64,000 bases of DNA from contig NZ_CP095071.1 of assembly GCF_022919575.1 (NCBI RefSeq), positions 4,412,001 through 4,476,000 on the forward strand, in the 5' to 3' direction. This DNA is from Gracilibacillus salinarum (GTDB lineage Bacteria > Bacillota > Bacilli > Bacillales > Amphibacillaceae). Shown here in pieces: positions 1 through 64,000 of this stretch. Made by a program: the position numbers and the translations under genes. The stretch's first letter is position 1; each line of letters starts with the position of its first letter. The notes beneath the pieces were generated by a model that saw only the letters and a program-made list of their open reading frames with translations, made no database searches and had not been told where the DNA came from.

Positions 1-2
1 CA

Positions 3-320
3 GCAAAAATACTGGTAGAATCAGACGATAGTCAAGCAATTAGTAATCTTGCTGTCATGCTGTCTGGTCAGGCTATGCTTGCCAAATTAGTTAAAGAATT
101 GCAACTTCCATACACGGTCCATGAGCTGGAAGAAAAGGTATCTGTTCAAATAGTGGCTGATGCACAAGTACTGCGTATATCAGTAATAGATAATAAAAGC
201 AATCAGTCACAGTTGATCGCTAACACATTAGCACGCTTGGCAAAAAATGATCTTGCTACGGTATTAAATATTGAAAGCGTACAATTATTATCGAGTGCTG
301 CGAAAGACGTTGATCAATAG
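3..320 (+). CDS. Wzz/YveK-type polysaccharide chain-length protein, C-terminal part (5' cut by window)
   Basis: The reading frame is open from base 3 to the TAG at 318-320, so the gene starts before the window; the first internal Met is at 57. The visible 105 residues resemble the periplasmic part of Wzz/YveK capsular-polysaccharide chain-length regulators: a leucine-rich helix, a block reading KVSVQIVADAQVLRISV, then an SQLIANTLARLA helix, as in the family's repeated 'exchange of oligomeric chains' segment. It would control exopolysaccharide export length together with a BY-kinase. The glycosyltransferase that follows 74 bases later supports an exopolysaccharide role. The family call rests on motif memory of a fragment. 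The C-terminal transmembrane helix typical of the family is not seen before the stop, so the protein may be a shortened or variant form. Confidence 0.6.
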   Translation, partial: AKILVESDDSQAISNLAVMLSGQAMLAKLVKELQLPYTVHELEEKVSVQIVADAQVLRISVIDNKSNQSQLIANTLARLAKNDLATVLNIESVQLLSSAAKDVDQ

Positions 321-393
321 TCAGCACTATATTTTTTGGTTTGACTGTTCTTTAAAATGAACAATAAGTGCCGGAATGGAGGAGAAAGAAAAA

Positions 394-1515
394 ATGATGG
401 AGAATGCTTTGCGAATTCTTCACGTGGTTGATCGCCTTGATCACGGTGAAATAGCAACGATGATTTTAGATGTGTATCGAAACATTGATCGAAATAAAGT
501 ACAATTTGATTTTTTAACTACGACAGAAGGTGAATTGGATGAAGAAGTCCGAACATTAGGGGGGCATCTCTATCGAATATCGTCACTAAGGGAAGTTGGC
601 TGGAAAGAATACAAGCAGAGCTTACGGCAATTTTTTAAAGGGCACCGTTTTTATATTATAACGCACTGTCATTTAGATCAATTAAATGCGTTCCCTTTAA
701 TAGAAGCGATGCGAGTCGGTATTCCAGTTCGAATAGCACACAGTCACGATACAGGGGCGCAACTGAAGGGCGAGCGTAAATGGGTTTATTCCTTGAGTGG
801 GCGACTAGTACCAGTCGTTGCCACCCATTATTTTGCCTGTTCGAAGGAAGCAGCGAAATGGTTATTTAAACATAAGGCCAAAGAAGCAAGCGTTATTCAC
901 AATGCGTTCGATTTAGACCAAATCTCTTTTTCCGGTTCAGCGAGAAAACAAGTTCGTCAAGCATTAAAAGTCAAACAGAGTGATTTTGTTATCGGTCATG
1001 CAGGAGCATTTAGTCTGCAAAAAAATCATGCTTTTCTGATCGATCTTTTTGTAGGATTTAGGCGCAAAATTCCGCAAACTAAGCTGGTTTTAGTTGGGGA
1101 TGGTCCAGTAAAGGGAGCGATATTAGAAAAAATAAAACAATACCGATTACAGGATTTTGTCGAAGTGATCAACTGGAGGGAGAATGCAGACAAGTGGATG
1201 CATGCATTTGACGTCTTCGTTTATCCTTCCTTGCATGATGGGTTTCCCACTTCGGTTGTAAAGGCTCAACATGCAGGAATACCAACCCTCGCAAGTGATC
1301 GTATGTCCCGAGAATTAGATGTAGGTAACAAATTAATTCAGTTTATCCCATTACATGATAAAGCTCGATGGATCGAGTCAATCCATGCTATTCATGAAAA
1401 GCAATATCGAAAACCCACAGAAATAACTATCCTGAAAAAGAAGGGTCTCGACATTCACACAGTTGCCAAGAGGGCGGAGAATACCTACTTGGAGCTTCGT
1501 GATCAAGGAATCTAA
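394..1515 (+). CDS. GT4-family glycosyltransferase, EpsF-like
   Basis: This is a cytoplasmic GT-B glycosyltransferase of about 373 residues, expected to add a sugar to a lipid-linked exopolysaccharide intermediate. The N-terminus ILHVVDRLDHGEIATMILDVYRNID matches the EpsF-type start, where a Gly/Glu-rich loop follows the first strand. The C-terminal half has the donor-domain motif GDGPVKGAI and a terminal block FVYPSLHDGFPTSVVKAQ. I place the start at ATG 394 because GGAGGAG (378-384) sits 9-11 bases upstream; the in-frame ATG at 376 overlaps that site. Oddly, both glutamates of the usual GT4 EX7E motif are replaced (Asp in HDGFP, Lys in VVKAQ), so donor use or activity may differ. It lies between the Wzz-like gene and sinR. 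Confidence 0.82.
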   Translation: MMENALRILHVVDRLDHGEIATMILDVYRNIDRNKVQFDFLTTTEGELDEEVRTLGGHLYRISSLREVGWKEYKQSLRQFFKGHRFYIITHCHLDQLNAFPLIEAMRVGIPVRIAHSHDTGAQLKGERKWVYSLSGRLVPVVATHYFACSKEAAKWLFKHKAKEASVIHNAFDLDQISFSGSARKQVRQALKVKQSDFVIGHAGAFSLQKNHAFLIDLFVGFRRKIPQTKLVLVGDGPVKGAILEKIKQYRLQDFVEVINWRENADKWMHAFDVFVYPSLHDGFPTSVVKAQHAGIPTLASDRMSRELDVGNKLIQFIPLHDKARWIESIHAIHEKQYRKPTEITILKKKGLDIHTVAKRAENTYLELRDQGI

Positions 1516-1535
1516 GAGGAGTTGAGGTTGGATAG

Positions 1536-1874
1536 ATGATAGGGAAGAATATAAACCGCATTAGAAAAAAGAAAAATTTAACATTATCTGAATTGGCTGA
1601 AAGAGCTGATATTTCCAAATCATACTTAAGTAATATTGAACGCAACCTTAATGATAACCCATCTATACATATTATTGAGAAATTAGCAGATGTATTAGAA
1701 GTCGATCTCATTACATTATTAGATGAGAAAAAGCCCCGTACGAAAGATGATCTTATGTGGCAACATTTTATTTCTAAATTAGAGGAATTAGGAATAACTT
1801 CATCTGATTTAGACGAATATCGAATTGTTTTTGAATTTATCAAATGGAGAAACGACCAAAAAGAGAAAAAATGA
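1536..1874 (+). CDS. sinR: SinR-like transcriptional regulator
   Basis: This is a 112-residue DNA-binding protein laid out like Bacillus SinR, the master repressor of biofilm matrix operons. Residues 1-65 form an HTH_3 (Cro/CI) domain with LSELAERADISKSYLSNIER, nearly the SinR recognition unit, followed by the family's NPSIHIIEKLADVLEV. Residues 75-108 carry the SinI-like oligomerisation helices ending in FEFIKWRNDQKEKK. A ribosome site (AGGAG at 1515-1519) lies about 16 bases upstream, which is longer than usual. Placement next to exopolysaccharide genes fits the known SinR-eps link. No separate sinI is visible, so its anti-repressor, if any, is elsewhere or absent. Confidence 0.85.
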   Translation: MIGKNINRIRKKKNLTLSELAERADISKSYLSNIERNLNDNPSIHIIEKLADVLEVDLITLLDEKKPRTKDDLMWQHFISKLEELGITSSDLDEYRIVFEFIKWRNDQKEKK

Positions 1875-1895
1875 ATGGCAGAAGGGGGAGAGAAG

Positions 1896-2936
1896 ATGAA
1901 AAGGATATTAATCATAATTGATCCATTCGATCCTGGACTGTCCATCGACCATCAGTTACATTTAATTCGTCGCCATACTGGTTCGGGAGTGAACATCTAT
2001 TTTAAGCTTTTTGAAAACCATCCAGACTTGCAAGCTGCATTGCAGAAGTTAGGAAAATTGTTGACACCGCTACATTATTCGTTGACCGAATCTGTCCAAT
2101 TGCCAGCTGAAGAGAAGGATTGGTATTTTTGGTCGAGAGGCCTATCCATCCCTGCTCACATTCGAAAAGCACAATATAATTTTCCATCATTAGCACTTTT
2201 GTATTGGCAAAACGTAAAGGATAAACTTACACCAATACAGGAAACGTTTGATGAAGCTATTAGTCTGTCAGATGGACTTACAGCATGCTATGTCGCCCAG
2301 CTTGTGAACGCAAAGAAAAAAATATACTATGCACCTGTCCGGAAGCTTGATTATAGTCAGAACTCTTTTCCTGAACTTCGCGAACAAGATCGTCTGTATA
2401 CATCATCCTTGTCTTGTTATCAAGAACGAAAGGAGCAAGAATCACACCATTACAGATACTACAAAGATTCCTATTACCCAGAAACTTTATCGGCGATTGC
2501 GAATCTTGAAATACTGCCAGTACAGAGCAAAGGTATAAAACTATTGACGCCAAACAATTTCCAAAGTATTTGGCAAGTGAAACAATTCAGTTATTTTTGC
2601 TATAGAATGTTTAAAATACAAAAAGGGCTCATATGGTATATATATGGGGACAACCAATTTGAAGCATTACTTCGTCAACAATTAGCAATATATCAACTCG
2701 GTAATCCATTTATCTTTATCGGTCAAAAAACAAATATTTACCCCTATTTACAATTATCTGATCTGTATATTGAATGGAATCAATCATTATCGATCAGACA
2801 TGAGGCAGAATTGTTACAAAAGCCTATTGTAAAACTGGACGATAATATGTTTTATGAGAAGTCATGTGCTATGACAAAATGGCTAAACGCGATCCAGGCC
2901 ATTCGACAGGCTGAAAGAAAGTCAAACAGTGTATAG
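1896..2936 (+). CDS. Divergent GT-B-like glycosyltransferase, function unknown
   Basis: This is a soluble protein of about 346 residues starting MKRILIIIDPFDPGLSIDHQ. I choose ATG 1896 over 1875 because GGGGGAG (1883-1889) is correctly spaced only for the later start. Nothing identifies a substrate. The overall plan resembles GT-B enzymes: an N-terminal strand-loop start, a linker near residue 200, then PVQSKGIKLLTPNNFQ and a C-terminal series of strands ending LQLSDLYIEWNQSLSIRHEAELLQKPIVKLDD. That is the position where glycosyltransferases carry their donor-binding EX7E loop. Accessory Sec GtfB-type or poly-sugar modification proteins look similar in outline. It is 21 bases from sinR and probably co-transcribed. 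Treat it as a hypothetical protein with a weak glycosyltransferase hint. Confidence 0.45.
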   Translation: MKRILIIIDPFDPGLSIDHQLHLIRRHTGSGVNIYFKLFENHPDLQAALQKLGKLLTPLHYSLTESVQLPAEEKDWYFWSRGLSIPAHIRKAQYNFPSLALLYWQNVKDKLTPIQETFDEAISLSDGLTACYVAQLVNAKKKIYYAPVRKLDYSQNSFPELREQDRLYTSSLSCYQERKEQESHHYRYYKDSYYPETLSAIANLEILPVQSKGIKLLTPNNFQSIWQVKQFSYFCYRMFKIQKGLIWYIYGDNQFEALLRQQLAIYQLGNPFIFIGQKTNIYPYLQLSDLYIEWNQSLSIRHEAELLQKPIVKLDDNMFYEKSCAMTKWLNAIQAIRQAERKSNSV

Positions 2937-3119
2937 TAGAAATGGGTTTGGTTGAAAAGAAAGCTGGGTATGATAGAAAAGTACGAAGAAATAGTAAAAT
3001 AAAACTAATTTGTTCTTTAAAACGAATTAAATATACGTTATAATAAAGTAACGAATAGGAATAAAGGTAATGTTTTTGTGAGAAATTATACTTACCAGAC
3101 GTTTAGGAGGAGTGAGTTA

Positions 3120-3797
3120 ATGACAAAACATACGGTAGTGGTCGCAGAATCTCAGACGCTTTTTCGTGATATGATCACAAATTTTGTAGAGGACATGGAT
3201 GAATTTCAGGTAATCGGGACGTTAAAGAACGGGCAGGAAGTGCTTGATTTTATTGATGAAAAAGAAATTCGTCCATTTTTAGTCTTATTGGATATTCACA
3301 TGCCTGTGCTGGATGGCTTGCAATGCGCAAAGAAATTAAAAGAACTGTATCCTAATATAAAAGTAGTGTTGTTATCGGCGTATGACGACGAAGAATCGAT
3401 TGAAACAGTCCTAGCTGTATCAGCTGATGGCTATATATTAAAAAGTTCCGGCCTGGATGAGTTCAAGGATACATTACGATTCATAATCGATGGTAAATTT
3501 GTAGCTCCTCAAAAACTGGTGCAATATTTCTCACAACGGTTGGAATCTTTATTAAAGATTGAGAGAGAAAGTTCGTTGCATTATATTAAAGAACGTTTCA
3601 GTCATAATAAAGATTTGAACAATCGAGAACTAGAGATCATTCAATTAATGAAAAAAGGCTGGACGAACCGAATGATTGCGGATCAACTGGGTATTAGTGA
3701 AGGGACCGTCAAAAACTATTTGTCCATTATTTATAAGAAATTAAATATTAAGAATCGAGTGGAGCTCTTGCAAATGCTCTCTGATATGACAGGTTAA
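3120..3797 (+). CDS. NarL/LuxR-family response regulator (orphan)
   Basis: This is a two-component output protein of 225 residues. An N-terminal receiver domain (about 1-120) has the phospho-acceptor Asp at 58 in FLVLLDIHMPVLDG and the conserved Lys in YILKSSG. A C-terminal GerE/LuxR helix-turn-helix (about 160-220) has NNRELEIIQLMKKGWTNRMIADQLGISEGTVKNYLS. ATG 3120 is preferred because AGGAGGAG (3106-3113) lies 6 bases upstream; the frame also stays open upstream to 3078. No histidine kinase gene is adjacent, so its partner is encoded elsewhere. It sits alone between the exopolysaccharide genes and the convergent araC gene. A likely promoter with TATAAT-like bases lies near 3040-3060. Regulated genes cannot be inferred. 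Confidence 0.85.
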   Translation: MTKHTVVVAESQTLFRDMITNFVEDMDEFQVIGTLKNGQEVLDFIDEKEIRPFLVLLDIHMPVLDGLQCAKKLKELYPNIKVVLLSAYDDEESIETVLAVSADGYILKSSGLDEFKDTLRFIIDGKFVAPQKLVQYFSQRLESLLKIERESSLHYIKERFSHNKDLNNRELEIIQLMKKGWTNRMIADQLGISEGTVKNYLSIIYKKLNIKNRVELLQMLSDMTG

Positions 3798-3811
3798 TTG
3801 ACGGTTAATTG

Positions 3812-4576
3812 TTACATTTTATCGCGATATGCACGTGGAGATAGTTGGTAATGCTTTTTAAACACTCGATGAAAATAAGAATACGAGCCAAATCCACAAT
3901 TTTGTGCAATGTTTTCGAGGGTCATTGTCGTGTATTTCATCTGGTTTATAGCCGCAGACACTCGAATCGATTGTGCGTATTCGATCATCGTTTTTCCGAT
4001 ATGTTCTTTGAATAGGTGAACACTTCTTGAAATACTCAAGTTACAATGATCAGCAATATCTTCTACTTTTAATCCTTGTTTAGTTGCGTTTTCTTCAATG
4101 AAACGCATCATTCTCGTTACAACATATGGCCGGTATAACGGATCAGACCGTTTATCTATTGCCCTTTCTAAGGCGACACACAGTGCACTGACCAAATAAT
4201 TGGTAAGTTCGCTGTTTCTTTCTTTTTCAGGCCTTCTTTCTTCAATAATCAGGTGATGCCAAAGGTCAAGCACTGCATCATCTACTATTATATTGGTTAG
4301 AGTAGGTGCTTGCTTAAAACGGGCATCTATCCACTCACCTTCACAGTATAAATTAAAGTCCCCGCTTTGCTGACCAGATTCGACATGAAGCTGGTATTCT
4401 TCCCCTGGTTTAATAATTAATAAATCTCCTTTTTCAACATTTTGTGTATGTTGATGGACAAGTACTTGCGCCTGTCCTTCCGTCTGCAATCGAAACAAAT
4501 AGGAGTTATAGCGGGAATGATGGGAAGTGTAAAAGCGCTGATCATGATACGAATATCCACAAAATCCAATTTTCAT
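3812..4576 (-). CDS. AraC-family transcriptional regulator with cupin sensor
   Basis: This is a 254-residue regulator. Residues 1-130 form a cupin-like sugar-sensing domain (KPGEEYQLHVESGQQSG), and residues 155-254 carry two helix-turn-helix units (VEDIADHCNLSISRSVHLFKEHIG and LENIAQNCGFGSYSYFHRVFKKHYQLSPRAYR), the canonical AraC/XylS arrangement. It is transcribed divergently from the ThuA operon across a 218-base spacer. By analogy with other catabolic AraC proteins it probably activates that operon when an inducer binds. Two ATTGCGCA copies in the spacer (4684 and 4761) are candidate binding sites. It converges with the upstream response regulator gene, leaving only 14 bases between stops. 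Confidence 0.88.
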   Translation of the reverse strand: MKIGFCGYSYHDQRFYTSHHSRYNSYLFRLQTEGQAQVLVHQHTQNVEKGDLLIIKPGEEYQLHVESGQQSGDFNLYCEGEWIDARFKQAPTLTNIIVDDAVLDLWHHLIIEERRPEKERNSELTNYLVSALCVALERAIDKRSDPLYRPYVVTRMMRFIEENATKQGLKVEDIADHCNLSISRSVHLFKEHIGKTMIEYAQSIRVSAAINQMKYTTMTLENIAQNCGFGSYSYFHRVFKKHYQLSPRAYRDKM

Positions 4577-4683
4577 TGTATCTACTCCTAAAAAAATTAT
4601 TGATTTATAGCAAAATAGTTCATGTTATGATTATATCATTTATGTTCAAGAAGTCTATTTTCGTTTACTATAATAATCAAATC

Positions 4684-4768
4684 ATTGCGCATATGTAAGG
4701 GTTAACAAAAAGTGACAATATAACAAGTGACTAACCATTAGTATTATTATTTTATCAAATATTGCGCA
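4684..4768. promoter_or_regulatory. Paired ATTGCGCA sites in araC-thuA spacer
   Basis: ATTGCGCA occurs at 4684-4691 and 4761-4768, both preceded by AAAT or AAATC. The second lies just upstream of the thuA ribosome site. Paired direct repeats are typical of AraC-type activators, but assignment to the adjacent regulator is an inference. Confidence 0.35.
4693..4708. promoter_or_regulatory. cre-like palindrome with GG centre
   Basis: The 16 bases ATGTAAGGGTTAACAA fit the CcpA cre consensus except that the central C of CG is G. The same variant is found at 50899-50914 before the second solute-binding protein gene. It may be a weak cre site or the operator of another LacI-family protein. Confidence 0.35.
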
Positions 4769-4794
4769 AATAGGATAAGTAAAGGAGTATAACG

Positions 4795-5517
4795 ATGAGA
4801 GTTCTTATATGGAATGAATATCGCCATGAACAGCATAACGAGAAAGTAGCAAATATTTATCCGGAAGGCATTCACCGTGCACTTCAGTCATTTCTTGAAA
4901 CCGATGACATTTCGGTTGAAACGGCAACATTAGATGAACCCGATCACGGTATAACAGAGGAACGTCTGGTGAACACAGACGTAATGCTATGGTGGGGACA
5001 CATGGCCCATCATGAAGTGGAAGATCATATTGTTGAAAAAGTTCACCAGCGAGTACTGGAAGGAATGGGCTTAATTGTGCTGCACTCAGGCCACTTTTCT
5101 AAAATATTTCAGAAGTTGATGGGCACAAGCTGTGATTTAAAATGGCGTGAAGCGGATGAAAAAGAAAGAATGTGGGTAGTGGATCCAACTCATCCAATTG
5201 TTGAAGGAATAGGAGAATATATAGAAATTGAGAAAGAAGAAATGTATGGAGAACATTTTGATATACCGGCTCCTGATGAATTGGTACTGGTCAGCTGGTT
5301 CGAAGGTGGAGAAGTATTCCGCTCAGGTTGTACATATAAACTCGGACACGGAAAAATTTTCTATTTCCGCCCGGGTCATGAATCATATCCAACCTACTAT
5401 CATGAGGGCGTTCAACGTGTGATAAAAAATGCTGTCCGCTGGGCGCAACCGGTTCAGCGTGATATCTCAACTTACGGAAATGCTAAAGCAATCGAAGAAA
5501 TTAAACCAAAAGGATAA
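4795..5517 (+). CDS. ThuA-like protein (trehalose-utilisation family)
   Basis: This is a 240-residue protein with a class-I glutamine-amidotransferase-like fold of the ThuA family. [13 protein letters not shown] at the start, [24 protein letters not shown] and [25 protein letters not shown] are the family's usual landmarks, and the C-terminus has the [17 protein letters not shown] block. Rhizobial ThuA acts with the oxidoreductase ThuB in making 3-keto-trehalose; the exact reaction of ThuA members is not settled. Here it is the first gene of an operon with two Gfo/Idh/MocA oxidoreductases and two sugar isomerases. That supports a role in keto-sugar handling rather than trehalose specifically. 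GGAGTATAACG precedes the ATG. It is cytoplasmic, with no signal peptide. Confidence 0.85.
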
Positions 5518-5531
5518 AGGGGAGTAAAGCA

Positions 5532-6557
5532 ATGACAAAATTAAAAGTAGCGGTGATAGGCTGTGGAAGTATTGCGATTCACCGTCATCTACCAGAATAT
5601 CAAGCAAATCAGCAAGTGGAAATTGTGGCAGTTTGTGATACCAAAGAAGAGCGTGCTCAATCAGCTGCGGCAGACTATCAGGCTACAGCTTATACAGATT
5701 ATAAACAAGCAATAACGGAATCCGGTGCAGATGTAGTCAGTGTATGTTTGCCTAATTATTTGCATGCACCGGTTTCAATCTTTGCCGCTGAAAATGGTAA
5801 GCACGTGTTATGTGAGAAACCAATGGCAACTTCTGAAGAGGAAGCGAAGCAAATGATTGAAGCCAGTAAAGCAGCGGGCAAAAAACTGATGATTGCGCAT
5901 AACCAGCGATTTGTCCCTAGTCACCAAAAGGCACGAGAACTGATTGCGAATGGGGAATTAGGCAAAGTGTACAGCTTTCGTACGGCTTTCGGTCATGGTG
6001 GACCTGAAGGGTGGAGTATCGATGGTAAGGACAGCTGGTTTTTTCGAAAAGAAGAAGCATTCATTGGTGCATTAGGTGATCTGGGTGTCCATAAATCAGA
6101 TGTGATTCGTTATGTATTAAATACAGAATTTACCGAAGTAGCAGCAATGGTAGAAGCTTCAGCGAAAGAGAATAGTGATGTTGATGACCAAGCGGTAACC
6201 ATTCTGCGAAGTGAGAACGGAATTATTGGTACACTGACTGCCAGTTGGGCTTATAAGGCTGGGGAGGACAATGCCACGGTTATACATGGGGAGAAAGGTA
6301 TGCTCCGTTTAGAAGACGACCCTGACTACAGTTTAATTGCTTCGTTTACCGATGGTACGAAGGTGAATTATCAATTAGGACAGATCCAGACGAATGATAG
6401 CGGGGGTCAAACCTCTTCCGGTGTCGTTGATCATTTCATCGATAGTATCTTACAGGATAAACAACCATTAATTGATGGAGAAGAGGGCTTGCGGTCTCTA
6501 AAAATTATTCTTGGTGCCTTACAATCCAATCAGTCAAAACAAATGGTTCGTCTGTAA
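5532..6557 (+). CDS. Gfo/Idh/MocA-family NAD(P)-dependent oxidoreductase
   Basis: This is a 341-residue cytoplasmic dehydrogenase. The Rossmann motif VIGCGSIAIHRHLP starts near residue 8, the family's dinucleotide/catalytic signature VLCEKPMA is near residue 98, and the C-terminal alpha/beta domain contains GDLGVHKSDVIRYVL, where the conserved catalytic His of the family lies. Family members oxidise sugar or cyclitol hydroxyls, commonly at C3 of glycosides or on inositols. It follows thuA by 14 bases with ribosome site AAAGGGGAG, so they are co-transcribed. A second, different paralogue lies two genes on; paired Gfo/Idh/MocA enzymes often oxidise and later reduce the same pathway intermediate. 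The substrate is unknown. Confidence 0.88.
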   Translation: MTKLKVAVIGCGSIAIHRHLPEYQANQQVEIVAVCDTKEERAQSAAADYQATAYTDYKQAITESGADVVSVCLPNYLHAPVSIFAAENGKHVLCEKPMATSEEEAKQMIEASKAAGKKLMIAHNQRFVPSHQKARELIANGELGKVYSFRTAFGHGGPEGWSIDGKDSWFFRKEEAFIGALGDLGVHKSDVIRYVLNTEFTEVAAMVEASAKENSDVDDQAVTILRSENGIIGTLTASWAYKAGEDNATVIHGEKGMLRLEDDPDYSLIASFTDGTKVNYQLGQIQTNDSGGQTSSGVVDHFIDSILQDKQPLIDGEEGLRSLKIILGALQSNQSKQMVRL

Positions 6558-6573
6558 AGAAAGGAGATTAACA

Positions 6574-7542
6574 ATGAAACTAGGTGTATTTACTGTTTTA
6601 TTTGCAGAGAAGAAATTTGAAGAAATGCTCGACCATGTAAAAGCAAGCGGCTTAGATGCTGTTGAAATTGGCACAGGAGGTTATCCTGGTGATGCACATT
6701 GTAAAATAGATGAATTGTTAGCAGATCCAGATCAACGAGCACAATATTTGCAAGCGGTTGAAGAAAGAGGATTGACGATCAGTGCTTTTAGTTGTCATGG
6801 CAATCCACTTACTCCTGATAAGTCTTTCGCGAAGGAAAGTGATGAGGTGCTAAGAAAAACGATTGAGTTAGCTGGTCTGACAGGTGTACCTGTAGTCAAT
6901 TGTTTTTCTGGAACTCCAGGGGATCACGAAAATGCAAAAGCGCCAAATTGGCCGGTTGCACCGTGGCCGAATGAATATGCTGACGTTTTAACGTGGCAAT
7001 GGGAAGAAAAATTAGTTCCATATTGGAAGGAAATTGGTGCTTTGGCAGACAAACATGGTGTAAAAATTGGAATTGAGCTCCATGCAGGTTTTCTCGTCCA
7101 TACGCCTTATACGATGTTAAAGTTGCGAGAACAAACAAGTCCTGCGATTGGGGCCAACCTTGATCCGAGTCATTTATGGTGGCAAGGAATTGATCCGGTA
7201 GCTGCAATCAAAATTTTGGCAAAAGAAAATGCCATTCATCATTTTCATGCAAAAGATACATACATTGATCAGGATAATGTCAACATGTATGGTCTGACAG
7301 ATATGCAGCCTTATGGCAATATTCAAACAAGAGCTTGGAATTTCCGTTCGGTTGGCTGTGGACACAGTCTTGAGGAATGGTCAAATATGATAAGCGCACT
7401 TCGCACGTTCGGCTATGATTACGTTATCAGTATCGAACACGAAGATCCGATTATGTCGATAGATGAAGGATTCAAACGAGCGGTTGATAATTTACAAGCG
7501 GTAAATATTAAGGAAAGCCCGACCGATATGTGGTGGGCATAA
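6574..7542 (+). CDS. Sugar phosphate isomerase/epimerase (AP-endonuclease-2 TIM barrel)
   Basis: This is a 322-residue TIM-barrel protein starting MKLGVFTVLFAEKKFEEML. ATG 6574 follows AAAGGAG with good spacing; the longer upstream frame overlaps the previous gene and is not used. Metal-binding positions of the xylose-isomerase-like/AP-endonuclease-2 family are visible: Glu in IGIELHAGF, Asp-His in NLDPSHLWW, His in HFHAKDT and Glu in ISIEHEDP. Members isomerise or epimerise keto-sugars, and some eliminate 3-keto-glycosides. The insert after the barrel's sixth strand (VNMYGLTDMQPYGNIQTR) is typical of the larger members found beside Gfo/Idh/MocA enzymes. It is in the ThuA operon, 16 bases after the first oxidoreductase. 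Confidence 0.87.
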   Translation: MKLGVFTVLFAEKKFEEMLDHVKASGLDAVEIGTGGYPGDAHCKIDELLADPDQRAQYLQAVEERGLTISAFSCHGNPLTPDKSFAKESDEVLRKTIELAGLTGVPVVNCFSGTPGDHENAKAPNWPVAPWPNEYADVLTWQWEEKLVPYWKEIGALADKHGVKIGIELHAGFLVHTPYTMLKLREQTSPAIGANLDPSHLWWQGIDPVAAIKILAKENAIHHFHAKDTYIDQDNVNMYGLTDMQPYGNIQTRAWNFRSVGCGHSLEEWSNMISALRTFGYDYVISIEHEDPIMSIDEGFKRAVDNLQAVNIKESPTDMWWA

Positions 7543-7552
7543 GAGGAGGAAT

Positions 7553-8599
7553 ATGACGGTGGGAAAATTACGGATTGGATTAATCGGTGCCGGTGGTATA
7601 GCAACGGATGTGCACATTCCGGCATACAGTCAAATAGCGGATCAAGTCGAAATCGTTGCAGTAGCAGATGTGGTGTATGACAAGGCAAAGGCAGTAGCAG
7701 CAACACATCAAATCGAGCACGCTTATGAGCAATATGAGCAAATGCTTGCTGAAGCGAATTTAGACGCGGTCAGTGTGTGTGTACCTAATAAATTTCATAA
7801 GGATGCCGCTATCGCTGCATTACAAGCTGGGTGTCATGTATTGTGTGAGAAACCACCTGCAATGAACCAAATCGAAGCAAAAGAGATGGAAGAGGCAGCA
7901 AGTGAATCTGGCAAACTATTAATGTATGGTTTCCATTATCGTTTTCAGGCAGAAACGCAAGCAGCTAAACGCTTTATTGATGCTGGTGAGCTTGGTGAGA
8001 TTTATTCAGGACGTGTGCAGGCAATCAGACGACGCGGTATTCCAGGCTGGGGTGTCTTTACCAATAAAGAGTTACAAGGTGGAGGTCCATTAATTGATAT
8101 TGGTGTGCATATGCTCGATACTGCCCTATATTTGATGGGATACCCTGAACCGGCCGTCGTACTCGGTAAAACCCATCAGCAAATTGGTACCAAAAAAGGT
8201 GTCGGTTTATTAGGGGAGTGGGACTATCAAAACTATACAGTCGAGGATATGGCGGTAGGTATGATCACGTTTGAAAACGGAGCATCATTAGTCTTGGAAT
8301 CAGCTTTTGCTGCTAATGTAGAAAAACGAGACACAATGCAGGTATCTTTAATGGGGAATAAAGGCGGTGCCGATATTTTTCCGTTAAAAATGTACCAGGA
8401 AAAGCATGATACCTTAATCGATATTACGCCAGCTTATTTACCTGAGGCGCATGCCCATCATCAGGAGATTCATGCCTTCGTGAAAGATTGTATCAATGGA
8501 AATGTAACGGATCAATTCGCCAAACAAGGAACAAATATTCAAAAAATAATCGACGGGTTATATCAATCAGCGGAAACGGGTAAAGCGATTAATCTATAA
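7553..8599 (+). CDS. Gfo/Idh/MocA-family oxidoreductase, second paralogue
   Basis: This is a 348-residue NAD(P)-dependent dehydrogenase. The Rossmann start LRIGLIGAGGIATDVHIPAY, HVLCEKPPAM (Lys of the EKP motif) and the C-terminal GGGPLIDIGVHMLDTALYLMG with its catalytic-position His define the family. It is clearly different from the first copy and has the insert typical of YvaA/YrbE-like members (IRRRGIPGWGVFTNKELQGG). The start at ATG 7553 is very close to GAGGAGGA (7543-7550); the in-frame GTG at 7559 has better spacing and may be the true start. It is co-transcribed with its neighbours (10-base gap). It probably acts on the same keto-sugar series; the substrate is not determined. Confidence 0.87.
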   Translation: MTVGKLRIGLIGAGGIATDVHIPAYSQIADQVEIVAVADVVYDKAKAVAATHQIEHAYEQYEQMLAEANLDAVSVCVPNKFHKDAAIAALQAGCHVLCEKPPAMNQIEAKEMEEAASESGKLLMYGFHYRFQAETQAAKRFIDAGELGEIYSGRVQAIRRRGIPGWGVFTNKELQGGGPLIDIGVHMLDTALYLMGYPEPAVVLGKTHQQIGTKKGVGLLGEWDYQNYTVEDMAVGMITFENGASLVLESAFAANVEKRDTMQVSLMGNKGGADIFPLKMYQEKHDTLIDITPAYLPEAHAHHQEIHAFVKDCINGNVTDQFAKQGTNIQKIIDGLYQSAETGKAINL

Positions 8600-8624
8600 T
8601 TCATATTGAAGAGGAGCGTTAAAA

Positions 8625-9398
8625 ATGGGGAAAATAGCAATTCAATTATATTCTGTGCGTGATCATACATCCAAAGATTTTCTCGGAACATTAAAAAAAC
8701 TTGGAGACATGGGCTATGAGGCGGTTCAATTTGCTGGGTTCTTTGACACACCTGCAGATGAATTAAAGAAAGTAATGGATGAGTCTGGCTTGGTTGCAGC
8801 CGGCAGTCACATGCCTTTTGATAGTTTAACTGGAGAACAATTAGAATCATCCTTAGACTACAATCGTACTATCGGCAATGATTTGATCATTTGTCCGATT
8901 TTACCAGATGAATTAAGAACGGATGAATCTGCTTATTACCGAGCTGCACTAGAATTAAACGAAATTGGTCGTAAATGTAAAGAAGCGGGATTTACCTTTG
9001 CTTATCATAATCATGATATGGAGTTTTTTGATTTAGGGAATGGTAAAAGAGGCTTTGATATTCTATTTGAAGAAACAGATAAAGAGTACGTGAAAATGGA
9101 GCTGGATTGTTATTGGATTACACATGCAGGTTATGAGCCGATTCAGACGATTGATGCTTATCATGACCAAGTAGTGTCACTGCATATTAAAGATATGACA
9201 GTGGAGGATGGAAAGAAGCGAAGCATCGAGATTGGTAAAGGGACATTAGACATTGCTTCATTGTGGCAAAAAGGTGAAGAAACTGGTGTGAACTGGTATG
9301 TCATCGAACAGGAACAATTCGATGGTGATCCATTAGAAAGCGCAAAAGTAAATGTCACCGAGCTAAAAAACGTTATCAAAAACGAAGTTACCAAATAA
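8625..9398 (+). CDS. Sugar phosphate isomerase/epimerase, second (short) type
   Basis: This is a 257-residue AP-endonuclease-2-family TIM barrel, shorter than its paralogue at 6574. The start MGKIAIQLYSVRDH is the hallmark of the IolE/IolI-like branch. Metal ligands appear as His/Asp in AYHNHDMEF, Glu/Asp in VKMELDCYWITHAG, His in VSLHIKDM and Glu in WYVIEQEQFDG. It is the last gene of the ThuA operon, followed by a strong terminator at 9408-9450. Two dissimilar isomerase-like enzymes in one operon suggest two separate steps, for example a keto-sugar elimination or hydrolysis and an isomerisation. It is cytoplasmic. Confidence 0.87.
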   Translation: MGKIAIQLYSVRDHTSKDFLGTLKKLGDMGYEAVQFAGFFDTPADELKKVMDESGLVAAGSHMPFDSLTGEQLESSLDYNRTIGNDLIICPILPDELRTDESAYYRAALELNEIGRKCKEAGFTFAYHNHDMEFFDLGNGKRGFDILFEETDKEYVKMELDCYWITHAGYEPIQTIDAYHDQVVSLHIKDMTVEDGKKRSIEIGKGTLDIASLWQKGEETGVNWYVIEQEQFDGDPLESAKVNVTELKNVIKNEVTK

Positions 9399-9407
9399 CT
9401 TATTAAT

Positions 9408-9450
9408 AAAAGGTTCCGCTTATCACACGCTGATAACCGGAACCTTTTTG
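9408..9450 (+). terminator. Rho-independent terminator of the ThuA operon
   Basis: AAAGGTTCCG and CGGAACCTTTTT form a long stem, extended by TTATCA/TGATAA around a CACGC loop, followed by a T-run. Confidence 0.9.
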
Positions 9451-9550
9451 TGTATACGACAGGAAAGCAAATCATTTCAAAATAACCACTAAGCACTTGA
9501 CATAATCTGCATTATGGGTAGTTGCAATTTTTCTTCTGTCTTGAAAACTA

Positions 9551-11776
9551 TTATACAGTTTTCAAGACAAATAGTTTTGCCTGGTAATCTCCGGGGTGTT
9601 CACGGCTCCAATAGTCACCGGCGCGATCGGTGTAATCACCGGCGAGGATGATGCCTACGTTCATTAATTCATCGCCATAATGCGTTGTGGAATCGTTTAT
9701 TTGATACAGCTTATTTGGATCTAGTCCTGCTAATTTTACTCGCTGATATGCTTCATTAGGTGTTGCTAACGTTTTATAATAGCCAACAATTGCTTCCTCT
9801 TTATCTGTGCTGACTACCATCCAAGACGTTTCATTTCCTTCGAAAGGACTGAGCAGACGATGGAACTCTCCGTCTCTTATTAACTGGCGATGCTCTTTAA
9901 AGAAAGCTACTTGCTCTTTTACTTTTGCTTTGTCCATATCTGCAAGTGTTGTAATATCTAATTCATATCCGAATGTCCCAAAATAAGCGACTGCTGCTCG
10001 TGTATCCATAGGAGTATGTCGTCCTACCTGGTGATTAGGGACAGCTGAGACATGACTTCCGATTGCGCTTAATGGATAAACCATTGAAGTTCCATATTGG
10101 ATCTTTAGTCGTTCAACTGCATCCGTATCATCGCTGGCCCATGTCTGTGGAGCATAATACAGCATGCCTGGATCGAAGCGGGCACCACCGCCAGCACACG
10201 ATTCGAACAATATTTCAGGGTGTTTGTTGATAAGTCGCTCATATAAATCATAGACTCCTAGAATATAGCGATGGTAAACTTCTCCTTGTTGATCAGCTGG
10301 CAGTACTTGCGAGTAAGCTTCGGTAATATAGCGGTTCATATCCCACTTAATATAAGAAATTTTTGCTTTGGAGATCATTCGGTCTATCAGGTCATAAATA
10401 TAATCAACCACTTCAGGCCGGGAGAAGTCTAGCACAAATTGATTTCTGCCATGTGAAGCACGTCGGTTTGGAGTGGCAATAATCCAATCAGGATGCTCTT
10501 CATATAATTTTGTATCCTTACATACCATTTCAGGTTCAAACCAAAGTCCAAACCGCATGTCTAAACCTTCTATTTTTTCTGATAAACTATCAATTCCATT
10601 TGGTAGCTTTTCTTCATATTCAAACCAGTCTCCGAGTGAACTGGAATCATCGTCTCTTTTGCCGAACCAACCATCATCTAATACAAATAATTCTATACCT
10701 AATTCTTTGGCGGTACTTGCGATTTCGATTACCTTCTCTTCGTTAAAATCAAAATAGGTCGCTTCCCAATTATTAATCAGAATTGGCCGGGTTTTGTCAC
10801 GCCAGTATCCTCGTACAAGGCGTTCTCGATAAAGGTTATGATAGGTTTGACTCATTCCGTTTAATCCATTCTCGCTGTAAACCATTACACATTCTGGTGT
10901 CTCGAAGCTCTCGCCGGGTTGTAACTGCCAACGGAAACGATACGGGTTAATCCCCATCGTGACACGACTAACCTGATATGTGTCAACCTCTACCTGCGCA
11001 AGAAAATTCCCACTGTACACAAGACTAAAGCCGTAAACTTCACCGTTCTGTTCATCGGCATTATATCTTTTTAAAGCGATGAACGGGTTAAAGACGTGAC
11101 TGCTTGCTCCGCGATTACTGTAGATTGACTGAATGCCCTTTGATAGTCTTTTTGTTTCGACGTGTGCCTCTCTTGCCCAAGCACCTTGTAAGTGCAGCAT
11201 GTCAAACTTATCATCTGGAAGGTCAAGGCTCATACTCATTGCCTGATCAAGGGCATAATTGTGTTTCCCTTCATTTCTAAAGGTAGCATGACGAGTAATG
11301 ACGTTCCTGTTCTGATAGACGGTATAAGATAAAGTTAATCGGCACTGAAGGATGTCATCAACTAAATCTATCTCCAACGTATCTGCTTCTGAGTCTGTTT
11401 CTGTATATGTTGCTGGTAAAGCGTGCAGCGATTTTTTCCCTTGATAAAGGCGGCATTCATCATAAGTAAAGTTGGTGATATGACCGTCATCTTCACTAAT
11501 GATCGAATGAGCAGGAAAGCGGAAATCAGTTGAACCAAAGCTTGGGTATTCTTGTTTGATATGTTCCATCGAGGACGTATGATCTCCTTCGAACATATTA
11601 CAGGAAGGACGAACTTCACGCTCGATTAAATGCTCAAATGATTTCCTGTGATGTATTCGCTTACCAAAATATAGATGTTCCAATTGTTCGCTTTTTTCTA
11701 ACACACGGAAAATATAACTGATGTGATCATTGTAGAGGTGAAATTCTTTTTGGTCTCTATTAATAGCTATCGGCAT
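9551..11776 (-). CDS. GH36 alpha-galactosidase
   Basis: This is a 741-residue cytoplasmic alpha-galactosidase that removes alpha-1,6-galactose from galactomannan or raffinose-type oligosaccharides. Clan GH-D landmarks are present: VLDDGWFGKRDDDSSSLGDW, then YIKWDMNRY with nucleophile Asp479, SCAGGGARFDPGMLYY, and WASDDTDAVERL with acid/base Asp549. These positions are within one residue of those known for Geobacillus AgaA (478/548), so the start is well fixed. GGAGG lies 9 bases before the ATG. There is no signal peptide. A palindrome TAAGTTAACGTTTACTTA sits just upstream, and the related AACGTT sites at the mannan importer promoter suggest common control. It is divergent from the exporter gene and converges on the ThuA operon. 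Confidence 0.95.
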   Translation of the reverse strand: MPIAINRDQKEFHLYNDHISYIFRVLEKSEQLEHLYFGKRIHHRKSFEHLIEREVRPSCNMFEGDHTSSMEHIKQEYPSFGSTDFRFPAHSIISEDDGHITNFTYDECRLYQGKKSLHALPATYTETDSEADTLEIDLVDDILQCRLTLSYTVYQNRNVITRHATFRNEGKHNYALDQAMSMSLDLPDDKFDMLHLQGAWAREAHVETKRLSKGIQSIYSNRGASSHVFNPFIALKRYNADEQNGEVYGFSLVYSGNFLAQVEVDTYQVSRVTMGINPYRFRWQLQPGESFETPECVMVYSENGLNGMSQTYHNLYRERLVRGYWRDKTRPILINNWEATYFDFNEEKVIEIASTAKELGIELFVLDDGWFGKRDDDSSSLGDWFEYEEKLPNGIDSLSEKIEGLDMRFGLWFEPEMVCKDTKLYEEHPDWIIATPNRRASHGRNQFVLDFSRPEVVDYIYDLIDRMISKAKISYIKWDMNRYITEAYSQVLPADQQGEVYHRYILGVYDLYERLINKHPEILFESCAGGGARFDPGMLYYAPQTWASDDTDAVERLKIQYGTSMVYPLSAIGSHVSAVPNHQVGRHTPMDTRAAVAYFGTFGYELDITTLADMDKAKVKEQVAFFKEHRQLIRDGEFHRLLSPFEGNETSWMVVSTDKEEAIVGYYKTLATPNEAYQRVKLAGLDPNKLYQINDSTTHYGDELMNVGIILAGDYTDRAGDYWSREHPGDYQAKLFVLKTV

Positions 11777-11792
11777 GATAAAACCTCCATTT

Positions 11793-11810
11793 TAAGTTAA
11801 CGTTTACTTA
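11793..11810 (-). promoter_or_regulatory. LacI-type operator upstream of alpha-galactosidase
   Basis: TAAGTTAACGTTTACTTA is nearly palindromic around a central CG (one mismatch in the 8-base arms). This is the usual geometry of LacI-family operators. It lies immediately 5' of the ribosome site, where a repressor would block the GH36 transcript. AACGTT-centred sites also occur at 20990-21035. Confidence 0.6.
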
Positions 11811-11943
11811 TTGTAATATAGTAAACTTTCGATGTCTTGTCAAAAAAATATGATGTAATACATAAATAATGATAGACAAACCCGATGTTTACGTTTTAAT
11901 ATATTACCTAATGGATTAAGTAATTTAAAAAAGGAGTGGCATT

Positions 11944-13752
11944 ATGCCTCAAGATAATGGGATCTCCCTGGATTTCGAAAAGAGGTTTGAAGAACAGCAG
12001 GATGTAAAAGGGAGGCTGTTCAAGACGTTGCATGTTATGTACCGTGGTCATTATATGAAACTATTTGTTTCTTTTTTATTCTTTTTATTGAAACATTCAC
12101 CGGTATGGATATTGCCAATAGTTACAGCTAATTTAATTAATTTTGCGGCTAATCCTGGTGAACAGGACATTCAAGTGATATGGATCAATATTATCGTACT
12201 AACGGTTGTAATTATTCAGAATTTACCTAGTCAGATTCTACATATCAGCTTTATGAGTAAAGCGATTCGACATGTTGAAGCAAGTTTGAGAAGTACTTTA
12301 ATTCGGAAGTTGCAACATCTTTCTATTTCTTACCATGGTGAGTTACGTTCAGGTAAACTGCAAGCGAAAGTTCTTCGTGATGTAGAAATGATCGAAATAA
12401 TGTCCAAACAGACAATGTTAGGTGTGTTGCCTGCTCTCATGAATGTAATTGTTGCTATAGCTGTTACTGCAAATCGAAGCTGGTCAGTTACATCATTTTT
12501 CCTGATTGCTATTCCAATTTCGATAGTCATTGTCTATTTCTTTCGTGGGAAATTAAATAGAAGAAATCGTGAATTTCGTGAACAAGTGGAAGAAATGTCT
12601 GGGCAAGTAGCGGAGACAGTAGAAATGATACCAGTAACAAGAGCCCATGGTCTGGAAAAAGTAGAAATTAACAAGATGGACTCACTGCTTCACCATGTAA
12701 GGGGAAAAGGATACAAGTTAGATATAACGGAAGCGTTCTTTGGAGCGAGTAACTGGGTCGCCTTTCAATTGTTTCAGGTGATGTGTTTGTTATTTACCGT
12801 TTATTTAGCCTATCAGGGACGAATCCCAATCGGAGATGTTGTGCTCTATCAAACTTACTTTACACAAATTTTGATGTCGATTTCTGGTGTGATCAATATT
12901 TATCCGCAATTGGCGAAAGGCTTCGAATCCGTTCATTCCATTTCTGAGATTTTATTTGCTAAAGAAACGCAGGAATACCAAGGGAAAATGAAGCTGAAAC
13001 ATTTAGATGGTGCAGTCGAATTTGATAATGTTTATTTTAAATATCGAGATACAGATAAACATGTGCTTGAATCCTTTCGCTTATCAGTGAAACCTGGGGA
13101 GACGATTGCTTTTGTCGGAGAATCAGGAGCAGGGAAATCTACTATTTTAAATCTTGTCACTGGATTCTATCGTCCGACTTCAGGAAGCATTTTGATTGAT
13201 GGCATTCCAATGGATGATGTAAGCATGCGAAGTTTTCGAAAAAAGATAGCGGTTGTGCCACAGAATACGATCTTATTTTCTGGCTCCATTAGGGATAACA
13301 TTACCTACGGATTAGCAGAGGTCAGCGATCTGGAAGTGCAGGCAGCGGTCAAAATGTCGAACCTGCAAGATATTATCAACGAGTTACCTGATGGTTTGGA
13401 TACAAAGATCGGAGAGCATGGTGACCGATTATCTGGTGGGCAGCGACAACGAATTGCGATTGCTCGTGCCTTTATTCGAAATCCGCAAATGGTTATCTTA
13501 GATGAAGCAACGTCAGCACTTGATAATGTATCGGAGAAACTAATTCAGGATGCGATGCATGAATTAGTAAAAGGGAAAACCACTTTTATTGTAGCCCATC
13601 GATTGTCAACTATTCGTGATGCCGATCGTATTGTTGTGATGAAAAATGGTCAATGCGTAGAATCGGGAAGATATGATCAATTACTTGCAAACAAGGGAGA
13701 GTTCTATCAAATAAAGATGGCATCTGAAGCGGCACAGTCTTCTTTCGGGTGA
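11944..13752 (+). CDS. ABC transporter, exporter-type half transporter (TMD-NBD fusion)
   Basis: This is a 602-residue ABC-B-type protein. Residues about 45-330 hold six hydrophobic segments (LFVSFLFFLLKHSPVWILPIV and others), and residues 355-590 hold the ATPase with Walker A GESGAGKST at 392-400, signature LSGGQRQR, Walker B MVILDEATSALD and the switch His in IVAHRLS. It would act as a homodimer. The cargo is unknown. Exporter-type half transporters of this kind recur in Bacillaceae glycan loci, but it does not replace the missing importer ATPase, because its ATPase is fused to its own membrane domain. AAGGAGTGG precedes the ATG. The epimerase downstream has its own promoter. Confidence 0.9.
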   Translation: MPQDNGISLDFEKRFEEQQDVKGRLFKTLHVMYRGHYMKLFVSFLFFLLKHSPVWILPIVTANLINFAANPGEQDIQVIWINIIVLTVVIIQNLPSQILHISFMSKAIRHVEASLRSTLIRKLQHLSISYHGELRSGKLQAKVLRDVEMIEIMSKQTMLGVLPALMNVIVAIAVTANRSWSVTSFFLIAIPISIVIVYFFRGKLNRRNREFREQVEEMSGQVAETVEMIPVTRAHGLEKVEINKMDSLLHHVRGKGYKLDITEAFFGASNWVAFQLFQVMCLLFTVYLAYQGRIPIGDVVLYQTYFTQILMSISGVINIYPQLAKGFESVHSISEILFAKETQEYQGKMKLKHLDGAVEFDNVYFKYRDTDKHVLESFRLSVKPGETIAFVGESGAGKSTILNLVTGFYRPTSGSILIDGIPMDDVSMRSFRKKIAVVPQNTILFSGSIRDNITYGLAEVSDLEVQAAVKMSNLQDIINELPDGLDTKIGEHGDRLSGGQRQRIAIARAFIRNPQMVILDEATSALDNVSEKLIQDAMHELVKGKTTFIVAHRLSTIRDADRIVVMKNGQCVESGRYDQLLANKGEFYQIKMASEAAQSSFG

Positions 13753-13794
13753 GGTGGATGTTCTTTCAAAATGAAGGGAAGTTCAAATAAGTAA

Positions 13795-13845
13795 TTGACA
13801 ATTATCGATAAGTTAATTAGTATTAATTTATTAAGTTATCGATAA
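13795..13845 (+). promoter_or_regulatory. Epimerase-phosphorylase promoter with two TTATCGATAA operators
   Basis: TTGACA at 13795-13800 and TAGTAT at 13818-13823 are 17 bases apart, a plausible sigma-A promoter. The perfect palindrome TTATCGATAA lies between them (13802-13811) and again downstream (13836-13845), 34 bases apart centre to centre. A repressor there would block polymerase. The palindrome differs from the AACGTT and GAAA-YCGG-TTTC sites elsewhere in the window, so a third regulator is implied. Confidence 0.65.
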
Positions 13846-13866
13846 ACAACGAAAGGGTTGAGACTT

Positions 13867-15039
13867 ATGAAACAATTAGCAATGGAGGTCAAAGACCATC
13901 TTGAGCATAAAATTCTCCCATTCTGGATGAACTTAAAAGATGAACAAAATGGTGGTTTCTATGGCGAGGTAGATTATTCATTACAAATAGAGAAGGAGGC
14001 AGATAAAGGAGGCATTGCAACAGCAAGGTTTCTCTGGACTTTTTCTTCTGCTTATCGTGTAACAAATAATGAAAAATATTTCGAATATGCCGATCATTTG
14101 TATGCATTTTTACGTGATAAACTTTATGATCGAACACATAAAGGTATCTATTGGTTAGTAGATTTTCGTGGTGAACCGAAGGATACAAGAAAGCATGTAT
14201 ATGCCCAATCGTTTGCGATATATGCCTTGAGTGAGTACTATCGTGTCAGTCAATCGCAGGAAGCGTTAGACTTGGCTATGGAAATCTATCATCTAATTGA
14301 GGAAAAGGGCTATGATAAGGAAAATCAAGCCTATATGGAAGAGTTTGACCGCGCTTGGCATCCTGTTGATAATGAAATGCTCAGTGAAAACGGTGTTATA
14401 GCGGAGATAACCATGAATACACATATCCATGTGTTAGAAGCATACACAAATCTTTATAAAGCATCTCCCAATCAGGATCTGAAGCAACGATTACATGATC
14501 TGCTACAGGTGCATTATAAAAAAATCTATGATGAGCAAACCAAATTTTTGGGTGTGTTTTTTGATAAAGAGTGGCGATCGTTAGTGGATATGAAGTCATT
14601 CGGCCACGATATAGAAGCGAGTTGGCTGATGGATGAAACAGTGAAAACAATTAATGTAGATGACCCTAACTATGACAAGATGATTTTGGATATTGCTTAT
14701 AATATTGCTGATTATGCGATGCGGGAGGATGGCTCTCTAATTAATGAGCAGGTCAATGGGGAGTACGATTACACCAGAATCTGGTGGGTGCAGGCTGAAG
14801 CGATGGTTGGCTTCCTGAATGCTTATCAGCATACGGATGACCTGAAGTTTGAGCAATTAATAATAAAGCTATGGGACTATATTAAACAAAATATTGTCGA
14901 CAACCGGGAGAATGGTGAATGGTATTGGTCAATAGAAGCGAATGGAAAGCCGACAGAAAGATCAGTCGGTGAACCTTGGAAGACATCGTACCATAATAGC
15001 AGATTTTGTTTAGAATTTATTGAAAGGGTGTTGGTCTAA
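13867..15039 (+). CDS. AGE-family cellobiose/mannobiose 2-epimerase
   Basis: This is a 390-residue (alpha/alpha)6-barrel enzyme that epimerises the reducing-end sugar of beta-1,4-disaccharides at C2. Family catalytic residues fit well: His247 and Glu250 in [10 protein letters not shown], and His376 near the C-terminus in SYHNSRF, close to the known 243/246/374 set of Ruminococcus cellobiose 2-epimerase. ATG 13867 follows AAAGGG by 9 bases; the TTG at 13858 is less likely. Its stop overlaps the start of the GH130 phosphorylase (TAATG). The pair matches the known bacterial mannobiose route: mannobiose is epimerised to mannosyl-glucose, which is then phosphorolysed. Mannobiose is therefore the likely physiological substrate, though cellobiose activity is expected too. 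It is cytoplasmic. Confidence 0.92.
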
Positions 15040-16214
15040 TGATCCACGAGAAATATTATTCATTGCTGGAAGAACAACAACAATTAATTAATCAAAAAAA
15101 TCATCCAGATTCTACTTTTTATAATGGTGTGTATACAAAATATCAACAACCCGTATTGACGCGTCATCATGTCCCATTACATTGGCGATTTGATTTAAAC
15201 AAAGAAACCAACCCGTTTTTTATGGAACGATTAGGTGTCAATGCAACGTTTAATCCTGGTGCGATTTATCATCAGGGTAAGTATTATATGGTGGTTCGTC
15301 TTGAGGGAGTAGATCGTAAGTCTACTTTTGCCTTGGCAGTTAGTGATAATGGTATTGATCAATTTTCGTTTATTGATAGTCCGCTTGTTTGGCAAGATAT
15401 CGATCCAAAGGAAACGAACGTATATGACATGAGATTAGTGAAGCATGAGGATGGCTGGATATATGGCATCTATTGCTCGGAAAGTAAAGATCCGAATGCT
15501 GGGGAGTTTGATACGTCTAGTGCAGTAGCGCAGGCAGGACTTGTCAGAACGAAAGATTTGAAGGAGTGGGAAAGACTTCCGAATATCCAGACTCCTTCAC
15601 CTCAGCAGCGTAATGTCGTGTTACATCCTGAGTTTGTAGAGGGGCAGTATGCTTTTTATACTCGACCTCAAGATGGTTTTATATCAACAGGCTCTGGTGG
15701 AGGTATTGCATTTGGTCTTACCCAAGATATCACCAATCCTGTTATCAAGGAAGAGAAAGTGATTCATGGTAAGAAATATCATACGATCTATGAAGTGAAG
15801 AATGGCCAAGGACCCGCTCCTGTCAAAACAGAGAAAGGCTGGATTCATATTGCTCACGGAGTACGCAATACAGCGGCTGGATTACGTTATGTATTGTATA
15901 CTTTTGCAACAAGTTTAGAAGATCCTACCCAATTAATCGCTCTTCCTGGCGGGCATTTTATTGCGCCTTATGACGAAGAGAGAGTGGGCGATGTATCCAA
16001 TGTTATCTTCTGTAACGGCGTGATCGTTGATGAAAATAATGATGTATTTATTTATTATGCATCGAGTGATACAAGAGTTCATGTTGCAACTACGACGGTA
16101 GAGCAATTAATAGATTATACATTCCATACGCCGGAAGATCGATATCGTTCATTAGACAATGCACAGCAAAGAAAGGATTTAATCGTACAGAATGAGGCAT
16201 TGTTAAAGGGCTAA
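15039..16214 (+). CDS. GH130 4-O-beta-D-mannosyl-D-glucose phosphorylase
   Basis: This is a 391-residue five-bladed beta-propeller enzyme that splits mannosyl-beta-1,4-glucose with phosphate into mannose 1-phosphate and glucose. The GH130 general-acid Asp is residue 130 in NVYDMRL, matching Asp131 in the Bacteroides fragilis enzyme. Other subfamily-1 features are [60 protein letters not shown] and [23 protein letters not shown]. The length equals that of subfamily 1 rather than the longer or shorter mannooligosaccharide phosphorylases. The ATG overlaps the epimerase stop, so translation is coupled. The product mannose 1-phosphate can enter glycolysis without spending ATP on that hexose. Confidence 0.95.
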
Positions 16215-16278
16215 TACTTCCTTTGTGGCCATATCGTTTGCCTGCACTTATGAAGGGTCATAGGTGTAGGTTTTCTAT

Positions 16279-16421
16279 TTATCACGGTGCTAACCGTCTG
16301 TAAGACTCCTGCTTCACGCTTCGAGTATCACAAAGAAACTAAGTGGGAGTGGACAGACGCTACCACCCTGATAAGTTTCGCTAATGATCAGTGGGTGGTC
16401 AAAAATCCCCGCTGATCAAAG
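16279..16421. repeat. Palindromic extragenic element, possible IS200/IS605-type end
   Basis: The 320 bases after GH130 hold a nested inverted repeat. TTATCA-GGTG arms (16281-16291 and 16360-16374) enclose CGTCTGT/ACAGACG and ACTCC.GCTT/AAGTGGGAGT arms; a second hairpin, TGATCAGtGGG/CCC..CTGATCA, follows. The left arm TTTATCACGG.GCTAACCGTC.GTAAGAC.CC recurs at 63283-63317. Such palindromes resemble transposase-less IS200/IS605 ends, but no transposase is present and the family assignment is tentative. An A/T-rich stretch at 16430-16500 holds the lacI promoter. Confidence 0.5.
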
Positions 16422-16534
16422 TCTTACTTTATTCTATATTTACTTAATCTAAAGTAAAATATTAAAGTAATTAATATAAAAAAGTGATATGATAGGAAAA
16501 AAGATATGTGAAAAGCATGAATTGGGGTGAAAAA

Positions 16535-17542
16535 ATGAAAGTAAATGTCACGATGAAAGACATTGCTGAACGCTTAAATGTAAGTAGTGTTACGGTGTCA
16601 AAAGCACTAAATGATAAGGAAGGCGTCAGTGATGAATTAAAAGAGAAAATAAAATCATTAGCAGATGAGATGGGTTACCGTTACAATGCGGTTGCCAAGT
16701 CAATGAAGGATGGAAAATCCTATAATATATGCGTGATTATTCCTGAGCGGTACACCGGTATGTCACAATCCTTCTATCTCAAAGTATATCAATCCATTGC
16801 GCAGCAACTTGAGGAATATGGGTATTATGCGATTATCCATATTATGACGGATGAAGATGAAGAACAATTAAAGCTGCCTCGTATTTATCATGAACAGCGA
16901 GTGGACGGTTTTGTTTTATTAGGGCAGCCCAAGTCGGATTATATTAATCATATGAAAAAGTTAGGCATGCCATTGATATTTTTAGATTTCTACGATGAAA
17001 ATAGCAATGTTGATGCTGTAATTACCGATAACTTTAATGGTGCGTATGAAATAACCAATTATTTAATCAAACAAGGACACCGGGATATAGCGTATGTTGG
17101 AAATCTTTTTTCGACTAGCAGCATACAGGATCGGTTTTTAGGCTATTACAAGTCGCTGTTAGAGCATAGAATTCAGCTGGATCAGGACTACGTTATCAGT
17201 GATCGTGATGAAAGAGGAGCCTTTATTACGTTTGATTTACCCGAAGATATGCCGACAGCTTTTGTTTGTAATTGTGATCAGGTTGCGCATTTGTTGATGG
17301 AGCGCTTGCGTGATGATGGATACAAAGTACCGGAAGATTGCTCTGTTGTCGGATTTGATAATGACATATATGCCACGTTAACTACGCCGAATTTAACTAC
17401 AGTAGAAGTAGATGTCGAAGAGATGGCAAAAAATGCAGTGAAATTCATTTGCGAAAAAATGGAGAATCCAACTGCCTCGTTCGGAAGACTGGCGGTTAAA
17501 GGGAAAATCATTTATCGAGATTCCGTAAAGGAAAGGAAGTAA
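16535..17542 (+). CDS. LacI/GalR-family transcriptional regulator (mannan locus)
   Basis: This is a 335-residue repressor. An N-terminal LacI helix-turn-helix (VTMKDIAERLNVSSVTVSKALNDKEGVSDELKEKI) and hinge GYRYNAVAKSMK are followed by a periplasmic-binding-like effector domain (NICVIIPERY, DGFVLLGQP, VDAVITDNFNGAYEITNYL, VPEDCSVVGFDND). I place the start at ATG 16535, since GGGGTG (16525-16530) lies just upstream; the frame is open from 16508. Its position inside the mannoside cluster suggests it senses a mannosyl oligosaccharide and controls some of the neighbouring operators. Which palindrome it binds (AACGTT-type or TTATCGATAA) is not decidable by eye. A terminator follows at once. Confidence 0.92.
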   Translation: MKVNVTMKDIAERLNVSSVTVSKALNDKEGVSDELKEKIKSLADEMGYRYNAVAKSMKDGKSYNICVIIPERYTGMSQSFYLKVYQSIAQQLEEYGYYAIIHIMTDEDEEQLKLPRIYHEQRVDGFVLLGQPKSDYINHMKKLGMPLIFLDFYDENSNVDAVITDNFNGAYEITNYLIKQGHRDIAYVGNLFSTSSIQDRFLGYYKSLLEHRIQLDQDYVISDRDERGAFITFDLPEDMPTAFVCNCDQVAHLLMERLRDDGYKVPEDCSVVGFDNDIYATLTTPNLTTVEVDVEEMAKNAVKFICEKMENPTASFGRLAVKGKIIYRDSVKERK

Positions 17543-17571
17543 ACCAAGGCGCCTTTTGTCTTGGTTTTGCT
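17541..17571 (+). terminator. Terminator after lacI
   Basis: AAACCAAG and CTTGGTTTT form a stem around GCGCCTTTTGT and are followed by GCTTT. Confidence 0.75.
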
Positions 17572-17631
17572 TTATGAACTTAATTGAGAAGATATCAGCA
17601 TTCCATTCAGTTACAGAAAGAAGTGTAAGTT

Positions 17632-18237
17632 ATGAGTGAGTCGATTCAGCGATTATTTCAATTTATCTATAGTCTGTTCCGAATTAGTTTTTATTATTGG
17701 ATCTATTTGTTGAGAGGGATCATTGTGTATAGTTTCATTCCTGCGACAGCGGCATTGTGGGAAACAACTAAAATCGTCTTATTTCAACCATCAGATGAGG
17801 AGATAAAAGAGATTTTTCGTGAGTGTTATAATAAATACCGTTCGTATCGTGGTGTATCTTTTGCAATTACGATCCTCTTGGTATTACTGCAAGTTACGCT
17901 GTTTTATCTAACTCGTTCAGACCTGGCTATGCGTTTAGCCTTCATGATTGTATTGTTCTATATGATTGCACTTTTGATTTTAATTGTCGTATTTGTACTT
18001 TATTACTTTATTTTCTATCATTATCGTACAAAAGATGCTTTTGCATTAGCTTTTGTAACGTCGTTCAAAAAACCGTTGTTATCGATTGCTATTTTGTTCT
18101 GTACCGTTATATTGTATTTGCTTTTATACTGGAATCTTATAGCGTTCCTTGCGTTCGGACCATGTCTGTTTAGTATCAGCATGTCTTTGTTATTCCGAAA
18201 TTTCAAGCATCCCCTTCAACGTGATGCTACTTCTTGA
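17632..18237 (+). CDS. YesL-like DUF624 membrane protein
   Basis: This is a 201-residue integral membrane protein with about four to five hydrophobic helices: residues 10-35, 75-95, 100-130, 145-165 and 170-185. The N-terminal pattern FQFIYSLFRISFYYWIYLLRGIIVYSFIPATAAL is the DUF624 signature. YesL proteins occur beside carbohydrate ABC importers and YesMN systems in Bacillus, yet no biochemical role is established. A second, different copy lies at 48364 next to the other importer, so each glycan locus here has its own YesL. It is followed by a strong terminator. Helix counts are estimates from hydrophobic runs. Confidence 0.85.
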   Translation: MSESIQRLFQFIYSLFRISFYYWIYLLRGIIVYSFIPATAALWETTKIVLFQPSDEEIKEIFRECYNKYRSYRGVSFAITILLVLLQVTLFYLTRSDLAMRLAFMIVLFYMIALLILIVVFVLYYFIFYHYRTKDAFALAFVTSFKKPLLSIAILFCTVILYLLLYWNLIAFLAFGPCLFSISMSLLFRNFKHPLQRDATS

Positions 18238-18271
18238 TTTATCTTTAAGATAAACTGTCTGTAAAAGTATA

Positions 18272-18308
18272 GAAAAATGGCCGGCCAGCATGTGCCCGGC
18301 CGTTTTTG
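18272..18308 (+). terminator. Terminator after yesL
   Basis: AAAAATGGCCGG and CCGGCCGTTTTT form a G/C-rich stem around a CAGCATGTG loop with a T-run. Confidence 0.9.
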
Positions 18309-18385
18309 TGTACAAGAAAGTATCTGGTAACGCTTGTTTAAGTAATTTGTGTAGATCTTTTTGATAAGTACAGAAAATGTTAAGG

Positions 18386-18462
18386 CTTCGTCCACTTTCT
18401 GGCAGGAATCAACTCCACGTGGGAGCTTAGAAACTAGGCGACTTCATGCAGCGTACTACGAT
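18386..18462. repeat. Fragment of a dispersed extragenic repeat
   Basis: The block with ACTAGGCGACTTC and TACGATAA matches part of the longer repeat at 33275-33440 (GACTAGGCGACTTCGCG...CCTACGATAA). It is non-coding and diverged. It abuts the left flank of repeat copy R1. Confidence 0.5.
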
Positions 18463-18480
18463 AAAGAAGATAAAATGGAG

Positions 18481-18589
18481 TTCCTATAATATGGATTATG
18501 TCAACTGCTTAGCGTTTATTTTGAAATGATTCATGTGCTAGGATACCGCTTCGGCCAACCACTTCAGCGCCTGCCTGTCCCGCGGGAGT
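18481..18589. repeat. Repeat family R, copy 1, left part (split by IS110-type element)
   Basis: It begins with the terminal inverted repeat TTCCTATAATATGGATTATG and runs through GAAATGATTCATGTGCTAGGATACCGC into GCGCCTGCCTGTCCCGCGGG. At AGT (18587-18589) it is interrupted by the insertion sequence and resumes at 20338. An intact equivalent is copy 4 at 40498-41073. Confidence 0.8.
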
Positions 18590-18603
18590 TATTATGAACG
18601 AAA

Positions 18604-18694
18604 CTAGCCCCTTTTCGTATTATCGAAGGTTAATCCGGGTATAGCGTAAATGAAATGAAAACCCAAATCAGAGCTAAAATACGAAAGGAGCTAG
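18604..18694 (+). promoter_or_regulatory. Inverted repeat that would hide the transposase ribosome site
   Basis: The left arm CTAGCCCCTTTTCGTATT (18604-18621) pairs with AATACGAAAGGAGCTAG (18678-18694) with one bulge. The right arm contains the AAAGGAG ribosome site of the transposase starting at 18699. A transcript entering from outside could fold and block translation, a device known in other insertion sequences. Confidence 0.6.
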
Positions 18695-18698
18695 TACC

Positions 18699-19805
18699 AT
18701 GAAGTATAACACAAAATATGTAGGATTAGACGTATCGAAAGAGAAAATTGCAGTAGCCGTTGCGGATGAAGGACGTTCTAAACCAAGGTATATTGGGATG
18801 ATTGACTATACAGTAGGAGCCATTGATAAGATAATGAAGAAATTAGGAGAATCCGCAGAGCTTCAAGTTTGTTATGAGGCCGGAGCTGTTGGGTATGGAC
18901 TCTATCGATTGCTTACACATTTGGATATCCCTTGCGAAGTTATTGCGCCATCCTTAATCCCTCAGAAACCTGGTGATAAGGTGAAGACCGATAAGCGAGA
19001 TGCTTTAAATCTGGCAACCCTTTATCGCGCAGGGGAATTAACACCGATTTTTGTCCCCACAGAAGATGATGAGGCTTTACGTGATTTAGTTCGGGGACGT
19101 GAAGATGTGAAGGAAGATGAAAAAAGAGCCAAACATAGAGTAAACCATTTTCTTCTTAGAAATGGAAGAAAAGAACCGGGAGTCAGAAAATGGAGTGTGA
19201 GATATTGGGAATGGCTTCACACCTTAACATTTAAGCGATTAACATCAAGGAGCATATTCCAAGAATATGTGCAACTACTTAGGGAATCTCAACAACGATT
19301 AAAGCGATTAGAAAAGATTATTAAAGAAGAAGCCGAAAATGGTGTACATGCCCCCATGATCCAAAAACTTATGTCACTTCGAGGTGTAGCCTTAATCACC
19401 GCAACTAGTTTAGTGGCAGAAGTCGGTTCATTTGAACGCTTTCAAAAAGCCAGCCAATTTATGGCCTACACAGGTTTGGTGCCGATGGAAAGTTCCAGCG
19501 GGTATATACGGAAGCAAGGTAATATAACGAGAACAGGAAATAGACATGTTCGAAGGCTTTTGATTGAGGCTGCATGGAGTTATCGTTATTCACCTGCCGT
19601 GAAAGGAGAGTTGGCAAAGAGACAAAAAGGACAACCAGCTAATGTTACAACTATTTCGTGGAATGCCCAACAACGCTTGCATAAGAAGTATTTCCGACTA
19701 ATGCAACGAGGAAAAGAAAGTGGTAAAGTTATCACAGCTATTGGGAGAGAGTTGGCAGGTTTCATATGGGCAATTGCCAACGAACCAACTAATGAATTTA
19801 CGTAA
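18699..19805 (+). CDS. IS110-family transposase (DEDD recombinase)
   Basis: This is a 368-residue transposase. The RuvC-like N-terminal domain has Asp11 (VGLDVSKE), Glu60 (CYEAG), Asp98 and Asp101 (KTDKRDA), the DEDD set. The C-terminal Transposase_20 domain (about residues 225-310) contains MSLRGVALITATSLVAEVGSFERF and TGLVPMESSSGYIRKQGNITRTGN, with the serine cluster that supplies the nucleophile. Length and motifs indicate an intact enzyme. IS110 proteins work with an element-encoded bridge RNA to choose donor and target DNA; the candidate RNA region lies downstream (19806-20319). Its own ribosome site sits in an inverted repeat. Confidence 0.95.
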   Translation: MKYNTKYVGLDVSKEKIAVAVADEGRSKPRYIGMIDYTVGAIDKIMKKLGESAELQVCYEAGAVGYGLYRLLTHLDIPCEVIAPSLIPQKPGDKVKTDKRDALNLATLYRAGELTPIFVPTEDDEALRDLVRGREDVKEDEKRAKHRVNHFLLRNGRKEPGVRKWSVRYWEWLHTLTFKRLTSRSIFQEYVQLLRESQQRLKRLEKIIKEEAENGVHAPMIQKLMSLRGVALITATSLVAEVGSFERFQKASQFMAYTGLVPMESSSGYIRKQGNITRTGNRHVRRLLIEAAWSYRYSPAVKGELAKRQKGQPANVTTISWNAQQRLHKKYFRLMQRGKESGKVITAIGRELAGFIWAIANEPTNEFT

Positions 19806-20319
19806 TCATTAAAGTAGGCATGCGCGAATAAAAGGAAGAAGTGATCTGTAATAAAAGGAAATGAATATAGGGCTTGAAGGCAAAGATAAAAACCGTAAAG
19901 GATAACGCACGACGTAGACTTGTGCTAGCTATGTTTTAATAGTGAACGCACGCCAGGAGTTCGTGACAGATCCTGAAACGGAAAGATAAAATGTGAGAAC
20001 CCACGGATATCAGTATGCCAATCGGAGCAGAGAATTTTTGCCTTCATGCCGTGTGTTCACCTCCTTTATAACTGAAAAGGAAGGGTGAATCCCATTATTT
20101 CTTAGCTTTGCATAAGTGTCTCTCCTATCAAAAGGATCGTCAAGGAGAACACTTGACAATCCTTTTGATAGGAGAGGAGAAGTTGGTAAGCTAAGAAGAA
20201 GGAGATATTCTGCATATCTCTGCTTATTGAATAGTATTTAAAAAAAGAGCCAACATAGACTCTTAGCTTAAGGTTGCCCAAAATTAGAAACTTTCCATTG
20301 TTTGCGAGAGGGACTTGAC
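19806..20319 (+). ncRNA. Candidate bridge-RNA region of the IS110-type element
   Basis: About 515 bases with no ORF lie between the transposase stop and the right end. The stretch contains short pairing segments. Near its end, ACATAGACT (20253-20261) is the reverse complement of AGTCTATGT at the right insertion junction (20335-20343); the preceding GCCA also resembles the complement of the flanking TTGGC. That is what a target guide would look like. Transcript ends and loop structure were not computed. Confidence 0.4.
20098..20203. repeat. Nested perfect hairpin within the IS right end
   Basis: Outer arms TTCTTAGCTT/AAGCTAAGAA enclose TCTCCTATCAAAAGGAT...ATCCTTTTGATAGGAGA with a GTCAAG/CTTGAC extension and a GAGAACA loop. 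The inner stem is about 23 base pairs with a single bulge. It could be a structural part of the element's RNA, a barrier to transcription, or a small nested palindromic insertion. Confidence 0.65.
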
Positions 20320-20337
20320 AGTTTCGTTCATATCAGT

Positions 20338-20760
20338 CTATGTGGTTGGCCTGCGCTGATGTATAGCTCCACAATTTATGCGACAACTAGGATATGAAGC
20401 ACTATTTACAAGATTTAAACCTTAATTGATGAAATACATTGCTAAGCACCACTGCTTCTAGCTGTTCCAATCGTTGTAGTACTTCCCATTAGCGTAGGAA
20501 ATAGGCGGAGACTCCCGTGGAATCAGCGCGAGCTGAAGATCCATTTATGAAAGAAAAGAATTTTCTTTCATAAATTAGCTGAAGTCGTGCCCACAGGACG
20601 CGGAGCCTATTTCCGGAGCTTTGCTGAGCAGATAAATTATATCAGAATGACTATTTTGCAATAAAGCCTTTGTTGACATAATCCGTATTATAGGAAGTTG
20701 TTTATTAATTAAGTCAATTAGGACCGCTTGAATTTCCTCACTTTTTCTTAGAAGAATGTA
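20338..20760. repeat. Repeat family R, copy 1, right part
   Basis: The copy resumes with GTGGTTGGCCTGCGCTGATG and contains the module GTAGGAAATAGGCGGAGACTC...CGGAGCCTATTTCCGGAGC. It ends in the right terminal inverted repeat TGACATAATCCGTATTATAGG (20674-20694) and a shared tail with TCAATTAGGACCG and TTTTTCTTA. It has no coding content. Confidence 0.8.
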
Positions 20761-20981
20761 ATAGGTAGGCTAATTATAATATACAAATTGCAGAGTAGAA
20801 TGGGATATGGATCCGCTTTATTTATATTTGTTAACTTAACGATTAGTTTTCTGTTCTGGTTTACTGTATTTTGCTATACAGAATATATAGAGGTGGTTCA
20901 TAACCAGATGAAGAAGTATATATTAAGTAATTCACTATTAAGTAACCTTAAATATTATGAGAGTAAAAAGCAAAAAAAGTA

Positions 20982-21035
20982 TTGACGAGTAAACGTTTTC
21001 AGGTTATTATTAATTTAAGGTTACTTTAACGTTAA
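20982..21035 (+). promoter_or_regulatory. Promoter and twin operators of the mannan importer operon
   Basis: TTGACG (20982-20987) and TATTAT (21005-21010) are 17 bases apart. Within the spacer lies GTAAACGTTTTC, an AAACGTTT palindrome that also partly fits a cre site. A second palindrome TTAACGTTAA (21026-21035) lies just downstream. Both share the AACGTT core with the GH36 operator at 11793. Confidence 0.7.
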
Positions 21036-21081
21036 CCTAAATAATTAAGAGTTATGAATTAAAGGAAAGGGGTCAAAAAAC

Positions 21082-22431
21082 ATGCTTAAGCTTAATCAAA
21101 AGTTATTAGTGTTTTTTGCATCAATGTTAGCGATCGTCGTAATTGCTGGTTGTTCTTCTGATTCAGAAGAAAGCTCTGGAGAAGGATCTGACCAGCCAAC
21201 ATACGAAACATGGAAAGAGAAAGATCCAGAGGAAATAGAGGGAGATCTTACTGTAATCACGCACAGAACGGATATAGTGGACACTGTTTACCAAGAATAT
21301 GCCAAACAGTTTAATGAAATTTATCCGAATGTAAATGTGAATTTTGAAGCATTAACAGATTACGGTGGAGAAATTATGCCACGTATGAATACGGAAGATT
21401 ATGGGGATGTGCAATACATACCTGTACAAGTTCCTATCGAAGATATCCCGAATTTCTTTGAGCCAATGGGTACATTAGAAGACATGCAAGAAAAGTACTT
21501 AGGTGTAGAAGAACGTCAAGTTGACGGAAAAGTTTATGGGATTCCGATTGCTTTAACGTATACAGGTGTTATTTATAATAAATCAGTATTTGAAGAAGCA
21601 GGCGTTACAGAACTTCCTAAAACACAAGATGAATTTATTGCTGCATTAGAAAAAGTGAAAGAAAATACCGATGCAGTACCGTTATATACAAATTACGCAG
21701 CTGGTTGGCCGTTAACCCAGTGGGAGGGTGCGGTTACCACTACTGCTGGTAACGTTGATTATTACAATGTCGATATGTTAGATGACCCAACACCATTTGA
21801 TCAAGGAGATCCGCATTATGAACATTACAGTTTAATGTATGAAGTAGCGGAGAAAGAACTTATTGAAGAAGATCCACTAACTACTGATTGGGAAGCTTCT
21901 AAAGTAAGAATGAATAACGGTGAAATTGCCACCATGGTATTAGGTTCATGGGCACTGGAACAAATTCAGGGTGCAGGAGAAAATGCAGATGATATCGGAA
22001 TGATGGCATTCCCTACAGATGCAGAAGAAACTATCTTCTCTCTTGGTGCAGATTTAAATATCTCTATTAATAAAAACAGTGAAAATAAAGATGCTGCTTT
22101 TGCTTGGGTAGACTGGTTCATTCATGATTCAGGTTATTCTGTAGAGCAAGCAGGCGGAATCAGTGCATCGAAGGATATTCCCTTACCGGATGCATTAACG
22201 GCAGCGCAAGAGGAAGGTGCACAATTTGAAATGTTAACACCAGCGCCTGACGATAAACAAGGACTGCTCGATGAAGTAGATAAAGAATCAGAAGTAGGAC
22301 TTTGGTTAGAACCGAACAAAAAAATCATTATTGAGGCAGCCATTGGAAATCGTGATGAGTCTTATGATGATATTATGAACAGCTGGAACGAAGATTGGTC
22401 AGCAGCCTATGAAGAAATAGTAAGTGAATAA
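21082..22431 (+). CDS. Carbohydrate ABC transporter solute-binding lipoprotein (mannan locus)
   Basis: This is a 449-residue family-1 extracellular solute-binding protein. The signal peptide ends in lipobox VIAGC with the lipidated Cys24, followed by an acidic Ser/Glu/Gly linker. The mature part has the expected two-lobe pattern (GDLTVITHRTD, DGKVYGIPIALTYTGVIYNKSVFEEAG, GEIATMVLGSWALEQIQ, AFAWVDWFIHDS). It presumably captures manno-oligosaccharides at the membrane and delivers them to the two permeases downstream. AAAGGAAAGGGG precedes the ATG. A hairpin after the stop probably raises its mRNA level over the permeases. No ATPase gene is in the operon. Confidence 0.92.
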   Translation: MLKLNQKLLVFFASMLAIVVIAGCSSDSEESSGEGSDQPTYETWKEKDPEEIEGDLTVITHRTDIVDTVYQEYAKQFNEIYPNVNVNFEALTDYGGEIMPRMNTEDYGDVQYIPVQVPIEDIPNFFEPMGTLEDMQEKYLGVEERQVDGKVYGIPIALTYTGVIYNKSVFEEAGVTELPKTQDEFIAALEKVKENTDAVPLYTNYAAGWPLTQWEGAVTTTAGNVDYYNVDMLDDPTPFDQGDPHYEHYSLMYEVAEKELIEEDPLTTDWEASKVRMNNGEIATMVLGSWALEQIQGAGENADDIGMMAFPTDAEETIFSLGADLNISINKNSENKDAAFAWVDWFIHDSGYSVEQAGGISASKDIPLPDALTAAQEEGAQFEMLTPAPDDKQGLLDEVDKESEVGLWLEPNKKIIIEAAIGNRDESYDDIMNSWNEDWSAAYEEIVSE

Positions 22432-22438
22432 ATAAAGT

Positions 22439-22477
22439 GGTAAGCAGCTTAATCAGTAATGGTTAGTACTGCTTACC
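22439..22477 (+). terminator. Intra-operon hairpin between binding protein and permease
   Basis: GGTAAGCAG and CTGCTTACC form a stem with inner pairing, followed by CTTTCT rather than a full T-run. This suggests an attenuator or an mRNA-stabilising end, common after binding-protein genes. Confidence 0.65.
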
Positions 22478-22576
22478 CTTTCTATAAAAAAATAGAGAGA
22501 GAAAAGTGAAAATTAAATGAAATATGGGAAGCATGCTTTCAGATTTCATTTAGTTTTTAACGGGAGGTGCAACGAT

Positions 22577-23449
22577 TTGTTCTCAAAATTAAGTTATAAA
22601 AGACAACGTAGCGTTATTATTGTTGCTTTTCTTATCGTTCCATTAACTTTGTTAGGCACATTCAGCTTTTTACCGGTGGCCAATATGTTCTGGTACAGTT
22701 TAACAGAATGGAATGGATTTAGTGATAAAGAATTTATCGGTTTAGAAAATTATCGGACAGTATTTACCGATCCGGAGTATTTTCGAGTATTTACTGTCAG
22801 TCTGTATTATTTCTTTGGGACCTTTTTACAGATGGGTCTAGCCTTATATTTTGCTACTATTCTAAGTTTTAAAGTACGAATGAAAAACTTTTTCAAAGGC
22901 GTTATCTTTTTCCCGTATTTATTAAACGGGGTTGCTATCGGGTTTATGTTTCTATTATTCTTCCAGCCTGAGGGTGGACTGGATACCATTCTTGGATTGG
23001 TTGGATTAGGAGATTTCACCACACATTGGTTAGGGAATCCGGATGTTATTAATATTTCATTAGCAGGTACATCGGTATGGAGATATATGGGTTTCAACTT
23101 CATTATATTCCTTGGAGCTATTTCTTCGATTCCAAACGATGTCTATGAAGCTTCTGAAATTGACGGTGCGAACAGATGGCATCAATTCCGCTATATTATT
23201 TTACCAAGTATTAAAATTATTGTTTCATTAAACTTAATTTTGGCTATCAGCGGTGCTTTAAGTGCTTTCGAGATCCCTTATATTATGACAGGTGGTTCCA
23301 ACGGAAGTGCAACATTTGTTATTCAAACAGTAGATACAGCATTTAAATATGGAAAAATTGGTTTAGCATCGGCGATGGCTGTTATTTTGTTATTCATCGT
23401 TATTATCGTAACAGCTGTACAACGAAAATTCTTCTCGGAGGACGATTAA
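22577..23449 (+). CDS. Sugar ABC transporter permease (MalF type)
   Basis: This is a membrane permease of about 290 residues with six predicted helices, starting with IIVAFLIVPLTLLGTFSFLPV. The cytoplasmic coupling motif of binding-protein-dependent permeases is visible as EASEIDGANRWHQFRYIILPS. I place the start at TTG 22577 because GGGAGGTG (22562-22569) lies 7 bases upstream; the upstream frame (from 22517) has no ribosome site and lacks the family N-terminus. It pairs with the next gene (one-base gap) and the upstream lipoprotein to import oligosaccharides. It would need a shared MsmX-like ATPase encoded elsewhere. Confidence 0.9.
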   Translation: MFSKLSYKRQRSVIIVAFLIVPLTLLGTFSFLPVANMFWYSLTEWNGFSDKEFIGLENYRTVFTDPEYFRVFTVSLYYFFGTFLQMGLALYFATILSFKVRMKNFFKGVIFFPYLLNGVAIGFMFLLFFQPEGGLDTILGLVGLGDFTTHWLGNPDVINISLAGTSVWRYMGFNFIIFLGAISSIPNDVYEASEIDGANRWHQFRYIILPSIKIIVSLNLILAISGALSAFEIPYIMTGGSNGSATFVIQTVDTAFKYGKIGLASAMAVILLFIVIIVTAVQRKFFSEDD

Positions 23450-23450
23450 T

Positions 23451-24281
23451 ATGAATGGTAAACACTTCGCAGGTAGTTTCATCAAATATGCGTCATTAAT
23501 TGTAGGTGCACTTGCTGCTATTTTACCAATATTGATAGTGTTATTTGCATCTTTCAAAACAGGAGCTGAATATACAAGTACGGGACCATTAACTCCTCCA
23601 GAAAATTGGACCAACTTTGAGAACTTTAAGCGAGCTTTTACAGAAGGAAATATGCTGACAGGTTTTAAGAATACACTGATTATTTTACTAGTTTCGATTG
23701 TTGGTACCACACTTGTTGGTTCTATGGTTGCCTTTGTATTAGACCGGTTTAAATTTAGAGGCAGTAAATTAATATTAGGTGCCTTTCTATTAGCGACATT
23801 GATTCCAGCTGTAACAACTCAGGTTGCCACATTCCAGATTGTTAATTCATTAGGTTTATTTAATACGATATGGGCAGCAATTATTTTGTATCTCGGTACA
23901 GATATTATTGCCATCTATATTTTCTTGCAGTTTATGAGTTCTATTTCCGTTTCACTGGATGAATCAGCAATGCTTGATGGAGCGTCTTATTTTACAATTT
24001 ACCGAAAAATCATTTTGCCGTTATTAACACCAGCAATCGTAACGGTCATTATTGTAAAAGGTATCAACGTGTATAACGATTTCTATACACCGTTTCTATA
24101 CATGCCAAAAACAGATCTGCAAGTAATTTCGACCGCATTGTTTAAGTTCAAAGGTCCATATGGCTCTGAGTGGGAAGTTATTTGTGCAGGCATTATGCTT
24201 GCTATTATTCCGACATTTATAGCATTTATTTCCTTACAGAAATACATCTATAACGGATTAACTTCAGGATCGGTTAAATAA
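23451..24281 (+). CDS. Sugar ABC transporter permease (MalG type)
   Basis: This is a 276-residue permease with about six transmembrane segments, beginning YASLIVGALAAILPILIVLFASFK. The EAA-type coupling loop reads DESAMLDGASYFTIYRKIILPLLTPA, and the C-terminal SLQKYIYNGLTSGSVK block is typical of MalG-like subunits. It starts one base after the MalF-type permease stop with GGAGGAC as ribosome site. It is part of the manno-oligosaccharide importer. Confidence 0.92.
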   Translation: MNGKHFAGSFIKYASLIVGALAAILPILIVLFASFKTGAEYTSTGPLTPPENWTNFENFKRAFTEGNMLTGFKNTLIILLVSIVGTTLVGSMVAFVLDRFKFRGSKLILGAFLLATLIPAVTTQVATFQIVNSLGLFNTIWAAIILYLGTDIIAIYIFLQFMSSISVSLDESAMLDGASYFTIYRKIILPLLTPAIVTVIIVKGINVYNDFYTPFLYMPKTDLQVISTALFKFKGPYGSEWEVICAGIMLAIIPTFIAFISLQKYIYNGLTSGSVK

Positions 24282-24317
24282 CAATTTATAAGGCAACAGG
24301 AAAAAGGAGAGAAAGAC

Positions 24318-25247
24318 ATGGAATACATCAAAGGTTTTACGTTTGGCTGGGGGGCAAAGCGTGGCGACTTTTCAAAAGCAGAAGCAAAAGAATCTTTAAA
24401 ATTATTGAAGGAACGAACTGCTAGTGAATATGTCATATTTGCATTAGCAGCTACTCAAGAAACTGCTTTTTCGACAGAAGTGATTTATGATGGAGAACAT
24501 ATGGTAACAGATCATGAACTGGAAGAAATGATCGATTACGCAAGATCACTAGATTTAAAGATTATGATTAAACCAACGGTAAATCCAGCAGACGGTATCT
24601 GGCGTGCACATATTAATTTCTTTGATATAGATGTCCCATGTGAACCGAAATGGCGTGACTGGTTCAGAAGCTATACCGATTATCAATTACATTATGCCAA
24701 GATCGCAGCGAAGAAGAATGCGGAAATGTTCATTGTTGGTTGTGAAATGGTCCAAACAGAAAGAAAAGAACAAGAGTGGCGTCAGTTGATTCGTGAGGTT
24801 AGGCAAGCGTATAAGGGATTGATCACATATAATACCGATAAATACCAAGAAGCAAATGTCAGCTGGTGGGATGAAGTAGATGTGATTTCATCTAGTGGCT
24901 ATTATCCATTGGGTGACTGGGATAATCAATTGGACCGTATAGAAGAAATTATCAAACCCTTTAACAAACCGTTCTTTTTTGCTGAAGCAGGTTGTCCCAG
25001 CAGAACTGGCTCTGCTAATGTACCAAATGACTGGTCCATGGATGGAGAGATTAATTTCGAAGAGCAGAGAGCGTTTTATCAGGATATGTTTGCCAAAACA
25101 GCAAAGAGGGATTGGGTGCTTGGGTTCGGTTTATGGGATTGGAAAGCCCTTCTTTATCCAGAGTCTGAGGCAGACAAAGATGGAGATTATGCCGTTTATG
25201 GTAAACCAGCTGAAAATGTAATAAAAAACTTTTATCTATCTAACTAA
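24318..25247 (+). CDS. GH113 endo-beta-1,4-mannanase, copy 1
   Basis: This is a 309-residue (beta/alpha)8 mannanase without a signal peptide, so it is intracellular. The acid/base Glu143 lies in IVGCEM and the nucleophile Glu223 in FFAEAGCPSR; the 80-residue separation equals that in Alicyclobacillus AaManA (Glu151/Glu231). Other family features are KGFTFGWGAKRGDF at the start, IMIKPTVNPADGIWRAHI, DVISSSGYYPLGDW and LGFGLWDWKALLYP. It would cut or trim imported mannan oligosaccharides before GH2 and GH130 act. It follows the permeases by 36 bases with AAAGGAGAG as ribosome site. A second GH113 gene lies at 28677. Confidence 0.92.
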   Translation: MEYIKGFTFGWGAKRGDFSKAEAKESLKLLKERTASEYVIFALAATQETAFSTEVIYDGEHMVTDHELEEMIDYARSLDLKIMIKPTVNPADGIWRAHINFFDIDVPCEPKWRDWFRSYTDYQLHYAKIAAKKNAEMFIVGCEMVQTERKEQEWRQLIREVRQAYKGLITYNTDKYQEANVSWWDEVDVISSSGYYPLGDWDNQLDRIEEIIKPFNKPFFFAEAGCPSRTGSANVPNDWSMDGEINFEEQRAFYQDMFAKTAKRDWVLGFGLWDWKALLYPESEADKDGDYAVYGKPAENVIKNFYLSN

Positions 25248-25251
25248 TGAA

Positions 25252-25297
25252 TGAAAGTCGTTCTATCTGAATAGGATAGTGCGGCTTTCTTTTACAA
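25252..25297 (+). terminator. Terminator after GH113 copy 1
   Basis: GAAAGTCG...CGGCTTTC with inner TTCTATC/GGATAGTG pairing is followed by TTTT. Some read-through into GH2 is possible, since no clear new promoter is seen in the remaining gap. Confidence 0.7.
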
Positions 25298-25322
25298 ATA
25301 GCATGAATGAGGTGACTGACAT

Positions 25323-27785
25323 ATGAAAAAAGAAAATTTCAATCAAAATTGGCAAATGAAAACACTAGATAATGAAGATACGTATGCTGTAACACTTCCA
25401 GCATCTGTTATGGCTACACTGTTTGATGCAAATGTAATAGAAGATCCGTTTTATCGAGATAATGAGGACTTGGCAAAGGAAATTGCGAGTAAGGATTATC
25501 TTTTCCGAAAAGAATTTAACATCGATCGCGAGCAATTAGCGTTCCAACATATTTCTTTCATGTTTCACGGGATTGATACGATTGCTGCTATTATGCTGAA
25601 CGGGCAAACACTACTAGAAACCGATAATATGCACCGTACATATGAAGTAGACATCAAACCTTATCTTCAGGAAGGTGAGAATGTACTCGAGGTTTATCTC
25701 TATTCTCCCATATCCTATATAACGGAAATGCAGCAAAAAGATCCTTTAGCTGGCGTAGATCATGCGATGGAAGGCTATCAGCATTTGCGAAAGGCGCACA
25801 GTATGTTTGGCTGGGATTGGGGACCGAAAATTCCTGATTTGGGCATTTGGCGTGATGTTGAATTAGCGATGTGGAATGACAATCGCATCAGTGATGTGTA
25901 TATTTCCCAACAGCATGACACAGATCATGTCCAATTGGATGTGCTGGTATCTTTTGAAGAGTTAGTTTCAGATGACTACCATTTGTCTGCGAATTTAACA
26001 GCTCCGGACGGAACAATGTGCGGACAGGAAGTAAATAAACTGCAACAAGAAACAGCAATAGCAATTTCAGTAGAGAATCCAGTATTATGGTGGCCGGCAG
26101 GTTTTGGAGAGCAGTCACTTTATCAGCTGGAGGTTATGTTAAAGAGAGAAAATGAAGTGATCGATCAACAAACCTATACGATCGGCTTGCGAACGATTGA
26201 AGTCAAACATGAAGCGGATCAGTGGGGTAAATCTTTTGAATTTGTAGTGAATGGTCAGCCAATCTTTATGAAGGGTGCTAACTATATACCAGAAGACAAC
26301 CTGTTGCCGAGAACATCAAGAGAGAGAACGGAACGATTAATTAAAGACAGTGTATCAGCTAATTTTAATATGATTCGTGTCTGGGGTGGTGGACATTATC
26401 CTGAGGATTATTTCTATGAATTATGTGATCGATACGGGCTTGTTGTATGGCAAGATTTCATGTTTGCATGCAGCGTATATCGCCTAACCGATTCATTTGA
26501 AGAGAATGTTCGTCAAGAAGCTGTCGATCAAATCAAACGGATCCGCCATCATGCTTCGCTCGGCATTTGGTGTGGAAACAATGAAGTGGAAGAAGCAATG
26601 GAGCATTGGGGATGGCCGAAACGATCGGATTGGCGTAGGGATTATATTAAATTATTCGAGATTATGCTGCCAGACATAGTGAAGCAGTATGATCCACAGA
26701 CGTTTTACTGGTCTTCCTCTCCGTCATCTGCTGGTGGCTTTGATAACCCACGTAACCCTGATGTTGGAGATATGCATTATTGGCAAGTGTGGCATGGCGA
26801 AAAGCCGTTTACGGATTATCGACATTACTTTTTCCGTTTTTGTTCTGAATTTGGCTTTCAGTCCTTTCCGTCTATGAAAACCATTGAGTCCTTCACGGAG
26901 CCAGAAGATCGCAATATTTTCTCAAGAGTGATGGAAAAGCACCAAAAAAATGATGCTGCCAATGGTAAGATTTTGTACTATTTATCAGAAAATTTTCTTT
27001 ATCCAAAGGACTTTGATGCATTGATTTACACATCCCAGCTCCTGCAAGCGGAAGCGATAAAATATGGTGTAGAACATTGGCGTCGTAATTTGGGACGTTG
27101 TATGGGAGCACTTTACTGGCAATTAAATGATTGCTGGCCAGTAGCTTCGTGGTCCAGTATTGACTATTACGGAAGATGGAAAGCATTGCATTATTTTGCT
27201 AAGAAATTTTACGATCCTGTATTGCTATCCATTGAGGAAGGGGAAAAGGACGCTAATATATATATTACGAATGATCGTTTAACAGCGATAGATTGTAAGG
27301 TTGAGTGGAAACTTCGAAACAATCAATCTGAGATTATCGAGCAAGGTCGTTTCTCTACGGTTGTGCCGGCCTCGACCGCTCAATCGTGTCAGTCGCTCGA
27401 TTTTTCTGAAGTATTAACGGAGCAGCGGAAACGTAATTGTTATTTAGAAGCAACGCTTTATATGGATGATTACTATTACAGTCATGCAACGGTGATCTTC
27501 ACCAAAGCCAAACATTTCGAATTTTTAAATCCTCAATTGACAACCAAAGTGAGCGAATCGGATCAGGAGTTTCAGATTGAAGTACAAGCAGCTGCGTTTA
27601 CGAAATACGTCGAAGTACAATTAACAGTTGATGCCGTGCTTTCTGAAAATTACTTTGATTTGTCTGCAAAGGAGCCAAAGGTTATTACGATCAATAAGTC
27701 GCAATTAGAAGAGACTGTAACGCTAGAGCAGTTGGAGCAAGGACTTGACGTTCGCAGTGTTTATCATATTACGCAAGCTAAATAA
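25323..27785 (+). CDS. GH2 beta-mannosidase
   Basis: This is an 820-residue exo-beta-mannosidase releasing mannose from the non-reducing end. The order is a sugar-binding jelly-roll (1-180), an immunoglobulin-like domain (185-285), a TIM barrel (290-620) and C-terminal beta domains. The barrel shows acid/base Glu421 in WCGNNEVEEA and nucleophile Glu509 in FCSEFGFQS. MHRTYEVDIKPYL and SMFGWDWGPKIPDLGIWR are signatures of the mannosidase branch rather than beta-galactosidase. There is no signal peptide, so it acts on imported oligosaccharides. The start is preceded by GAGGTGACTGAC with a near-optimal distance. A strong hairpin follows the stop. Confidence 0.95.
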   Translation: MKKENFNQNWQMKTLDNEDTYAVTLPASVMATLFDANVIEDPFYRDNEDLAKEIASKDYLFRKEFNIDREQLAFQHISFMFHGIDTIAAIMLNGQTLLETDNMHRTYEVDIKPYLQEGENVLEVYLYSPISYITEMQQKDPLAGVDHAMEGYQHLRKAHSMFGWDWGPKIPDLGIWRDVELAMWNDNRISDVYISQQHDTDHVQLDVLVSFEELVSDDYHLSANLTAPDGTMCGQEVNKLQQETAIAISVENPVLWWPAGFGEQSLYQLEVMLKRENEVIDQQTYTIGLRTIEVKHEADQWGKSFEFVVNGQPIFMKGANYIPEDNLLPRTSRERTERLIKDSVSANFNMIRVWGGGHYPEDYFYELCDRYGLVVWQDFMFACSVYRLTDSFEENVRQEAVDQIKRIRHHASLGIWCGNNEVEEAMEHWGWPKRSDWRRDYIKLFEIMLPDIVKQYDPQTFYWSSSPSSAGGFDNPRNPDVGDMHYWQVWHGEKPFTDYRHYFFRFCSEFGFQSFPSMKTIESFTEPEDRNIFSRVMEKHQKNDAANGKILYYLSENFLYPKDFDALIYTSQLLQAEAIKYGVEHWRRNLGRCMGALYWQLNDCWPVASWSSIDYYGRWKALHYFAKKFYDPVLLSIEEGEKDANIYITNDRLTAIDCKVEWKLRNNQSEIIEQGRFSTVVPASTAQSCQSLDFSEVLTEQRKRNCYLEATLYMDDYYYSHATVIFTKAKHFEFLNPQLTTKVSESDQEFQIEVQAAAFTKYVEVQLTVDAVLSENYFDLSAKEPKVITINKSQLEETVTLEQLEQGLDVRSVYHITQAK

Positions 27786-27788
27786 AGA

Positions 27789-27846
27789 GTTCGTATCAGC
27801 AGGGATGATGTCCCTGCTGATAGGAACTGATCAGCCGTATTTTTTA
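27789..27846 (+). terminator. Terminator-like hairpin after GH2
   Basis: GTTCGTATCAGCAGGGA and TCCCTGCTGATAGGAAC form a 16-pair stem ending at 27827. A T-run (27840-27845) comes 12 bases later rather than directly after the stem. Confidence 0.65.
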
Positions 27847-27849
27847 ACA

Positions 27850-28605
27850 AGAAAAAAGCTATAAAAGTACAGTCATAGAAGTAAGCATGCTGAATAGGAA
27901 GATAGTTTCCTATAATATGGATTATGTAAACTAAGGCTGTATGGCAAAACGGTCATTTTGAAATATTTTATCTGCGTTGCAAAGCTCCGGAAATAGGCTC
28001 CGCGTCCTGTGGGCACAGCTTCAGCTAGGCTACTACTTGAATAACATCTGTGCTGCCTTGTGCCGAGGAAGCTCACTTCGAAGCGATACTTGCAGACACA
28101 GGCACAAATGAAATGGATCTTCAGCTCGCGCTGATTCCACGGGAGTCTCCGCCTATTTCCTACGCTTTAGGGAAGTGCTACAACGTATGGAACAGCAAAA
28201 AGCAGTGGTTCTAGGCATATTTCAATAGCTATTATATATGCATACGATCAACATGCTATCTCTTACAAAAGTTGTAGAGTCTACATCTTAGCGTAGACCA
28301 ACCACGTAGACTCCCGCGGGACAGGCAGGCGCTGAAGATCCACAACGTCTGCACCTGTGTCTTCTAGTAACGCTTCGAGGTAGGCTTCCTCGGTGCAAGG
28401 CAGCAGAGTAGTGATTCGTGTAGTAGCCTAGCTTCAGCCGTTCCCCGCAGGACGCGAAGTGGTTGGCCGGAGCGGTATGCCAGCACATGAATCATTTCAA
28501 AATAAACACTAAGCTGTTAGTTTACATAATCCATATTATAGGAAGTTGTTTATTAATGAAGTCAATTAGGACCGGGCGGGTTAGGGCCGGTTTTTCTTAG
28601 TTCGC
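27850..28605. repeat. Repeat family R, copy 2 (near complete, inverted orientation inside)
   Basis: Terminal inverted repeats TTTCCTATAATATGGATTAT (27906 on) and its complement ending at 28545 bound about 640 bases; flanks shared with other copies extend the unit to about 750. Inside are two G/C-rich modules: one with CCGGAAATAGGCTCCGCGTC...GGGAGTCTCCGCCTATTTCC, the other with CCAACCACGTAGACTCCC...GACGCGAAGTGGTTGG. The middle is reversed relative to copy 4. The tail has an ACCGG...CCGGTTTTTC terminator-like hairpin. No gene was found in this gap. Confidence 0.85.
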
Positions 28606-28676
28606 TATTTGCACTTAGTAAATGGAAGATATATAAAGGGATTCACCTTGATAAGAGAAACGATGGGGGATATAAA

Positions 28677-29642
28677 ATGAAGGAATTATTTGTAAAAGGC
28701 ATGACCTATGGATGGAATACGAAACGTGGAGCTTATCAGACGGATGATGCGGTTAACTCATTACAAAAATTAAAGGAAACAGGTAGTGAATGGATCGCTC
28801 TGTCATTTTTCGCTCTGCAGGATACGTATTGTTCTACCAATATACATTTTGATTACAGTAATACAATGACAGACAGGGATATTCAATTTGCTGTTACAGA
28901 AGCAAAGAAATTAGGATTAAAAGTCTGCCTCAAACCCGTAGTTAATTGTAAAGATGGGATCTGGCGGGCACGAATTGGTTTTCCTGAGGAAGCAATAGAC
29001 AAATGGCAAGCATGGTTTAGCTCGTATACTTATTTCATCATGCATTATGCAGAATTGGCAAAGGAATTAGACTGTGAAATGTTCTGTATAGGCTGTGAAA
29101 TGATTAACACTGAAGGACAAACAGCATCATGGCGTAATCTTATAGAGGATGTTCGAACTATTTATGACGGTCCGATTATATACAATGCGAACCATGGTAA
29201 GGAAGAAGGCGTGGAGTGGTTCGATGCGGTTGATATAATCGGGACAAGTGCATACTATCCAGTTGCAAAAGAGCCTGGTGATTCAGTGAGTAATATGGTC
29301 AAGGAGTGGGAGAAAATAGCTTGCAAGCTGGAAAAATTACATCAAACTTATAACAAACCGATTCTATTCATGGAGATAGGCTGTAGAAGTGCGCTAGGGT
29401 GTGCGACAATGCCTTGGGATTTTGAGCATACAGATTTACCATTTAGTGAGGATGAACAAGCGAATTTCTATCAGTCTGTCATTCAAGTATTTTGGGATAA
29501 ACCATGGTTCGCAGGTTTTTTCTGGTGGGATTGGAAAGCCAAGCTTTATCCAATCGAAGAAGCAGACAATGATCTTGATTTTGATATTTACGGAAAGAAA
29601 GCGGAACAAATTGTGAAACATTGGTATTCGTTAGCTAAGTAA
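28677..29642 (+). CDS. GH113 endo-beta-1,4-mannanase, copy 2
   Basis: This is a 321-residue intracellular GH113 enzyme clearly paralogous to the one at 24318 but strongly diverged. The acid/base is Glu141 in CIGCEM and the nucleophile Glu233 in LFMEIGCRS. MTYGWNTKRGAYQ, VCLKPVVNCKDGIWRARI and FAGFFWWDWKAKLYP mark the family. The extra spacing between the catalytic residues (92 versus 80) reflects a longer loop, KEPGDSVSNMVKEWEKIA, which may change subsite or product preference. It is 20 bases upstream of the SGNH esterase, so the two are co-transcribed. ATG is at 28677, preceded by GGGGGATATAAA. Confidence 0.92.
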   Translation: MKELFVKGMTYGWNTKRGAYQTDDAVNSLQKLKETGSEWIALSFFALQDTYCSTNIHFDYSNTMTDRDIQFAVTEAKKLGLKVCLKPVVNCKDGIWRARIGFPEEAIDKWQAWFSSYTYFIMHYAELAKELDCEMFCIGCEMINTEGQTASWRNLIEDVRTIYDGPIIYNANHGKEEGVEWFDAVDIIGTSAYYPVAKEPGDSVSNMVKEWEKIACKLEKLHQTYNKPILFMEIGCRSALGCATMPWDFEHTDLPFSEDEQANFYQSVIQVFWDKPWFAGFFWWDWKAKLYPIEEADNDLDFDIYGKKAEQIVKHWYSLAK

Positions 29643-29661
29643 CGGGATAAAGGAGTAGGTT

Positions 29662-30288
29662 ATGTTGACCAAGTTAGGAAAACGTATCATATTTATAGGT
29701 GACAGTATTACGCAATGGGGCAAGCAAGATGATCAAGAGGGCATAGGAACAGGATATGTACGTGTGATTCATGATTATTTAAAAGTTTTACATCCTGAAA
29801 AGGACTATGAAATTTTAAATAAAGGCATTGGTGGGAATCGTATTACCGATTTGGAAGAACGCTGGCAGGAAGATGTGATCAGCTGGAAACCAGATACCAT
29901 ATCAATTTCCATAGGTATCAATGATGTCTGGCGCCAACTCGATCATCCTGAATTAGAACAAGTCGACGAAGAAAAATTTGAAGCAATATATCGTCGTTTA
30001 CTGCAGCGAGTACGAGCTATAGGGATTTCATCTATCGTAATGATGGAACCGACTGTAATTGAAGAAAAAGTCGATTCTGCAGGCAATCAAAAATTAAAAC
30101 ATTATGCCGAAATCGTACGAGCGTTAGCAAAAGAATTCGATGCGATTCTAGTGCCAATCCACCAGCGCTTTATTCAATATTTGTTACAAAATAGTGGCTA
30201 TAATATTACCGTTGATGGTGTTCATCTGAATAGTGCTGGTAATTTATTGATGGCCCACGAATGGCTGAAAGCTGTCAAAACCAGCTAA
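29662..30288 (+). CDS. SGNH/GDSL-family esterase (likely acetyl esterase)
   Basis: This is a 208-residue hydrolase with the four SGNH blocks: catalytic Ser15 in FIGDSITQWG, Gly in GIGGNR, Asn in SIGINDVWR, and Asp/His in VDGVHLNSAGN. There is no signal peptide. Placement behind a mannanase suggests it removes O-acetyl groups from acetylated mannan oligosaccharides after import, as related rhamnogalacturonan and xylan acetylesterases do for their glycans; the exact ester is not shown by sequence. AAAGGAGTAGG lies just before the ATG. Together with the CE7 gene downstream it gives this locus two different deacetylases. Confidence 0.88.
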   Translation: MLTKLGKRIIFIGDSITQWGKQDDQEGIGTGYVRVIHDYLKVLHPEKDYEILNKGIGGNRITDLEERWQEDVISWKPDTISISIGINDVWRQLDHPELEQVDEEKFEAIYRRLLQRVRAIGISSIVMMEPTVIEEKVDSAGNQKLKHYAEIVRALAKEFDAILVPIHQRFIQYLLQNSGYNITVDGVHLNSAGNLLMAHEWLKAVKTS

Positions 30289-30294
30289 TAAATT

Positions 30295-30320
30295 TGAGCT
30301 CTATTTTCTAATAGAGCTCG
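30295..30320. terminator. Inverted repeat after the esterase gene
   Basis: GAGCTCTATT and AATAGAGCTC form a perfect 10-base-pair hairpin with a TTCT loop, but no T-run follows. It is a weak terminator or RNA end. Confidence 0.4.
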
Positions 30321-30351
30321 AAAAAGTGTGTATATTTAACAAAAATTATGA

Positions 30352-30369
30352 TATAATGAAACCGGTATC
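30352..30369 (+). promoter_or_regulatory. -10 box and first operator of the CE7-GH1 operon
   Basis: TATAAT (30352-30357) is directly followed by GAAACCGGTATC (30358-30369), a GAAA-NCGG-TTTC-like half-perfect palindrome. The same layout, TATAAT followed by GGAATCGGTTTC, occurs at the lacI gene at 41298. No clear -35 box is seen. Confidence 0.6.
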
Positions 30370-30461
30370 CTTTCTGAATAGACAGCGAATCGTGTACAGG
30401 AATGTGATGGTGAGAAGCTGAACATATCCATATTGGAGTAAGCGAAATTTTTTTGGAAGAT

Positions 30462-30479
30462 AAGGAAATCGGTTTCCTT
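30462..30479 (+). promoter_or_regulatory. Second operator upstream of the CE7 gene
   Basis: AAGGAAATCGGTTTCCTT has perfect 7-base arms around TCGG. It lies about 107 bases from the first operator, a distance compatible with repressor looping or roadblock. Confidence 0.65.
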
Positions 30480-30566
30480 GATCGGTGATAAGTGTGTATG
30501 GCTACATATACATTTTTAAAAAAGCGCATGAATTATCAAAAATGAATCGTTGACAGGAGGAATACG

Positions 30567-31529
30567 ATGCATCTAGATATGCCATTACACGAATTAGAAA
30601 AATATCAAGGGAAAAATCCAAAACCTGATGACTTTGATCTTTATTGGGAGCAAGCCTTACAGCAATTAGATCAACAATCCTTATCTTATGAGTTAGAGGA
30701 TGCTGCTATTACTTGTTCATTTGCAAGATGTCACCACCTGTATTTCCGTGGAGTAGGAGAGAATCGCATTCATGCTAAACTAATTGTTCCTAACAAAGAA
30801 ATCGCTACTGGCCAAGGTATGGCGATTTTTCATGGTTATTCAGTCGATAGTGGGGATTGGCTTGATAAGCTAGCGTATGCCGCTGAAGGAGTAACAGTGA
30901 TAGCGATGGATTGTCGCGGGCAAGGCGGACGATCAGAGGATCTATTAGTAACGAAAGGACCTACTTTGAAAGGCCATGTCATACGTGGATTAGATGATCC
31001 TAGTCCTGAACATTTGTACTATCGCCAAGTGTTTTTAGACACAGTTCAAACGGTAAGAATTCTAAAGACGATAGATGGGGTGGATTCGGAACGAATTGGT
31101 GTTTACGGTCAATCACAGGGCGGGGCACTTGCGACAGCTTGTGCTGCATTGGAGCCTACGGTCAAACATCTATTTGCCGTGTATCCGTTTTTATCTGATT
31201 ATGAAAGAGCATGGGAAATGGATATGCAACATTCGGCATATGAAGAAATCGCTTACTTTTTCCGCTGCTTTGATCCGACACACCATCGGCACCAGGAAAT
31301 CTTTTCGCGACTGGGCTATATTGATATTCAGCATTTGGCCGACCGAATTAAGGCGAGTGTGCAGTGGATAACAGCCATGCGCGATCCCATTTGTCCACCA
31401 TCGACGCAATTTGCAGCGTATAACAAAATTCGCTCGAAAAAAGACATGATGCTCTATCACGAATATGGACATGAGCATTTACCAAATCATGCAGATGAAG
31501 CTTTTCAGCAATTTATCAAAATTTTATAA
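30567..31529 (+). CDS. CE7-family acetyl esterase (acetylxylan esterase / cephalosporin-C deacetylase type)
   Basis: This is a 320-residue alpha/beta hydrolase. The CE7 triad is visible: Ser183 in YGQSQGG, Asp272 in AMRDPICPP and His301 in EYGHEHLP. The N-terminus MPLHELEKYQGKNPKPDDFDLYWEQAL and the RGQGG block (117-121) are CE7-specific. It is cytoplasmic, as is usual for this family, and removes acetyl groups from short acetylated oligosaccharides. It leads a two-gene operon with the GH1 enzyme (18-base gap). Two GAAA-YCGG-TTTC-type operators precede it, matching those at lacI-2 and GH35, so this operon is probably controlled by the regulator at 41298. Confidence 0.93.
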   Translation: MHLDMPLHELEKYQGKNPKPDDFDLYWEQALQQLDQQSLSYELEDAAITCSFARCHHLYFRGVGENRIHAKLIVPNKEIATGQGMAIFHGYSVDSGDWLDKLAYAAEGVTVIAMDCRGQGGRSEDLLVTKGPTLKGHVIRGLDDPSPEHLYYRQVFLDTVQTVRILKTIDGVDSERIGVYGQSQGGALATACAALEPTVKHLFAVYPFLSDYERAWEMDMQHSAYEEIAYFFRCFDPTHHRHQEIFSRLGYIDIQHLADRIKASVQWITAMRDPICPPSTQFAAYNKIRSKKDMMLYHEYGHEHLPNHADEAFQQFIKIL

Positions 31530-31547
31530 GAAGAAAGGGGTTTTACC

Positions 31548-32891
31548 ATGACAATTATTCAGTTTCCGAAAGATATGAAATGGGGAACAGCAACCGCATC
31601 ATATCAAATTGAAGGTGCAGCAAAAGAAGGTGGCCGCGGAATATCCATATGGGATACATTCTCGAAGACGCCAGGTAAAGTCGTGAATGGTGACAATGGA
31701 GATGTTGCCTGTGACAGCTATCACCGTTATGAAGAAGATGTAGAAATGATGAAAGACCTTGGCATCGATGTTTACCGATTCTCCGTTGCCTGGCCACGTA
31801 TTTTTCCAGATGGCACAGGTAAAGTGAATCAGGAAGGCTTGGACTATTATCATCGTTTAGTCGATAAACTTTTAGCTAATGGAATTGAACCAATGTGTAC
31901 ACTTTATCACTGGGATTTGCCACAAGCATTGCAAGATAAAGGTGGCTGGAATAATCGCGAAACGATTGATGCCTTTGTGGAATATGCGACATTGATGTTC
32001 AACGAATTTTCTGGAAAAATTAATAAATGGTTAACACTGAATGAGCCATGGTGTATTTCCTTTTTGTCTAATTATATAGGTGTGCATGCTCCTGGGAATC
32101 AGGATTTGCAATTGGCAACTCAAATTTCCCATCATTTATTAGTGGCACATGGTAAAAGTGTTCAAAAATTCCGTGAGCTTAACATTGATGGAGAAATAGG
32201 CTTTGCACCTAATACCACGTGGTTAGAACCGTTTAGTAACAGACAGGAAGATATTGATGCTTGTAACCGAGAGATAGGCTGGTATATTGAATGGTTTATG
32301 GATCCGGTGTTTAAAGGAACGTATCCATCATTTATGGTTGATTGGTTCAAGAAAAAAGGTGTTGAATTAGTAATCGAGGATGGCGATATGGAAATCATCT
32401 CGCAGCCAGTAGACTTTCTTGGGATCAATTACTACACTGGACATATTGCACGATACAAAGAAAATGAAGGATTGCTAGATTGGGAATTAGTCGAAATGAA
32501 TTATGACCGTACTGATATTGGCTGGCCAATCTTCCCGGACGGTTTGTATAACGTACTGACACGTATTAAAGAAAGTTACGGGGATGTCCCCATTTATATT
32601 ACCGAAAATGGTTCTTGCTACAATGACGAACCTGAGAATGGCCGTGTCCATGACACTGGTCGTATCAGCTATCTGGAGCAGCATTTAACAGCATTAAGTC
32701 GTGCCATTGCATCTGGTGTTAACATTAAAGGCTACATTACATGGTCTTTAATGGATAACTTTGAGTGGGCAGAAGGCTATACCATGCGCTTCGGAATTGT
32801 CCACGTCAACTACCGAACGTTGGAACGCACGAAAAAAGATAGTTTCTACTGGTACAAACAAACCATCGCAAACAACTGGTTCGAAAGCTAA
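31548..32891 (+). CDS. GH1 beta-glucosidase (BglA type)
   Basis: This is a 447-residue TIM-barrel beta-glycosidase. The acid/base is Glu166 in LTLNEPW and the nucleophile Glu353 in YITENGSCYND. KWGTATASYQIEGAAKEGGRGISIWDTF and GYITWSLMDNFEWAEGY are the usual GH1 ends. The residues around the aglycone pocket look like those of BglA-type enzymes acting on unphosphorylated sugars, not 6-phospho-beta-glucosidases. It is intracellular. In a glucomannan context it would release glucose from gluco-manno-oligosaccharides or cellobiose. AAGAAAGGGG precedes the ATG. A strong terminator follows. Confidence 0.94.
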   Translation: MTIIQFPKDMKWGTATASYQIEGAAKEGGRGISIWDTFSKTPGKVVNGDNGDVACDSYHRYEEDVEMMKDLGIDVYRFSVAWPRIFPDGTGKVNQEGLDYYHRLVDKLLANGIEPMCTLYHWDLPQALQDKGGWNNRETIDAFVEYATLMFNEFSGKINKWLTLNEPWCISFLSNYIGVHAPGNQDLQLATQISHHLLVAHGKSVQKFRELNIDGEIGFAPNTTWLEPFSNRQEDIDACNREIGWYIEWFMDPVFKGTYPSFMVDWFKKKGVELVIEDGDMEIISQPVDFLGINYYTGHIARYKENEGLLDWELVEMNYDRTDIGWPIFPDGLYNVLTRIKESYGDVPIYITENGSCYNDEPENGRVHDTGRISYLEQHLTALSRAIASGVNIKGYITWSLMDNFEWAEGYTMRFGIVHVNYRTLERTKKDSFYWYKQTIANNWFES

Positions 32892-32894
32892 TCG

Positions 32895-32930
32895 CAACCC
32901 CCGCCTGATTTGATTGGGCGGGGGTTTTAT
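32895..32930 (+). terminator. Terminator after GH1
   Basis: AACCCCCGCC and GGCGGGGGTTTT form a G/C-rich stem with loop TGATTTGATTG and T-run. Confidence 0.92.
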
Positions 32931-32944
32931 TTACAAAGAAAGAG

Positions 32945-33228
32945 GGAGTAAAAAACACAGTGCATGGTAGTAATCATGCTGAATAGGAAGATGGGTTCTT
33001 ATGATATGGATTATGTAATGCTAGCCATCGCTAACCAAGCTGCCATATTGAGCTATTGAATGTGCTGGGATACCGCTTCGGCCTATTTCCGAAGCTTTGC
33101 TAAGCAGATAATCTATATCAAAATGACCCTTTTGCAATACAGCCTTTGTTGACATAATCCGTATTATAAGTAGTTATATAAATTTCAAATCAAATAGCAC
33201 CGGGGGGTTAGGCACGGTTTTTCTAATA
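32945..33228. repeat. Repeat family R, copy 3 (internally deleted)
   Basis: Both terminal inverted repeats remain (TTCTTATGATATGGATTATG at 32997 and TGACATAATCCGTATTATAA ending near 33171), but the interior is cut from about 550 to about 130 bases. The flanking tail with CACCGGGGGGTTAGGCACGGTTTTTCT matches copies 2 and 4. Confidence 0.8.
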
Positions 33229-33274
33229 AGTCAAGAAAGTATAAATTTTAGACTATATGATGTTCGCTGACAGA

Positions 33275-33440
33275 AACGGCCACGTCCGGCTCCAGCGCCC
33301 AGAGACTAGGCGACTTCGCGAAATCGCCCTACGATAAGTCATCATCGATTCGCAAGCTCACCGTGATTCCTTTATCTCAGTTGATTCGCTCCACTCGCTA
33401 CGTCTCTATACGGGCGCTTGCGCCTTTGTTCGTATTCGTA
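33275..33440. repeat. Dispersed extragenic repeat, G/C-rich
   Basis: This is a non-coding block with GTCCGGCTCCAGCGCCCAG, GACTAGGCGACTTCGCG, CCTACGATAAGTCATCATCG and GGGCGCTTGCGCC. The first part matches the fragment at 18386. From memory, similar blocks are common between genes of Bacillaceae. Its base composition is clearly higher in G+C than its surroundings. Confidence 0.65.
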
Positions 33441-33522
33441 TATTTTTTAGTCTTACTAAAGGTCAAAAAAATGATAAAAGTAGTAAAGATCGTGGCAAAC
33501 AATGTAGGATGGTTATGAAATA

Positions 33523-33538
33523 ATGTAAGCGCAACCAA
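33523..33538 (+). promoter_or_regulatory. cre-like site upstream of the GH59 gene
   Basis: ATGTAAGCGCAACCAA matches 15 of 16 positions of the CcpA cre consensus WTGNAARCGNWWWCAW. It would put the large surface enzyme under glucose repression. Confidence 0.6.
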
Positions 33539-33579
33539 TGAGTAGGAGGTGAAAGGTATCGATAGGAATCTGTAAAAAG

Positions 33580-33621
33580 ATGGATGTGAATCGCTGTTGC
33601 TGCTGTTTGTGTATTCTTTGA
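33580..33621 (+). CDS. Short Cys-rich leader ORF upstream of the GH59 gene
   Basis: ATG 33580 opens a 13-codon frame coding MDVNRCCCCLCIL, five cysteines in 13 residues, ending at TGA 33619-33621. The stop overlaps the GAGGAAGGG ribosome site of the large gene at 33639, so the two could be translationally coupled. Such poly-cysteine uORFs act as attenuators in some actinobacteria. Here the ribosome site is only AGGA at 33563, about 13 bases upstream. The TGY-rich stretch is low in complexity, so it may be a chance frame. A better Shine-Dalgarno, AGGAGGTGAAAGG (33544-33556), lies upstream without an obvious start. Confidence 0.35.
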   Translation: MDVNRCCCCLCIL

Positions 33622-33638
33622 GGAAGGGATGAAATATC

Positions 33639-36600
33639 ATGAAAATGCGTTTTATTAAGAAATCATGGCTTCTTTTCGTTTTACTGATCCTCCTTGCTGT
33701 TACAGGATCAATAATCGGAATGCAGCAATCACAAGCAGAAGTCGTTACCAAAACCATAACAATTGATGGAGACAATGTGGATCCAGATAACCGATTTAAA
33801 GGATTTGGTACCGTCTCAGGAAATAATACTTCACGATTATTATTAGATTATAAAGAAGAACATCCAGAAGAATATTGGGAAATTATGAATCAATTATTTA
33901 ATACAGATACGGGTGCTGGGCTAACCCATGTAAAAGTAGAGTTAGGTGCAGATATTAATTCATCATCAGGAACGGAGCCAGCTACGATGCGATTTGAGGA
34001 CGAGCCTGCTAATGTATTGCGAGGAGCTGGGTTCCAATTTGCTGCTGATGCAAAGTCGATCAATCCTGATATTACCACAGAAATCTTACGCTGGGGTGAG
34101 CCACGTTGGTCATGGGAATCAGCTGCAAATCATGAGTATGAAGACCGATATCAATGGTATAAACAAACAATGGATGCGGTATCTCAAGAGTATGGCTTTG
34201 ATTTGGATTATATTGGAATATCTCAAAACGAAAGAGCACAAAATGGTAATGGCAGAAATGAAGTGGAGTGGCTCAAATATTTCACAACCCGCATTAAAGA
34301 AGAAACGAATTATGAAGAAGACTATCAAGATATAAAACTGGTAGCTGCGGATGGCTATCGGGACACTGCCACCATTAGTCGAACATTATTGGATAATCCT
34401 GATCTAATAGATGAAATTGATGTGATCAGTTCTCATTATGGTTTAACTGGTTCGACTGAATTAAACATGTTACAGGAGCAATTAAAAGAAGACGGCAAAA
34501 AACCGAAGGAAGTCTGGGTCTCGGAAGGGATTTCCCCAATGATCAACGCCAGATATCGCGATAACATGGAACCAAACTATAATGGTTTAGGTGGTCGTGC
34601 AGGCATTATCGATGTAACATCACGAATTATTTCTGTTTATTCCTGGGAAGGAGCCAACAATCAGCCACTAAATGCTGTTTCGTTTGATTTTCAGCCATCT
34701 GTTGCAGCCTTTTATCAAGGTGCACAATACAATCCAAAACAACTGATCAGTGCATTTGATCCTTGGTCCGGTTTTTTTGAAACAGATGGTGGTATCCAAG
34801 GAGTCAGACATGTGATGAATTTTACAGAACATGATGATTTATCTACTGAGAAGAATGAACGCTGGCAATATATCGAAGATGCCACCTATAGCGATGGTGA
34901 TTTCTTTGATGGCGGTGTTGATGTCGATACAAGTACACATAACTATATGACATTGAAGGACCCAGAAACAGATGATTATACAACAGTGTTTGCAAACAAC
35001 ACCAGCGACACTCGATCCTATACAATTGAAGCAAAAAATTTGAGCGGTAAAGAAAATGCCGAAGTATTTGTTTGGGAAACGAAAGGGCCTGGAGAAGGAG
35101 AATCTTATGATGCGAACTGGTTCAAAAATGTTAATGTCATAGAGCCTGAAGAGGGTGTTTATCAAGTAGAGGTGAAGCCATATTCGATAGTAACAATCAC
35201 TACGTTGGATAAGGAAGCTGAAATCGATGGTTTTGAATATCAGTCAGATCCTGTTGACTTAACAGAAGATACCATTATGTCATTACCATATAGCGATGAT
35301 TTCGAATATGATGATTATCCGCTTGACGATCAGGATCGTGACTATGTTGATAGAAGAGGTGGAACACCCCGATATACAACGGATCAAATTGGAGCTTTTG
35401 AAGTAGTGAAACAAGCAACTAAACAAGCAGAAGAAGGCAGTTTTGAAAAAGAGTCTCTTGATATTCCAGAGGCAGAAGCACACGGAAATATGCTTCAGCA
35501 AAAAATAACCACCGATAACATTGGAGCGGACTGGGCTGTTTGGGGAGGAACAGACGGTGCGGCAGCGGACGTTAATCCGAATACCAATATAGGAGATTTT
35601 CGCTGGGTGAACTATAAAGCATCCTATGACTTTCTATTAGATACACATACGGAGACAGTACAAGGCAGAGATAACTATGCGCTTATCGGAGTCCGACAAG
35701 TGAAAGCAGGCTGGAGTGATTCTCAGGCAACCTATAATGCCAAAATATTTGCAGATGGAAAATACGAGATTACAAAACTGGGAAGTGTAGTCAAACAAGG
35801 ATCAATCGAAGGTTTTGATCATACTGTGTGGCATCGATTAGCGTTTGAAGCGAAAGAAAATGTGTTTACGCTCTATTTAGATGGTGAGTCTGTTGCATCG
35901 TACACGGATGAGGATGCAACTGTAATGGCAGGGAGAGTAACGCTTGGTACAGGTTACTATGAAACATTAATTGATAATTTGAGCATTGAACCGATTGAGG
36001 GTTATCCATATAAATCTTTGAAAGTAGATAATGCGCAAGGACAAATTTATCCATCAGAAGATGCTGCATTAAATAATGAAGACGAATGGAATCCAATTGG
36101 TTATGTGGGAGATTGGGAGTTTGTACAATCTGGATATGCCCATTTTAATCGTACACAAATGACAACATCCAGTGATTATCCAGTTTGGAACGGTTATCTC
36201 GTTGAACATACAGATACCACTTCGGAACAAGGGGCACTCCATAAAGTATTCTATTCGGGAGATTGGGGCTCCAACAGCAGCAATGCTTGGGGAAATGATG
36301 GTGATTCATTTGAGATTACATTTGAAGGAAATGCGATTCGCTTGTACGGAGAAACGAATCCCAACAATGGAACGGCAGATGTTTATTTAGACGGAGAACT
36401 TGTTGGTGAAGCAAATTACTTAAACAACAGCTCGATAGTAAAAGAAGTATGGTCTGTTGAAGATCTCGAGGAAACTGAGCATACACTTAAGGTTGTTTCG
36501 AAAGAATCATACACAAGTTTTGTTAAAGCAGAGATTGATACAGATCAACCAATAGAAGCAGAATCTGTTACGACATTAGCACCAAATGATTTCACTTCTA

Positions 36601-39600
36601 TTTCAGCTGATTCAGAGATCGAAAATGAAGAAAATACCGTTTATGCTTACAGGGAAAATGGAAGTACTTGGGGAGCGAATAATAATAATGCCTGGGCTAA
36701 TTTTAACGATAATCCGTATATTTATATTAACTTTACAGGCACAGGAATCGATTATTTAGCTGGCATGGGAAATGATACAACCTACCAGTTTGAATTGGAC
36801 GGAGAAGTTGTAGGTGATTATGATGTCGGAGAAGATGGAATCCGTTATTCAGTTCGAGATTTGGAGGATACGGAACATACATTAAAAGTTTCACTCGGAG
36901 ATAATGAAGTGAAAGAAACCTATATGGATTACCGTGGCGTAACTATCTATTCTACACCTGAACAAAGTGATAATAAGTTTATCTTCGACTTTGAAGGTAG
37001 TGGTTTTAATCTGTTTGGTGCAACTCCTGACGCCCTGGTGGATGTGTATATTGATGGGGAACAAATGGAAAAGGAATATCGAGTTCATGCTACAGGAGAT
37101 CGACAAACTTTTTATCATCTTAGAGGTTTGGACGTAGAAGAGCACACTGCTGAAATCGTTGTAAGAGGCGGGGGTCTTACATTAGATGGTATAGATGTAA
37201 TTAGTGAAGCCAGTACATCAGATTCTGCAGACCCAGATGAACCAACGGAACCGTTAGAGGACCAGTTGTTAGCCCATTATGATATGACGGTATCAGGTAA
37301 TCAATTAGTAGACATAACCGGCAATGAAATAGATGCCACTTTAGCAGGGTTTACAGCAAATGATGTCACAGAGGAAGACGGTGACAAAGTATTGCCTTTT
37401 ACTGGAGATGAATCGAAGTTTGTGACCTTGCCAAAAGGGTTAATTACAGATGAAACATTTACGATTGAAACAACTTTTAAAACAAGCACAGGTGCCAATC
37501 ACTGGCTATATAGCATAGGAACGAAGCAAGGGGACTGGCCAAACGTTAACAATTATATATTCTTAAATCCAAATCAGGCGGACAACACGGTTCGTTTTGG
37601 TATAAAAGATGAAGAAAAAGAGTTATTGTTCCAGGATGCGAGCATCGATACGGGAGAATATAATACATTTACAGCTGCATTTAAAGAAGGAAACATTGCC
37701 CTCTATTTAAATAGTGTGCCAGTTGGTTCTATTCATCATGATTACACCGTACAAGATATCTTGAACAATGGCGTGACAGATGGAGAGGATTTCATTGGCT
37801 ATATTGGCAAATCACTTTATAATCCGGACCCGCCATTTGAAGGAACTTTGAAGGATTTTAAAGTATATAATTATACGTTGAATGAACAAGAAATTACTGG
37901 ATATAGCGATCAGGAGCTTGTGGAACAGGCTAAAGCTGAATTGAATCTGGAAAGTGAAGTAACAGAAGATCTATCTTTGCCAAATCAGGTAAAAGTTAAC
38001 GGATTAACAGCGGATGTCAGCTGGGAATCCAATAATGAAACCTATCTGTCAAAAGAGGGATCGGTAACTCGTCCAACTTATGATGAAGGGGATCAGGAAG
38101 TGGTTTTAACAGCAACAATAACAAAAGGAGAAAGCACTGCGGAAAAAGAATTCCAAATTACGGTCAAGCGTTTGCCACAAGACATCGACTTATTGAAAGA
38201 AGCTGCAGCGGCATTAAAAGTATATAACATTACTGATGTTCGAGGTAATATCACATTGCCAACAGAGGGTGAAAATGGGACAATAATCAGCTGGAAGTCA
38301 GAAGAGGAATCGATAATTAGTAATACTGGAGAGGTCACTCGTCCTGCCAATGGAGAAGGGGATGCAAAGGTTGACCTTGAAGCTGCTATTACGTTAAATG
38401 GTCAGACCCTTACGAAATCTTTTGTCGCAAATGTGAAGGAAGCACCGGAAGAAAAAGATTACAAAGGATATCTATTCAGTTATTTTACAGGAGAAGGTAC
38501 TGCCAATGGTGAGCAAATATATTATGCCTTAAGTGAAGGGAATGACCCTTTACATTGGCAGGAGTTAAATAACGGAGAGCCGGTTATTACGTCAGATTTG
38601 GGTGAAAAAGGGTTACGGGATCCATTTATTATTCGATCCCCTGAAGGTGATAAGTTTTATATGATTGCAACAGATTTGAAAATCCATGGAAATGGCGATT
38701 GGGGAAGAGCGCAGACGGAAGGTAGCAGATCAATCATGGTCTGGGAATCCACAGACCTTATTAATTGGTCTGAACAACGAATGGTCGAAGTAGCTCCAAA
38801 AGAAGCGGGAAACACATGGGCACCAGAAATTTTCTATGATAAATCCATCGGGAAATATGTTATTTTCTGGGCGTCCAAATTGTATGATAGTGAAGAAAAC
38901 AGAAACTCCGGGGATAGTTATCAACGAATGATGTATACGACGACTCGAGATTTCCATACCTTTAGTGAACCAGAAATCTATCTGGATTATGGTTATTCTG
39001 TGATTGATACAACAATTATTGAAGATGAAGGAAAAATCTATCGTTTTACCAAAGATGAACGAGGGAATGATCCGGAAAACGCTCCGAATGGCAAATTTAT
39101 TTTACAAGAATCAGGTGATTCTGTACTGGATCCGGATTTTGAATTAATAAAAGAAGGAATCGGAAAAGGAACAATCAGCCAAGGGGAAGGTCCTGCTATC
39201 TTCAAATCAAATACGGAAGATAAATGGTACTTGTTCATTGATGAATTCGGCGGAAGAGGATATGTTCCATTTGAAACGACTGATTTGGCATCGGGCGAAT
39301 GGTCGGTATCAGAAGACTATGAGTTACCTGACAGCCCTCGTCATGGTACAGTTTTGCCAGTGACGCAAGAAGAGTATGATGCATTGATGGAGAATATTCC
39401 AAGCGAAATAGAAAACGATAAGATCTCCGTTAGTGGAATATCCGTAGAGCGGTCTGAAGTAGCTTTAACAACGGGAGAAGAAGCATTGATTAATGTGACG
39501 GTAGAGCCAGCAGATGCGACCAATCAAAACGTTTGGTACAGCAGCAATAATCCGGAAGTTGTATCCGTGACCGAAGAGGGTATGCTGCAGGCAGTTGAAG

Positions 39601-40415
39601 AAGGAGAGGCACTGGTGACAGTCACTTCGGCTGATGGCGGCTATACGGCAGTTGTCAGCGTAACCGTTTCTGAGAAAGAAGAGCCGGAACAACCAGTACT
39701 AGATACAGAATTAACGTTGGGTCAATCTCAAGAAGTTTTTGCCGGAGAGACTTATACGATTAAAGGTATGAGTGCTCAAATGAAGATGCCGGAAGATTTA
39801 CCAGCAGGTACGATGATCACCGTTAATCCGTTTGAGGTGAAGGATACCAATTATGAGGACTTAATGATAGCCGGTGAAGCATTTAATGTGGAAATGGCGT
39901 ATCCAGATCATGCAACAGAGCCGACAGGTAAATTTACAATCTATCTAGGTTATCAAACGGGAGCCAATACAGAGGATATAGCAATCTACTATTATAATGA
40001 ATCAAAGGATAACTGGAAACGTGTTGGTGGAAAGGTGCATCGGGAAGACCAAGTTATTTCGTTGGATGTATCACATTTCTCAAGCTACGGTGTGTTTGCA
40101 GAAGCTGAGGAGGATTCTACTGGTAATGAGGATAACTCAGACAATGAAGCAGGTTCGAATGATCATACAGATCAATCTGCTGAAGACGATGAGGCTAATG
40201 ATCAACAATCAACGGATGAGCCAGCTGATATGAATAATCAAGAGAGTGGATCTGATCAAAATGATGACCAGCCTTCAACTGAAAAAGAAAATAAATCCAA
40301 TAATCAACTGCCAAATACAGCAACCAATACATTTAACTACCTAGGAACAAGTATTATTCTCTTGTTAATGGGTGTAGTAATTATGGTTATAAGAAGGAAA
40401 ACTGTAAAATATTAA
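33639..40415 (+). CDS. Giant surface-anchored GH59-GH43 multidomain glycosidase
   Basis: This protein has 2,258 residues. In order: signal peptide (1-33); GH59 galactocerebrosidase-like domain (36-545) with putative acid/base Glu198 in YIGISQNER and nucleophile Glu296 in VWVSEGIS; the GH59-associated lectin-like sandwich (546-790); three sugar-binding-like beta-sandwiches (795-1190); a LamG-type domain (1205-1420); two degenerate Ig-like repeats (1425-1600); a GH43 five-bladed propeller (1606-1915) with Asp1661, Asp1790 and Glu1850 (EGP); a BIg2 domain (1930-2010); a module also found in the protein at 44380 (2020-2153); an acidic linker; LPNTA (2224-2228), a hydrophobic helix and a basic tail. 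Two exo-enzymes on one wall-anchored chain suggest attack on galactan with arabinose side chains. Subfamily specificity is inferred. Confidence 0.9.
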   Translation: MKMRFIKKSWLLFVLLILLAVTGSIIGMQQSQAEVVTKTITIDGDNVDPDNRFKGFGTVSGNNTSRLLLDYKEEHPEEYWEIMNQLFNTDTGAGLTHVKVELGADINSSSGTEPATMRFEDEPANVLRGAGFQFAADAKSINPDITTEILRWGEPRWSWESAANHEYEDRYQWYKQTMDAVSQEYGFDLDYIGISQNERAQNGNGRNEVEWLKYFTTRIKEETNYEEDYQDIKLVAADGYRDTATISRTLLDNPDLIDEIDVISSHYGLTGSTELNMLQEQLKEDGKKPKEVWVSEGISPMINARYRDNMEPNYNGLGGRAGIIDVTSRIISVYSWEGANNQPLNAVSFDFQPSVAAFYQGAQYNPKQLISAFDPWSGFFETDGGIQGVRHVMNFTEHDDLSTEKNERWQYIEDATYSDGDFFDGGVDVDTSTHNYMTLKDPETDDYTTVFANNTSDTRSYTIEAKNLSGKENAEVFVWETKGPGEGESYDANWFKNVNVIEPEEGVYQVEVKPYSIVTITTLDKEAEIDGFEYQSDPVDLTEDTIMSLPYSDDFEYDDYPLDDQDRDYVDRRGGTPRYTTDQIGAFEVVKQATKQAEEGSFEKESLDIPEAEAHGNMLQQKITTDNIGADWAVWGGTDGAAADVNPNTNIGDFRWVNYKASYDFLLDTHTETVQGRDNYALIGVRQVKAGWSDSQATYNAKIFADGKYEITKLGSVVKQGSIEGFDHTVWHRLAFEAKENVFTLYLDGESVASYTDEDATVMAGRVTLGTGYYETLIDNLSIEPIEGYPYKSLKVDNAQGQIYPSEDAALNNEDEWNPIGYVGDWEFVQSGYAHFNRTQMTTSSDYPVWNGYLVEHTDTTSEQGALHKVFYSGDWGSNSSNAWGNDGDSFEITFEGNAIRLYGETNPNNGTADVYLDGELVGEANYLNNSSIVKEVWSVEDLEETEHTLKVVSKESYTSFVKAEIDTDQPIEAESVTTLAPNDFTSISADSEIENEENTVYAYRENGSTWGANNNNAWANFNDNPYIYINFTGTGIDYLAGMGNDTTYQFELDGEVVGDYDVGEDGIRYSVRDLEDTEHTLKVSLGDNEVKETYMDYRGVTIYSTPEQSDNKFIFDFEGSGFNLFGATPDALVDVYIDGEQMEKEYRVHATGDRQTFYHLRGLDVEEHTAEIVVRGGGLTLDGIDVISEASTSDSADPDEPTEPLEDQLLAHYDMTVSGNQLVDITGNEIDATLAGFTANDVTEEDGDKVLPFTGDESKFVTLPKGLITDETFTIETTFKTSTGANHWLYSIGTKQGDWPNVNNYIFLNPNQADNTVRFGIKDEEKELLFQDASIDTGEYNTFTAAFKEGNIALYLNSVPVGSIHHDYTVQDILNNGVTDGEDFIGYIGKSLYNPDPPFEGTLKDFKVYNYTLNEQEITGYSDQELVEQAKAELNLESEVTEDLSLPNQVKVNGLTADVSWESNNETYLSKEGSVTRPTYDEGDQEVVLTATITKGESTAEKEFQITVKRLPQDIDLLKEAAAALKVYNITDVRGNITLPTEGENGTIISWKSEEESIISNTGEVTRPANGEGDAKVDLEAAITLNGQTLTKSFVANVKEAPEEKDYKGYLFSYFTGEGTANGEQIYYALSEGNDPLHWQELNNGEPVITSDLGEKGLRDPFIIRSPEGDKFYMIATDLKIHGNGDWGRAQTEGSRSIMVWESTDLINWSEQRMVEVAPKEAGNTWAPEIFYDKSIGKYVIFWASKLYDSEENRNSGDSYQRMMYTTTRDFHTFSEPEIYLDYGYSVIDTTIIEDEGKIYRFTKDERGNDPENAPNGKFILQESGDSVLDPDFELIKEGIGKGTISQGEGPAIFKSNTEDKWYLFIDEFGGRGYVPFETTDLASGEWSVSEDYELPDSPRHGTVLPVTQEEYDALMENIPSEIENDKISVSGISVERSEVALTTGEEALINVTVEPADATNQNVWYSSNNPEVVSVTEEGMLQAVEEGEALVTVTSADGGYTAVVSVTVSEKEEPEQPVLDTELTLGQSQEVFAGETYTIKGMSAQMKMPEDLPAGTMITVNPFEVKDTNYEDLMIAGEAFNVEMAYPDHATEPTGKFTIYLGYQTGANTEDIAIYYYNESKDNWKRVGGKVHREDQVISLDVSHFSSYGVFAEAEEDSTGNEDNSDNEAGSNDHTDQSAEDDEANDQQSTDEPADMNNQESGSDQNDDQPSTEKENKSNNQLPNTATNTFNYLGTSIILLLMGVVIMVIRRKTVKY

Positions 40416-40447
40416 AGATCGGGCGTCCAGCCCGATCTCTTTATTTT
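40416..40447 (+). terminator. Terminator after the GH59 gene
   Basis: AGATCGGGC and GCCCGATCT form a 9-pair stem with a GTCCA loop, followed by CTTTATTTT. Confidence 0.9.
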
Positions 40448-40449
40448 CA

Positions 40450-41130
40450 GTCAAGATAAGTTCAGTCACAGCAGTAATCATATTGATATGAAGTTTGTTC
40501 CTATAATATGGATTATGTAACAGCTTAGTGTTTATTTTGAAATGATTCATGTGCTGGTATACCGCTCCGTCCAACCACTTCGCGTCCTGCGGGGCACGGC
40601 TGAAGCTAGGTTACTACTTGAGCTACTTCTATGCTGCCTTGCACCGAGGAAGCCTGCTTCGAAGCATTACTGGTAGACACAGGTGCAGACGTTGTGGATT
40701 TTCAGCGCCTGCCTGTCCCGCGGGAGTCTCCGTGGTTGGCCTACGCTAATTTATAGCTCCACAATTTATGCGACAGCTAGGATGAACAAGATTTACACCT
40801 TATTTGATGAAATACGATGCCTAGCACGCCTGCTTTTTTCTGCTACATCCGTTGCAGAACTTCCCTAAAGCGTAGGAAATAGGCGGAGACTCCCGTGGGA
40901 TCAGTCGTGTGTGAAGAAAGACCCCGCAGTGAGCGGTTTATGCTCGCGAGGAGGCTGAACCCGACCCCACAGGACGCGGAGCCTATTTCCGGAGCTTTGC
41001 TAAGCAGATAATCAATATCAAAATGACTATTTTGCAATAAAGCCTTTGATAACTTAATCCATATTATAGGAAGTTGTATATAATTTATGTCAATTAGGAC
41101 CGGAGGTTATGCATGGTTTTTCTTAAATTC
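40450..41130. repeat. Repeat family R, copy 4 (most complete uninterrupted copy)
   Basis: The left inverted repeat TTCCTATAATATGGATTATG starts at 40498 and the right one, TTAATCCATATTATAGGAAG, ends at 41073. Between them lie CCAACCACTTCGCGTCCTGC...GCGGGAGTCTCCGTGGTTGG and GTAGGAAATAGGCGGAGACTC...GCGGAGCCTATTTCCGGAGC. Each is an imperfect internal inverted repeat. The tail ACCGGAGGTTATGCATGGTTTTTCTT looks like an intrinsic terminator. Short frames inside are not real genes. Confidence 0.85.
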
Positions 41131-41245
41131 TAATGGACAGAATTCTTGAGAAAGAGAAAAACTGTCTATAAGAATCTGTCTTAAAGTCAATTACATATAT
41201 GTTATCCATGTATAATAAACAGTTATCATAAGTTATAAAGTATAG

Positions 41246-41265
41246 TATAATGGAATCGGTTTCGA
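41246..41265 (+). promoter_or_regulatory. lacI-2 promoter -10 with overlapping operator
   Basis: TATAAT (41246-41251) is followed immediately by GGAATCGGTTTCGA, the GAAA-YCGG-TTTC-type palindrome, suggesting autoregulation by the LacI protein that starts at 41298. Confidence 0.65.
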
Positions 41266-41297
41266 ATAAAATTTGAATTTTAATTTAGGTGACAAAA

Positions 41298-42344
41298 ATG
41301 AAGAAAAACATCACTATCTATGATATTGCTAAGGAAGCAAACGTTTCTCCCTCTACCGTATCACGTGTATTAACGGGTAACGAAAGAGTGAAACCGGTAA
41401 CCAAGCAGAAGGTAGAAGCAATAATCGAGAAATATAACTTCCGTCCAAACAGCCTGGCTAGAAGTTTATTATATAAACAATCGAAAATGATCGGTATTAT
41501 TTTACCTGATATTAATCACCCTTTTTTCTCTACATTAGTGCAAAAGTGTGAAGCTCATGCCTTGTCTTTAGGCTATACTTCCTTTTTGTGCAATTCGATG
41601 AATGACACAAATGTTGAATCTACCTATTTGCAAAACCTAATCGACAAGCAAGTGGACGGAATTCTATTTTTGGGAGGCCGTATTAATCAAGTCGATACAG
41701 ATCCTAAACTTGCAGAAGAGATGAATAGCATTATGGATCGTGTTCCAGTCGTATTTGTTAACGGTGAAATGGCAGGTGTAGATGCTCATGTGATTCAAAC
41801 AGACGAAAAGGAAGGAATCACTAATGTCATTGATTTATTGCACAACTTTAATCATCAACGAATTGCTTTTTTAGGGGGAGAAGAAGGTGTAACGTCAAGA
41901 GAAGTGAAGGTTAACGCCTTTAAAGAAGCGCTTGCTCGACATCACTTACCTGTTCATGAACAGTGGATTATGAATGAGGGATTTGATATAGAATCAGGAG
42001 AAGAACTTGCTAACCAGTTACTTTATTTAAATGAGAAGCCAACAGCGATTGTATGTGTAAATGATTTTGTAGCTATTGGTGTCATCAAAACGTTGAATAA
42101 ATTTGGTATAAGCGTTCCTGATGATATATCTGTAATAGGGTTTGATGATATTTATTTAGCGAAGGATTTTCCACCAGGTATTACATCTGTCAGCCAGAAC
42201 TATCAGGAACTGGGAAAGACTGCAGTTGATGTATTAGTGAAATTAATAAATGGCGAAAGCGCCCAAAAGCATAGTATCGTACCAACGAAGCTACAGTTAA
42301 GAAATTCTTGTCAATTAGTAAAAAGAGAAGAGGTTGACAAATAA
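41298..42344 (+). CDS. LacI/GalR-family transcriptional regulator (galactan locus)
   Basis: This is a 348-residue repressor. Its DNA-binding domain ITIYDIAKEANVSPSTVSRVLTGNERVKP is textbook LacI, with hinge YNFRPNSLARSL. The effector domain includes MIGIILPDINHPFFSTLV, DGILFLGG, AVDVLVKLINGE and IVCVNDFVAIGVIKTL. ATG 41298 is preferred over GTG 41289, because AGGTG (41286-41290) is its ribosome site. Related palindromes at its own promoter, at GH35 (42456) and twice before the CE7 operon (30358, 30462) define a likely regulon that links the two polysaccharide loci. The inducer may be a galactosyl sugar, judged from the GH35 neighbour. Confidence 0.93.
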   Translation: MKKNITIYDIAKEANVSPSTVSRVLTGNERVKPVTKQKVEAIIEKYNFRPNSLARSLLYKQSKMIGIILPDINHPFFSTLVQKCEAHALSLGYTSFLCNSMNDTNVESTYLQNLIDKQVDGILFLGGRINQVDTDPKLAEEMNSIMDRVPVVFVNGEMAGVDAHVIQTDEKEGITNVIDLLHNFNHQRIAFLGGEEGVTSREVKVNAFKEALARHHLPVHEQWIMNEGFDIESGEELANQLLYLNEKPTAIVCVNDFVAIGVIKTLNKFGISVPDDISVIGFDDIYLAKDFPPGITSVSQNYQELGKTAVDVLVKLINGESAQKHSIVPTKLQLRNSCQLVKREEVDK

Positions 42345-42455
42345 TAGCTTTAAATGTAATCTGTTGAAAAGGATTACATTGTCATTTTATGAAACCCATT
42401 TCAGATAATAATATAATAATTGCTGAATGAATGGACAAACTATAAAACAGAAAAA

Positions 42456-42471
42456 ATGAAATCCGTTTCAT
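42456..42471 (+). promoter_or_regulatory. LacI-type operator upstream of GH35
   Basis: ATGAAATCCGTTTCAT has perfect 6-base arms around TCCG. It lies 28 bases before the GH35 start codon, close to the ribosome site. Confidence 0.65.
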
Positions 42472-42499
42472 ATCATTGAATTATACAGGGGGAGACAAC

Positions 42500-44221
42500 A
42501 TGCTAACAACTAAAAATGGTCAGTTTTATTTAGATGGGAAGCCGTTTCAAATCTTATCAGGTGGTATTCATTATTTCAGAATTGTTCCGGAACATTGGGA
42601 AGACCGTCTGCAAAAATTAAAGGCAATGGGTCTGAATACAGTGGAAACATATATTCCATGGAACTTTCATGAACCGAAAAAAAGTGAGTTTCATTTTACG
42701 GGACTTGGCGATGTAGAGAAATTTATTGAACTGGCTGATCAGGTTGGTTTATACGTGATTCTAAGGCCATCACCATATATTTGTGCAGAATGGGACATGG
42801 GTGGGTTACCTTCATGGCTGTTAAAAGAAGACAAATTGGTGCTTAGAAGCAGTGAACCAACATATCTGCAGCACGTTACAGACTATTATGATGTATTATT
42901 GCCAAAATTTAAGAAACACCTGTATCAAAACGGTGGGCCAGTGATAGCCATGCAAATTGAAAATGAATATGGTGCATATGGCAATGATTTGGATTATTTG
43001 TCCTATCTTAAAAAATTGTACAAACAGCATGGACTGGATACTTTCTATTTTACATCAGACGGGCCGGAGTTTATTGAACAAGGTTCGCTGCCAGATGTAA
43101 CGACGACACTTAATTTTGGTTCGAAAGTGGAAAGTGCGTTTGCAGCATTAGATAAGTTCAAACCTGGCTCTCCAAAAATGGTAGCAGAATTTTGGATTGG
43201 CTGGTTTGATTACTGGTCCGGTGAGCATCATACGAGAGATGCGCAGGATGCAGCGGATGTTTTTCGTGAATTAATGGAACGAAAAAGCTCCGTGAATTTC
43301 TATATGTTCCATGGCGGAACAAATTTCGGCTTTTATAATGGTGCCAATCATTACGATATTTATTATCCGACCATTACAAGCTATGATTATGACAGTTTGC
43401 TAACAGAAAGTGGTCAGCCAACTGAGAAATACCGTAAAGCAAAAGAAGTATTGGCAGATTATATAGAAGTACCGGAGGATTACGAGAGCAAGATTCAAAC
43501 TAAATCTTTTGGAGAAGTTCAAGTAACAGAATCAGTCAGTATCTTTGATACACTGACTGACATTAGCCGAAAAGTACAACATATTACACCATTATCGATG
43601 GAGCAGATCGATCAATCTTACGGTTATACACTTTACAAAACAACAGTAAACAGACAAGGTGACTTAAAGTTTCATATCGATGCCATTCACGACCGTGGTT
43701 TTGTCTATATTAATGGCGAGTACGTGGATACCGTATATAAAAATGATAAAGATACGGAGCGAACCCTGCATTTCCCGAAACAAGAGAATGTGTTGGAGAT
43801 TTTAGTGGAAAACATGGGGCACGCAAACTATGGAGAACACTTAAGTGATCAAAAAGGACTAGTGAAAAACATTTGGCTAGGCGAGCAATATTGGTTTAAT
43901 TGGGACATGTATGCTATTGAGTTAGATACACTGCCTGAAAATTATAGCGGATCAGAAAGTCGCTACCCTAAATTTTTCAAAGGTCAATTTACCATATCTG
44001 AGACAGCGGATACCTACGTTGACCTGGAAGGATTTACGAAAGGTAATGTCATTATCAACGGATTTAACTTGGGGAGATATTGGGTAACAGCAGGACCACA
44101 GCGCAGATTGTATGTACCAGGTCCATTGTTAAACGAAGGAGAAAACGAAATCGTCATTTTGGAATTGGAAGCTGCATCCAAAGATTATATCCAACTAGTG
44201 GATGAGCCAAAATTGTCTTAA
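42500..44221 (+). CDS. GH35 beta-galactosidase
   Basis: This is a 573-residue retaining beta-galactosidase. The family signature GGIHYFRIVPEHWEDRLQKLKAMGLNTVETYIPWNFHEP lies at residues 21-59. The acid/base Glu156 is in MQIENEYGAYG and the nucleophile Glu230 in MVAEFWIGWFDYW. C-terminal beta-sandwiches end in GFNLGRYWVTAGPQRRLYVPG, typical of the short bacterial GH35 type that prefers beta-1,3/1,6-galactosides. ATG 42500 follows AGGGGGAG; the TTG at 42476 is not used. There is no signal peptide, so it cleaves imported galacto-oligosaccharides. It is monocistronic, with a terminator at 44252. Confidence 0.95.
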   Translation: MLTTKNGQFYLDGKPFQILSGGIHYFRIVPEHWEDRLQKLKAMGLNTVETYIPWNFHEPKKSEFHFTGLGDVEKFIELADQVGLYVILRPSPYICAEWDMGGLPSWLLKEDKLVLRSSEPTYLQHVTDYYDVLLPKFKKHLYQNGGPVIAMQIENEYGAYGNDLDYLSYLKKLYKQHGLDTFYFTSDGPEFIEQGSLPDVTTTLNFGSKVESAFAALDKFKPGSPKMVAEFWIGWFDYWSGEHHTRDAQDAADVFRELMERKSSVNFYMFHGGTNFGFYNGANHYDIYYPTITSYDYDSLLTESGQPTEKYRKAKEVLADYIEVPEDYESKIQTKSFGEVQVTESVSIFDTLTDISRKVQHITPLSMEQIDQSYGYTLYKTTVNRQGDLKFHIDAIHDRGFVYINGEYVDTVYKNDKDTERTLHFPKQENVLEILVENMGHANYGEHLSDQKGLVKNIWLGEQYWFNWDMYAIELDTLPENYSGSESRYPKFFKGQFTISETADTYVDLEGFTKGNVIINGFNLGRYWVTAGPQRRLYVPGPLLNEGENEIVILELEAASKDYIQLVDEPKLS

Positions 44222-44251
44222 AAATTAATAAAGCCATCTTATTACACTGTG

Positions 44252-44295
44252 TTCAAGAAGTTGTTTATGGACCAACTTCTTGAACATTTCTTTAA
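44252..44295 (+). terminator. Terminator after GH35
   Basis: GTTCAAGAAGTTG and CAACTTCTTGAAC form a perfect 13-pair stem followed by ATTTCTTT. Confidence 0.85.
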
Positions 44296-44379
44296 AGGAG
44301 GTGTTAACTTTCTTTTAACAACTTTTTGATGTTTGTCGCTTAGCCAGATTAATAATCAGAATTAGAAAGGATGGATAAT

Positions 44380-47300
44380 ATGAAACGGTATGTTCGTACA
44401 TTCAGTGTTGTTACAATCATTTTTATTTTGATGGGTATATTCAGTCCCGTTTCAACCCTTGCAAAAGAATCTGCACAAAAACAACAAAATACGGTTGATA
44501 CTACTATCAAATTGGACCCTAGTTATCAACACGATGCATTTGATGGATGGGGGACAGCATTAGTATGGTTTGCGAATGTGACGGGTGGATGGCCGGATCA
44601 AATTCGTAATAAATTAGCTGACGCGCTATTTGATGAAAGCGGTTTAAATTTAAATATTGCCAGATATAATATCGGAGGAGAAGATTCACCTGAAACAGAG
44701 GAATATATGAGGCCAGGTGGTGCTGTTCCTGGATATTGGAATCGTCCCGCTGAATATGATCCACCAGAAAATGCTGGTGAGGACTGGCAGGAACAAGAAG
44801 ATTGGTGGGATCCGGAAAACCCTAATCACTGGGATTGGAATAAAGATAGTAATCAACAATGGTGGCTTGAAGCAGCGCAAGAGCGCGGTGCTGATACATT
44901 TGAAGCCTTCTCCAACTCCGCTCCGTATTTTATGACAAAAAGTGGTTATACCTCAGGAAATGAAAATTCATCAGAAGACAACCTCCAAGAAGACCAATAT
45001 CAAAATTTTGCAACGTATTTAACTAAAGTGGTGAAGTACTTTGCAGAAGAAAAAAATATTCAGTTTCAGACATTGTCACCTGTTAATGAGCCTAATACGG
45101 ACTACTGGGGTGCTGGAAACAGACAGGAAGGCTCACATTGGGACCCAGCATCACAGGCCAAGATCATCAATGAAGTGAGTAAACAGCTTGAACCTTTAAA
45201 TCTTAATACACAGGTAGCTGCCATGGATGAAACAAACCCACAGAAATTTCGTCAAAACTGGGATCAATACGACCAGACAACGAGAAATAATATTGATCAA
45301 CTTAATGTACATACGTATTGGCCTGCTGAAAGAAATGCAGCGAGAGATGTCGCAAAGAGTGCAGACAAACGCTTGTGGATGTCAGAGGTGGATCTGGGAC
45401 CAAGTGGTATTCCTCAGGACTTCGACAACATAGAACCAGGCTTAGCATTGTCGGAAAGGATTACATCAGATATTACCAACTTGGAGTCAAAAGCCTGGGT
45501 ACTTTGGCAAGCCATTGAAGACCAAGAAAATATGAACGCCGAAAACGAAAATATGAATTGGGGTCTCATCCACGCAGATTTCACTCCGGATAATTTTGAC
45601 ACACTTGAATGGCATAAAAATAAAAAATATTACACAATGGCAAACTATACAAAATTCATTCGTCCTGGTGATCATGTGATTAATAATGATAATGAAAATA
45701 CCCTTGCTTCTATTAATGCTTCTAAAAAACAAGCTGTGGTGGTATATACGAATACATCCGATACGGAAAAGAATATTGATATTGATTTATCAGGATTTAA
45801 ACAAGTGGATCCATCAGCGACTGCTACGCCACATGTTACTTCAGCCTCAGCAAATCTGCAACAAGGGGAAGAAATTGAGATAGAAGACGAGAAATTAACG
45901 ACAAGAGTTGAACCAAAATCTGTTACCACTTTTGTGATCAATGGTGTAGCAGGTGTGGATCAAGCTGAAAATTATATTAAACCTGAACAATCATACCATA
46001 TAGAAAATGTGAACAGTGAAAAAGTTTTAGATCTGAGTGATAGTTCAGTAGTTCAATTTTCAAAAGATCGTGACAGAACAACCCAACAATGGCAATTACA
46101 AAAAGTTACAGATGGATATACCTCTAAGGAGCTATATCGAATAAAGAATCTTGCCGGTGACCAGGTCTTAACCCATAATGATGGAACTGTAACATTAGCT
46201 CCATTTCAGAACTTAGATGCACAGAAATGGATGCTATCGACTTCAGGAAACGATATTTATACCTTTATTAACAAAGAGAGTGGCACCCTTTTAGAGGTAG
46301 GTGATCAGTCGACGAATGAAGGTGCTTCTGTAGGGGTGTGGAAAGCAACTTCTGGCGCTAATCAACAGTGGACAATCACAGAATCAGGTATTGAAAAAGT
46401 AGAGGATGTTAAAGTGTGGACATCAGTTGGAACAGAACCTGCACTTCCAGAAACCGTTCATGTGTATTACAGTGATGAAACAGAAGATGATGTCTCTGTC
46501 AATTGGGAGTCAATCGATGATTACCAATATCAATCAGAAAGAATGTTTAAAGTAGAGGGAGAAATTTCAAACTCTGCAAACATAGCAACTGCAACAGTTT
46601 ATGTTAGTGATATAAAGGAATTAGAAGTGTTAAAACAAAAAACAGTGAAAGGAAATGCGCCGAATTTACCAGATACAGTAACGGCAACCCTAACAAATGG
46701 CGAGAAAGTGGATGTAGCGGTTAATTGGAATGAAGTTGATTCTGATGTTTATGCTGAATTCGGGAAATTCACCGTAAAAGGTGTTATTGAAGGATCAAAC
46801 ATGCAAGCAATTGCCTATATACAAGTGGTAAAAGGTGGCCTCGAAAATGTGGCATTAAATGAAAGTGACCAGCCTTTTCCAAAAGCTTCAGCCTCGTTTA
46901 CTGGACAATGGGATGATGTTAATCAGTTAAATGATGGTGATTACTCTGATGCACGATGGACAAATTGGGACCCAAACGAATGGCGAGAAAAGGATTGGGT
47001 TGAAATAGATTTTGGAAATGAGAAATTACTATCCCATGTTACCTTATCTTTTTATGATGATGAAGGCGGTACAAGACCTCCAGAATCGTTATATTTGGAA
47101 TATTGGAATGGAAATGAATGGACGAAAATAGATGGGTCAGATCTCAATGTGGAAGCAGAAAATGATATAACTATTGACTTTGAAGAAATCACTACTTCTA
47201 AGATAAGAGCACAGTTAACGGCCATGGCTGATACATGTATTGCGATTAGGGAAATGGAAGTGTACGGAACAGGGGATATCCCAGTTGTTGGTGATCAGAC

Positions 47301-48198
47301 CACCTTAGATAATATATGGGTAAATGAGCAACCACTTGAAAACTTTGAATCTACTAATTACAACTATGAAATGGAATTAGAACAAGGTGAAGAAATGCCT
47401 GTTATTGAGGTAGAAACGAGTGATTTGTTAGCCACTTATGAAACGGTATTGCCAGAGTCAGTACCCGGGGAGGCAAAAATAATAGTAACAGCAGAGAATG
47501 GAGAAGACACTGCAACATATACAATCGATATAACTGAAAAGGAACCTGAACCAACGAATCCAGAAGATGATTCAGAAGAGGGAGACGGTGATGACTCTAC
47601 TGACGATTCTGATCAGGAAAAGACTGTAAATTACGAAATAAATCTAAGTGAAAAAGAGAATTTGATTTATACAGAAGTTGAAGCAGGTCAAACATATAAA
47701 ATACAAGGCTCAAAGTCGAGAATAAAAATGCCATCCGATCTACCAGCAGGAACGAAACTAGCGATTTATGAAAAAGATATCATGGAAACCAATCACGCTG
47801 GATTGCAAAAATCTGGGGATGGTTACACGTTTGCTTTTAAATATCCTGAAGGAGCCGAATCGCCAGACAAAAATTTTCAGTTAACCCTTGAATATGATGA
47901 AAAAGTTGAAGGGGATAAAGACATTTATTATTACAATAAAGAAAGCGATCAATGGAAAGCACAAGCTGCAGAGGCTGATAAATCAGAACAAACATTGACC
48001 GTTATGGTTTCTCACTTTTCTAGTTATGCGGTATTGGTAAAGACATCAGTGGAAGAAAACATGGATAATGAAGAAAATGCGAGTAACAATAACTTACCAA
48101 ATACGGCGACTAACCAATTTAATTTATTATTTGCTGGTTTATGTTTGCTCGTTATAGGGATCTTTGCCTGGAGAGACAGACGAAGTCGAATGAAATAA
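44380..48198 (+). CDS. Surface-anchored GH30 endo-beta-1,6-galactanase-like protein
   Basis: This protein has 1,272 residues. Order: signal peptide (1-28); GH30 catalytic domain (about 41-522) with acid/base Glu237 in SPVNEPNT and nucleophile Glu336 in LWMSEVDLG; ricin-B-like lectin domain (535-670); two Big-type repeats (675-818); an F5/8-type C discoidin-like CBM (822-963); a cadherin-like repeat (975-1055); an acidic linker; the terminal module shared with the GH59 protein (about 1084-1222); LPNTA (1239-1243), hydrophobic helix and basic tail. FDGWGTALVWFANVTGGWP is characteristic of GH30 subfamily 5 endo-beta-1,6-galactanases. AAAGGATGG before ATG 44380 sets the start; ATG 44371 is an alternative. 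It would open beta-1,6-galactan side chains of arabinogalactan at the cell wall. Confidence 0.92.
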   Translation: MKRYVRTFSVVTIIFILMGIFSPVSTLAKESAQKQQNTVDTTIKLDPSYQHDAFDGWGTALVWFANVTGGWPDQIRNKLADALFDESGLNLNIARYNIGGEDSPETEEYMRPGGAVPGYWNRPAEYDPPENAGEDWQEQEDWWDPENPNHWDWNKDSNQQWWLEAAQERGADTFEAFSNSAPYFMTKSGYTSGNENSSEDNLQEDQYQNFATYLTKVVKYFAEEKNIQFQTLSPVNEPNTDYWGAGNRQEGSHWDPASQAKIINEVSKQLEPLNLNTQVAAMDETNPQKFRQNWDQYDQTTRNNIDQLNVHTYWPAERNAARDVAKSADKRLWMSEVDLGPSGIPQDFDNIEPGLALSERITSDITNLESKAWVLWQAIEDQENMNAENENMNWGLIHADFTPDNFDTLEWHKNKKYYTMANYTKFIRPGDHVINNDNENTLASINASKKQAVVVYTNTSDTEKNIDIDLSGFKQVDPSATATPHVTSASANLQQGEEIEIEDEKLTTRVEPKSVTTFVINGVAGVDQAENYIKPEQSYHIENVNSEKVLDLSDSSVVQFSKDRDRTTQQWQLQKVTDGYTSKELYRIKNLAGDQVLTHNDGTVTLAPFQNLDAQKWMLSTSGNDIYTFINKESGTLLEVGDQSTNEGASVGVWKATSGANQQWTITESGIEKVEDVKVWTSVGTEPALPETVHVYYSDETEDDVSVNWESIDDYQYQSERMFKVEGEISNSANIATATVYVSDIKELEVLKQKTVKGNAPNLPDTVTATLTNGEKVDVAVNWNEVDSDVYAEFGKFTVKGVIEGSNMQAIAYIQVVKGGLENVALNESDQPFPKASASFTGQWDDVNQLNDGDYSDARWTNWDPNEWREKDWVEIDFGNEKLLSHVTLSFYDDEGGTRPPESLYLEYWNGNEWTKIDGSDLNVEAENDITIDFEEITTSKIRAQLTAMADTCIAIREMEVYGTGDIPVVGDQTTLDNIWVNEQPLENFESTNYNYEMELEQGEEMPVIEVETSDLLATYETVLPESVPGEAKIIVTAENGEDTATYTIDITEKEPEPTNPEDDSEEGDGDDSTDDSDQEKTVNYEINLSEKENLIYTEVEAGQTYKIQGSKSRIKMPSDLPAGTKLAIYEKDIMETNHAGLQKSGDGYTFAFKYPEGAESPDKNFQLTLEYDEKVEGDKDIYYYNKESDQWKAQAAEADKSEQTLTVMVSHFSSYAVLVKTSVEENMDNEENASNNNLPNTATNQFNLLFAGLCLLVIGIFAWRDRRSRMK

Positions 48199-48221
48199 AG
48201 GTTATTTCGCAGTAAAGAAAG

Positions 48222-48261
48222 ATGAAGCTAGCTGAGTCATTATTCAGCTAGCTTCATTTTC
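48222..48261 (+). terminator. Terminator after the GH30 gene
   Basis: ATGAAGCTAGCTGA and TCAGCTAGCTTCAT form a perfect 14-pair stem followed by TTTTC. Confidence 0.92.
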
Positions 48262-48320
48262 ATCTACAATGATGTCAAATTTCTATCGATAAAAGTAAAA
48301 ATAGTGCTATTTTTCATTAA

Positions 48321-48336
48321 ATGAAAGCGTTTATAA
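48321..48336 (+). promoter_or_regulatory. cre site upstream of the second importer operon
   Basis: ATGAAAGCGTTTATAA fits 15 of 16 positions of the CcpA consensus. It lies 28 bases before the yesL start, where CcpA would repress the operon on good carbon sources. Confidence 0.7.
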
Positions 48337-48363
48337 TTTTGAGTAAGGAAAGGGGGAAGCCAT

Positions 48364-49032
48364 ATGCAGTTTGATACATCTGGAGGAATATTCAAAATTT
48401 GTGAGTGGCTCTATCGCCTGGCGTTACTTCAAATGATCGCCATCATCTTTACATTGGCTGGAGGGATTATTTTTGGGATTTTCCCAGCAATTACAGCAAT
48501 GTTCGCGTTAACTGGTAAATGGCTGGCGCAAGAGGATTTTGCAATCACAAAAGCATTCTGGAAAGCGTATAAGCAGCATTTTGTGAAAAGTAATCTAGTT
48601 GGACTGGCTGTGTTACTAACAGGAACAGCCTTATATATCGATTTTGCTTTAGTGCAAAATTTTTCAGGTATCCTTTATTACCTTATTCTTAGCAGCAGTG
48701 CGACCGTTCTTGTCTTGGCTTCAATCGTCTTGCTCTATGTGTTTGGTCTCATGATTACCTTTCCAGACAGTAAGCTTATTGGCCTTATCAAAAGAGCGAT
48801 CCAGATTAGTACGCTGTTCCCATTACAAACGGTTTGGATGGGGTTATCTTTAATCAGTTTTCTATTTATTTGCTGGGTGATACCAGGGATTGGTTTTCTA
48901 TTTATGGGCAGCGGCTTAGCTTGTATAGCTATGTACTTTAGTCGATTTGCTTTAACCAGAATTCAATCGATACAAATTCCAACAGCACGTACGTCTATTT
49001 TGAAAGAGAGAGGTGTTATCCATGGCGAGTAA
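48364..49032 (+). CDS. YesL-like DUF624 membrane protein, second copy
   Basis: This is a 222-residue membrane protein with about five hydrophobic helices. GIFKICEWLYRLALLQMIAIIFTLAGGIIFGIFPAITAMFAL is the DUF624 N-terminal signature. Further helices lie near 80-98, 103-135, 155-175 and 180-200. Its role is not established, but YesL heads the yes importer operons of Bacillus and here likewise precedes two permeases. The gene end overlaps the next start by 11 bases, so they are translationally coupled. AAGGAAAGGGGG precedes ATG 48364. It belongs to a different branch from the copy at 17632, judged by low visible identity. Confidence 0.87.
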   Translation: MQFDTSGGIFKICEWLYRLALLQMIAIIFTLAGGIIFGIFPAITAMFALTGKWLAQEDFAITKAFWKAYKQHFVKSNLVGLAVLLTGTALYIDFALVQNFSGILYYLILSSSATVLVLASIVLLYVFGLMITFPDSKLIGLIKRAIQISTLFPLQTVWMGLSLISFLFICWVIPGIGFLFMGSGLACIAMYFSRFALTRIQSIQIPTARTSILKERGVIHGE

Positions 49033-49972
49033 ACAAGCAGCATCCGTTGAGGAGTGGCAACAGCATGATACTTCCAAGAATACGAAAAAATCAAGAATCG
49101 AAAAAAATGAAAGCCTGGCAGGGCTGCTATTTATTTCACCGATGTTTATCGGTATCTCCGTTATCGTTCTGTTTCCGATTGTAGCAACTTTTATTCTAGC
49201 GTTTGCCGACTGGAAATTTGTCACAGGGATTGATCAGTTACAATGGGTAGGTTTTGATAACTTCCGTGCACTGCTAGACGATGAGAAGTTTATTAAATCG
49301 ATCATAAACAATGCCGTTTTTATTCTGACTGTGCCGATTACAATGATCATTGCCTTATTATTAGCGGTGATTATTGATAAAAATGTTTACTTAAAAAGTT
49401 ATTTTAAAGTAGCTTTCTTTATGCCGTATATTTCTAGTGTGGTGGCGATCGCAGTGGTATGGCAAGTGCTTTTTCATCCTTCACAGGGTCCGATTAATCA
49501 GGTGCTAATGTCATTGGGAATTGATAATCCGCCGACCTGGATTTCAGACCCTAATTTTGCACTAATTTCATTAATGACAATTCATATTTGGATTTCTATC
49601 GGTTTTAGTCTGATCGTCTATATTGCCGGATTGCAATCGATACCGAAAGAGCTCTATGAAGCGGCTGATATCGATGGTGCTAACAGCTGGTATAAGTTTA
49701 AAAGCATTACGTTTCCGATGATTTCACCGACATCTTTTTTTCTGTTAATTACCGGGATTATTGCATCGTTTAAAGTGTTTGATTTAATTGCTGTACTGAC
49801 ACAAGGTGGGCCGCTTAATTCTACGACCATGCTTGTCTGGCATCTATACGAAAGAGCATTTCTGGAACTGGATGTCGGTTATGCGTCAGCTATTGCTGTA
49901 GTCTTATTCCTATTTGTCTTTCTGATTACGATCATTCAATGGATCGGACAGAAAAAATGGGTCAATTATTAA
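49022..49972 (+). CDS. Sugar ABC transporter permease (MalF/LplB type), galactan locus
   Basis: This is a 316-residue permease with six predicted helices; the first is LLFISPMFIGISVIVLFPIVATFIL. The EAA-type loop reads ELYEAADIDGANSWYKFKSITFPMI. I place the start at ATG 49022 (MASKQAAS) with GAGAGAGGTG as ribosome site; it overlaps yesL. It forms the importer with the next permease and the lipoprotein at 50938. No ATPase is encoded nearby. The likely cargo is galactan-derived oligosaccharides released by the surface GH59/GH43 and GH30 proteins. Confidence 0.92.
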   Translation: MASKQAASVEEWQQHDTSKNTKKSRIEKNESLAGLLFISPMFIGISVIVLFPIVATFILAFADWKFVTGIDQLQWVGFDNFRALLDDEKFIKSIINNAVFILTVPITMIIALLLAVIIDKNVYLKSYFKVAFFMPYISSVVAIAVVWQVLFHPSQGPINQVLMSLGIDNPPTWISDPNFALISLMTIHIWISIGFSLIVYIAGLQSIPKELYEAADIDGANSWYKFKSITFPMISPTSFFLLITGIIASFKVFDLIAVLTQGGPLNSTTMLVWHLYERAFLELDVGYASAIAVVLFLFVFLITIIQWIGQKKWVNY

Positions 49973-49990
49973 TGGAAAGGTGTGATTGGG

Positions 49991-50830
49991 TTGAAGAAAG
50001 AACGACGCTTTGATGTAAAGAAGCTGGTGAGCACGATTATTTTATTCTTTTGCAGTATTGCCTTTTTACTTCCCTTCATTTGGATGTTATCAACGTCTTT
50101 AAAAATTGAGGCGGATGTATTTAAATATCCGATTGAATGGATTCCTTCCAGATGGAATGGCATTGCGAACTATCAGGAAGTATGGTTTGGTGAACAGCCA
50201 TTTTATTTATATTATTGGAATTCAATCAAGGTAGCTGTGTTAACAACGGTTATTTCAGCAACGGTTTCTGCGTTAGCTGCGTATGGTTTCTCTAAAGTCC
50301 GATTTCCAGCAGGCAGTTGGCTGTTTTTGGTGGTATTAGCCACATACATGGTTCCTCCACAAGCAAGCCTGGTACCACAATTCATTTTATATCGTTATTT
50401 AGGATTGTTTGATACACATATTGGTTTGATTTTATTAGGAAGTTTTAGTGTACTGGGTACGTTTATGCTTCGGCAATTTTTCATAGGGATTCATAATGAT
50501 TTTATTGATGCAGCAAAAATTGATGGAGCCGGCCACTGGCGGATCTTCTGGCGTATTGCCTTGCCAATTGTCAGACCAGCAGTTGCCACCTATGCGATTT
50601 TACGATTTATCTGGACATGGAATGACTATCAAAATCCGCTAATTTTCTTAAGAACGGATGCATTATATACGATTCAACTTGCCATGCAGAAATTTACGAC
50701 ATTGAATGGAAGTTTTTACACATTGATTATGGCAGCAGCTGTATCCGCTATACTGCCATTGCTAATCGTCTTTATACTTGGACAAAAACATGTTATTGAT
50801 GGTATCGCTCTAGGTGGTGTGAAAGGATAG
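49991..50830 (+). CDS. Sugar ABC transporter permease (MalG type), galactan locus
   Basis: This is a permease of about 279 residues. Helix 1 is LVSTIILFFCSIAFLLPFIWMLSTSLK, a typical MalG start, and the coupling loop reads DFIDAAKIDGAGHWRIFWRIALPIVRPA. The C-terminus GQKHVIDGIALGGVKG is also typical. The start codon is uncertain: TTG 49991 has GAAAGG about 10 bases upstream, while GTG 49982 is too close to it. It is co-transcribed with the previous permease. Confidence 0.9.
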   Translation: MKKERRFDVKKLVSTIILFFCSIAFLLPFIWMLSTSLKIEADVFKYPIEWIPSRWNGIANYQEVWFGEQPFYLYYWNSIKVAVLTTVISATVSALAAYGFSKVRFPAGSWLFLVVLATYMVPPQASLVPQFILYRYLGLFDTHIGLILLGSFSVLGTFMLRQFFIGIHNDFIDAAKIDGAGHWRIFWRIALPIVRPAVATYAILRFIWTWNDYQNPLIFLRTDALYTIQLAMQKFTTLNGSFYTLIMAAAVSAILPLLIVFILGQKHVIDGIALGGVKG

Positions 50831-50898
50831 GTAAAAAAAGTGCTGTCAAAGGTAAAAATAGTGATATGTGATCATTTTCCTATATGATAGCATTTAAT

Positions 50899-50914
50899 TT
50901 GTAAGGGTTTACAA
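50899..50914. promoter_or_regulatory. cre-like palindrome with GG centre, before binding-protein gene
   Basis: TTGTAAGGGTTTACAA is palindromic and equals a cre site except for G in place of the central C. The same variant is at 4693. It lies 24 bases before the start of the lipoprotein gene. Confidence 0.4.
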
Positions 50915-50937
50915 AAACAAAACAGGGGGTTTGTTGA

Positions 50938-52329
50938 ATGAATGTAAAAAGCAAAGCATGGATGTTGTTACTAGGTTTGGTATGTATCGCTATCTTGATG
51001 ACTGCTTGTAATACGGGGGAGGATGAGCCGGCTGCAAGCTCTGATGATGCGAGTAATGAAGATACAAATTCTGAAACAAATGATTCAGATGAGCCAGTTA
51101 AAATTATGTTTCACACGCATGGTAATGAAGCTTCCTACAATTGGTCAGAAACGATTCCGGCATTTGAAGAAGCCCACCCTAATATTGATGTGGAACTAGT
51201 CATTCTTAGTGAGAAAGGTGACACGAATGAAGCACTGCAGAAGCTGGATCTTGCAGCGTCCTCTGGTGAGCAGCTTGATGTGTTAATGTTTAGTGATCCA
51301 GCATCATATGCACAACGAGTAGATTTAGGTATGGTAGCACCAATTGATGAATTTATTGAAGAAGAAGGATTTGAAGTGAGTGAAGAGTATAAGGTAAACA
51401 CCAAGCTAGGTGACAGCTATTACGCATTACCTGGAAAGTTTAACCCATGGTATGTACTGGTAAACAAAGACCATTTAGAAGAAGCTGGTCTTGAAATGCC
51501 AACTGACTGGACTTGGGATGAATTTGCCGAATATGCAAAACAGCTAACGACTGATGACCATTATGGTACGTACTTCCATGGCCCGCAAAATGGTGGCTGG
51601 ATGGAATATATGAAACTAGCCTTAGCAAGTAAAGCTGAAAATACGGAATTTTTACGAGCGGATGGCAGCTCGAACTTTACTGACCCTATGTTAAAAAAAT
51701 CATTAGAGCTTCGCTGGCAAATGGAGAAAGAAGATAAGTCCGCAACACCTTATACCGATATTATGTCACAGCAGCTGCATTATCGTGATCAGTTCTTTAA
51801 TCAAGATGCCAGCCTCGTCACAATTGGAAGCTGGATGAATACGGAACTTGGTGGTACGGATCAATTCCCGTTAAACTTTAATGTAGGTGTTGCGCCATAC
51901 CCTAAAAATGATGAGGGGGATGAAGGTGGTTATACACCGGTAACAACGGATTATATGGCGGTAGCATCCAGCTCTGAACACAAAGAGGCAGCGTATGAAT
52001 TCATTCGCTGGTACACGACAGAAGGTCAAATTGTTCAAGGTAAAAATATTCCTTCATGGAATGGTGTAGGTGATGACGAATTAGAAAGTATTGTGACGAC
52101 AATTCTTGAGGATACAAATAATCCAGAAAAAGTAGACAAAGAAGGACTAATTTCCGTTTTAAAAAATTCAAAAGCATCCGAAATTATTCCTCCTGCACCA
52201 TATCAGGCTGAGATCTATGAAATGGTAAATGAAGAATACGAAAAATTGATTTATGAAGAGCAAGATATTGATGCCACGATAGAAGCGATGGATCAACGGG
52301 CTAACGAGATTATCGAAAATAATCAATAA
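50938..52329 (+). CDS. Carbohydrate ABC transporter solute-binding lipoprotein, galactan locus
   Basis: This is a 463-residue family-1 solute-binding protein. Signal peptide MNVKSKAWMLLLGLVCIAIL is followed by lipobox LMTAC (Cys24) and a long acidic Asp/Glu/Ser linker. The mature domain shows PVKIMFHTHGNEASYNW, QLDVLMFSDPASYAQRVDLGMVAPIDEFI and YEFIRWYTTEGQIVQG. ACAGGGGG lies upstream of the ATG. Its 107-base separation from the permeases and the operator-like palindrome there suggest an extra promoter giving higher expression. It probably delivers galactan oligosaccharides to the permease pair. Confidence 0.92.
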   Translation: MNVKSKAWMLLLGLVCIAILMTACNTGEDEPAASSDDASNEDTNSETNDSDEPVKIMFHTHGNEASYNWSETIPAFEEAHPNIDVELVILSEKGDTNEALQKLDLAASSGEQLDVLMFSDPASYAQRVDLGMVAPIDEFIEEEGFEVSEEYKVNTKLGDSYYALPGKFNPWYVLVNKDHLEEAGLEMPTDWTWDEFAEYAKQLTTDDHYGTYFHGPQNGGWMEYMKLALASKAENTEFLRADGSSNFTDPMLKKSLELRWQMEKEDKSATPYTDIMSQQLHYRDQFFNQDASLVTIGSWMNTELGGTDQFPLNFNVGVAPYPKNDEGDEGGYTPVTTDYMAVASSSEHKEAAYEFIRWYTTEGQIVQGKNIPSWNGVGDDELESIVTTILEDTNNPEKVDKEGLISVLKNSKASEIIPPAPYQAEIYEMVNEEYEKLIYEEQDIDATIEAMDQRANEIIENNQ

Positions 52330-52345
52330 TACTTGAAGCATTATT

Positions 52346-52361
52346 AATAAAACGATTACAA
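52346..52361 (+). promoter_or_regulatory. Weak cre-like site before the two-component genes
   Basis: AATAAAACGATTACAA matches about 14 of 16 cre positions, lacking the leading TG. It is a low-confidence candidate. Confidence 0.25.
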
Positions 52362-52421
52362 TTAAGTAAGGGACGTTAATCCGTTGTCCCCAACCATTCT
52401 TTTTACGTTAGGAGGATGTAA

Positions 52422-54248
52422 ATGAGGGCATTGTTACGGAGATTAACGTCTCCTTCTTTTCGTTCTAAAGTATTCCTTGCTTCCTTTATCTGTATCGGTA
52501 TTCCTGTCATACTGTCCTTATCTATTTATAGTTACTTAACGAGAGATGCGGTGGAAGAGCAAGCCATGCAAAACGCGACGAAGGCATTGGATTTAACAGA
52601 AGAAAATGTTTCTCATATCTTAGATGATATGTTGAACGTTTCCAACTTTGTTCAGATCGATTCCGAATTAAACACAATTCTAAAAAACAAATCCAATATG
52701 TCCTTATCTGCTTTGGAAAATCAGGATTACACGGGCTTTTTAGAAGATCGTCAAATCCAAAAAACGATCGAAGATATTACACTGCTTGGCGAAAAGTCAT
52801 TCGTAACGATTTTGCTGGAAAACGGTAAATATTATACTAATTATACGACTGCACAATTTGATCCATATTCTTTGTATGATGAAGAATGGCTTAACAAATT
52901 AGAGAAGGTAAACGGCTATGAAACATACTGGTCCGGAGTAGAGCCAACGATGCTGCAATACGAAAAAATCCAGAATCCTTATCAGCTTTCAGTCGGAAAA
53001 ACGTTAAGAAGTAACAATAAAGAAATTTATGGCTATGTAATCGTAACCCTTTTAGAAACAAAAGTGAGAACCGTATTGATGAATAAGAATGAATCAGAAG
53101 AATTAATGTTAATGGACGGCAATAATACGATTCTATCCCATCAAGATCCACAACAAATTAATAATAAAGCAGCATTCGTTGCACAATTGAATCCTCGTCA
53201 GTCCTCACAAATAGTAGAATTGCAAGGTCAGAAATATGTCATAACACAAAAGGAATTAACCTTTAATGATTGGAAGCTGGTTTCGAAGGTTCCTTATAAA
53301 CAAGCGACGTCTAATATTAATTCTATTTTTTCAAAAGTATTCATTTTGTTAGCGGTTTCTTTTGCCGTGTTCTTTGTGATACTGGCTTATCTAATGAGGC
53401 GTATTACGAAGCCGCTTCGTTACCTTGAACGTGTAGTACGAAAAGTTCAGGGGGGAGATTTGTCTGTTCGTTCTCAAGTAGAGAGTAAAGACGAAATCGG
53501 AGAGTTTTCTCAGTCATTAAATAATATGTTGGATCGCGTTAATATGATGATTACAGAAGTCAGCCATACCCATAAAAGAAAAAGAAAAGCTGAATTAGCG
53601 ATGTTACAGGCGCAAATCAATCCGCATTTCTTATTTAATGTTTTAAATTCGATTCGTATGAAAGTATTCCGGTTTGGCGATAAGGAAAGTGCTGGTATGA
53701 TTCAATCATTATCTAAACTTTTGCGATGGACGATTGATAATCAGGATGATCAGATATGCTTCCGTGATGAACTAGGTTTAATTCGGGACTATGTCAAACT
53801 GATGAATATGCGCCAAAAAAATAAAGTTACATTACTTATAGAATGTACGGACCAAACGAACGACCAAATGGTTCCGCGTTTTTTGTTACAACCGTTAATC
53901 GAAAATGCCATTATTCATGGTTTGAATCAAGGAGAAGGCGAAATTCGTATTGAAGCTGATGTAAATGACTATCAGTTTACTATATTGATTAGTGATAATG
54001 GTGCCGGAATGAGTGAGTCTGCATTAGCGCGTGTGAATAATACATTTGGAAATGCAACGAATAAGACACGAGCGGCAAGCCATTCTGGATTCTCCAGTAT
54101 CGGTATGACAAATGTATATGAGCGATTGCAGCTTTCGTATCGCAAAAAGCCTGAAATGCTAGTGAAAAGCAAAGAATATGTAGGAACTACCATTGAAATC
54201 ATTATTCCGTTAGGTGGTGAAGAGGATGTACAAGGTAATGTTAGTTGA
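52422..54248 (+). CDS. YesM-type sensor histidine kinase
   Basis: This is a 608-residue membrane kinase. The first helix (about 18-38, VFLASFICIGIPVILSLSIYSYL) and second (about 301-323, ILLAVSFAVFFVILAYLM) enclose an extracellular Cache-like sensor of about 260 residues. A HAMP domain follows (RRITKPLRYLERVVRKVQGGDLSVRS), then the His_kinase box with phospho-accepting His402 in QINPHFLFNVLNSIRM, then the HATPase_c domain with LLQPLIENAIIHG and ISDNGAGM. It would sense an extracellular sugar or sugar-bound binding protein and phosphorylate the AraC-type regulator whose start overlaps its end by 23 bases. AGGAGG precedes the ATG. Confidence 0.94.
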   Translation: MRALLRRLTSPSFRSKVFLASFICIGIPVILSLSIYSYLTRDAVEEQAMQNATKALDLTEENVSHILDDMLNVSNFVQIDSELNTILKNKSNMSLSALENQDYTGFLEDRQIQKTIEDITLLGEKSFVTILLENGKYYTNYTTAQFDPYSLYDEEWLNKLEKVNGYETYWSGVEPTMLQYEKIQNPYQLSVGKTLRSNNKEIYGYVIVTLLETKVRTVLMNKNESEELMLMDGNNTILSHQDPQQINNKAAFVAQLNPRQSSQIVELQGQKYVITQKELTFNDWKLVSKVPYKQATSNINSIFSKVFILLAVSFAVFFVILAYLMRRITKPLRYLERVVRKVQGGDLSVRSQVESKDEIGEFSQSLNNMLDRVNMMITEVSHTHKRKRKAELAMLQAQINPHFLFNVLNSIRMKVFRFGDKESAGMIQSLSKLLRWTIDNQDDQICFRDELGLIRDYVKLMNMRQKNKVTLLIECTDQTNDQMVPRFLLQPLIENAIIHGLNQGEGEIRIEADVNDYQFTILISDNGAGMSESALARVNNTFGNATNKTRAASHSGFSSIGMTNVYERLQLSYRKKPEMLVKSKEYVGTTIEIIIPLGGEEDVQGNVS

Positions 54249-55836
54249 TGATGATTACCCAACGATTGAATTTTTATCCGAAACAATTGATTGGGAAGCA
54301 CTCGGAATGGAATTACTAAGCACACATGAGAATGGTCTTCAAGCCTATGAATCTGCCAAAGAAGAGATGCCAGATATATTAGTTACTGATATTGGAATGC
54401 CAAAGATGGACGGCATCGAATTGACGAAAAAGTTGAAACAAATGAAAGATAACTTACAAGTTGCTATCATTTCCTGTCATAACGAATTTTCGTATGCTCA
54501 GCAAGCATTAAAATTAGATGTACAAGATTATATATTAAAAGAATCGCTTAACCCCGATGATTTGGTAGACATTTTATTACAATGTAAACAACAATTAGAT
54601 CGTGATATTACGAAGTTAGTAGAAGTAAAACAGTTACAGCATAAAGTGAAAATGAATTCGGACATCGAAAATCAAAAGCTGCTACGACAATTAATTCAGG
54701 GATCTTCTAAACGGTTTTTAGAAGTTTTACACAAACAGACCGCTTATATCCCAGTTCAATTTTCGATCATGAATTTCTACAAAGTAAAAGAAAATTATAT
54801 ATCAGAAGATACTTTGCAATTCGCGATTTTAAATGTGTTACAGGAAATGACAGAACAGCAGCAAAGTCAGGAGATGGTTTGTGTCCATTATGAGGGTAAC
54901 AAAGGTTTTGTTTTTTATCCCTATCAAGTCACCATTAAGCACGACAGTTATGGTGAACTACGGAATTTGTTGAAATCATTACAAGAAGCGTTAAAACAAT
55001 TCTTGGAAATAGATCTTACCTTTTTAATAGGTCGTGAAGCAGGAGCGGAGACGCTGAGACCAGAAATATTATCCTTATTGCGCAATGAAACACAATTGTT
55101 CTATGCCACATCAAGCGCCATTTTAACCATTGATGAGCAGATGGAAAGGAAGGCTTTCAACCAGGAAATGTTCTCTTATTATCAAGAGGTTACTTCTCAA
55201 TTGAAGCAAGCTTTGTTTGAAAGAAGCCTGACTGATTTTTCTCGCTATTTGGAGAAATGGATCCAGTTTTGTATGGAGAAGCAATTTCATCCTAAAGTAG
55301 TAAAGGAATGGTTCTTACGCATGGTGCTGGATGTCAATATGCGATTACGAACGATGCCTTATTTACCTTCCAATTATCATGTGGAAACCTTACAGGAGGA
55401 GGTGTTTGTCCTTCATTCCATCTATGAATTACAAGAGTGGCTGCAAGACTATGCCAAGAAATGCCTGGATGAAACCGCGCAGCAATTGAAGAATAATTAT
55501 CATAAAGATGTGCTGGAAGCTTGCTATTATGTGTCTCATCATTTGCACAAAAAGCTTTCATTGGATGAAGTGGCAGAACATCTTTATTTAAATTCAAGCT
55601 ATTTCAGCAGGTTATTCAAGAAAGAAATGCAAGTAACTTTTGTTGAATATGTCAAACAGCGCAAGGTAGAGCGGGCAAAAGAGTTGTTAGAAGTAACGGA
55701 TGATTCCGTCGGTAATATTTGTGATCAGTTGGGTTATGACAATCAGAGCTATTTTATAAAAGTCTTTAAGAAGCTGGTAGGCTGTACGCCACTGGAATTC
55801 AGAGGAAATAAATGGAATGGGGTAAATGCTAAATGA
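54226..55836 (+). CDS. YesN-type response regulator (receiver plus AraC HTH)
   Basis: This is a 536-residue response regulator. The receiver (1-120) has Asp9/Asp10 in MLVDDDYP, phospho-acceptor Asp55 in ILVTDIGMPKMDG and Lys in YILKES. A long middle region of unknown fold is followed by a C-terminal AraC domain (about 430-530) with LSLDEVAEHLYLNSSYFSRLFKKEMQVTFVEYVKQRKVERAKELLE and GYDNQSYFIKVFKKLVGCTPLEFR. The start is at ATG 54226 inside the kinase gene. It probably activates the importer operon and the surface-enzyme genes. Its stop overlaps the next start (ATGA), so the heparinase-like gene is in the same transcript. Confidence 0.93.
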   Translation: MYKVMLVDDDYPTIEFLSETIDWEALGMELLSTHENGLQAYESAKEEMPDILVTDIGMPKMDGIELTKKLKQMKDNLQVAIISCHNEFSYAQQALKLDVQDYILKESLNPDDLVDILLQCKQQLDRDITKLVEVKQLQHKVKMNSDIENQKLLRQLIQGSSKRFLEVLHKQTAYIPVQFSIMNFYKVKENYISEDTLQFAILNVLQEMTEQQQSQEMVCVHYEGNKGFVFYPYQVTIKHDSYGELRNLLKSLQEALKQFLEIDLTFLIGREAGAETLRPEILSLLRNETQLFYATSSAILTIDEQMERKAFNQEMFSYYQEVTSQLKQALFERSLTDFSRYLEKWIQFCMEKQFHPKVVKEWFLRMVLDVNMRLRTMPYLPSNYHVETLQEEVFVLHSIYELQEWLQDYAKKCLDETAQQLKNNYHKDVLEACYYVSHHLHKKLSLDEVAEHLYLNSSYFSRLFKKEMQVTFVEYVKQRKVERAKELLEVTDDSVGNICDQLGYDNQSYFIKVFKKLVGCTPLEFRGNKWNGVNAK

Positions 55837-57533
55837 GCTGGCGAAAGCAAGTACTCAAAAAGCTGCGAGCAGACGCTGTAAGGTTCGAACAGGAAAAAGT
55901 AACGGAGATTGATTTTCGAACATACCGGGAGTTTATGACGACTGGAGAACGTGAAGCATATGAAAAGCAATATTTCTACCGAAGAAAACGGGCTACAACG
56001 TTTGGTTTAATGCTGTATGAATTTCCGGATGACAAGCATGTCGCATCGTTATTGGAAAATGAAATTTGGCAAATTTGCAATGAATTTACCTGGTGTTTGC
56101 CAGCTCATATGGATCAAAACAGGGAAGAACAAAACTATCAAAAGTATCAGCAAATGAAGCATCTAGCATACACCGTTGACCTTTTTGCAGCTGAAACAGC
56201 CTTTATGCTAGCAGAAATGATAACCATGTTCAAAGGAAAGCTTGATCCTTTTATTGAAGAGAAAGTGGCGATTGAGGTGGATAGAAGAGTATTCACTCCA
56301 TTCAAGCAAGAAACGTTTCATTGGGAAAGGGCTACCCACAATTGGGCTAGTGTATGTGGAGGATCAATTGGTGCCGCAGCTATTTATTTAATAGAAAATA
56401 AAGAAGAAAGGCGTACCATCCTTACTCGTGTCAACCAAACAATGAATAGTTATCTGTCCGGATTTTATCAGGATGGGGGATGTACAGAAGGTTATTTATA
56501 CTGGCAGTACGGCTTTGGATTTTTTTGCTATTATGCCGATTTGTTAAAAAAGGCTGAACAGATCAACTTGTTTCTTGATCCGAAGGTTAAACAGATAGCG
56601 TTATTTCAAGAGAAAATCTTTTTATCAGGGAATCATATCGTTAATTTCTCTGATGCTCCTGCTCAAGCAGCACCACAGATTGGCTTTACTCATTATCTCC
56701 ATCAGCAATTTCTTGAGGTTCATCTGCCTGACGAGGATTTGGCTCAGACTAATATTGTGGATCATTGTGGCAGATGGGCACCGGCAATTCGGGAATTGCA
56801 ATGGTACGATGCCAGCCTTAAAGGGAGTGATTGGCCAGAACAAAACTATTACTTAAAGGAGTCCGCAATCTTTCTATCTCGTAATAAGAAGAGCTGTTTC
56901 GCTGTAAAAGCAGGACATAATCAGGAACCTCATAATCATAATGATGTCGGCCAATTGATTCTTTATGGTAAAAATCAATTATTTCTACGAGATTTAGGTG
57001 CTGGCCAATATAACAAAGATTATTTTAATCACAATCGTTATCAATTTATTTGTAATAGTGCAGAGGGGCATTCGGTTCCTGTGATCGACGGGATTTATCA
57101 GCAGGAAGGAGAGGAGTATCGAGGGGAATTCTTAAAGGTGGAACAAGCCGATGCAACTGATCGTGTGCTTATCGAATTAAGTCAAGCGTATCCTAATGAT
57201 ATGCGACTGTTACGAGAATTGAACTGGATGCATACGGAGCAGTCCGAACTTCAGTTCATCGATACTTATCAGTTTACTGATTCACCTGAATCGTTGGTAG
57301 AATCTTTCATTCTGGCTGATTTACCTTACAAATGGTATGAGGATAAATGTATATTAGTAGGTGATGAGGTAAGCATGGAAATCCATTATGATTCAGATTT
57401 TTGGCAGCCTGCAATGGAACGGAAATATTTTATCAATCATAGTGGAGAGAAAGAATGGTTTATTCATATGTTATTAACTTGTAAATCAATACAGCCAGTA
57501 ATAGAGGCTGAATTCAGATTCAAACTTATTTAA
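55833..57533 (+). CDS. Heparinase II/III-family protein (putative uronate lyase, intracellular)
   Basis: This protein has 566 residues. The N-terminal half is an alpha-toroid-like helical region (WERATHNWASVCGGSIGAAAIYL, GGCTEGYLYWQYGFGFFCYYADLL). The C-terminal half is a beta-sandwich with the heparinase II/III motif EPHNHNDVGQLILYGKNQLFLRDLGAGQYNKDYF, carrying His residues at the metal/catalytic site. No signal peptide is present, so it acts on imported oligosaccharides. Family members cleave uronic-acid-containing glycans by beta-elimination. Arabinogalactan carries glucuronate caps, sometimes rhamnosylated, which makes a uronate lyase role plausible here but unproven. The start overlaps the stop of the YesN gene; the DUF2264 gene follows 11 bases later. 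Confidence 0.85.
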   Translation: MSWRKQVLKKLRADAVRFEQEKVTEIDFRTYREFMTTGEREAYEKQYFYRRKRATTFGLMLYEFPDDKHVASLLENEIWQICNEFTWCLPAHMDQNREEQNYQKYQQMKHLAYTVDLFAAETAFMLAEMITMFKGKLDPFIEEKVAIEVDRRVFTPFKQETFHWERATHNWASVCGGSIGAAAIYLIENKEERRTILTRVNQTMNSYLSGFYQDGGCTEGYLYWQYGFGFFCYYADLLKKAEQINLFLDPKVKQIALFQEKIFLSGNHIVNFSDAPAQAAPQIGFTHYLHQQFLEVHLPDEDLAQTNIVDHCGRWAPAIRELQWYDASLKGSDWPEQNYYLKESAIFLSRNKKSCFAVKAGHNQEPHNHNDVGQLILYGKNQLFLRDLGAGQYNKDYFNHNRYQFICNSAEGHSVPVIDGIYQQEGEEYRGEFLKVEQADATDRVLIELSQAYPNDMRLLRELNWMHTEQSELQFIDTYQFTDSPESLVESFILADLPYKWYEDKCILVGDEVSMEIHYDSDFWQPAMERKYFINHSGEKEWFIHMLLTCKSIQPVIEAEFRFKLI

Positions 57534-57544
57534 GGAGGGAGAAC

Positions 57545-59350
57545 ATGGATGTATTGCATCATCATTCATTACATACAAAAGAGGATATTGCCAAGTTAGC
57601 AGAATCAATGTGGCAGCCGTTAGATCCTTATTATGATCCATATCACTCAAGGATTCGAGTAGGGCAGACGGCAGCAGCATATCCAGAGCATGTCGCTGGT
57701 TTAGAATGTTTTTCTCGTGTGTTGTGGGGAGCGGCTCCACTATTAAAGGCAAAAGGAGAAGCAGCTTTATGGCCGAAACATTTAGAAGGAATAATTAATG
57801 GCACTGATCCTAGTTGTGATGGCTATTGGGGGGATATTGCCGATTATGATCAACGAATTGTGGAAATGGCAGCATTCGGATATGCGCTATGTCTGGCACC
57901 GGCATATGTCTGGGAGCCGCTTACAAGTTCACAGCAAGAAAATCTTGTTCAATGGTTGCGTCAAGTGAATCAGCACAAAGCGCATGATTGTAATTGGCTG
58001 TTTTTTGCCGTTATCGTGAATATCGGTTTAAAAAAAGTGGGAGCAGCATATAGCCAGGAAACGATCGATCAACATTTGGACAGAATTGATGATTTTTATA
58101 TTGGCGATGGCTGGTATCAGGATGGAGAAGTCGCTCACGTCGATTACTATACACCATTCGCGATTCACTATTATGGATTGTTCTATGCCAAAATCATGGA
58201 AAAGGATGACCCTGAACGTTCACAGAAATATAAACAACGAGCGGAACGATTTGCAGAAGATTTCATTCACTGGTTCTCTGCTGATGGGCGTGCACTGCCT
58301 TATGGGCGAAGTTTAACTTACCGTTTTGCACAAGCATCCTTTTGGAGTGCATATGCTTTCGCAGGATTATCCAATGTACCATCTGGTGTTGTTAAAGGGA
58401 TTATTTTTAATCATTTGCGCTATTGGAGCAAACAGGATATCTTTCTGCCAGATGGAACGTTGTCCATTGGATACCAATATCCTAATGTACATATGGCTGA
58501 AAATTATAATGCGCCAGGTTCACCGTATTGGGGGTTTAAAATTTTTTTGATTTTGGCGTTAGCAGATGATCACCCATTTTGGGAAGCGGAAGAAAAAGCA
58601 TTATCTTTATCTGATGAACAGGTTATCCAGGCCAATGCCAGTATGGTGCTTGTCCGTGATGGAGCTGCAGATCATGTTGCCGCATTTACAACAGGATATC
58701 AGCATACGAATGGACACACGCACACATCAGCCAAATACGAGAAGTTTGTTTATTCTAATTACTTCGGTTTTAGTGTACCACGAGCCAATTTCGGACTCGA
58801 TCAAGGTGCTTTTGACAGCATGCTTGCAGTAAGTGAGCAGGATAACCAGTATCGTGTGAAGCAAAAAATCGTGGAGAAACGAATCGAGCAGGATCATATA
58901 TTTATCAAATGGAATCCTTGGCATGATGTTACGATCAAAACATGGCTGATACCCGGATTACCATGGCATGTGAGGATTCATCAAATTGAAACAGCAAGAC
59001 CTTTAGATATCGCGGATGGTGGATTCTCGTTAGGGTTATCTGATCAAGATGTGGAGAATAAATGTGAGTATGGATCCGCAGAAACTGGCAATGGAAAAGT
59101 ATCTGCACTTTCATTAGATAAACAAGGAATAGCGAAATGTTATTTTCCTAATGCCAATACAAATATAATGGAGAAACGAACCGTGCTTCCAACGATTGAA
59201 GCGTCGATAGAAGCAGGGAACCATTTATTCGTTCATGCCTTCTATGGTTCTCCTGCTTCTGAAGAGCAGTCTTCACCACCATCGCTGGAAAATAATATAG
59301 TATCTATCGGTCAACAAACAATAGCATTAGCGGATTTAGTTGGGAAATAA
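57545..59350 (+). CDS. DUF2264 domain protein
   Basis: This is a 601-residue cytoplasmic protein of the DUF2264 family. It has an alpha/alpha-barrel-like N-terminal part (about 20-370; GYWGDIADYDQRIVEMAAFGYALCLAP, HDCNWLFFAVIVNIGLKKVG, YIGDGWYQDGEVAHVDYYTPFAIHYYGLFYAK, LPYGRSLTYRFAQASFWSAYAFAG) and a C-terminal beta domain. Similar toroid-plus-sandwich layouts are found in uronyl hydrolases and polysaccharide lyases, but no activity is assigned here. GGAGGGAG precedes the ATG. Being last in the YesMN operon beside a heparinase-like enzyme, it probably acts on the same acidic oligosaccharide. Subfamily and substrate are unknown. Confidence 0.85.
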   Translation: MDVLHHHSLHTKEDIAKLAESMWQPLDPYYDPYHSRIRVGQTAAAYPEHVAGLECFSRVLWGAAPLLKAKGEAALWPKHLEGIINGTDPSCDGYWGDIADYDQRIVEMAAFGYALCLAPAYVWEPLTSSQQENLVQWLRQVNQHKAHDCNWLFFAVIVNIGLKKVGAAYSQETIDQHLDRIDDFYIGDGWYQDGEVAHVDYYTPFAIHYYGLFYAKIMEKDDPERSQKYKQRAERFAEDFIHWFSADGRALPYGRSLTYRFAQASFWSAYAFAGLSNVPSGVVKGIIFNHLRYWSKQDIFLPDGTLSIGYQYPNVHMAENYNAPGSPYWGFKIFLILALADDHPFWEAEEKALSLSDEQVIQANASMVLVRDGAADHVAAFTTGYQHTNGHTHTSAKYEKFVYSNYFGFSVPRANFGLDQGAFDSMLAVSEQDNQYRVKQKIVEKRIEQDHIFIKWNPWHDVTIKTWLIPGLPWHVRIHQIETARPLDIADGGFSLGLSDQDVENKCEYGSAETGNGKVSALSLDKQGIAKCYFPNANTNIMEKRTVLPTIEASIEAGNHLFVHAFYGSPASEEQSSPPSLENNIVSIGQQTIALADLVGK

Positions 59351-59360
59351 TAAAAGCTGC

Positions 59361-59388
59361 CTGCAGGAAGATGTATTCCTGCAGGCTA
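59361..59388 (+). terminator. Hairpin after the DUF2264 gene
   Basis: GCCTGCAGGAA and TTCCTGCAGGC form a perfect 11-pair stem with a GATGTA loop. No T-run follows, so termination may be partial. Confidence 0.6.
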
Positions 59389-59487
59389 TGTTAAGGTAGA
59401 AGCAAGAGGTGACAGGTTGAAATATTGAAGCTGGAATAGCACTGATAAAAGTAAATCAATCAACTATTTTAACCAAAGGAGGCTTTT

Positions 59488-59679
59488 ATGCGAAATCATG
59501 ATGATCATCAGCAGAATAAGCCGTTTAATGATGTAATAGATCATATGCAGCAAACAGAAGGAGCTCCTGTTAATAGAGGAGGGCGATTACCGAAACCGAT
59601 TAAAATAATTGGTTATCTCTTATTTGGTGGGTTTTTTGCCCTTTTCCTGCTGGGAATGATCTTAGGATTTTTTCTATAA
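59488..59679 (+). CDS. Small single-pass membrane protein, unknown function
   Basis: This is a 63-residue protein with a hydrophilic, His/Asn-rich N-terminus (RNHDDHQQNKPFND), a basic stretch GGRLPKPIKIIG and one C-terminal helix (about 42-62, YLLFGGFFALFLLGMILGFF). AAAGGAGG is optimally spaced before the ATG, which together with the composition supports a real gene. I do not recognise a characterised family. The orientation is probably N-terminus in the cytoplasm by the positive-inside rule. It stands alone between the galactan locus and repeat copy 5. Confidence 0.7.
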   Translation: MRNHDDHQQNKPFNDVIDHMQQTEGAPVNRGGRLPKPIKIIGYLLFGGFFALFLLGMILGFFL

Positions 59680-59689
59680 GATTAAGAAA

Positions 59690-59834
59690 GCAATTATTTC
59701 ATTCTTTTTGCTTAAGATTGAGGAAATAATAGTGTAGGTTCTGATAATATGGGTTATGTCAGCCATTGCTAGCCGAGCATTCGTATTGAGATATTTAATG
59801 TGCTAGGATACCGCTTCGGCCAACCACTCCGCGT
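59690..59834. repeat. Repeat family R, copy 5, left part (split by IS3-type element)
   Basis: The left inverted repeat TTCTGATAATATGGGTTATG (59739 on) is followed by GTGCTAGGATACCGCTTCGGCCAACCAC. The copy is interrupted after CGT at 59832-59834 and continues at 61526. Confidence 0.75.
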
Positions 59835-61525
59835 TGATAACCTCCCTTTAGGGTAGACAGCTTAAATAAAAAAAATAAACTGTTAAAGGGAGGAAACAAA
59901 TTGTGGGACGTCCATATTATTCAACAGAATTCAAATGGAAAGTGGTTCAAGAATATAAAAATGAAGGCCGTGTGTTGGAGAAGATGACGAAAAAATACGG
60001 TGTGCATCATTCTACCGTTAAGAAATGGGCCAAAATCGTAGAAAAAGAAGGGAAACAAGGTTTAAATAAACAAGGTGAGATTCAATATTATTCGAAGGAA
60101 CGGAAACGTAAAGCCATCCGAGATTATTTATCTGGGAACTATTCAGTTCGAGAAGTGACAGAAATGCATGATATATCAGATGCATCGGTTTTAAGGAATT
60201 GGTTGAAAAAGTATAATCGGTATAGGAAGAGACAAGCACGTGCTGAAGAAAGGGGATTCTCTATGACGGTTAAAAGACGACCAACAGCGATGACAGAACG
60301 CATTGAAATCGTGAAATTTGCGTTATATCATGATAAGGATTACCAATACACCGCTGACATGTATGGTGTTTCTTATCAACAGGTATATCAATGGATACGG
60401 AAATATGAAGCTAAAGGCTGGGATGGACTTCAGGATCGACGTGGAAAACCAAAACCATGGGCTGATTTAACGAAAGAGGAGAAACTAAAGCGTGAAAATC
60501 GAGAAAAAGATAAGGAAAATGAAAGATTGCGTGCAGAGGTGGCTTTCTTAAAAAAGTGGGACGAGCTAGGAGAGGAGGTGGTCACGACGATAACTAGAGT
60601 ACGTCATGAGCATCTCTATCAGGTGATTCAACAACTACAAAAAGAAACGGCCTTTTCAATTTGTCTATTGTGTGAGGTGGCAGGGGTTAATCGTGGTGCC
60701 TATCACAGGTGGCTAATCCGAGAAGATACAGAGGAAGATCAGTTTAATCGAGAATTGTTACAAGAGATACGTAAGTTGTACGATGAATGGGATCAAGCAA
60801 TTGGTTATCTGCGAATGACTAGCGAGTTAAAAAGAAAATTTGAGCATCCGATCAATCACAAGCGTATCTATCGATTAATGGATATTGAAGGGATAAAAGC
60901 AGTTATACGACGAAAAACCAGATCCTATATACCATCAAGACCTGAGCACACAGCAGCGAATATCTTAAATCGCGAGTTTCACGCAGATAAGCCGAATGAG
61001 AAATGGTTAACAGATGTGACAGAATTTAAGTACGGAAAAGGGAACAAAGCTTATTTAAGCGCCATATTAGATTTAAACGAAAACCGAATTGTGGCATTTA
61101 AGATAAGAAGAGCGAATAACAATGAATTGGTATTTGATACGTTGATTGAGGCTTTAAACGAGTTATCAGACGGCGAGCACCCTCTCATTCACACGGATCG
61201 AGGCGTACAATATACCTCGTATGGATTTAAACGAATCGTGGAGAATGCAGGACTACAACATAGTATGTCGCGTCCAGGGAAATGTATTGATAATGGACCG
61301 ATGGAGGGCTTTTGGAGTTCATTAAAATGCGAAAAATATTATCTACATCAACAAGAATATCAAACCTTTTCTCAATTAGTACAAGCCATTACGGAGTATA
61401 TTCACTTTTACAATTATGAACGTTTACAACTAACATTAAATGGTTATACCCCGATGGAATGTTTTGAAAATACAGTAGCTTAGTCTTTTATTATTTTAGT
61501 TGTTTACTTGACAGGGGGAGGTCCA
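59835..61525 (+). mobile_element. IS3-family element with CGT target duplication, 1,691 bases
   Basis: Comparison with repeat copy 4 places the insertion precisely. The left flank ends CGT (59832-59834), the right flank restarts CGT (61526-61528), and the element reads TG...CA, the IS3-family ends. Imperfect terminal inverted repeats share ACCTCCC and ACAGCTTAAATAA versus ACAACTAAAATAA. A single transposase ORF fills it. A 3-base duplication fits the family. Confidence 0.9.
59903..61483 (+). CDS. IS3-family (IS150-like) transposase, single fused ORF
   Basis: This is a 526-residue transposase. The N-terminal part has several helix-turn-helix units (STEFKWKVVQEYKNEG, RKAIRDYLSGNYSVREVTEMHDIS, KDYQYTADMYGVSYQQVYQWIRKYEAKGWDGLQDRRG) and a leucine-zipper-like stretch ENREKDKENERLRAEVAFLKK. 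The C-terminal rve integrase domain shows the DDE residues in WLTDVTEFKYG (D), LIHTDRGVQYTS (D) and the E of GPMEGFWSSLKCE. Most IS150-group elements make OrfAB by frameshifting; here both parts are in one frame. The start is GTG 59903 after AAAGGGAGG. It appears intact and potentially active. Confidence 0.95.
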   Translation: MGRPYYSTEFKWKVVQEYKNEGRVLEKMTKKYGVHHSTVKKWAKIVEKEGKQGLNKQGEIQYYSKERKRKAIRDYLSGNYSVREVTEMHDISDASVLRNWLKKYNRYRKRQARAEERGFSMTVKRRPTAMTERIEIVKFALYHDKDYQYTADMYGVSYQQVYQWIRKYEAKGWDGLQDRRGKPKPWADLTKEEKLKRENREKDKENERLRAEVAFLKKWDELGEEVVTTITRVRHEHLYQVIQQLQKETAFSICLLCEVAGVNRGAYHRWLIREDTEEDQFNRELLQEIRKLYDEWDQAIGYLRMTSELKRKFEHPINHKRIYRLMDIEGIKAVIRRKTRSYIPSRPEHTAANILNREFHADKPNEKWLTDVTEFKYGKGNKAYLSAILDLNENRIVAFKIRRANNNELVFDTLIEALNELSDGEHPLIHTDRGVQYTSYGFKRIVENAGLQHSMSRPGKCIDNGPMEGFWSSLKCEKYYLHQQEYQTFSQLVQAITEYIHFYNYERLQLTLNGYTPMECFENTVA

Positions 61526-62130
61526 CGTCCTGCGGGGCACGGCTGAAGCTAGGCTACTACCCGAAATACTTCTCTGCTGCCTTGCACCGAGGAAGCCTAC
61601 TTCGAAGCTTTACTAGTAGACGCAGGTGCAGACGTTGTGGATCTCCAGCGCCTGCCTGTCCCGCGGGAGTCTACGTGGTTGGCCTGCGCTAGGTTAGGGA
61701 CTCTACAACTTCTGTAAGAGCTAGCATATTGATCACTGCATATATAACAGCAATTAAATGAATGACATAATGCCTAGAAACACTGCTTTTAGCTGTTCCA
61801 TACGTTGCAGCACTTCCTCTAAGCGTAGAAAATAGGCGGAGACTCCTCATACCTCAGCGCGAGTTAAAAATCCACTTTATTTGTGCCTGTGTCTGCTAGC
61901 ATTGCTTCGAAGTCGGCATAAGGCAGCGATGAAGTAATTCAAGTAGTAGCCTAACTGAAGCCGTGCCTACAGGACGCGGAGCCTATTTCCGGAGCTTTGC
62001 TAAGCATATAATAATTATCAAAATGACACATTGCAATACAGTTCCACTTTTCATAATCCCTATTATAGGTAGTAGTATAAAATTATTACATCATTTGAAC
62101 TGATCGGGGTTATGTTTGTTTTGTCTTATT
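61526..62130. repeat. Repeat family R, copy 5, right part
   Basis: The copy resumes at CGTCCTGCGGGGCACGGCTG and contains both G/C-rich modules (CCAGCGCCTGCCTGTCCC...GGTTGGCC and AAAATAGGCGGAGACTCC...GGAGCCTATTTCCGGAGC). It ends with the right inverted repeat TCATAATCCCTATTATAGG (62052-62070) and a diverged tail. No gene was found in this gap. Confidence 0.8.
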
Positions 62131-62138
62131 GGAGCAAC

Positions 62139-62185
62139 ATAAAAGCCTCCTTACTCTTCACACTAAAGCGTGAAGAAAGGAGGCT
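62139..62185 (-). terminator. Terminator of the minus-strand ABC operon
   Basis: On the minus strand, AGCCTCCTT...AAGGAGGCT encloses CTTCACGC/GTGTGAAG and is followed by TTTTAT. Confidence 0.9.
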
Positions 62186-62191
62186 GTAGTT

Positions 62192-63262
62192 TTATTCTTC
62201 GTATTTTCCGATAAGATCAAGGGCTTCTTCAACGAGTGACATATCAATCACTTTATCAAAATCTAATTCTCCTTGGATAGCACCGTTCTCTTTATACAAT
62301 TCGTATTGGTCGATGACGTTGTCCTCAAAAATGTAACCATTTGGATTTAATCCAGTTACACCAACTTCTTTCCAAAGTTCCTCATCTTTTAAGGCGGTGT
62401 GGTTGGCCATGATCGAGATCACTTCACCACCATCATCTTCCCCTTTAACAAATACGTCGTTATAATCACGAACTCCTCGTAAATAAGCAGCCATAAAGCG
62501 AAGTGCTACATCGCGTCTTTCCGTTAAAAACTTTGGAGAACCGAGAACCATCGCAATTTGAGCTTCAGGAGCATAATCAGTGGCATCTAAAAAGCGTTGA
62601 TGAATGGCTTGATTTGAACCCTGTGTGATTAAAGGTTCAATTTGTAAAGCAAGGTCAACCTGCTTATTTCCCATTGCTGCCATCATGTTACCAAAATCAC
62701 TCATTAATACAAATTCCACATCATCAGGTGAAATGCCAGCATGCTTTAACATTTCATGATAGATGTAGTCGTCAACTGAATTCTCTGAAGATACCGCGAT
62801 TTTCTTACCTTTCACATCGGCATATTCGGTAATCTCATCCTTTAAATCTTCTCGCACGACGAATGTGAAATATGAGCTACCTTCATTATTATGCCCTTTA
62901 TCCGCAATAAATCGAACGTCAATACCTTGTGCAATCGAGTTGAAGAAAGAAGCCGTGGAAATACCACCGGCGACATCTACTTCACCTGAAGCGACAGCAG
63001 GTAACATTTCGTCACTGTTACCGAATGTAGCGAATTCCACTTCAATATTGTATTCTTCAAAATAACCTTTATCCTTGGCGATATAAAAACCAGCCCCTGA
63101 AGCAGACCCGTCTTCTGCAATTACCACTTTGGCCGTCTCTTCTAACGGTGCTAACGGATCTTCATTGTCCGTTTTTTCCTTTTCCGTTGTTTCTGACGAT
63201 TGACACGCACTAAGCAATACAAACATAACAATAGCCATCATTGGAAAAATCCATTTTTTCAT
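62192..63262 (-). CDS. SsuA/TauA/NMT1-type ABC transporter solute-binding lipoprotein
   Basis: This is a 356-residue lipoprotein. Signal MKKWIFPMMAIVMFVLLSAC carries the lipobox (Cys20), followed by an acidic linker. The mature protein fits the NMT1/SsuA fold used for sulfonates, nitrate, taurine or thiamine precursors: ASGAGFYIAKDKGYFEEYNIEVEFATFGNSDEMLPAVASGEVDVAGG, then KGKKIAVSSENSVDDYIYHEML and VDLALQIEPLITQG. The ligand cannot be told from sequence. AGGAGG lies before the ATG. It is downstream of the ATPase gene in a minus-strand operon; the permease is presumably beyond the window or elsewhere. It is unrelated to the glycan loci. Confidence 0.9.
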   Translation of the reverse strand: MKKWIFPMMAIVMFVLLSACQSSETTEKEKTDNEDPLAPLEETAKVVIAEDGSASGAGFYIAKDKGYFEEYNIEVEFATFGNSDEMLPAVASGEVDVAGGISTASFFNSIAQGIDVRFIADKGHNNEGSSYFTFVVREDLKDEITEYADVKGKKIAVSSENSVDDYIYHEMLKHAGISPDDVEFVLMSDFGNMMAAMGNKQVDLALQIEPLITQGSNQAIHQRFLDATDYAPEAQIAMVLGSPKFLTERRDVALRFMAAYLRGVRDYNDVFVKGEDDGGEVISIMANHTALKDEELWKEVGVTGLNPNGYIFEDNVIDQYELYKENGAIQGELDFDKVIDMSLVEEALDLIGKYEE

Positions 63263-63282
63263 TTTTATTCCTCCATCTAATT

Positions 63283-63317
63283 TATCACGGAGCTAACCGT
63301 CCGTAAGACCCCCGTTA
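63283..63317. repeat. Half copy of the palindromic element seen at 16279
   Basis: TTTATCACGGAGCTAACCGT and the following CCGTAAGACCCCCG match the left arm at 16279 (TTTATCACGGTGCTAACCGT). The complementary right arm is missing. It lies between two genes of the ABC operon. Confidence 0.55.
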
Positions 63318-63328
63318 GTCTCACTAAA

Positions 63329-64000
63329 TCACTTTAGCCTGGCTTTTTTGACTTCATTTTGAAGATGCTCCCATACATCTAAAAATGTTTGTGTCATCGT
63401 GGAATCGGATCGCACTTGCTCGATAGATCTCGGCCTTTCTGTATTAATGTGAATATCTTGAATGATTCTGCCGGGTTGCGCACTCATTAACAAAATTCTG
63501 TCACTGAGCAATAATGCTTCATCAATACTGTGGGTGATAAACAGAACTGTTTTTTTCGTTTCTTGCCAAATGGACAATAGTTCTTCCTGAAGTATAAATT
63601 TGTTTTGTTCATCTAAAGCAGCAAAAGGTTCATCCATTAACAGAATTTCAGGGTCGTTCGCAAAAGCGCGAGCAATGCTGACTCGCTGCTTCATACCGCC
63701 AGATAATTCTTTAGGATAAAGGTGCTTAAATTGCGTTAAGCCAACCTTCTCTAAATAATAATCAGTACGTTCTCGAATGTAGTTTTTCGGTAAATGCCTC
63801 ATTTTTAATCCAAACGCTACATTGTCTTCAACGCTGAGCCATGGAATAATACCGTTCTCTTGGAATACCATGGACTGTAGTGGCTTCTTTTTATCATTTT
63901 GTTGAATGTGGACAGATCCGTTAGTTGGCTTTTCTAAATCAGCTAATATTCTCAGTAAAGTTGTTTTTCCACAGCCGCTCGGTCCGAGTAAACAAACGAA
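63329..64000 (-). CDS. ABC transporter ATP-binding protein, SsuB/TauB type (5' end beyond window)
   Basis: The gene runs off the right edge; 223 residues are visible. Walker A GPSGCGKTT begins six residues inside the window. Then come the Q-loop VFQENGIIPWLSVEDNVAFGL, signature LSGGMKQR, Walker B EILLMDEPFAALDEQ and switch His in VLFITHSIDEALLLSDRI. This order and the VFQENGIIPWL motif are typical of nitrate/sulfonate/taurine-type importers. Met at 63871 is internal, not the start, because the Walker A motif lies upstream in the same frame. It powers the importer that includes the binding protein at 62192 and is unlikely to serve the sugar permeases, which use MsmX-type ATPases. Confidence 0.93.
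   Translation of the reverse strand, partial: FVCLLGPSGCGKTTLLRILADLEKPTNGSVHIQQNDKKKPLQSMVFQENGIIPWLSVEDNVAFGLKMRHLPKNYIRERTDYYLEKVGLTQFKHLYPKELSGGMKQRVSIARAFANDPEILLMDEPFAALDEQNKFILQEELLSIWQETKKTVLFITHSIDEALLLSDRILLMSAQPGRIIQDIHINTERPRSIEQVRSDSTMTQTFLDVWEHLQNEVKKARLK

Follow-up and report, generated by a model that had tools for sequence, protein, structure and literature searches.

What does a glycoside hydrolase of family GH59, the family of galactocerebrosidase (GALC, the human enzyme lost in Krabbe disease), do on the surface of a bacterium, and what does it mean that it is joined there to a GH43 domain in a single chain? The question is raised by an open reading frame in a 64,000-nucleotide stretch of the Gracilibacillus salinarum genome (the window), for which the original prediction was concerted exo-attack on a branched galactan by a chimera of a kind not known to be characterised. 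The open-licence literature, in the passages retrieved, likewise yielded no characterised GH59-GH43 chimera, and bacterial GH59 appears in them as annotation only (e.g. PMC6556953).

Architecture of the chain

The chain and its parts are as follows (window positions, strand).

33639-40415, +: open reading frame, 2258 aa, GH59 and GH43 in one chain
33639..33740, +: N-terminal signal-like segment, residues 1-34; basic start, hydrophobic core (by eye)
33795..34814, +: GH59 catalytic domain, residues 53-392 (PF02057, E=6.2e-76; 4ccc/3zr5, E=6.2e-19)
34230..34232, +: Glu198, putative acid/base, aligned to GALC (E in 38/38 rows)
34524..34526, +: Glu296, putative nucleophile, aligned to GALC (E in 38/38 rows)
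34836..35273, +: post-barrel region, residues 400-545 (our cut); GALC alignment extends to residue 579
35436..35990, +: GALC-type C-terminal lectin domain, residues 600-784 (PF21708, 33.1 bits, cut-off 27)
36300..36539, +: CE2_N-like beta module, residues 888-967 (PF17996, 35.5 bits in the whole chain, cut-off 27.9)
36591..37373, +: two modules, residues 985-1245 (our cuts), kept in GH59 relatives; weak CE2_N match
37413..37895, +: Laminin_G_3 domain, residues 1259-1419 (PF13385, 57.2 bits)
37926..38441, +: two aBig_2 (atrophied bacterial Ig) domains, residues 1430-1601 (PF20578, two stretches, E=3.2e-44)
38454..39398, +: GH43 propeller, residues 1606-1920 (PF04616, 55.1 bits; propeller fold)
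38619..38621, +: Asp1661, putative general base (D in 113/113 rows)
39006..39008, +: Asp1790, putative pKa modulator (D in 113/113 rows)
39186..39188, +: Glu1850, putative general acid (E in 113/113 rows)
39429..39653, +: Big_2 domain, residues 1931-2005 (PF02368, 38.2 bits)
39681..40088, +: C-terminal beta domain, residues 2015-2150, seen in the structure model
40308..40400, +: LPNTATN sorting signal, residues 2224-2254 (NF058670, 39.5 bits, cut-off 32)

The profile searches proposed with the original prediction returned PF02057 and PF04616 for the two catalytic domains, each over its cut-off, and the lectin module claimed beside GH59 is likewise recovered over cut-off by PF21708. The claimed wall anchor is borne out by the NF058670 match and by two sortase matches (PF04203) in the genome, which carries 21 LPXTATN-type sorting signals; judged by its sorting signal and the genomic sortase, the chimera is an LPXTATN sortase substrate. 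Scanned alone, the CE2_N-like module falls to 19.2 bits with PF17996, and the profile scan gave no family over cut-off for residues 985-1245 or 2015-2150, although a segment akin to the latter was found C-terminally in GH30 proteins of two relatives. The aBig_2 pair was modelled with a pLDDT >80 in nearly all blocks. A Foldseek search with a multidomain model of 976 residues returned a mixture of beta-sandwich and propeller matches, largely unspecific and including clostridial neurotoxin lectin-like domains, from which we draw no inference, and the VIA alignments of this model covered almost solely its propeller part.

The GH59 domain

By profile, the N-terminal catalytic domain is a true GH59: PF02057 matches it with 255.9 bits (cut-off 27) over profile positions 1-292 of 294. 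The catalytic pair had been called intact, and both glutamates are indeed present in every aligned row; we take Glu198 and Glu296 to be Glu182 and Glu258 of GALC. The chimera shares with GALC the GH59 barrel, both catalytic glutamates and the C-terminal lectin domain, but is bacterial, surface-anchored and fused to GH43. It also differs from GALC in having Phe at the position of Trp291 (GALC numbering), as found in 34/38 rows, and in a weakly aligned part an Asp lies opposite Arg380 (GALC numbering). Thus, the substrate of GALC should not be assumed. The solved GH59 structures that we found are animal galactocerebrosidases only, and our model of residues 40-1235, built on an alignment of seven sequences, has a pLDDT of 47.

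Among bacterial enzymes, GH59-1238 of R. cellulolyticum (S-GH59-UNK-CBM6-DOC), as described in passages of PMC6556953, is similarly a secreted GH59 with accessory modules, but it has a CBM6 and a dockerin, lacks a GH43 and sits in a xylan-related cluster. Closer in plan are SLH-anchored proteins of other Bacillota (L155, L156), which as here carry GH59 and a GALC-type lectin on a surface anchor; their anchor is of the S-layer type, and no GH43 is seen in them by Pfam.

The GH43 domain

PF04616 (cut-off 32.2) is a better match to the second catalytic domain than the GH32 profile PF00251 (27.2, cut-off 22.1), and in the structure model the domain is a five-bladed propeller. Its triad Asp1661/Asp1790/Glu1850, also predicted to be intact, is invariant in the alignment. 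NF052546, a model of the GH43_22 arabinofuranosidase BAD_1527, matches it over the full length with 223.1 bits, under the equivalog cut-off of 500, and gave no match at E<=1e-5 with six other GH43 domains, drawn from 13 other PF04616 places in the genome. Around Asp1790 the sequence reads SVIDTTII, which is like the GH43_22 site of BlArafE but unlike its GH43_34 site; we translated the two BlArafE sites from mutagenesis primers printed in PMC8939339. The domain is therefore closest to GH43_22, an alpha-L-arabinofuranosidase subfamily, albeit with an NF052546 score under cut-off, and it probably trims arabinose.

BlArafE (BLLJ_1850; GH43_22 + GH43_34) is described in passages of PMC8939339 as a surface enzyme whose two GH43 domains act in turn on an arabinogalactan side chain. 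It has in common with the chimera a surface anchor, two catalytic domains, LamG/Ig-like modules and a GH43_22-type domain, but the catalytic partner in the chimera is GH59 and not a second GH43: in place of the BlArafE pairing of subfamilies 22 and 34 we found one GH43 and a GH59. The closest outside kin is the LamG-aBig-aBig-GH43-Big2 cassette of other Bacilli GH43 proteins (GH43 81-84% identical), which are tandem GH43-GH43 (L009, L010, L074, L078) or single (L008, L013), so that the N-terminal partner is GH43 or none.

Distribution and origin of the fusion

Seven of the 36 GH59-positive genomes examined, all of them Gracilibacillus, have the GH59-GH43 fusion; in the other 29, the GH59 protein showed no GH43. 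On this comparison the pairing is real and common to close relatives, so that the chimera is not a single oddity. The anchor, treated in the original prediction as part of the chimera, is present here but missing from three of the seven fusions, which are short and end just after GH43 without a sorting motif.

H. halodurans and a second genome (G708) have GH43 and GH59 as separate genes, with GH59 directly downstream of GH43. Read-through of adjoining genes as the origin of the fusion is rejected, since in these split cases GH43 comes first and GH59 second, opposite to their order in the fused chain. In a tree built from 88 of the 113 alignment rows, the GH43 domains of the fusions group as a single clade (support 99/97); the rows set aside were the second copies L160/L161, the majority of the Streptomyces rows and a small number of others. 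For the GH59 part, a single fusion by simple descent is rejected: with the fused group defined by architecture, forcing the GH59 rows of all seven fusions into a single clade fails the AU test (p=0.00016). A GH59 without GH43 (G428) is nested among the fused ones, and a constraint joining it to them as one clade is also rejected (p=0.0046), a value to be read with care because G428 was added after the first tree. Given that the fused GH43s are one clade and their GH59s are not, the GH43 cassette has probably moved, by exchange, between different GH59 backbones.

Neighbouring genes and their recurrence

Downstream of the chimera lie the following genes.

41289..42344, +: LacI-type regulator (PF00356, PF13377)
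42476..44221, +: GH35 beta-galactosidase (PF01301, E=7.7e-121; 4mad, E=3.9e-181), without a signal-like start (by eye)
44371..48198, +: anchored GH30 enzyme with ricin-type lectin, F5/8 and Big_4 modules (PF14587; NF058670, 39.7 bits)
48364..52329, +: DUF624 gene and ABC importer (two permeases, binding protein)
52422..55836, +: two-component system (Cache/HAMP histidine kinase, AraC-type response regulator)
55833..57533, +: PL33-like polysaccharide lyase (8r75, E=7.4e-34; PL35 9o3q, E=9.3e-13), without a signal-like start (by eye)
57545..59350, +: DUF2264 protein, former GH154 family (PF10022, E=1.9e-131), without a signal-like start (by eye)

The catalytic part of the GH30 enzyme has its best match in 24td, a secreted endo-beta-1,6-galactanase (E=1.4e-42), and is far more distant from AcXbh30A, which we take to be a xylan enzyme (2.3e-16), and from the best chain named xylanase (1.6e-10); against the NCBIfam XynC model it scores 61.5, far under the cut-off of 650. 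The lyase scores 120.6 bits (phmmer) against 8R75, a PL33 structure (PMC11848413), and is thus a PL33 homologue. Among solved structures, the DUF2264 protein is matched best by 8oi4, a chain named beta-galactosidase (E=7.7e-28), followed by 9o4u (4.9e-26) and 9nwf (3.6e-25), both named glucuronate dehydratases. Passages of PMC12269599 report glucuronate dehydratase activity for BcGDH and BT_3677 of this family, now classed as a dehydratase family, so the protein is possibly a glucuronate dehydratase. No paper on DUF2264 together with a glucuronidase was found in the open-licence literature. As neither the lyase nor the DUF2264 protein has a signal-like start, their substrates would be oligosaccharides already taken up by the cell.

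Lyase and DUF2264 genes recur near GH59 in other Bacilli. A PL33-like lyase is present in 30/36 GH59 genomes; in 25 of these it shares a contig with GH59, at a distance within 33 kb, and in five it lies on another contig; across the order it was found in 19/249 genomes, 10 of them GH59-positive. PF10022 is present in 33/36, on the same contig within 35 kb in 26. Importer genes adjoin both L155 and L156, and a two-component system, lyase and DUF2264 gene lie beside L155. Outside the genus, stretches of ~10-20 kb around GH59 showed nothing closely matching the GH35 or GH30 of the window. A short palindrome scan of 12 upstream stretches gave no common operator, Rfam gave no match over gathering scores, and a tRNA search found none.

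What the chimera may act on

On balance, we think that the chimera is a secreted, wall-anchored arabinofuranosidase and exo-beta-galactosidase for uronate-bearing type II arabinogalactan. The substrate would be a beta-1,3/1,6-galactan with Araf and uronic acid, attacked at the cell surface: the GH43_22-like domain would take off alpha-L-Araf caps, and GH59, using two glutamates in a retaining mechanism, would then take off the terminal beta-D-galactose so uncovered, while the lectin, LamG and Ig-like modules may bind glycan and set the spacing between the active sites. The adjoining anchored GH30 would cut beta-1,6-galactan, the ABC importer would take in oligosaccharides, and their breakdown would be completed in the cytoplasm by the lyase, GH35 and the DUF2264 protein. 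We infer this substrate and its linkages, the order of action, the import and the module roles, and with them a synergy that tethering might bring.

Of the attack first proposed, the galactan is supported by the nearby GH30, with its galactanase-like catalytic part, by GH35 and the importer, and by the recurrence of lyase and DUF2264 genes near GH59; the exo-mode fits both families and is best taken as a presumption. The complete catalytic sets of both domains, the GH43_22-like score and motif, the parallel with BlArafE, and the separate GH59 and GH43 neighbours in H. halodurans and G708 are also consistent with arabinogalactan, and gum arabic side chains bear Rha-GlcA (passages of PMC8939339). 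Several observations argue against it. There is no match to PF07470 (GH88/GH105) in the genome at E<=0.001 for removal of unsaturated uronate, the top DUF2264 match is named beta-galactosidase, the upstream genes are mannan-type, and PMC11848413 describes PL33 enzymes as active on glycosaminoglycans and gellan, the word 'arabinogalactan' being absent from its main text. To these come the sub-cut-off NF052546 score of the GH43, the departures from the GALC site, and the lack of close GH35 and GH30 matches in the stretches around GH59 outside the genus.

Were the chain instead to trim galactosylated arabinoxylan, GH43 would remove Araf and GH59 beta-galactose from xylan side chains. The xyl-doc cluster of R. 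cellulolyticum does contain a GH59 enzyme, annotated as a putative alpha-galactosidase, whose CBM6 binds xylose (PMC6556953), and BAD_1527 debranches both arabinoxylan and arabinan (PMC11264647), as passages of these papers state; but the GH30 is much nearer the galactanase than the xylan enzymes, and its sub-cut-off XynC match aside, no xylanase family was found in the 19 neighbouring genes scanned, so we consider this unlikely. It is improbable, too, that the chain belongs to the upstream mannan-type block (GH113, GH1, GH2, importer) and removes beta-galactose from galactosylated mannan. GH113, GH2 and GH1 genes do lie upstream, and near GH59 in several other genus members, but in the stretches fetched from outside the genus GH59 keeps company with importer, two-component, lyase and DUF2264 genes without close mannan-enzyme matches, and mannan side chains would not account for the GH43_22-like domain or the uronate genes. 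An acidic polysaccharide (glycosaminoglycan or bacterial exopolysaccharide) from which GH59 removes beta-galactose would suit the PL33 activities above and the role of BcGDH in chondroitin breakdown (passages of PMC12269599), but we give it little credence: lyase and DUF2264 protein would work on imported oligosaccharides, and an arabinofuranosidase-like domain and endo-beta-1,6-galactanase-like neighbour misfit glycosaminoglycan. That the fusion is a coincidence, its uncoupled domains sharing only an anchor while acting on different substrates, would fit the 29 genomes without it and the nested G428, but is very doubtful in view of the single well-supported GH43 clade on different GH59 backbones and the directly adjoining genes in two genomes.

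Implications

The seven natural fusions, with unfused homologues in sister species, offer a clean comparison for whether an arabinofuranosidase and a galactosidase attack branched soluble glycans faster when joined; according to passages of PMC8939339, there is still a need to compare multi-catalytic enzymes in full-length and truncated form. For arabinogalactan debranching by the chimera, the use most likely, judged from the genes, would be stripping plant-derived branched galactans as a nutrient source. That bacterial GH59 recurs in this setting suggests a role in glycan use for the family. More tentatively, and at somewhat less than even chances, GH59 in Bacilli may not be a glycolipid enzyme but instead release galactose at the surface, as part of a conserved system that takes up uronate-capped galactans (GH59, importer, two-component system, PL33-like lyase and glucuronate dehydratase); in Gracilibacillus, an arabinofuranosidase cassette passed between GH59 backbones would have made of it a one-chain debranching machine.

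Gene neighbourhood of the GH59–GH43 chimera

The chimera lies in a carbohydrate region flanked by a transposase and a transposase-like gene:

18699-19805: transposase-like start (by eye)
21082-32891: upstream block of importer, GH2 (mannosidase-like), GH113, genes at 29662 and 30567, and GH1
33639-40415 (+): the chimera
downstream of it, in order: LacI regulator, GH35, anchored GH30, ABC importer, two-component system, lyase, DUF2264 protein
59903-61483: transposase with integrase core (rve; profile match)

The fused GH43 domain matches the NCBIfam model for BAD_1527, a GH43_22 arabinofuranosidase, over its full length at 223.1 bits, below the model cut-off of 500, while none of the six other GH43 domains of the window genome that were submitted matches it. 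The surroundings of Asp1790, the putative pKa modulator, resemble the GH43_22 site of the surface-anchored enzyme BlArafE and not its GH43_34 site, both translated from the primers printed in PMC8939339. Arabinofuranosidases make up the remaining characterised GH43_22 members, according to an excerpt of PMC11264647.

For the catalytic part of the GH30 protein, the closest solved structure is an endo-beta-1,6-galactanase (E=1.4e-42); the top-scoring chain for this protein, 8q2h, finds its best alignment in the accessory part instead. The lyase matches PL33 structures, the family being named via an excerpt of PMC11848413, and the matches of the DUF2264 protein, 8oi4 and two chains named glucuronate dehydratases, are from the former GH154 family. 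Members of that former family are proposed to be uronate dehydratases in the part of PMC12269599 that we drew on. Judged by eye, neither the lyase nor the DUF2264 protein has a signal-like start. An 873-base gap (40416-41288) has G+C-rich stretches, no ORF of 100 aa and no Rfam match.

Distribution and history of the fusion

Pooling four overlapping genome surveys (phylum, n=398; family, n=159; order, n=397; class, n=398), we found a strong GH59 match (E<=1e-40) in 37 genomes, 36 of which were examined; G1203, a partial match, was left out. Seven of the 36 carry the fusion, each from the window's genus, Gracilibacillus, GH43 absence in the other GH59 proteins being judged by BLAST and a profile built from this GH43 group (Pfam for five proteins only), such that a distant GH43 could escape. 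Strong GH59 matches occur in 10 of 17 surveyed genus members. Four fusions are long (2258-2270 aa) and carry a sorting motif; three are short (1643-1654 aa), ending right after GH43 without one. An LPxTA motif is also present on two unfused GH59 proteins from other genera of the family, and in Halalkalibacterium halodurans and G708 GH43 is encoded separately, with the GH59 gene next to it on the downstream side. LPXTATN sorting signals number 21 in the window genome and sit in open frames 239-2267 aa long; one of them, at G000:C1:4410685, lies shortly upstream of the window. The genome's predicted wall-anchored protein set is large.

Among the matches listed for open-licence literature on GH59, alone or with GH43 or arabinogalactan, titles and abstract openings contain no GH59–GH43 chimera, nor do the GH59 passages of PMC6556953, PMC7889515 and PMC8151561. 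Multi-catalytic surface enzymes are already known; the pairing of GH59 with GH43 would be a new form of them.

The GH43 domains of the seven fusions form a single clade (99/97; in 98% of 200 bootstrap trees). Constraining the seven fused GH59 domains to one clade was rejected (p=0.00016), as was a clade of these with the unfused GH59 of genome G428 (p=0.0046), which nests within the short fusions in the GH59 tree. The simplest reading of these sequences is that a LamG-aBig-GH43 cassette moved among GH59 genes, with a loss in G428; possibly, closely related cassettes were instead fused separately, each independently. By identity (81-84%) and by tree, the closest outside relatives of the fused GH43 domains are found in other Bacilli, in tandem GH43-GH43 and single-GH43 proteins; the cassette is therefore a module with exchangeable partners.

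In two other fused genomes the next gene (L004:17166-22325 and L152:14629-17760) encodes a GH43 domain, for which the BAD_1527 model scores 281 bits in L004, plus a second, ordinary GH43, and by BLAST the next gene in L006 is similar. This layout resembles BlArafE, whereas the window has the LacI gene at that place.

Substrate

The galactosidase-type and arabinofuranosidase-type domains, the endo-beta-1,6-galactanase-like neighbour and the uronate genes jointly fit type II arabinogalactan. By analogy with BlArafE, arabinose would be removed first, then galactose, followed by import. Several observations count against this substrate. Mannan-type genes lie upstream of the chimera, in a block that looks like a mannan-utilisation one. 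GH1, along with GH113 or GH2, stays near GH59 in several genus members. In the stretches fetched around GH59, close GH35 and GH30 matches were not found outside the genus. The top match of the DUF2264 protein, 8oi4, is named a beta-galactosidase, and the position in the chimera's GH59 that we take to correspond to GALC Arg380 also counts against our explanation. PF07470 (GH88/GH105) is unmatched in the window genome, a single contig; a uronate lyase is encoded there, as is a putative glucuronate dehydratase, yet there is no such candidate for unsaturated-uronate removal. The PL33 substrates described in the excerpt of PMC11848413 are glycosaminoglycans and gellan. On balance, we lean slightly towards anchored debranching of type II arabinogalactan.

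Co-location of the lyase and DUF2264 genes with GH59

The lyase is present in 30 of the 36 GH59 genomes, within 33 kb of GH59 on the same contig in 25 and on other contigs in five. PF10022, the DUF2264 profile, is matched in 33, no more than 35 kb from GH59 and on its contig in 26, a count that includes a short form (G409) and G430; further copies lie elsewhere in many of these genomes. In G430, the genome of stretch L152, the DUF2264 gene beside the fusion (G430:C1:1635646-1636281) is a short piece with an internal stop. Across an order-level set of 249 genomes, 19 have the lyase; ten of these are GH59-positive and the other nine, drawn from the surveyed sets, are absent among the GH59 matches there, and the lyase is therefore strongly tied to GH59, not confined to it. 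L194 and L195, stretches whose GH59 is only ~31-32% identical, still have the importer, the two-component system, the lyase and the DUF2264 gene. The recurrence of the PL33-like lyase and DUF2264 pair (55833-59350) near GH59 in other Bacilli may outrank the fusion in interest.
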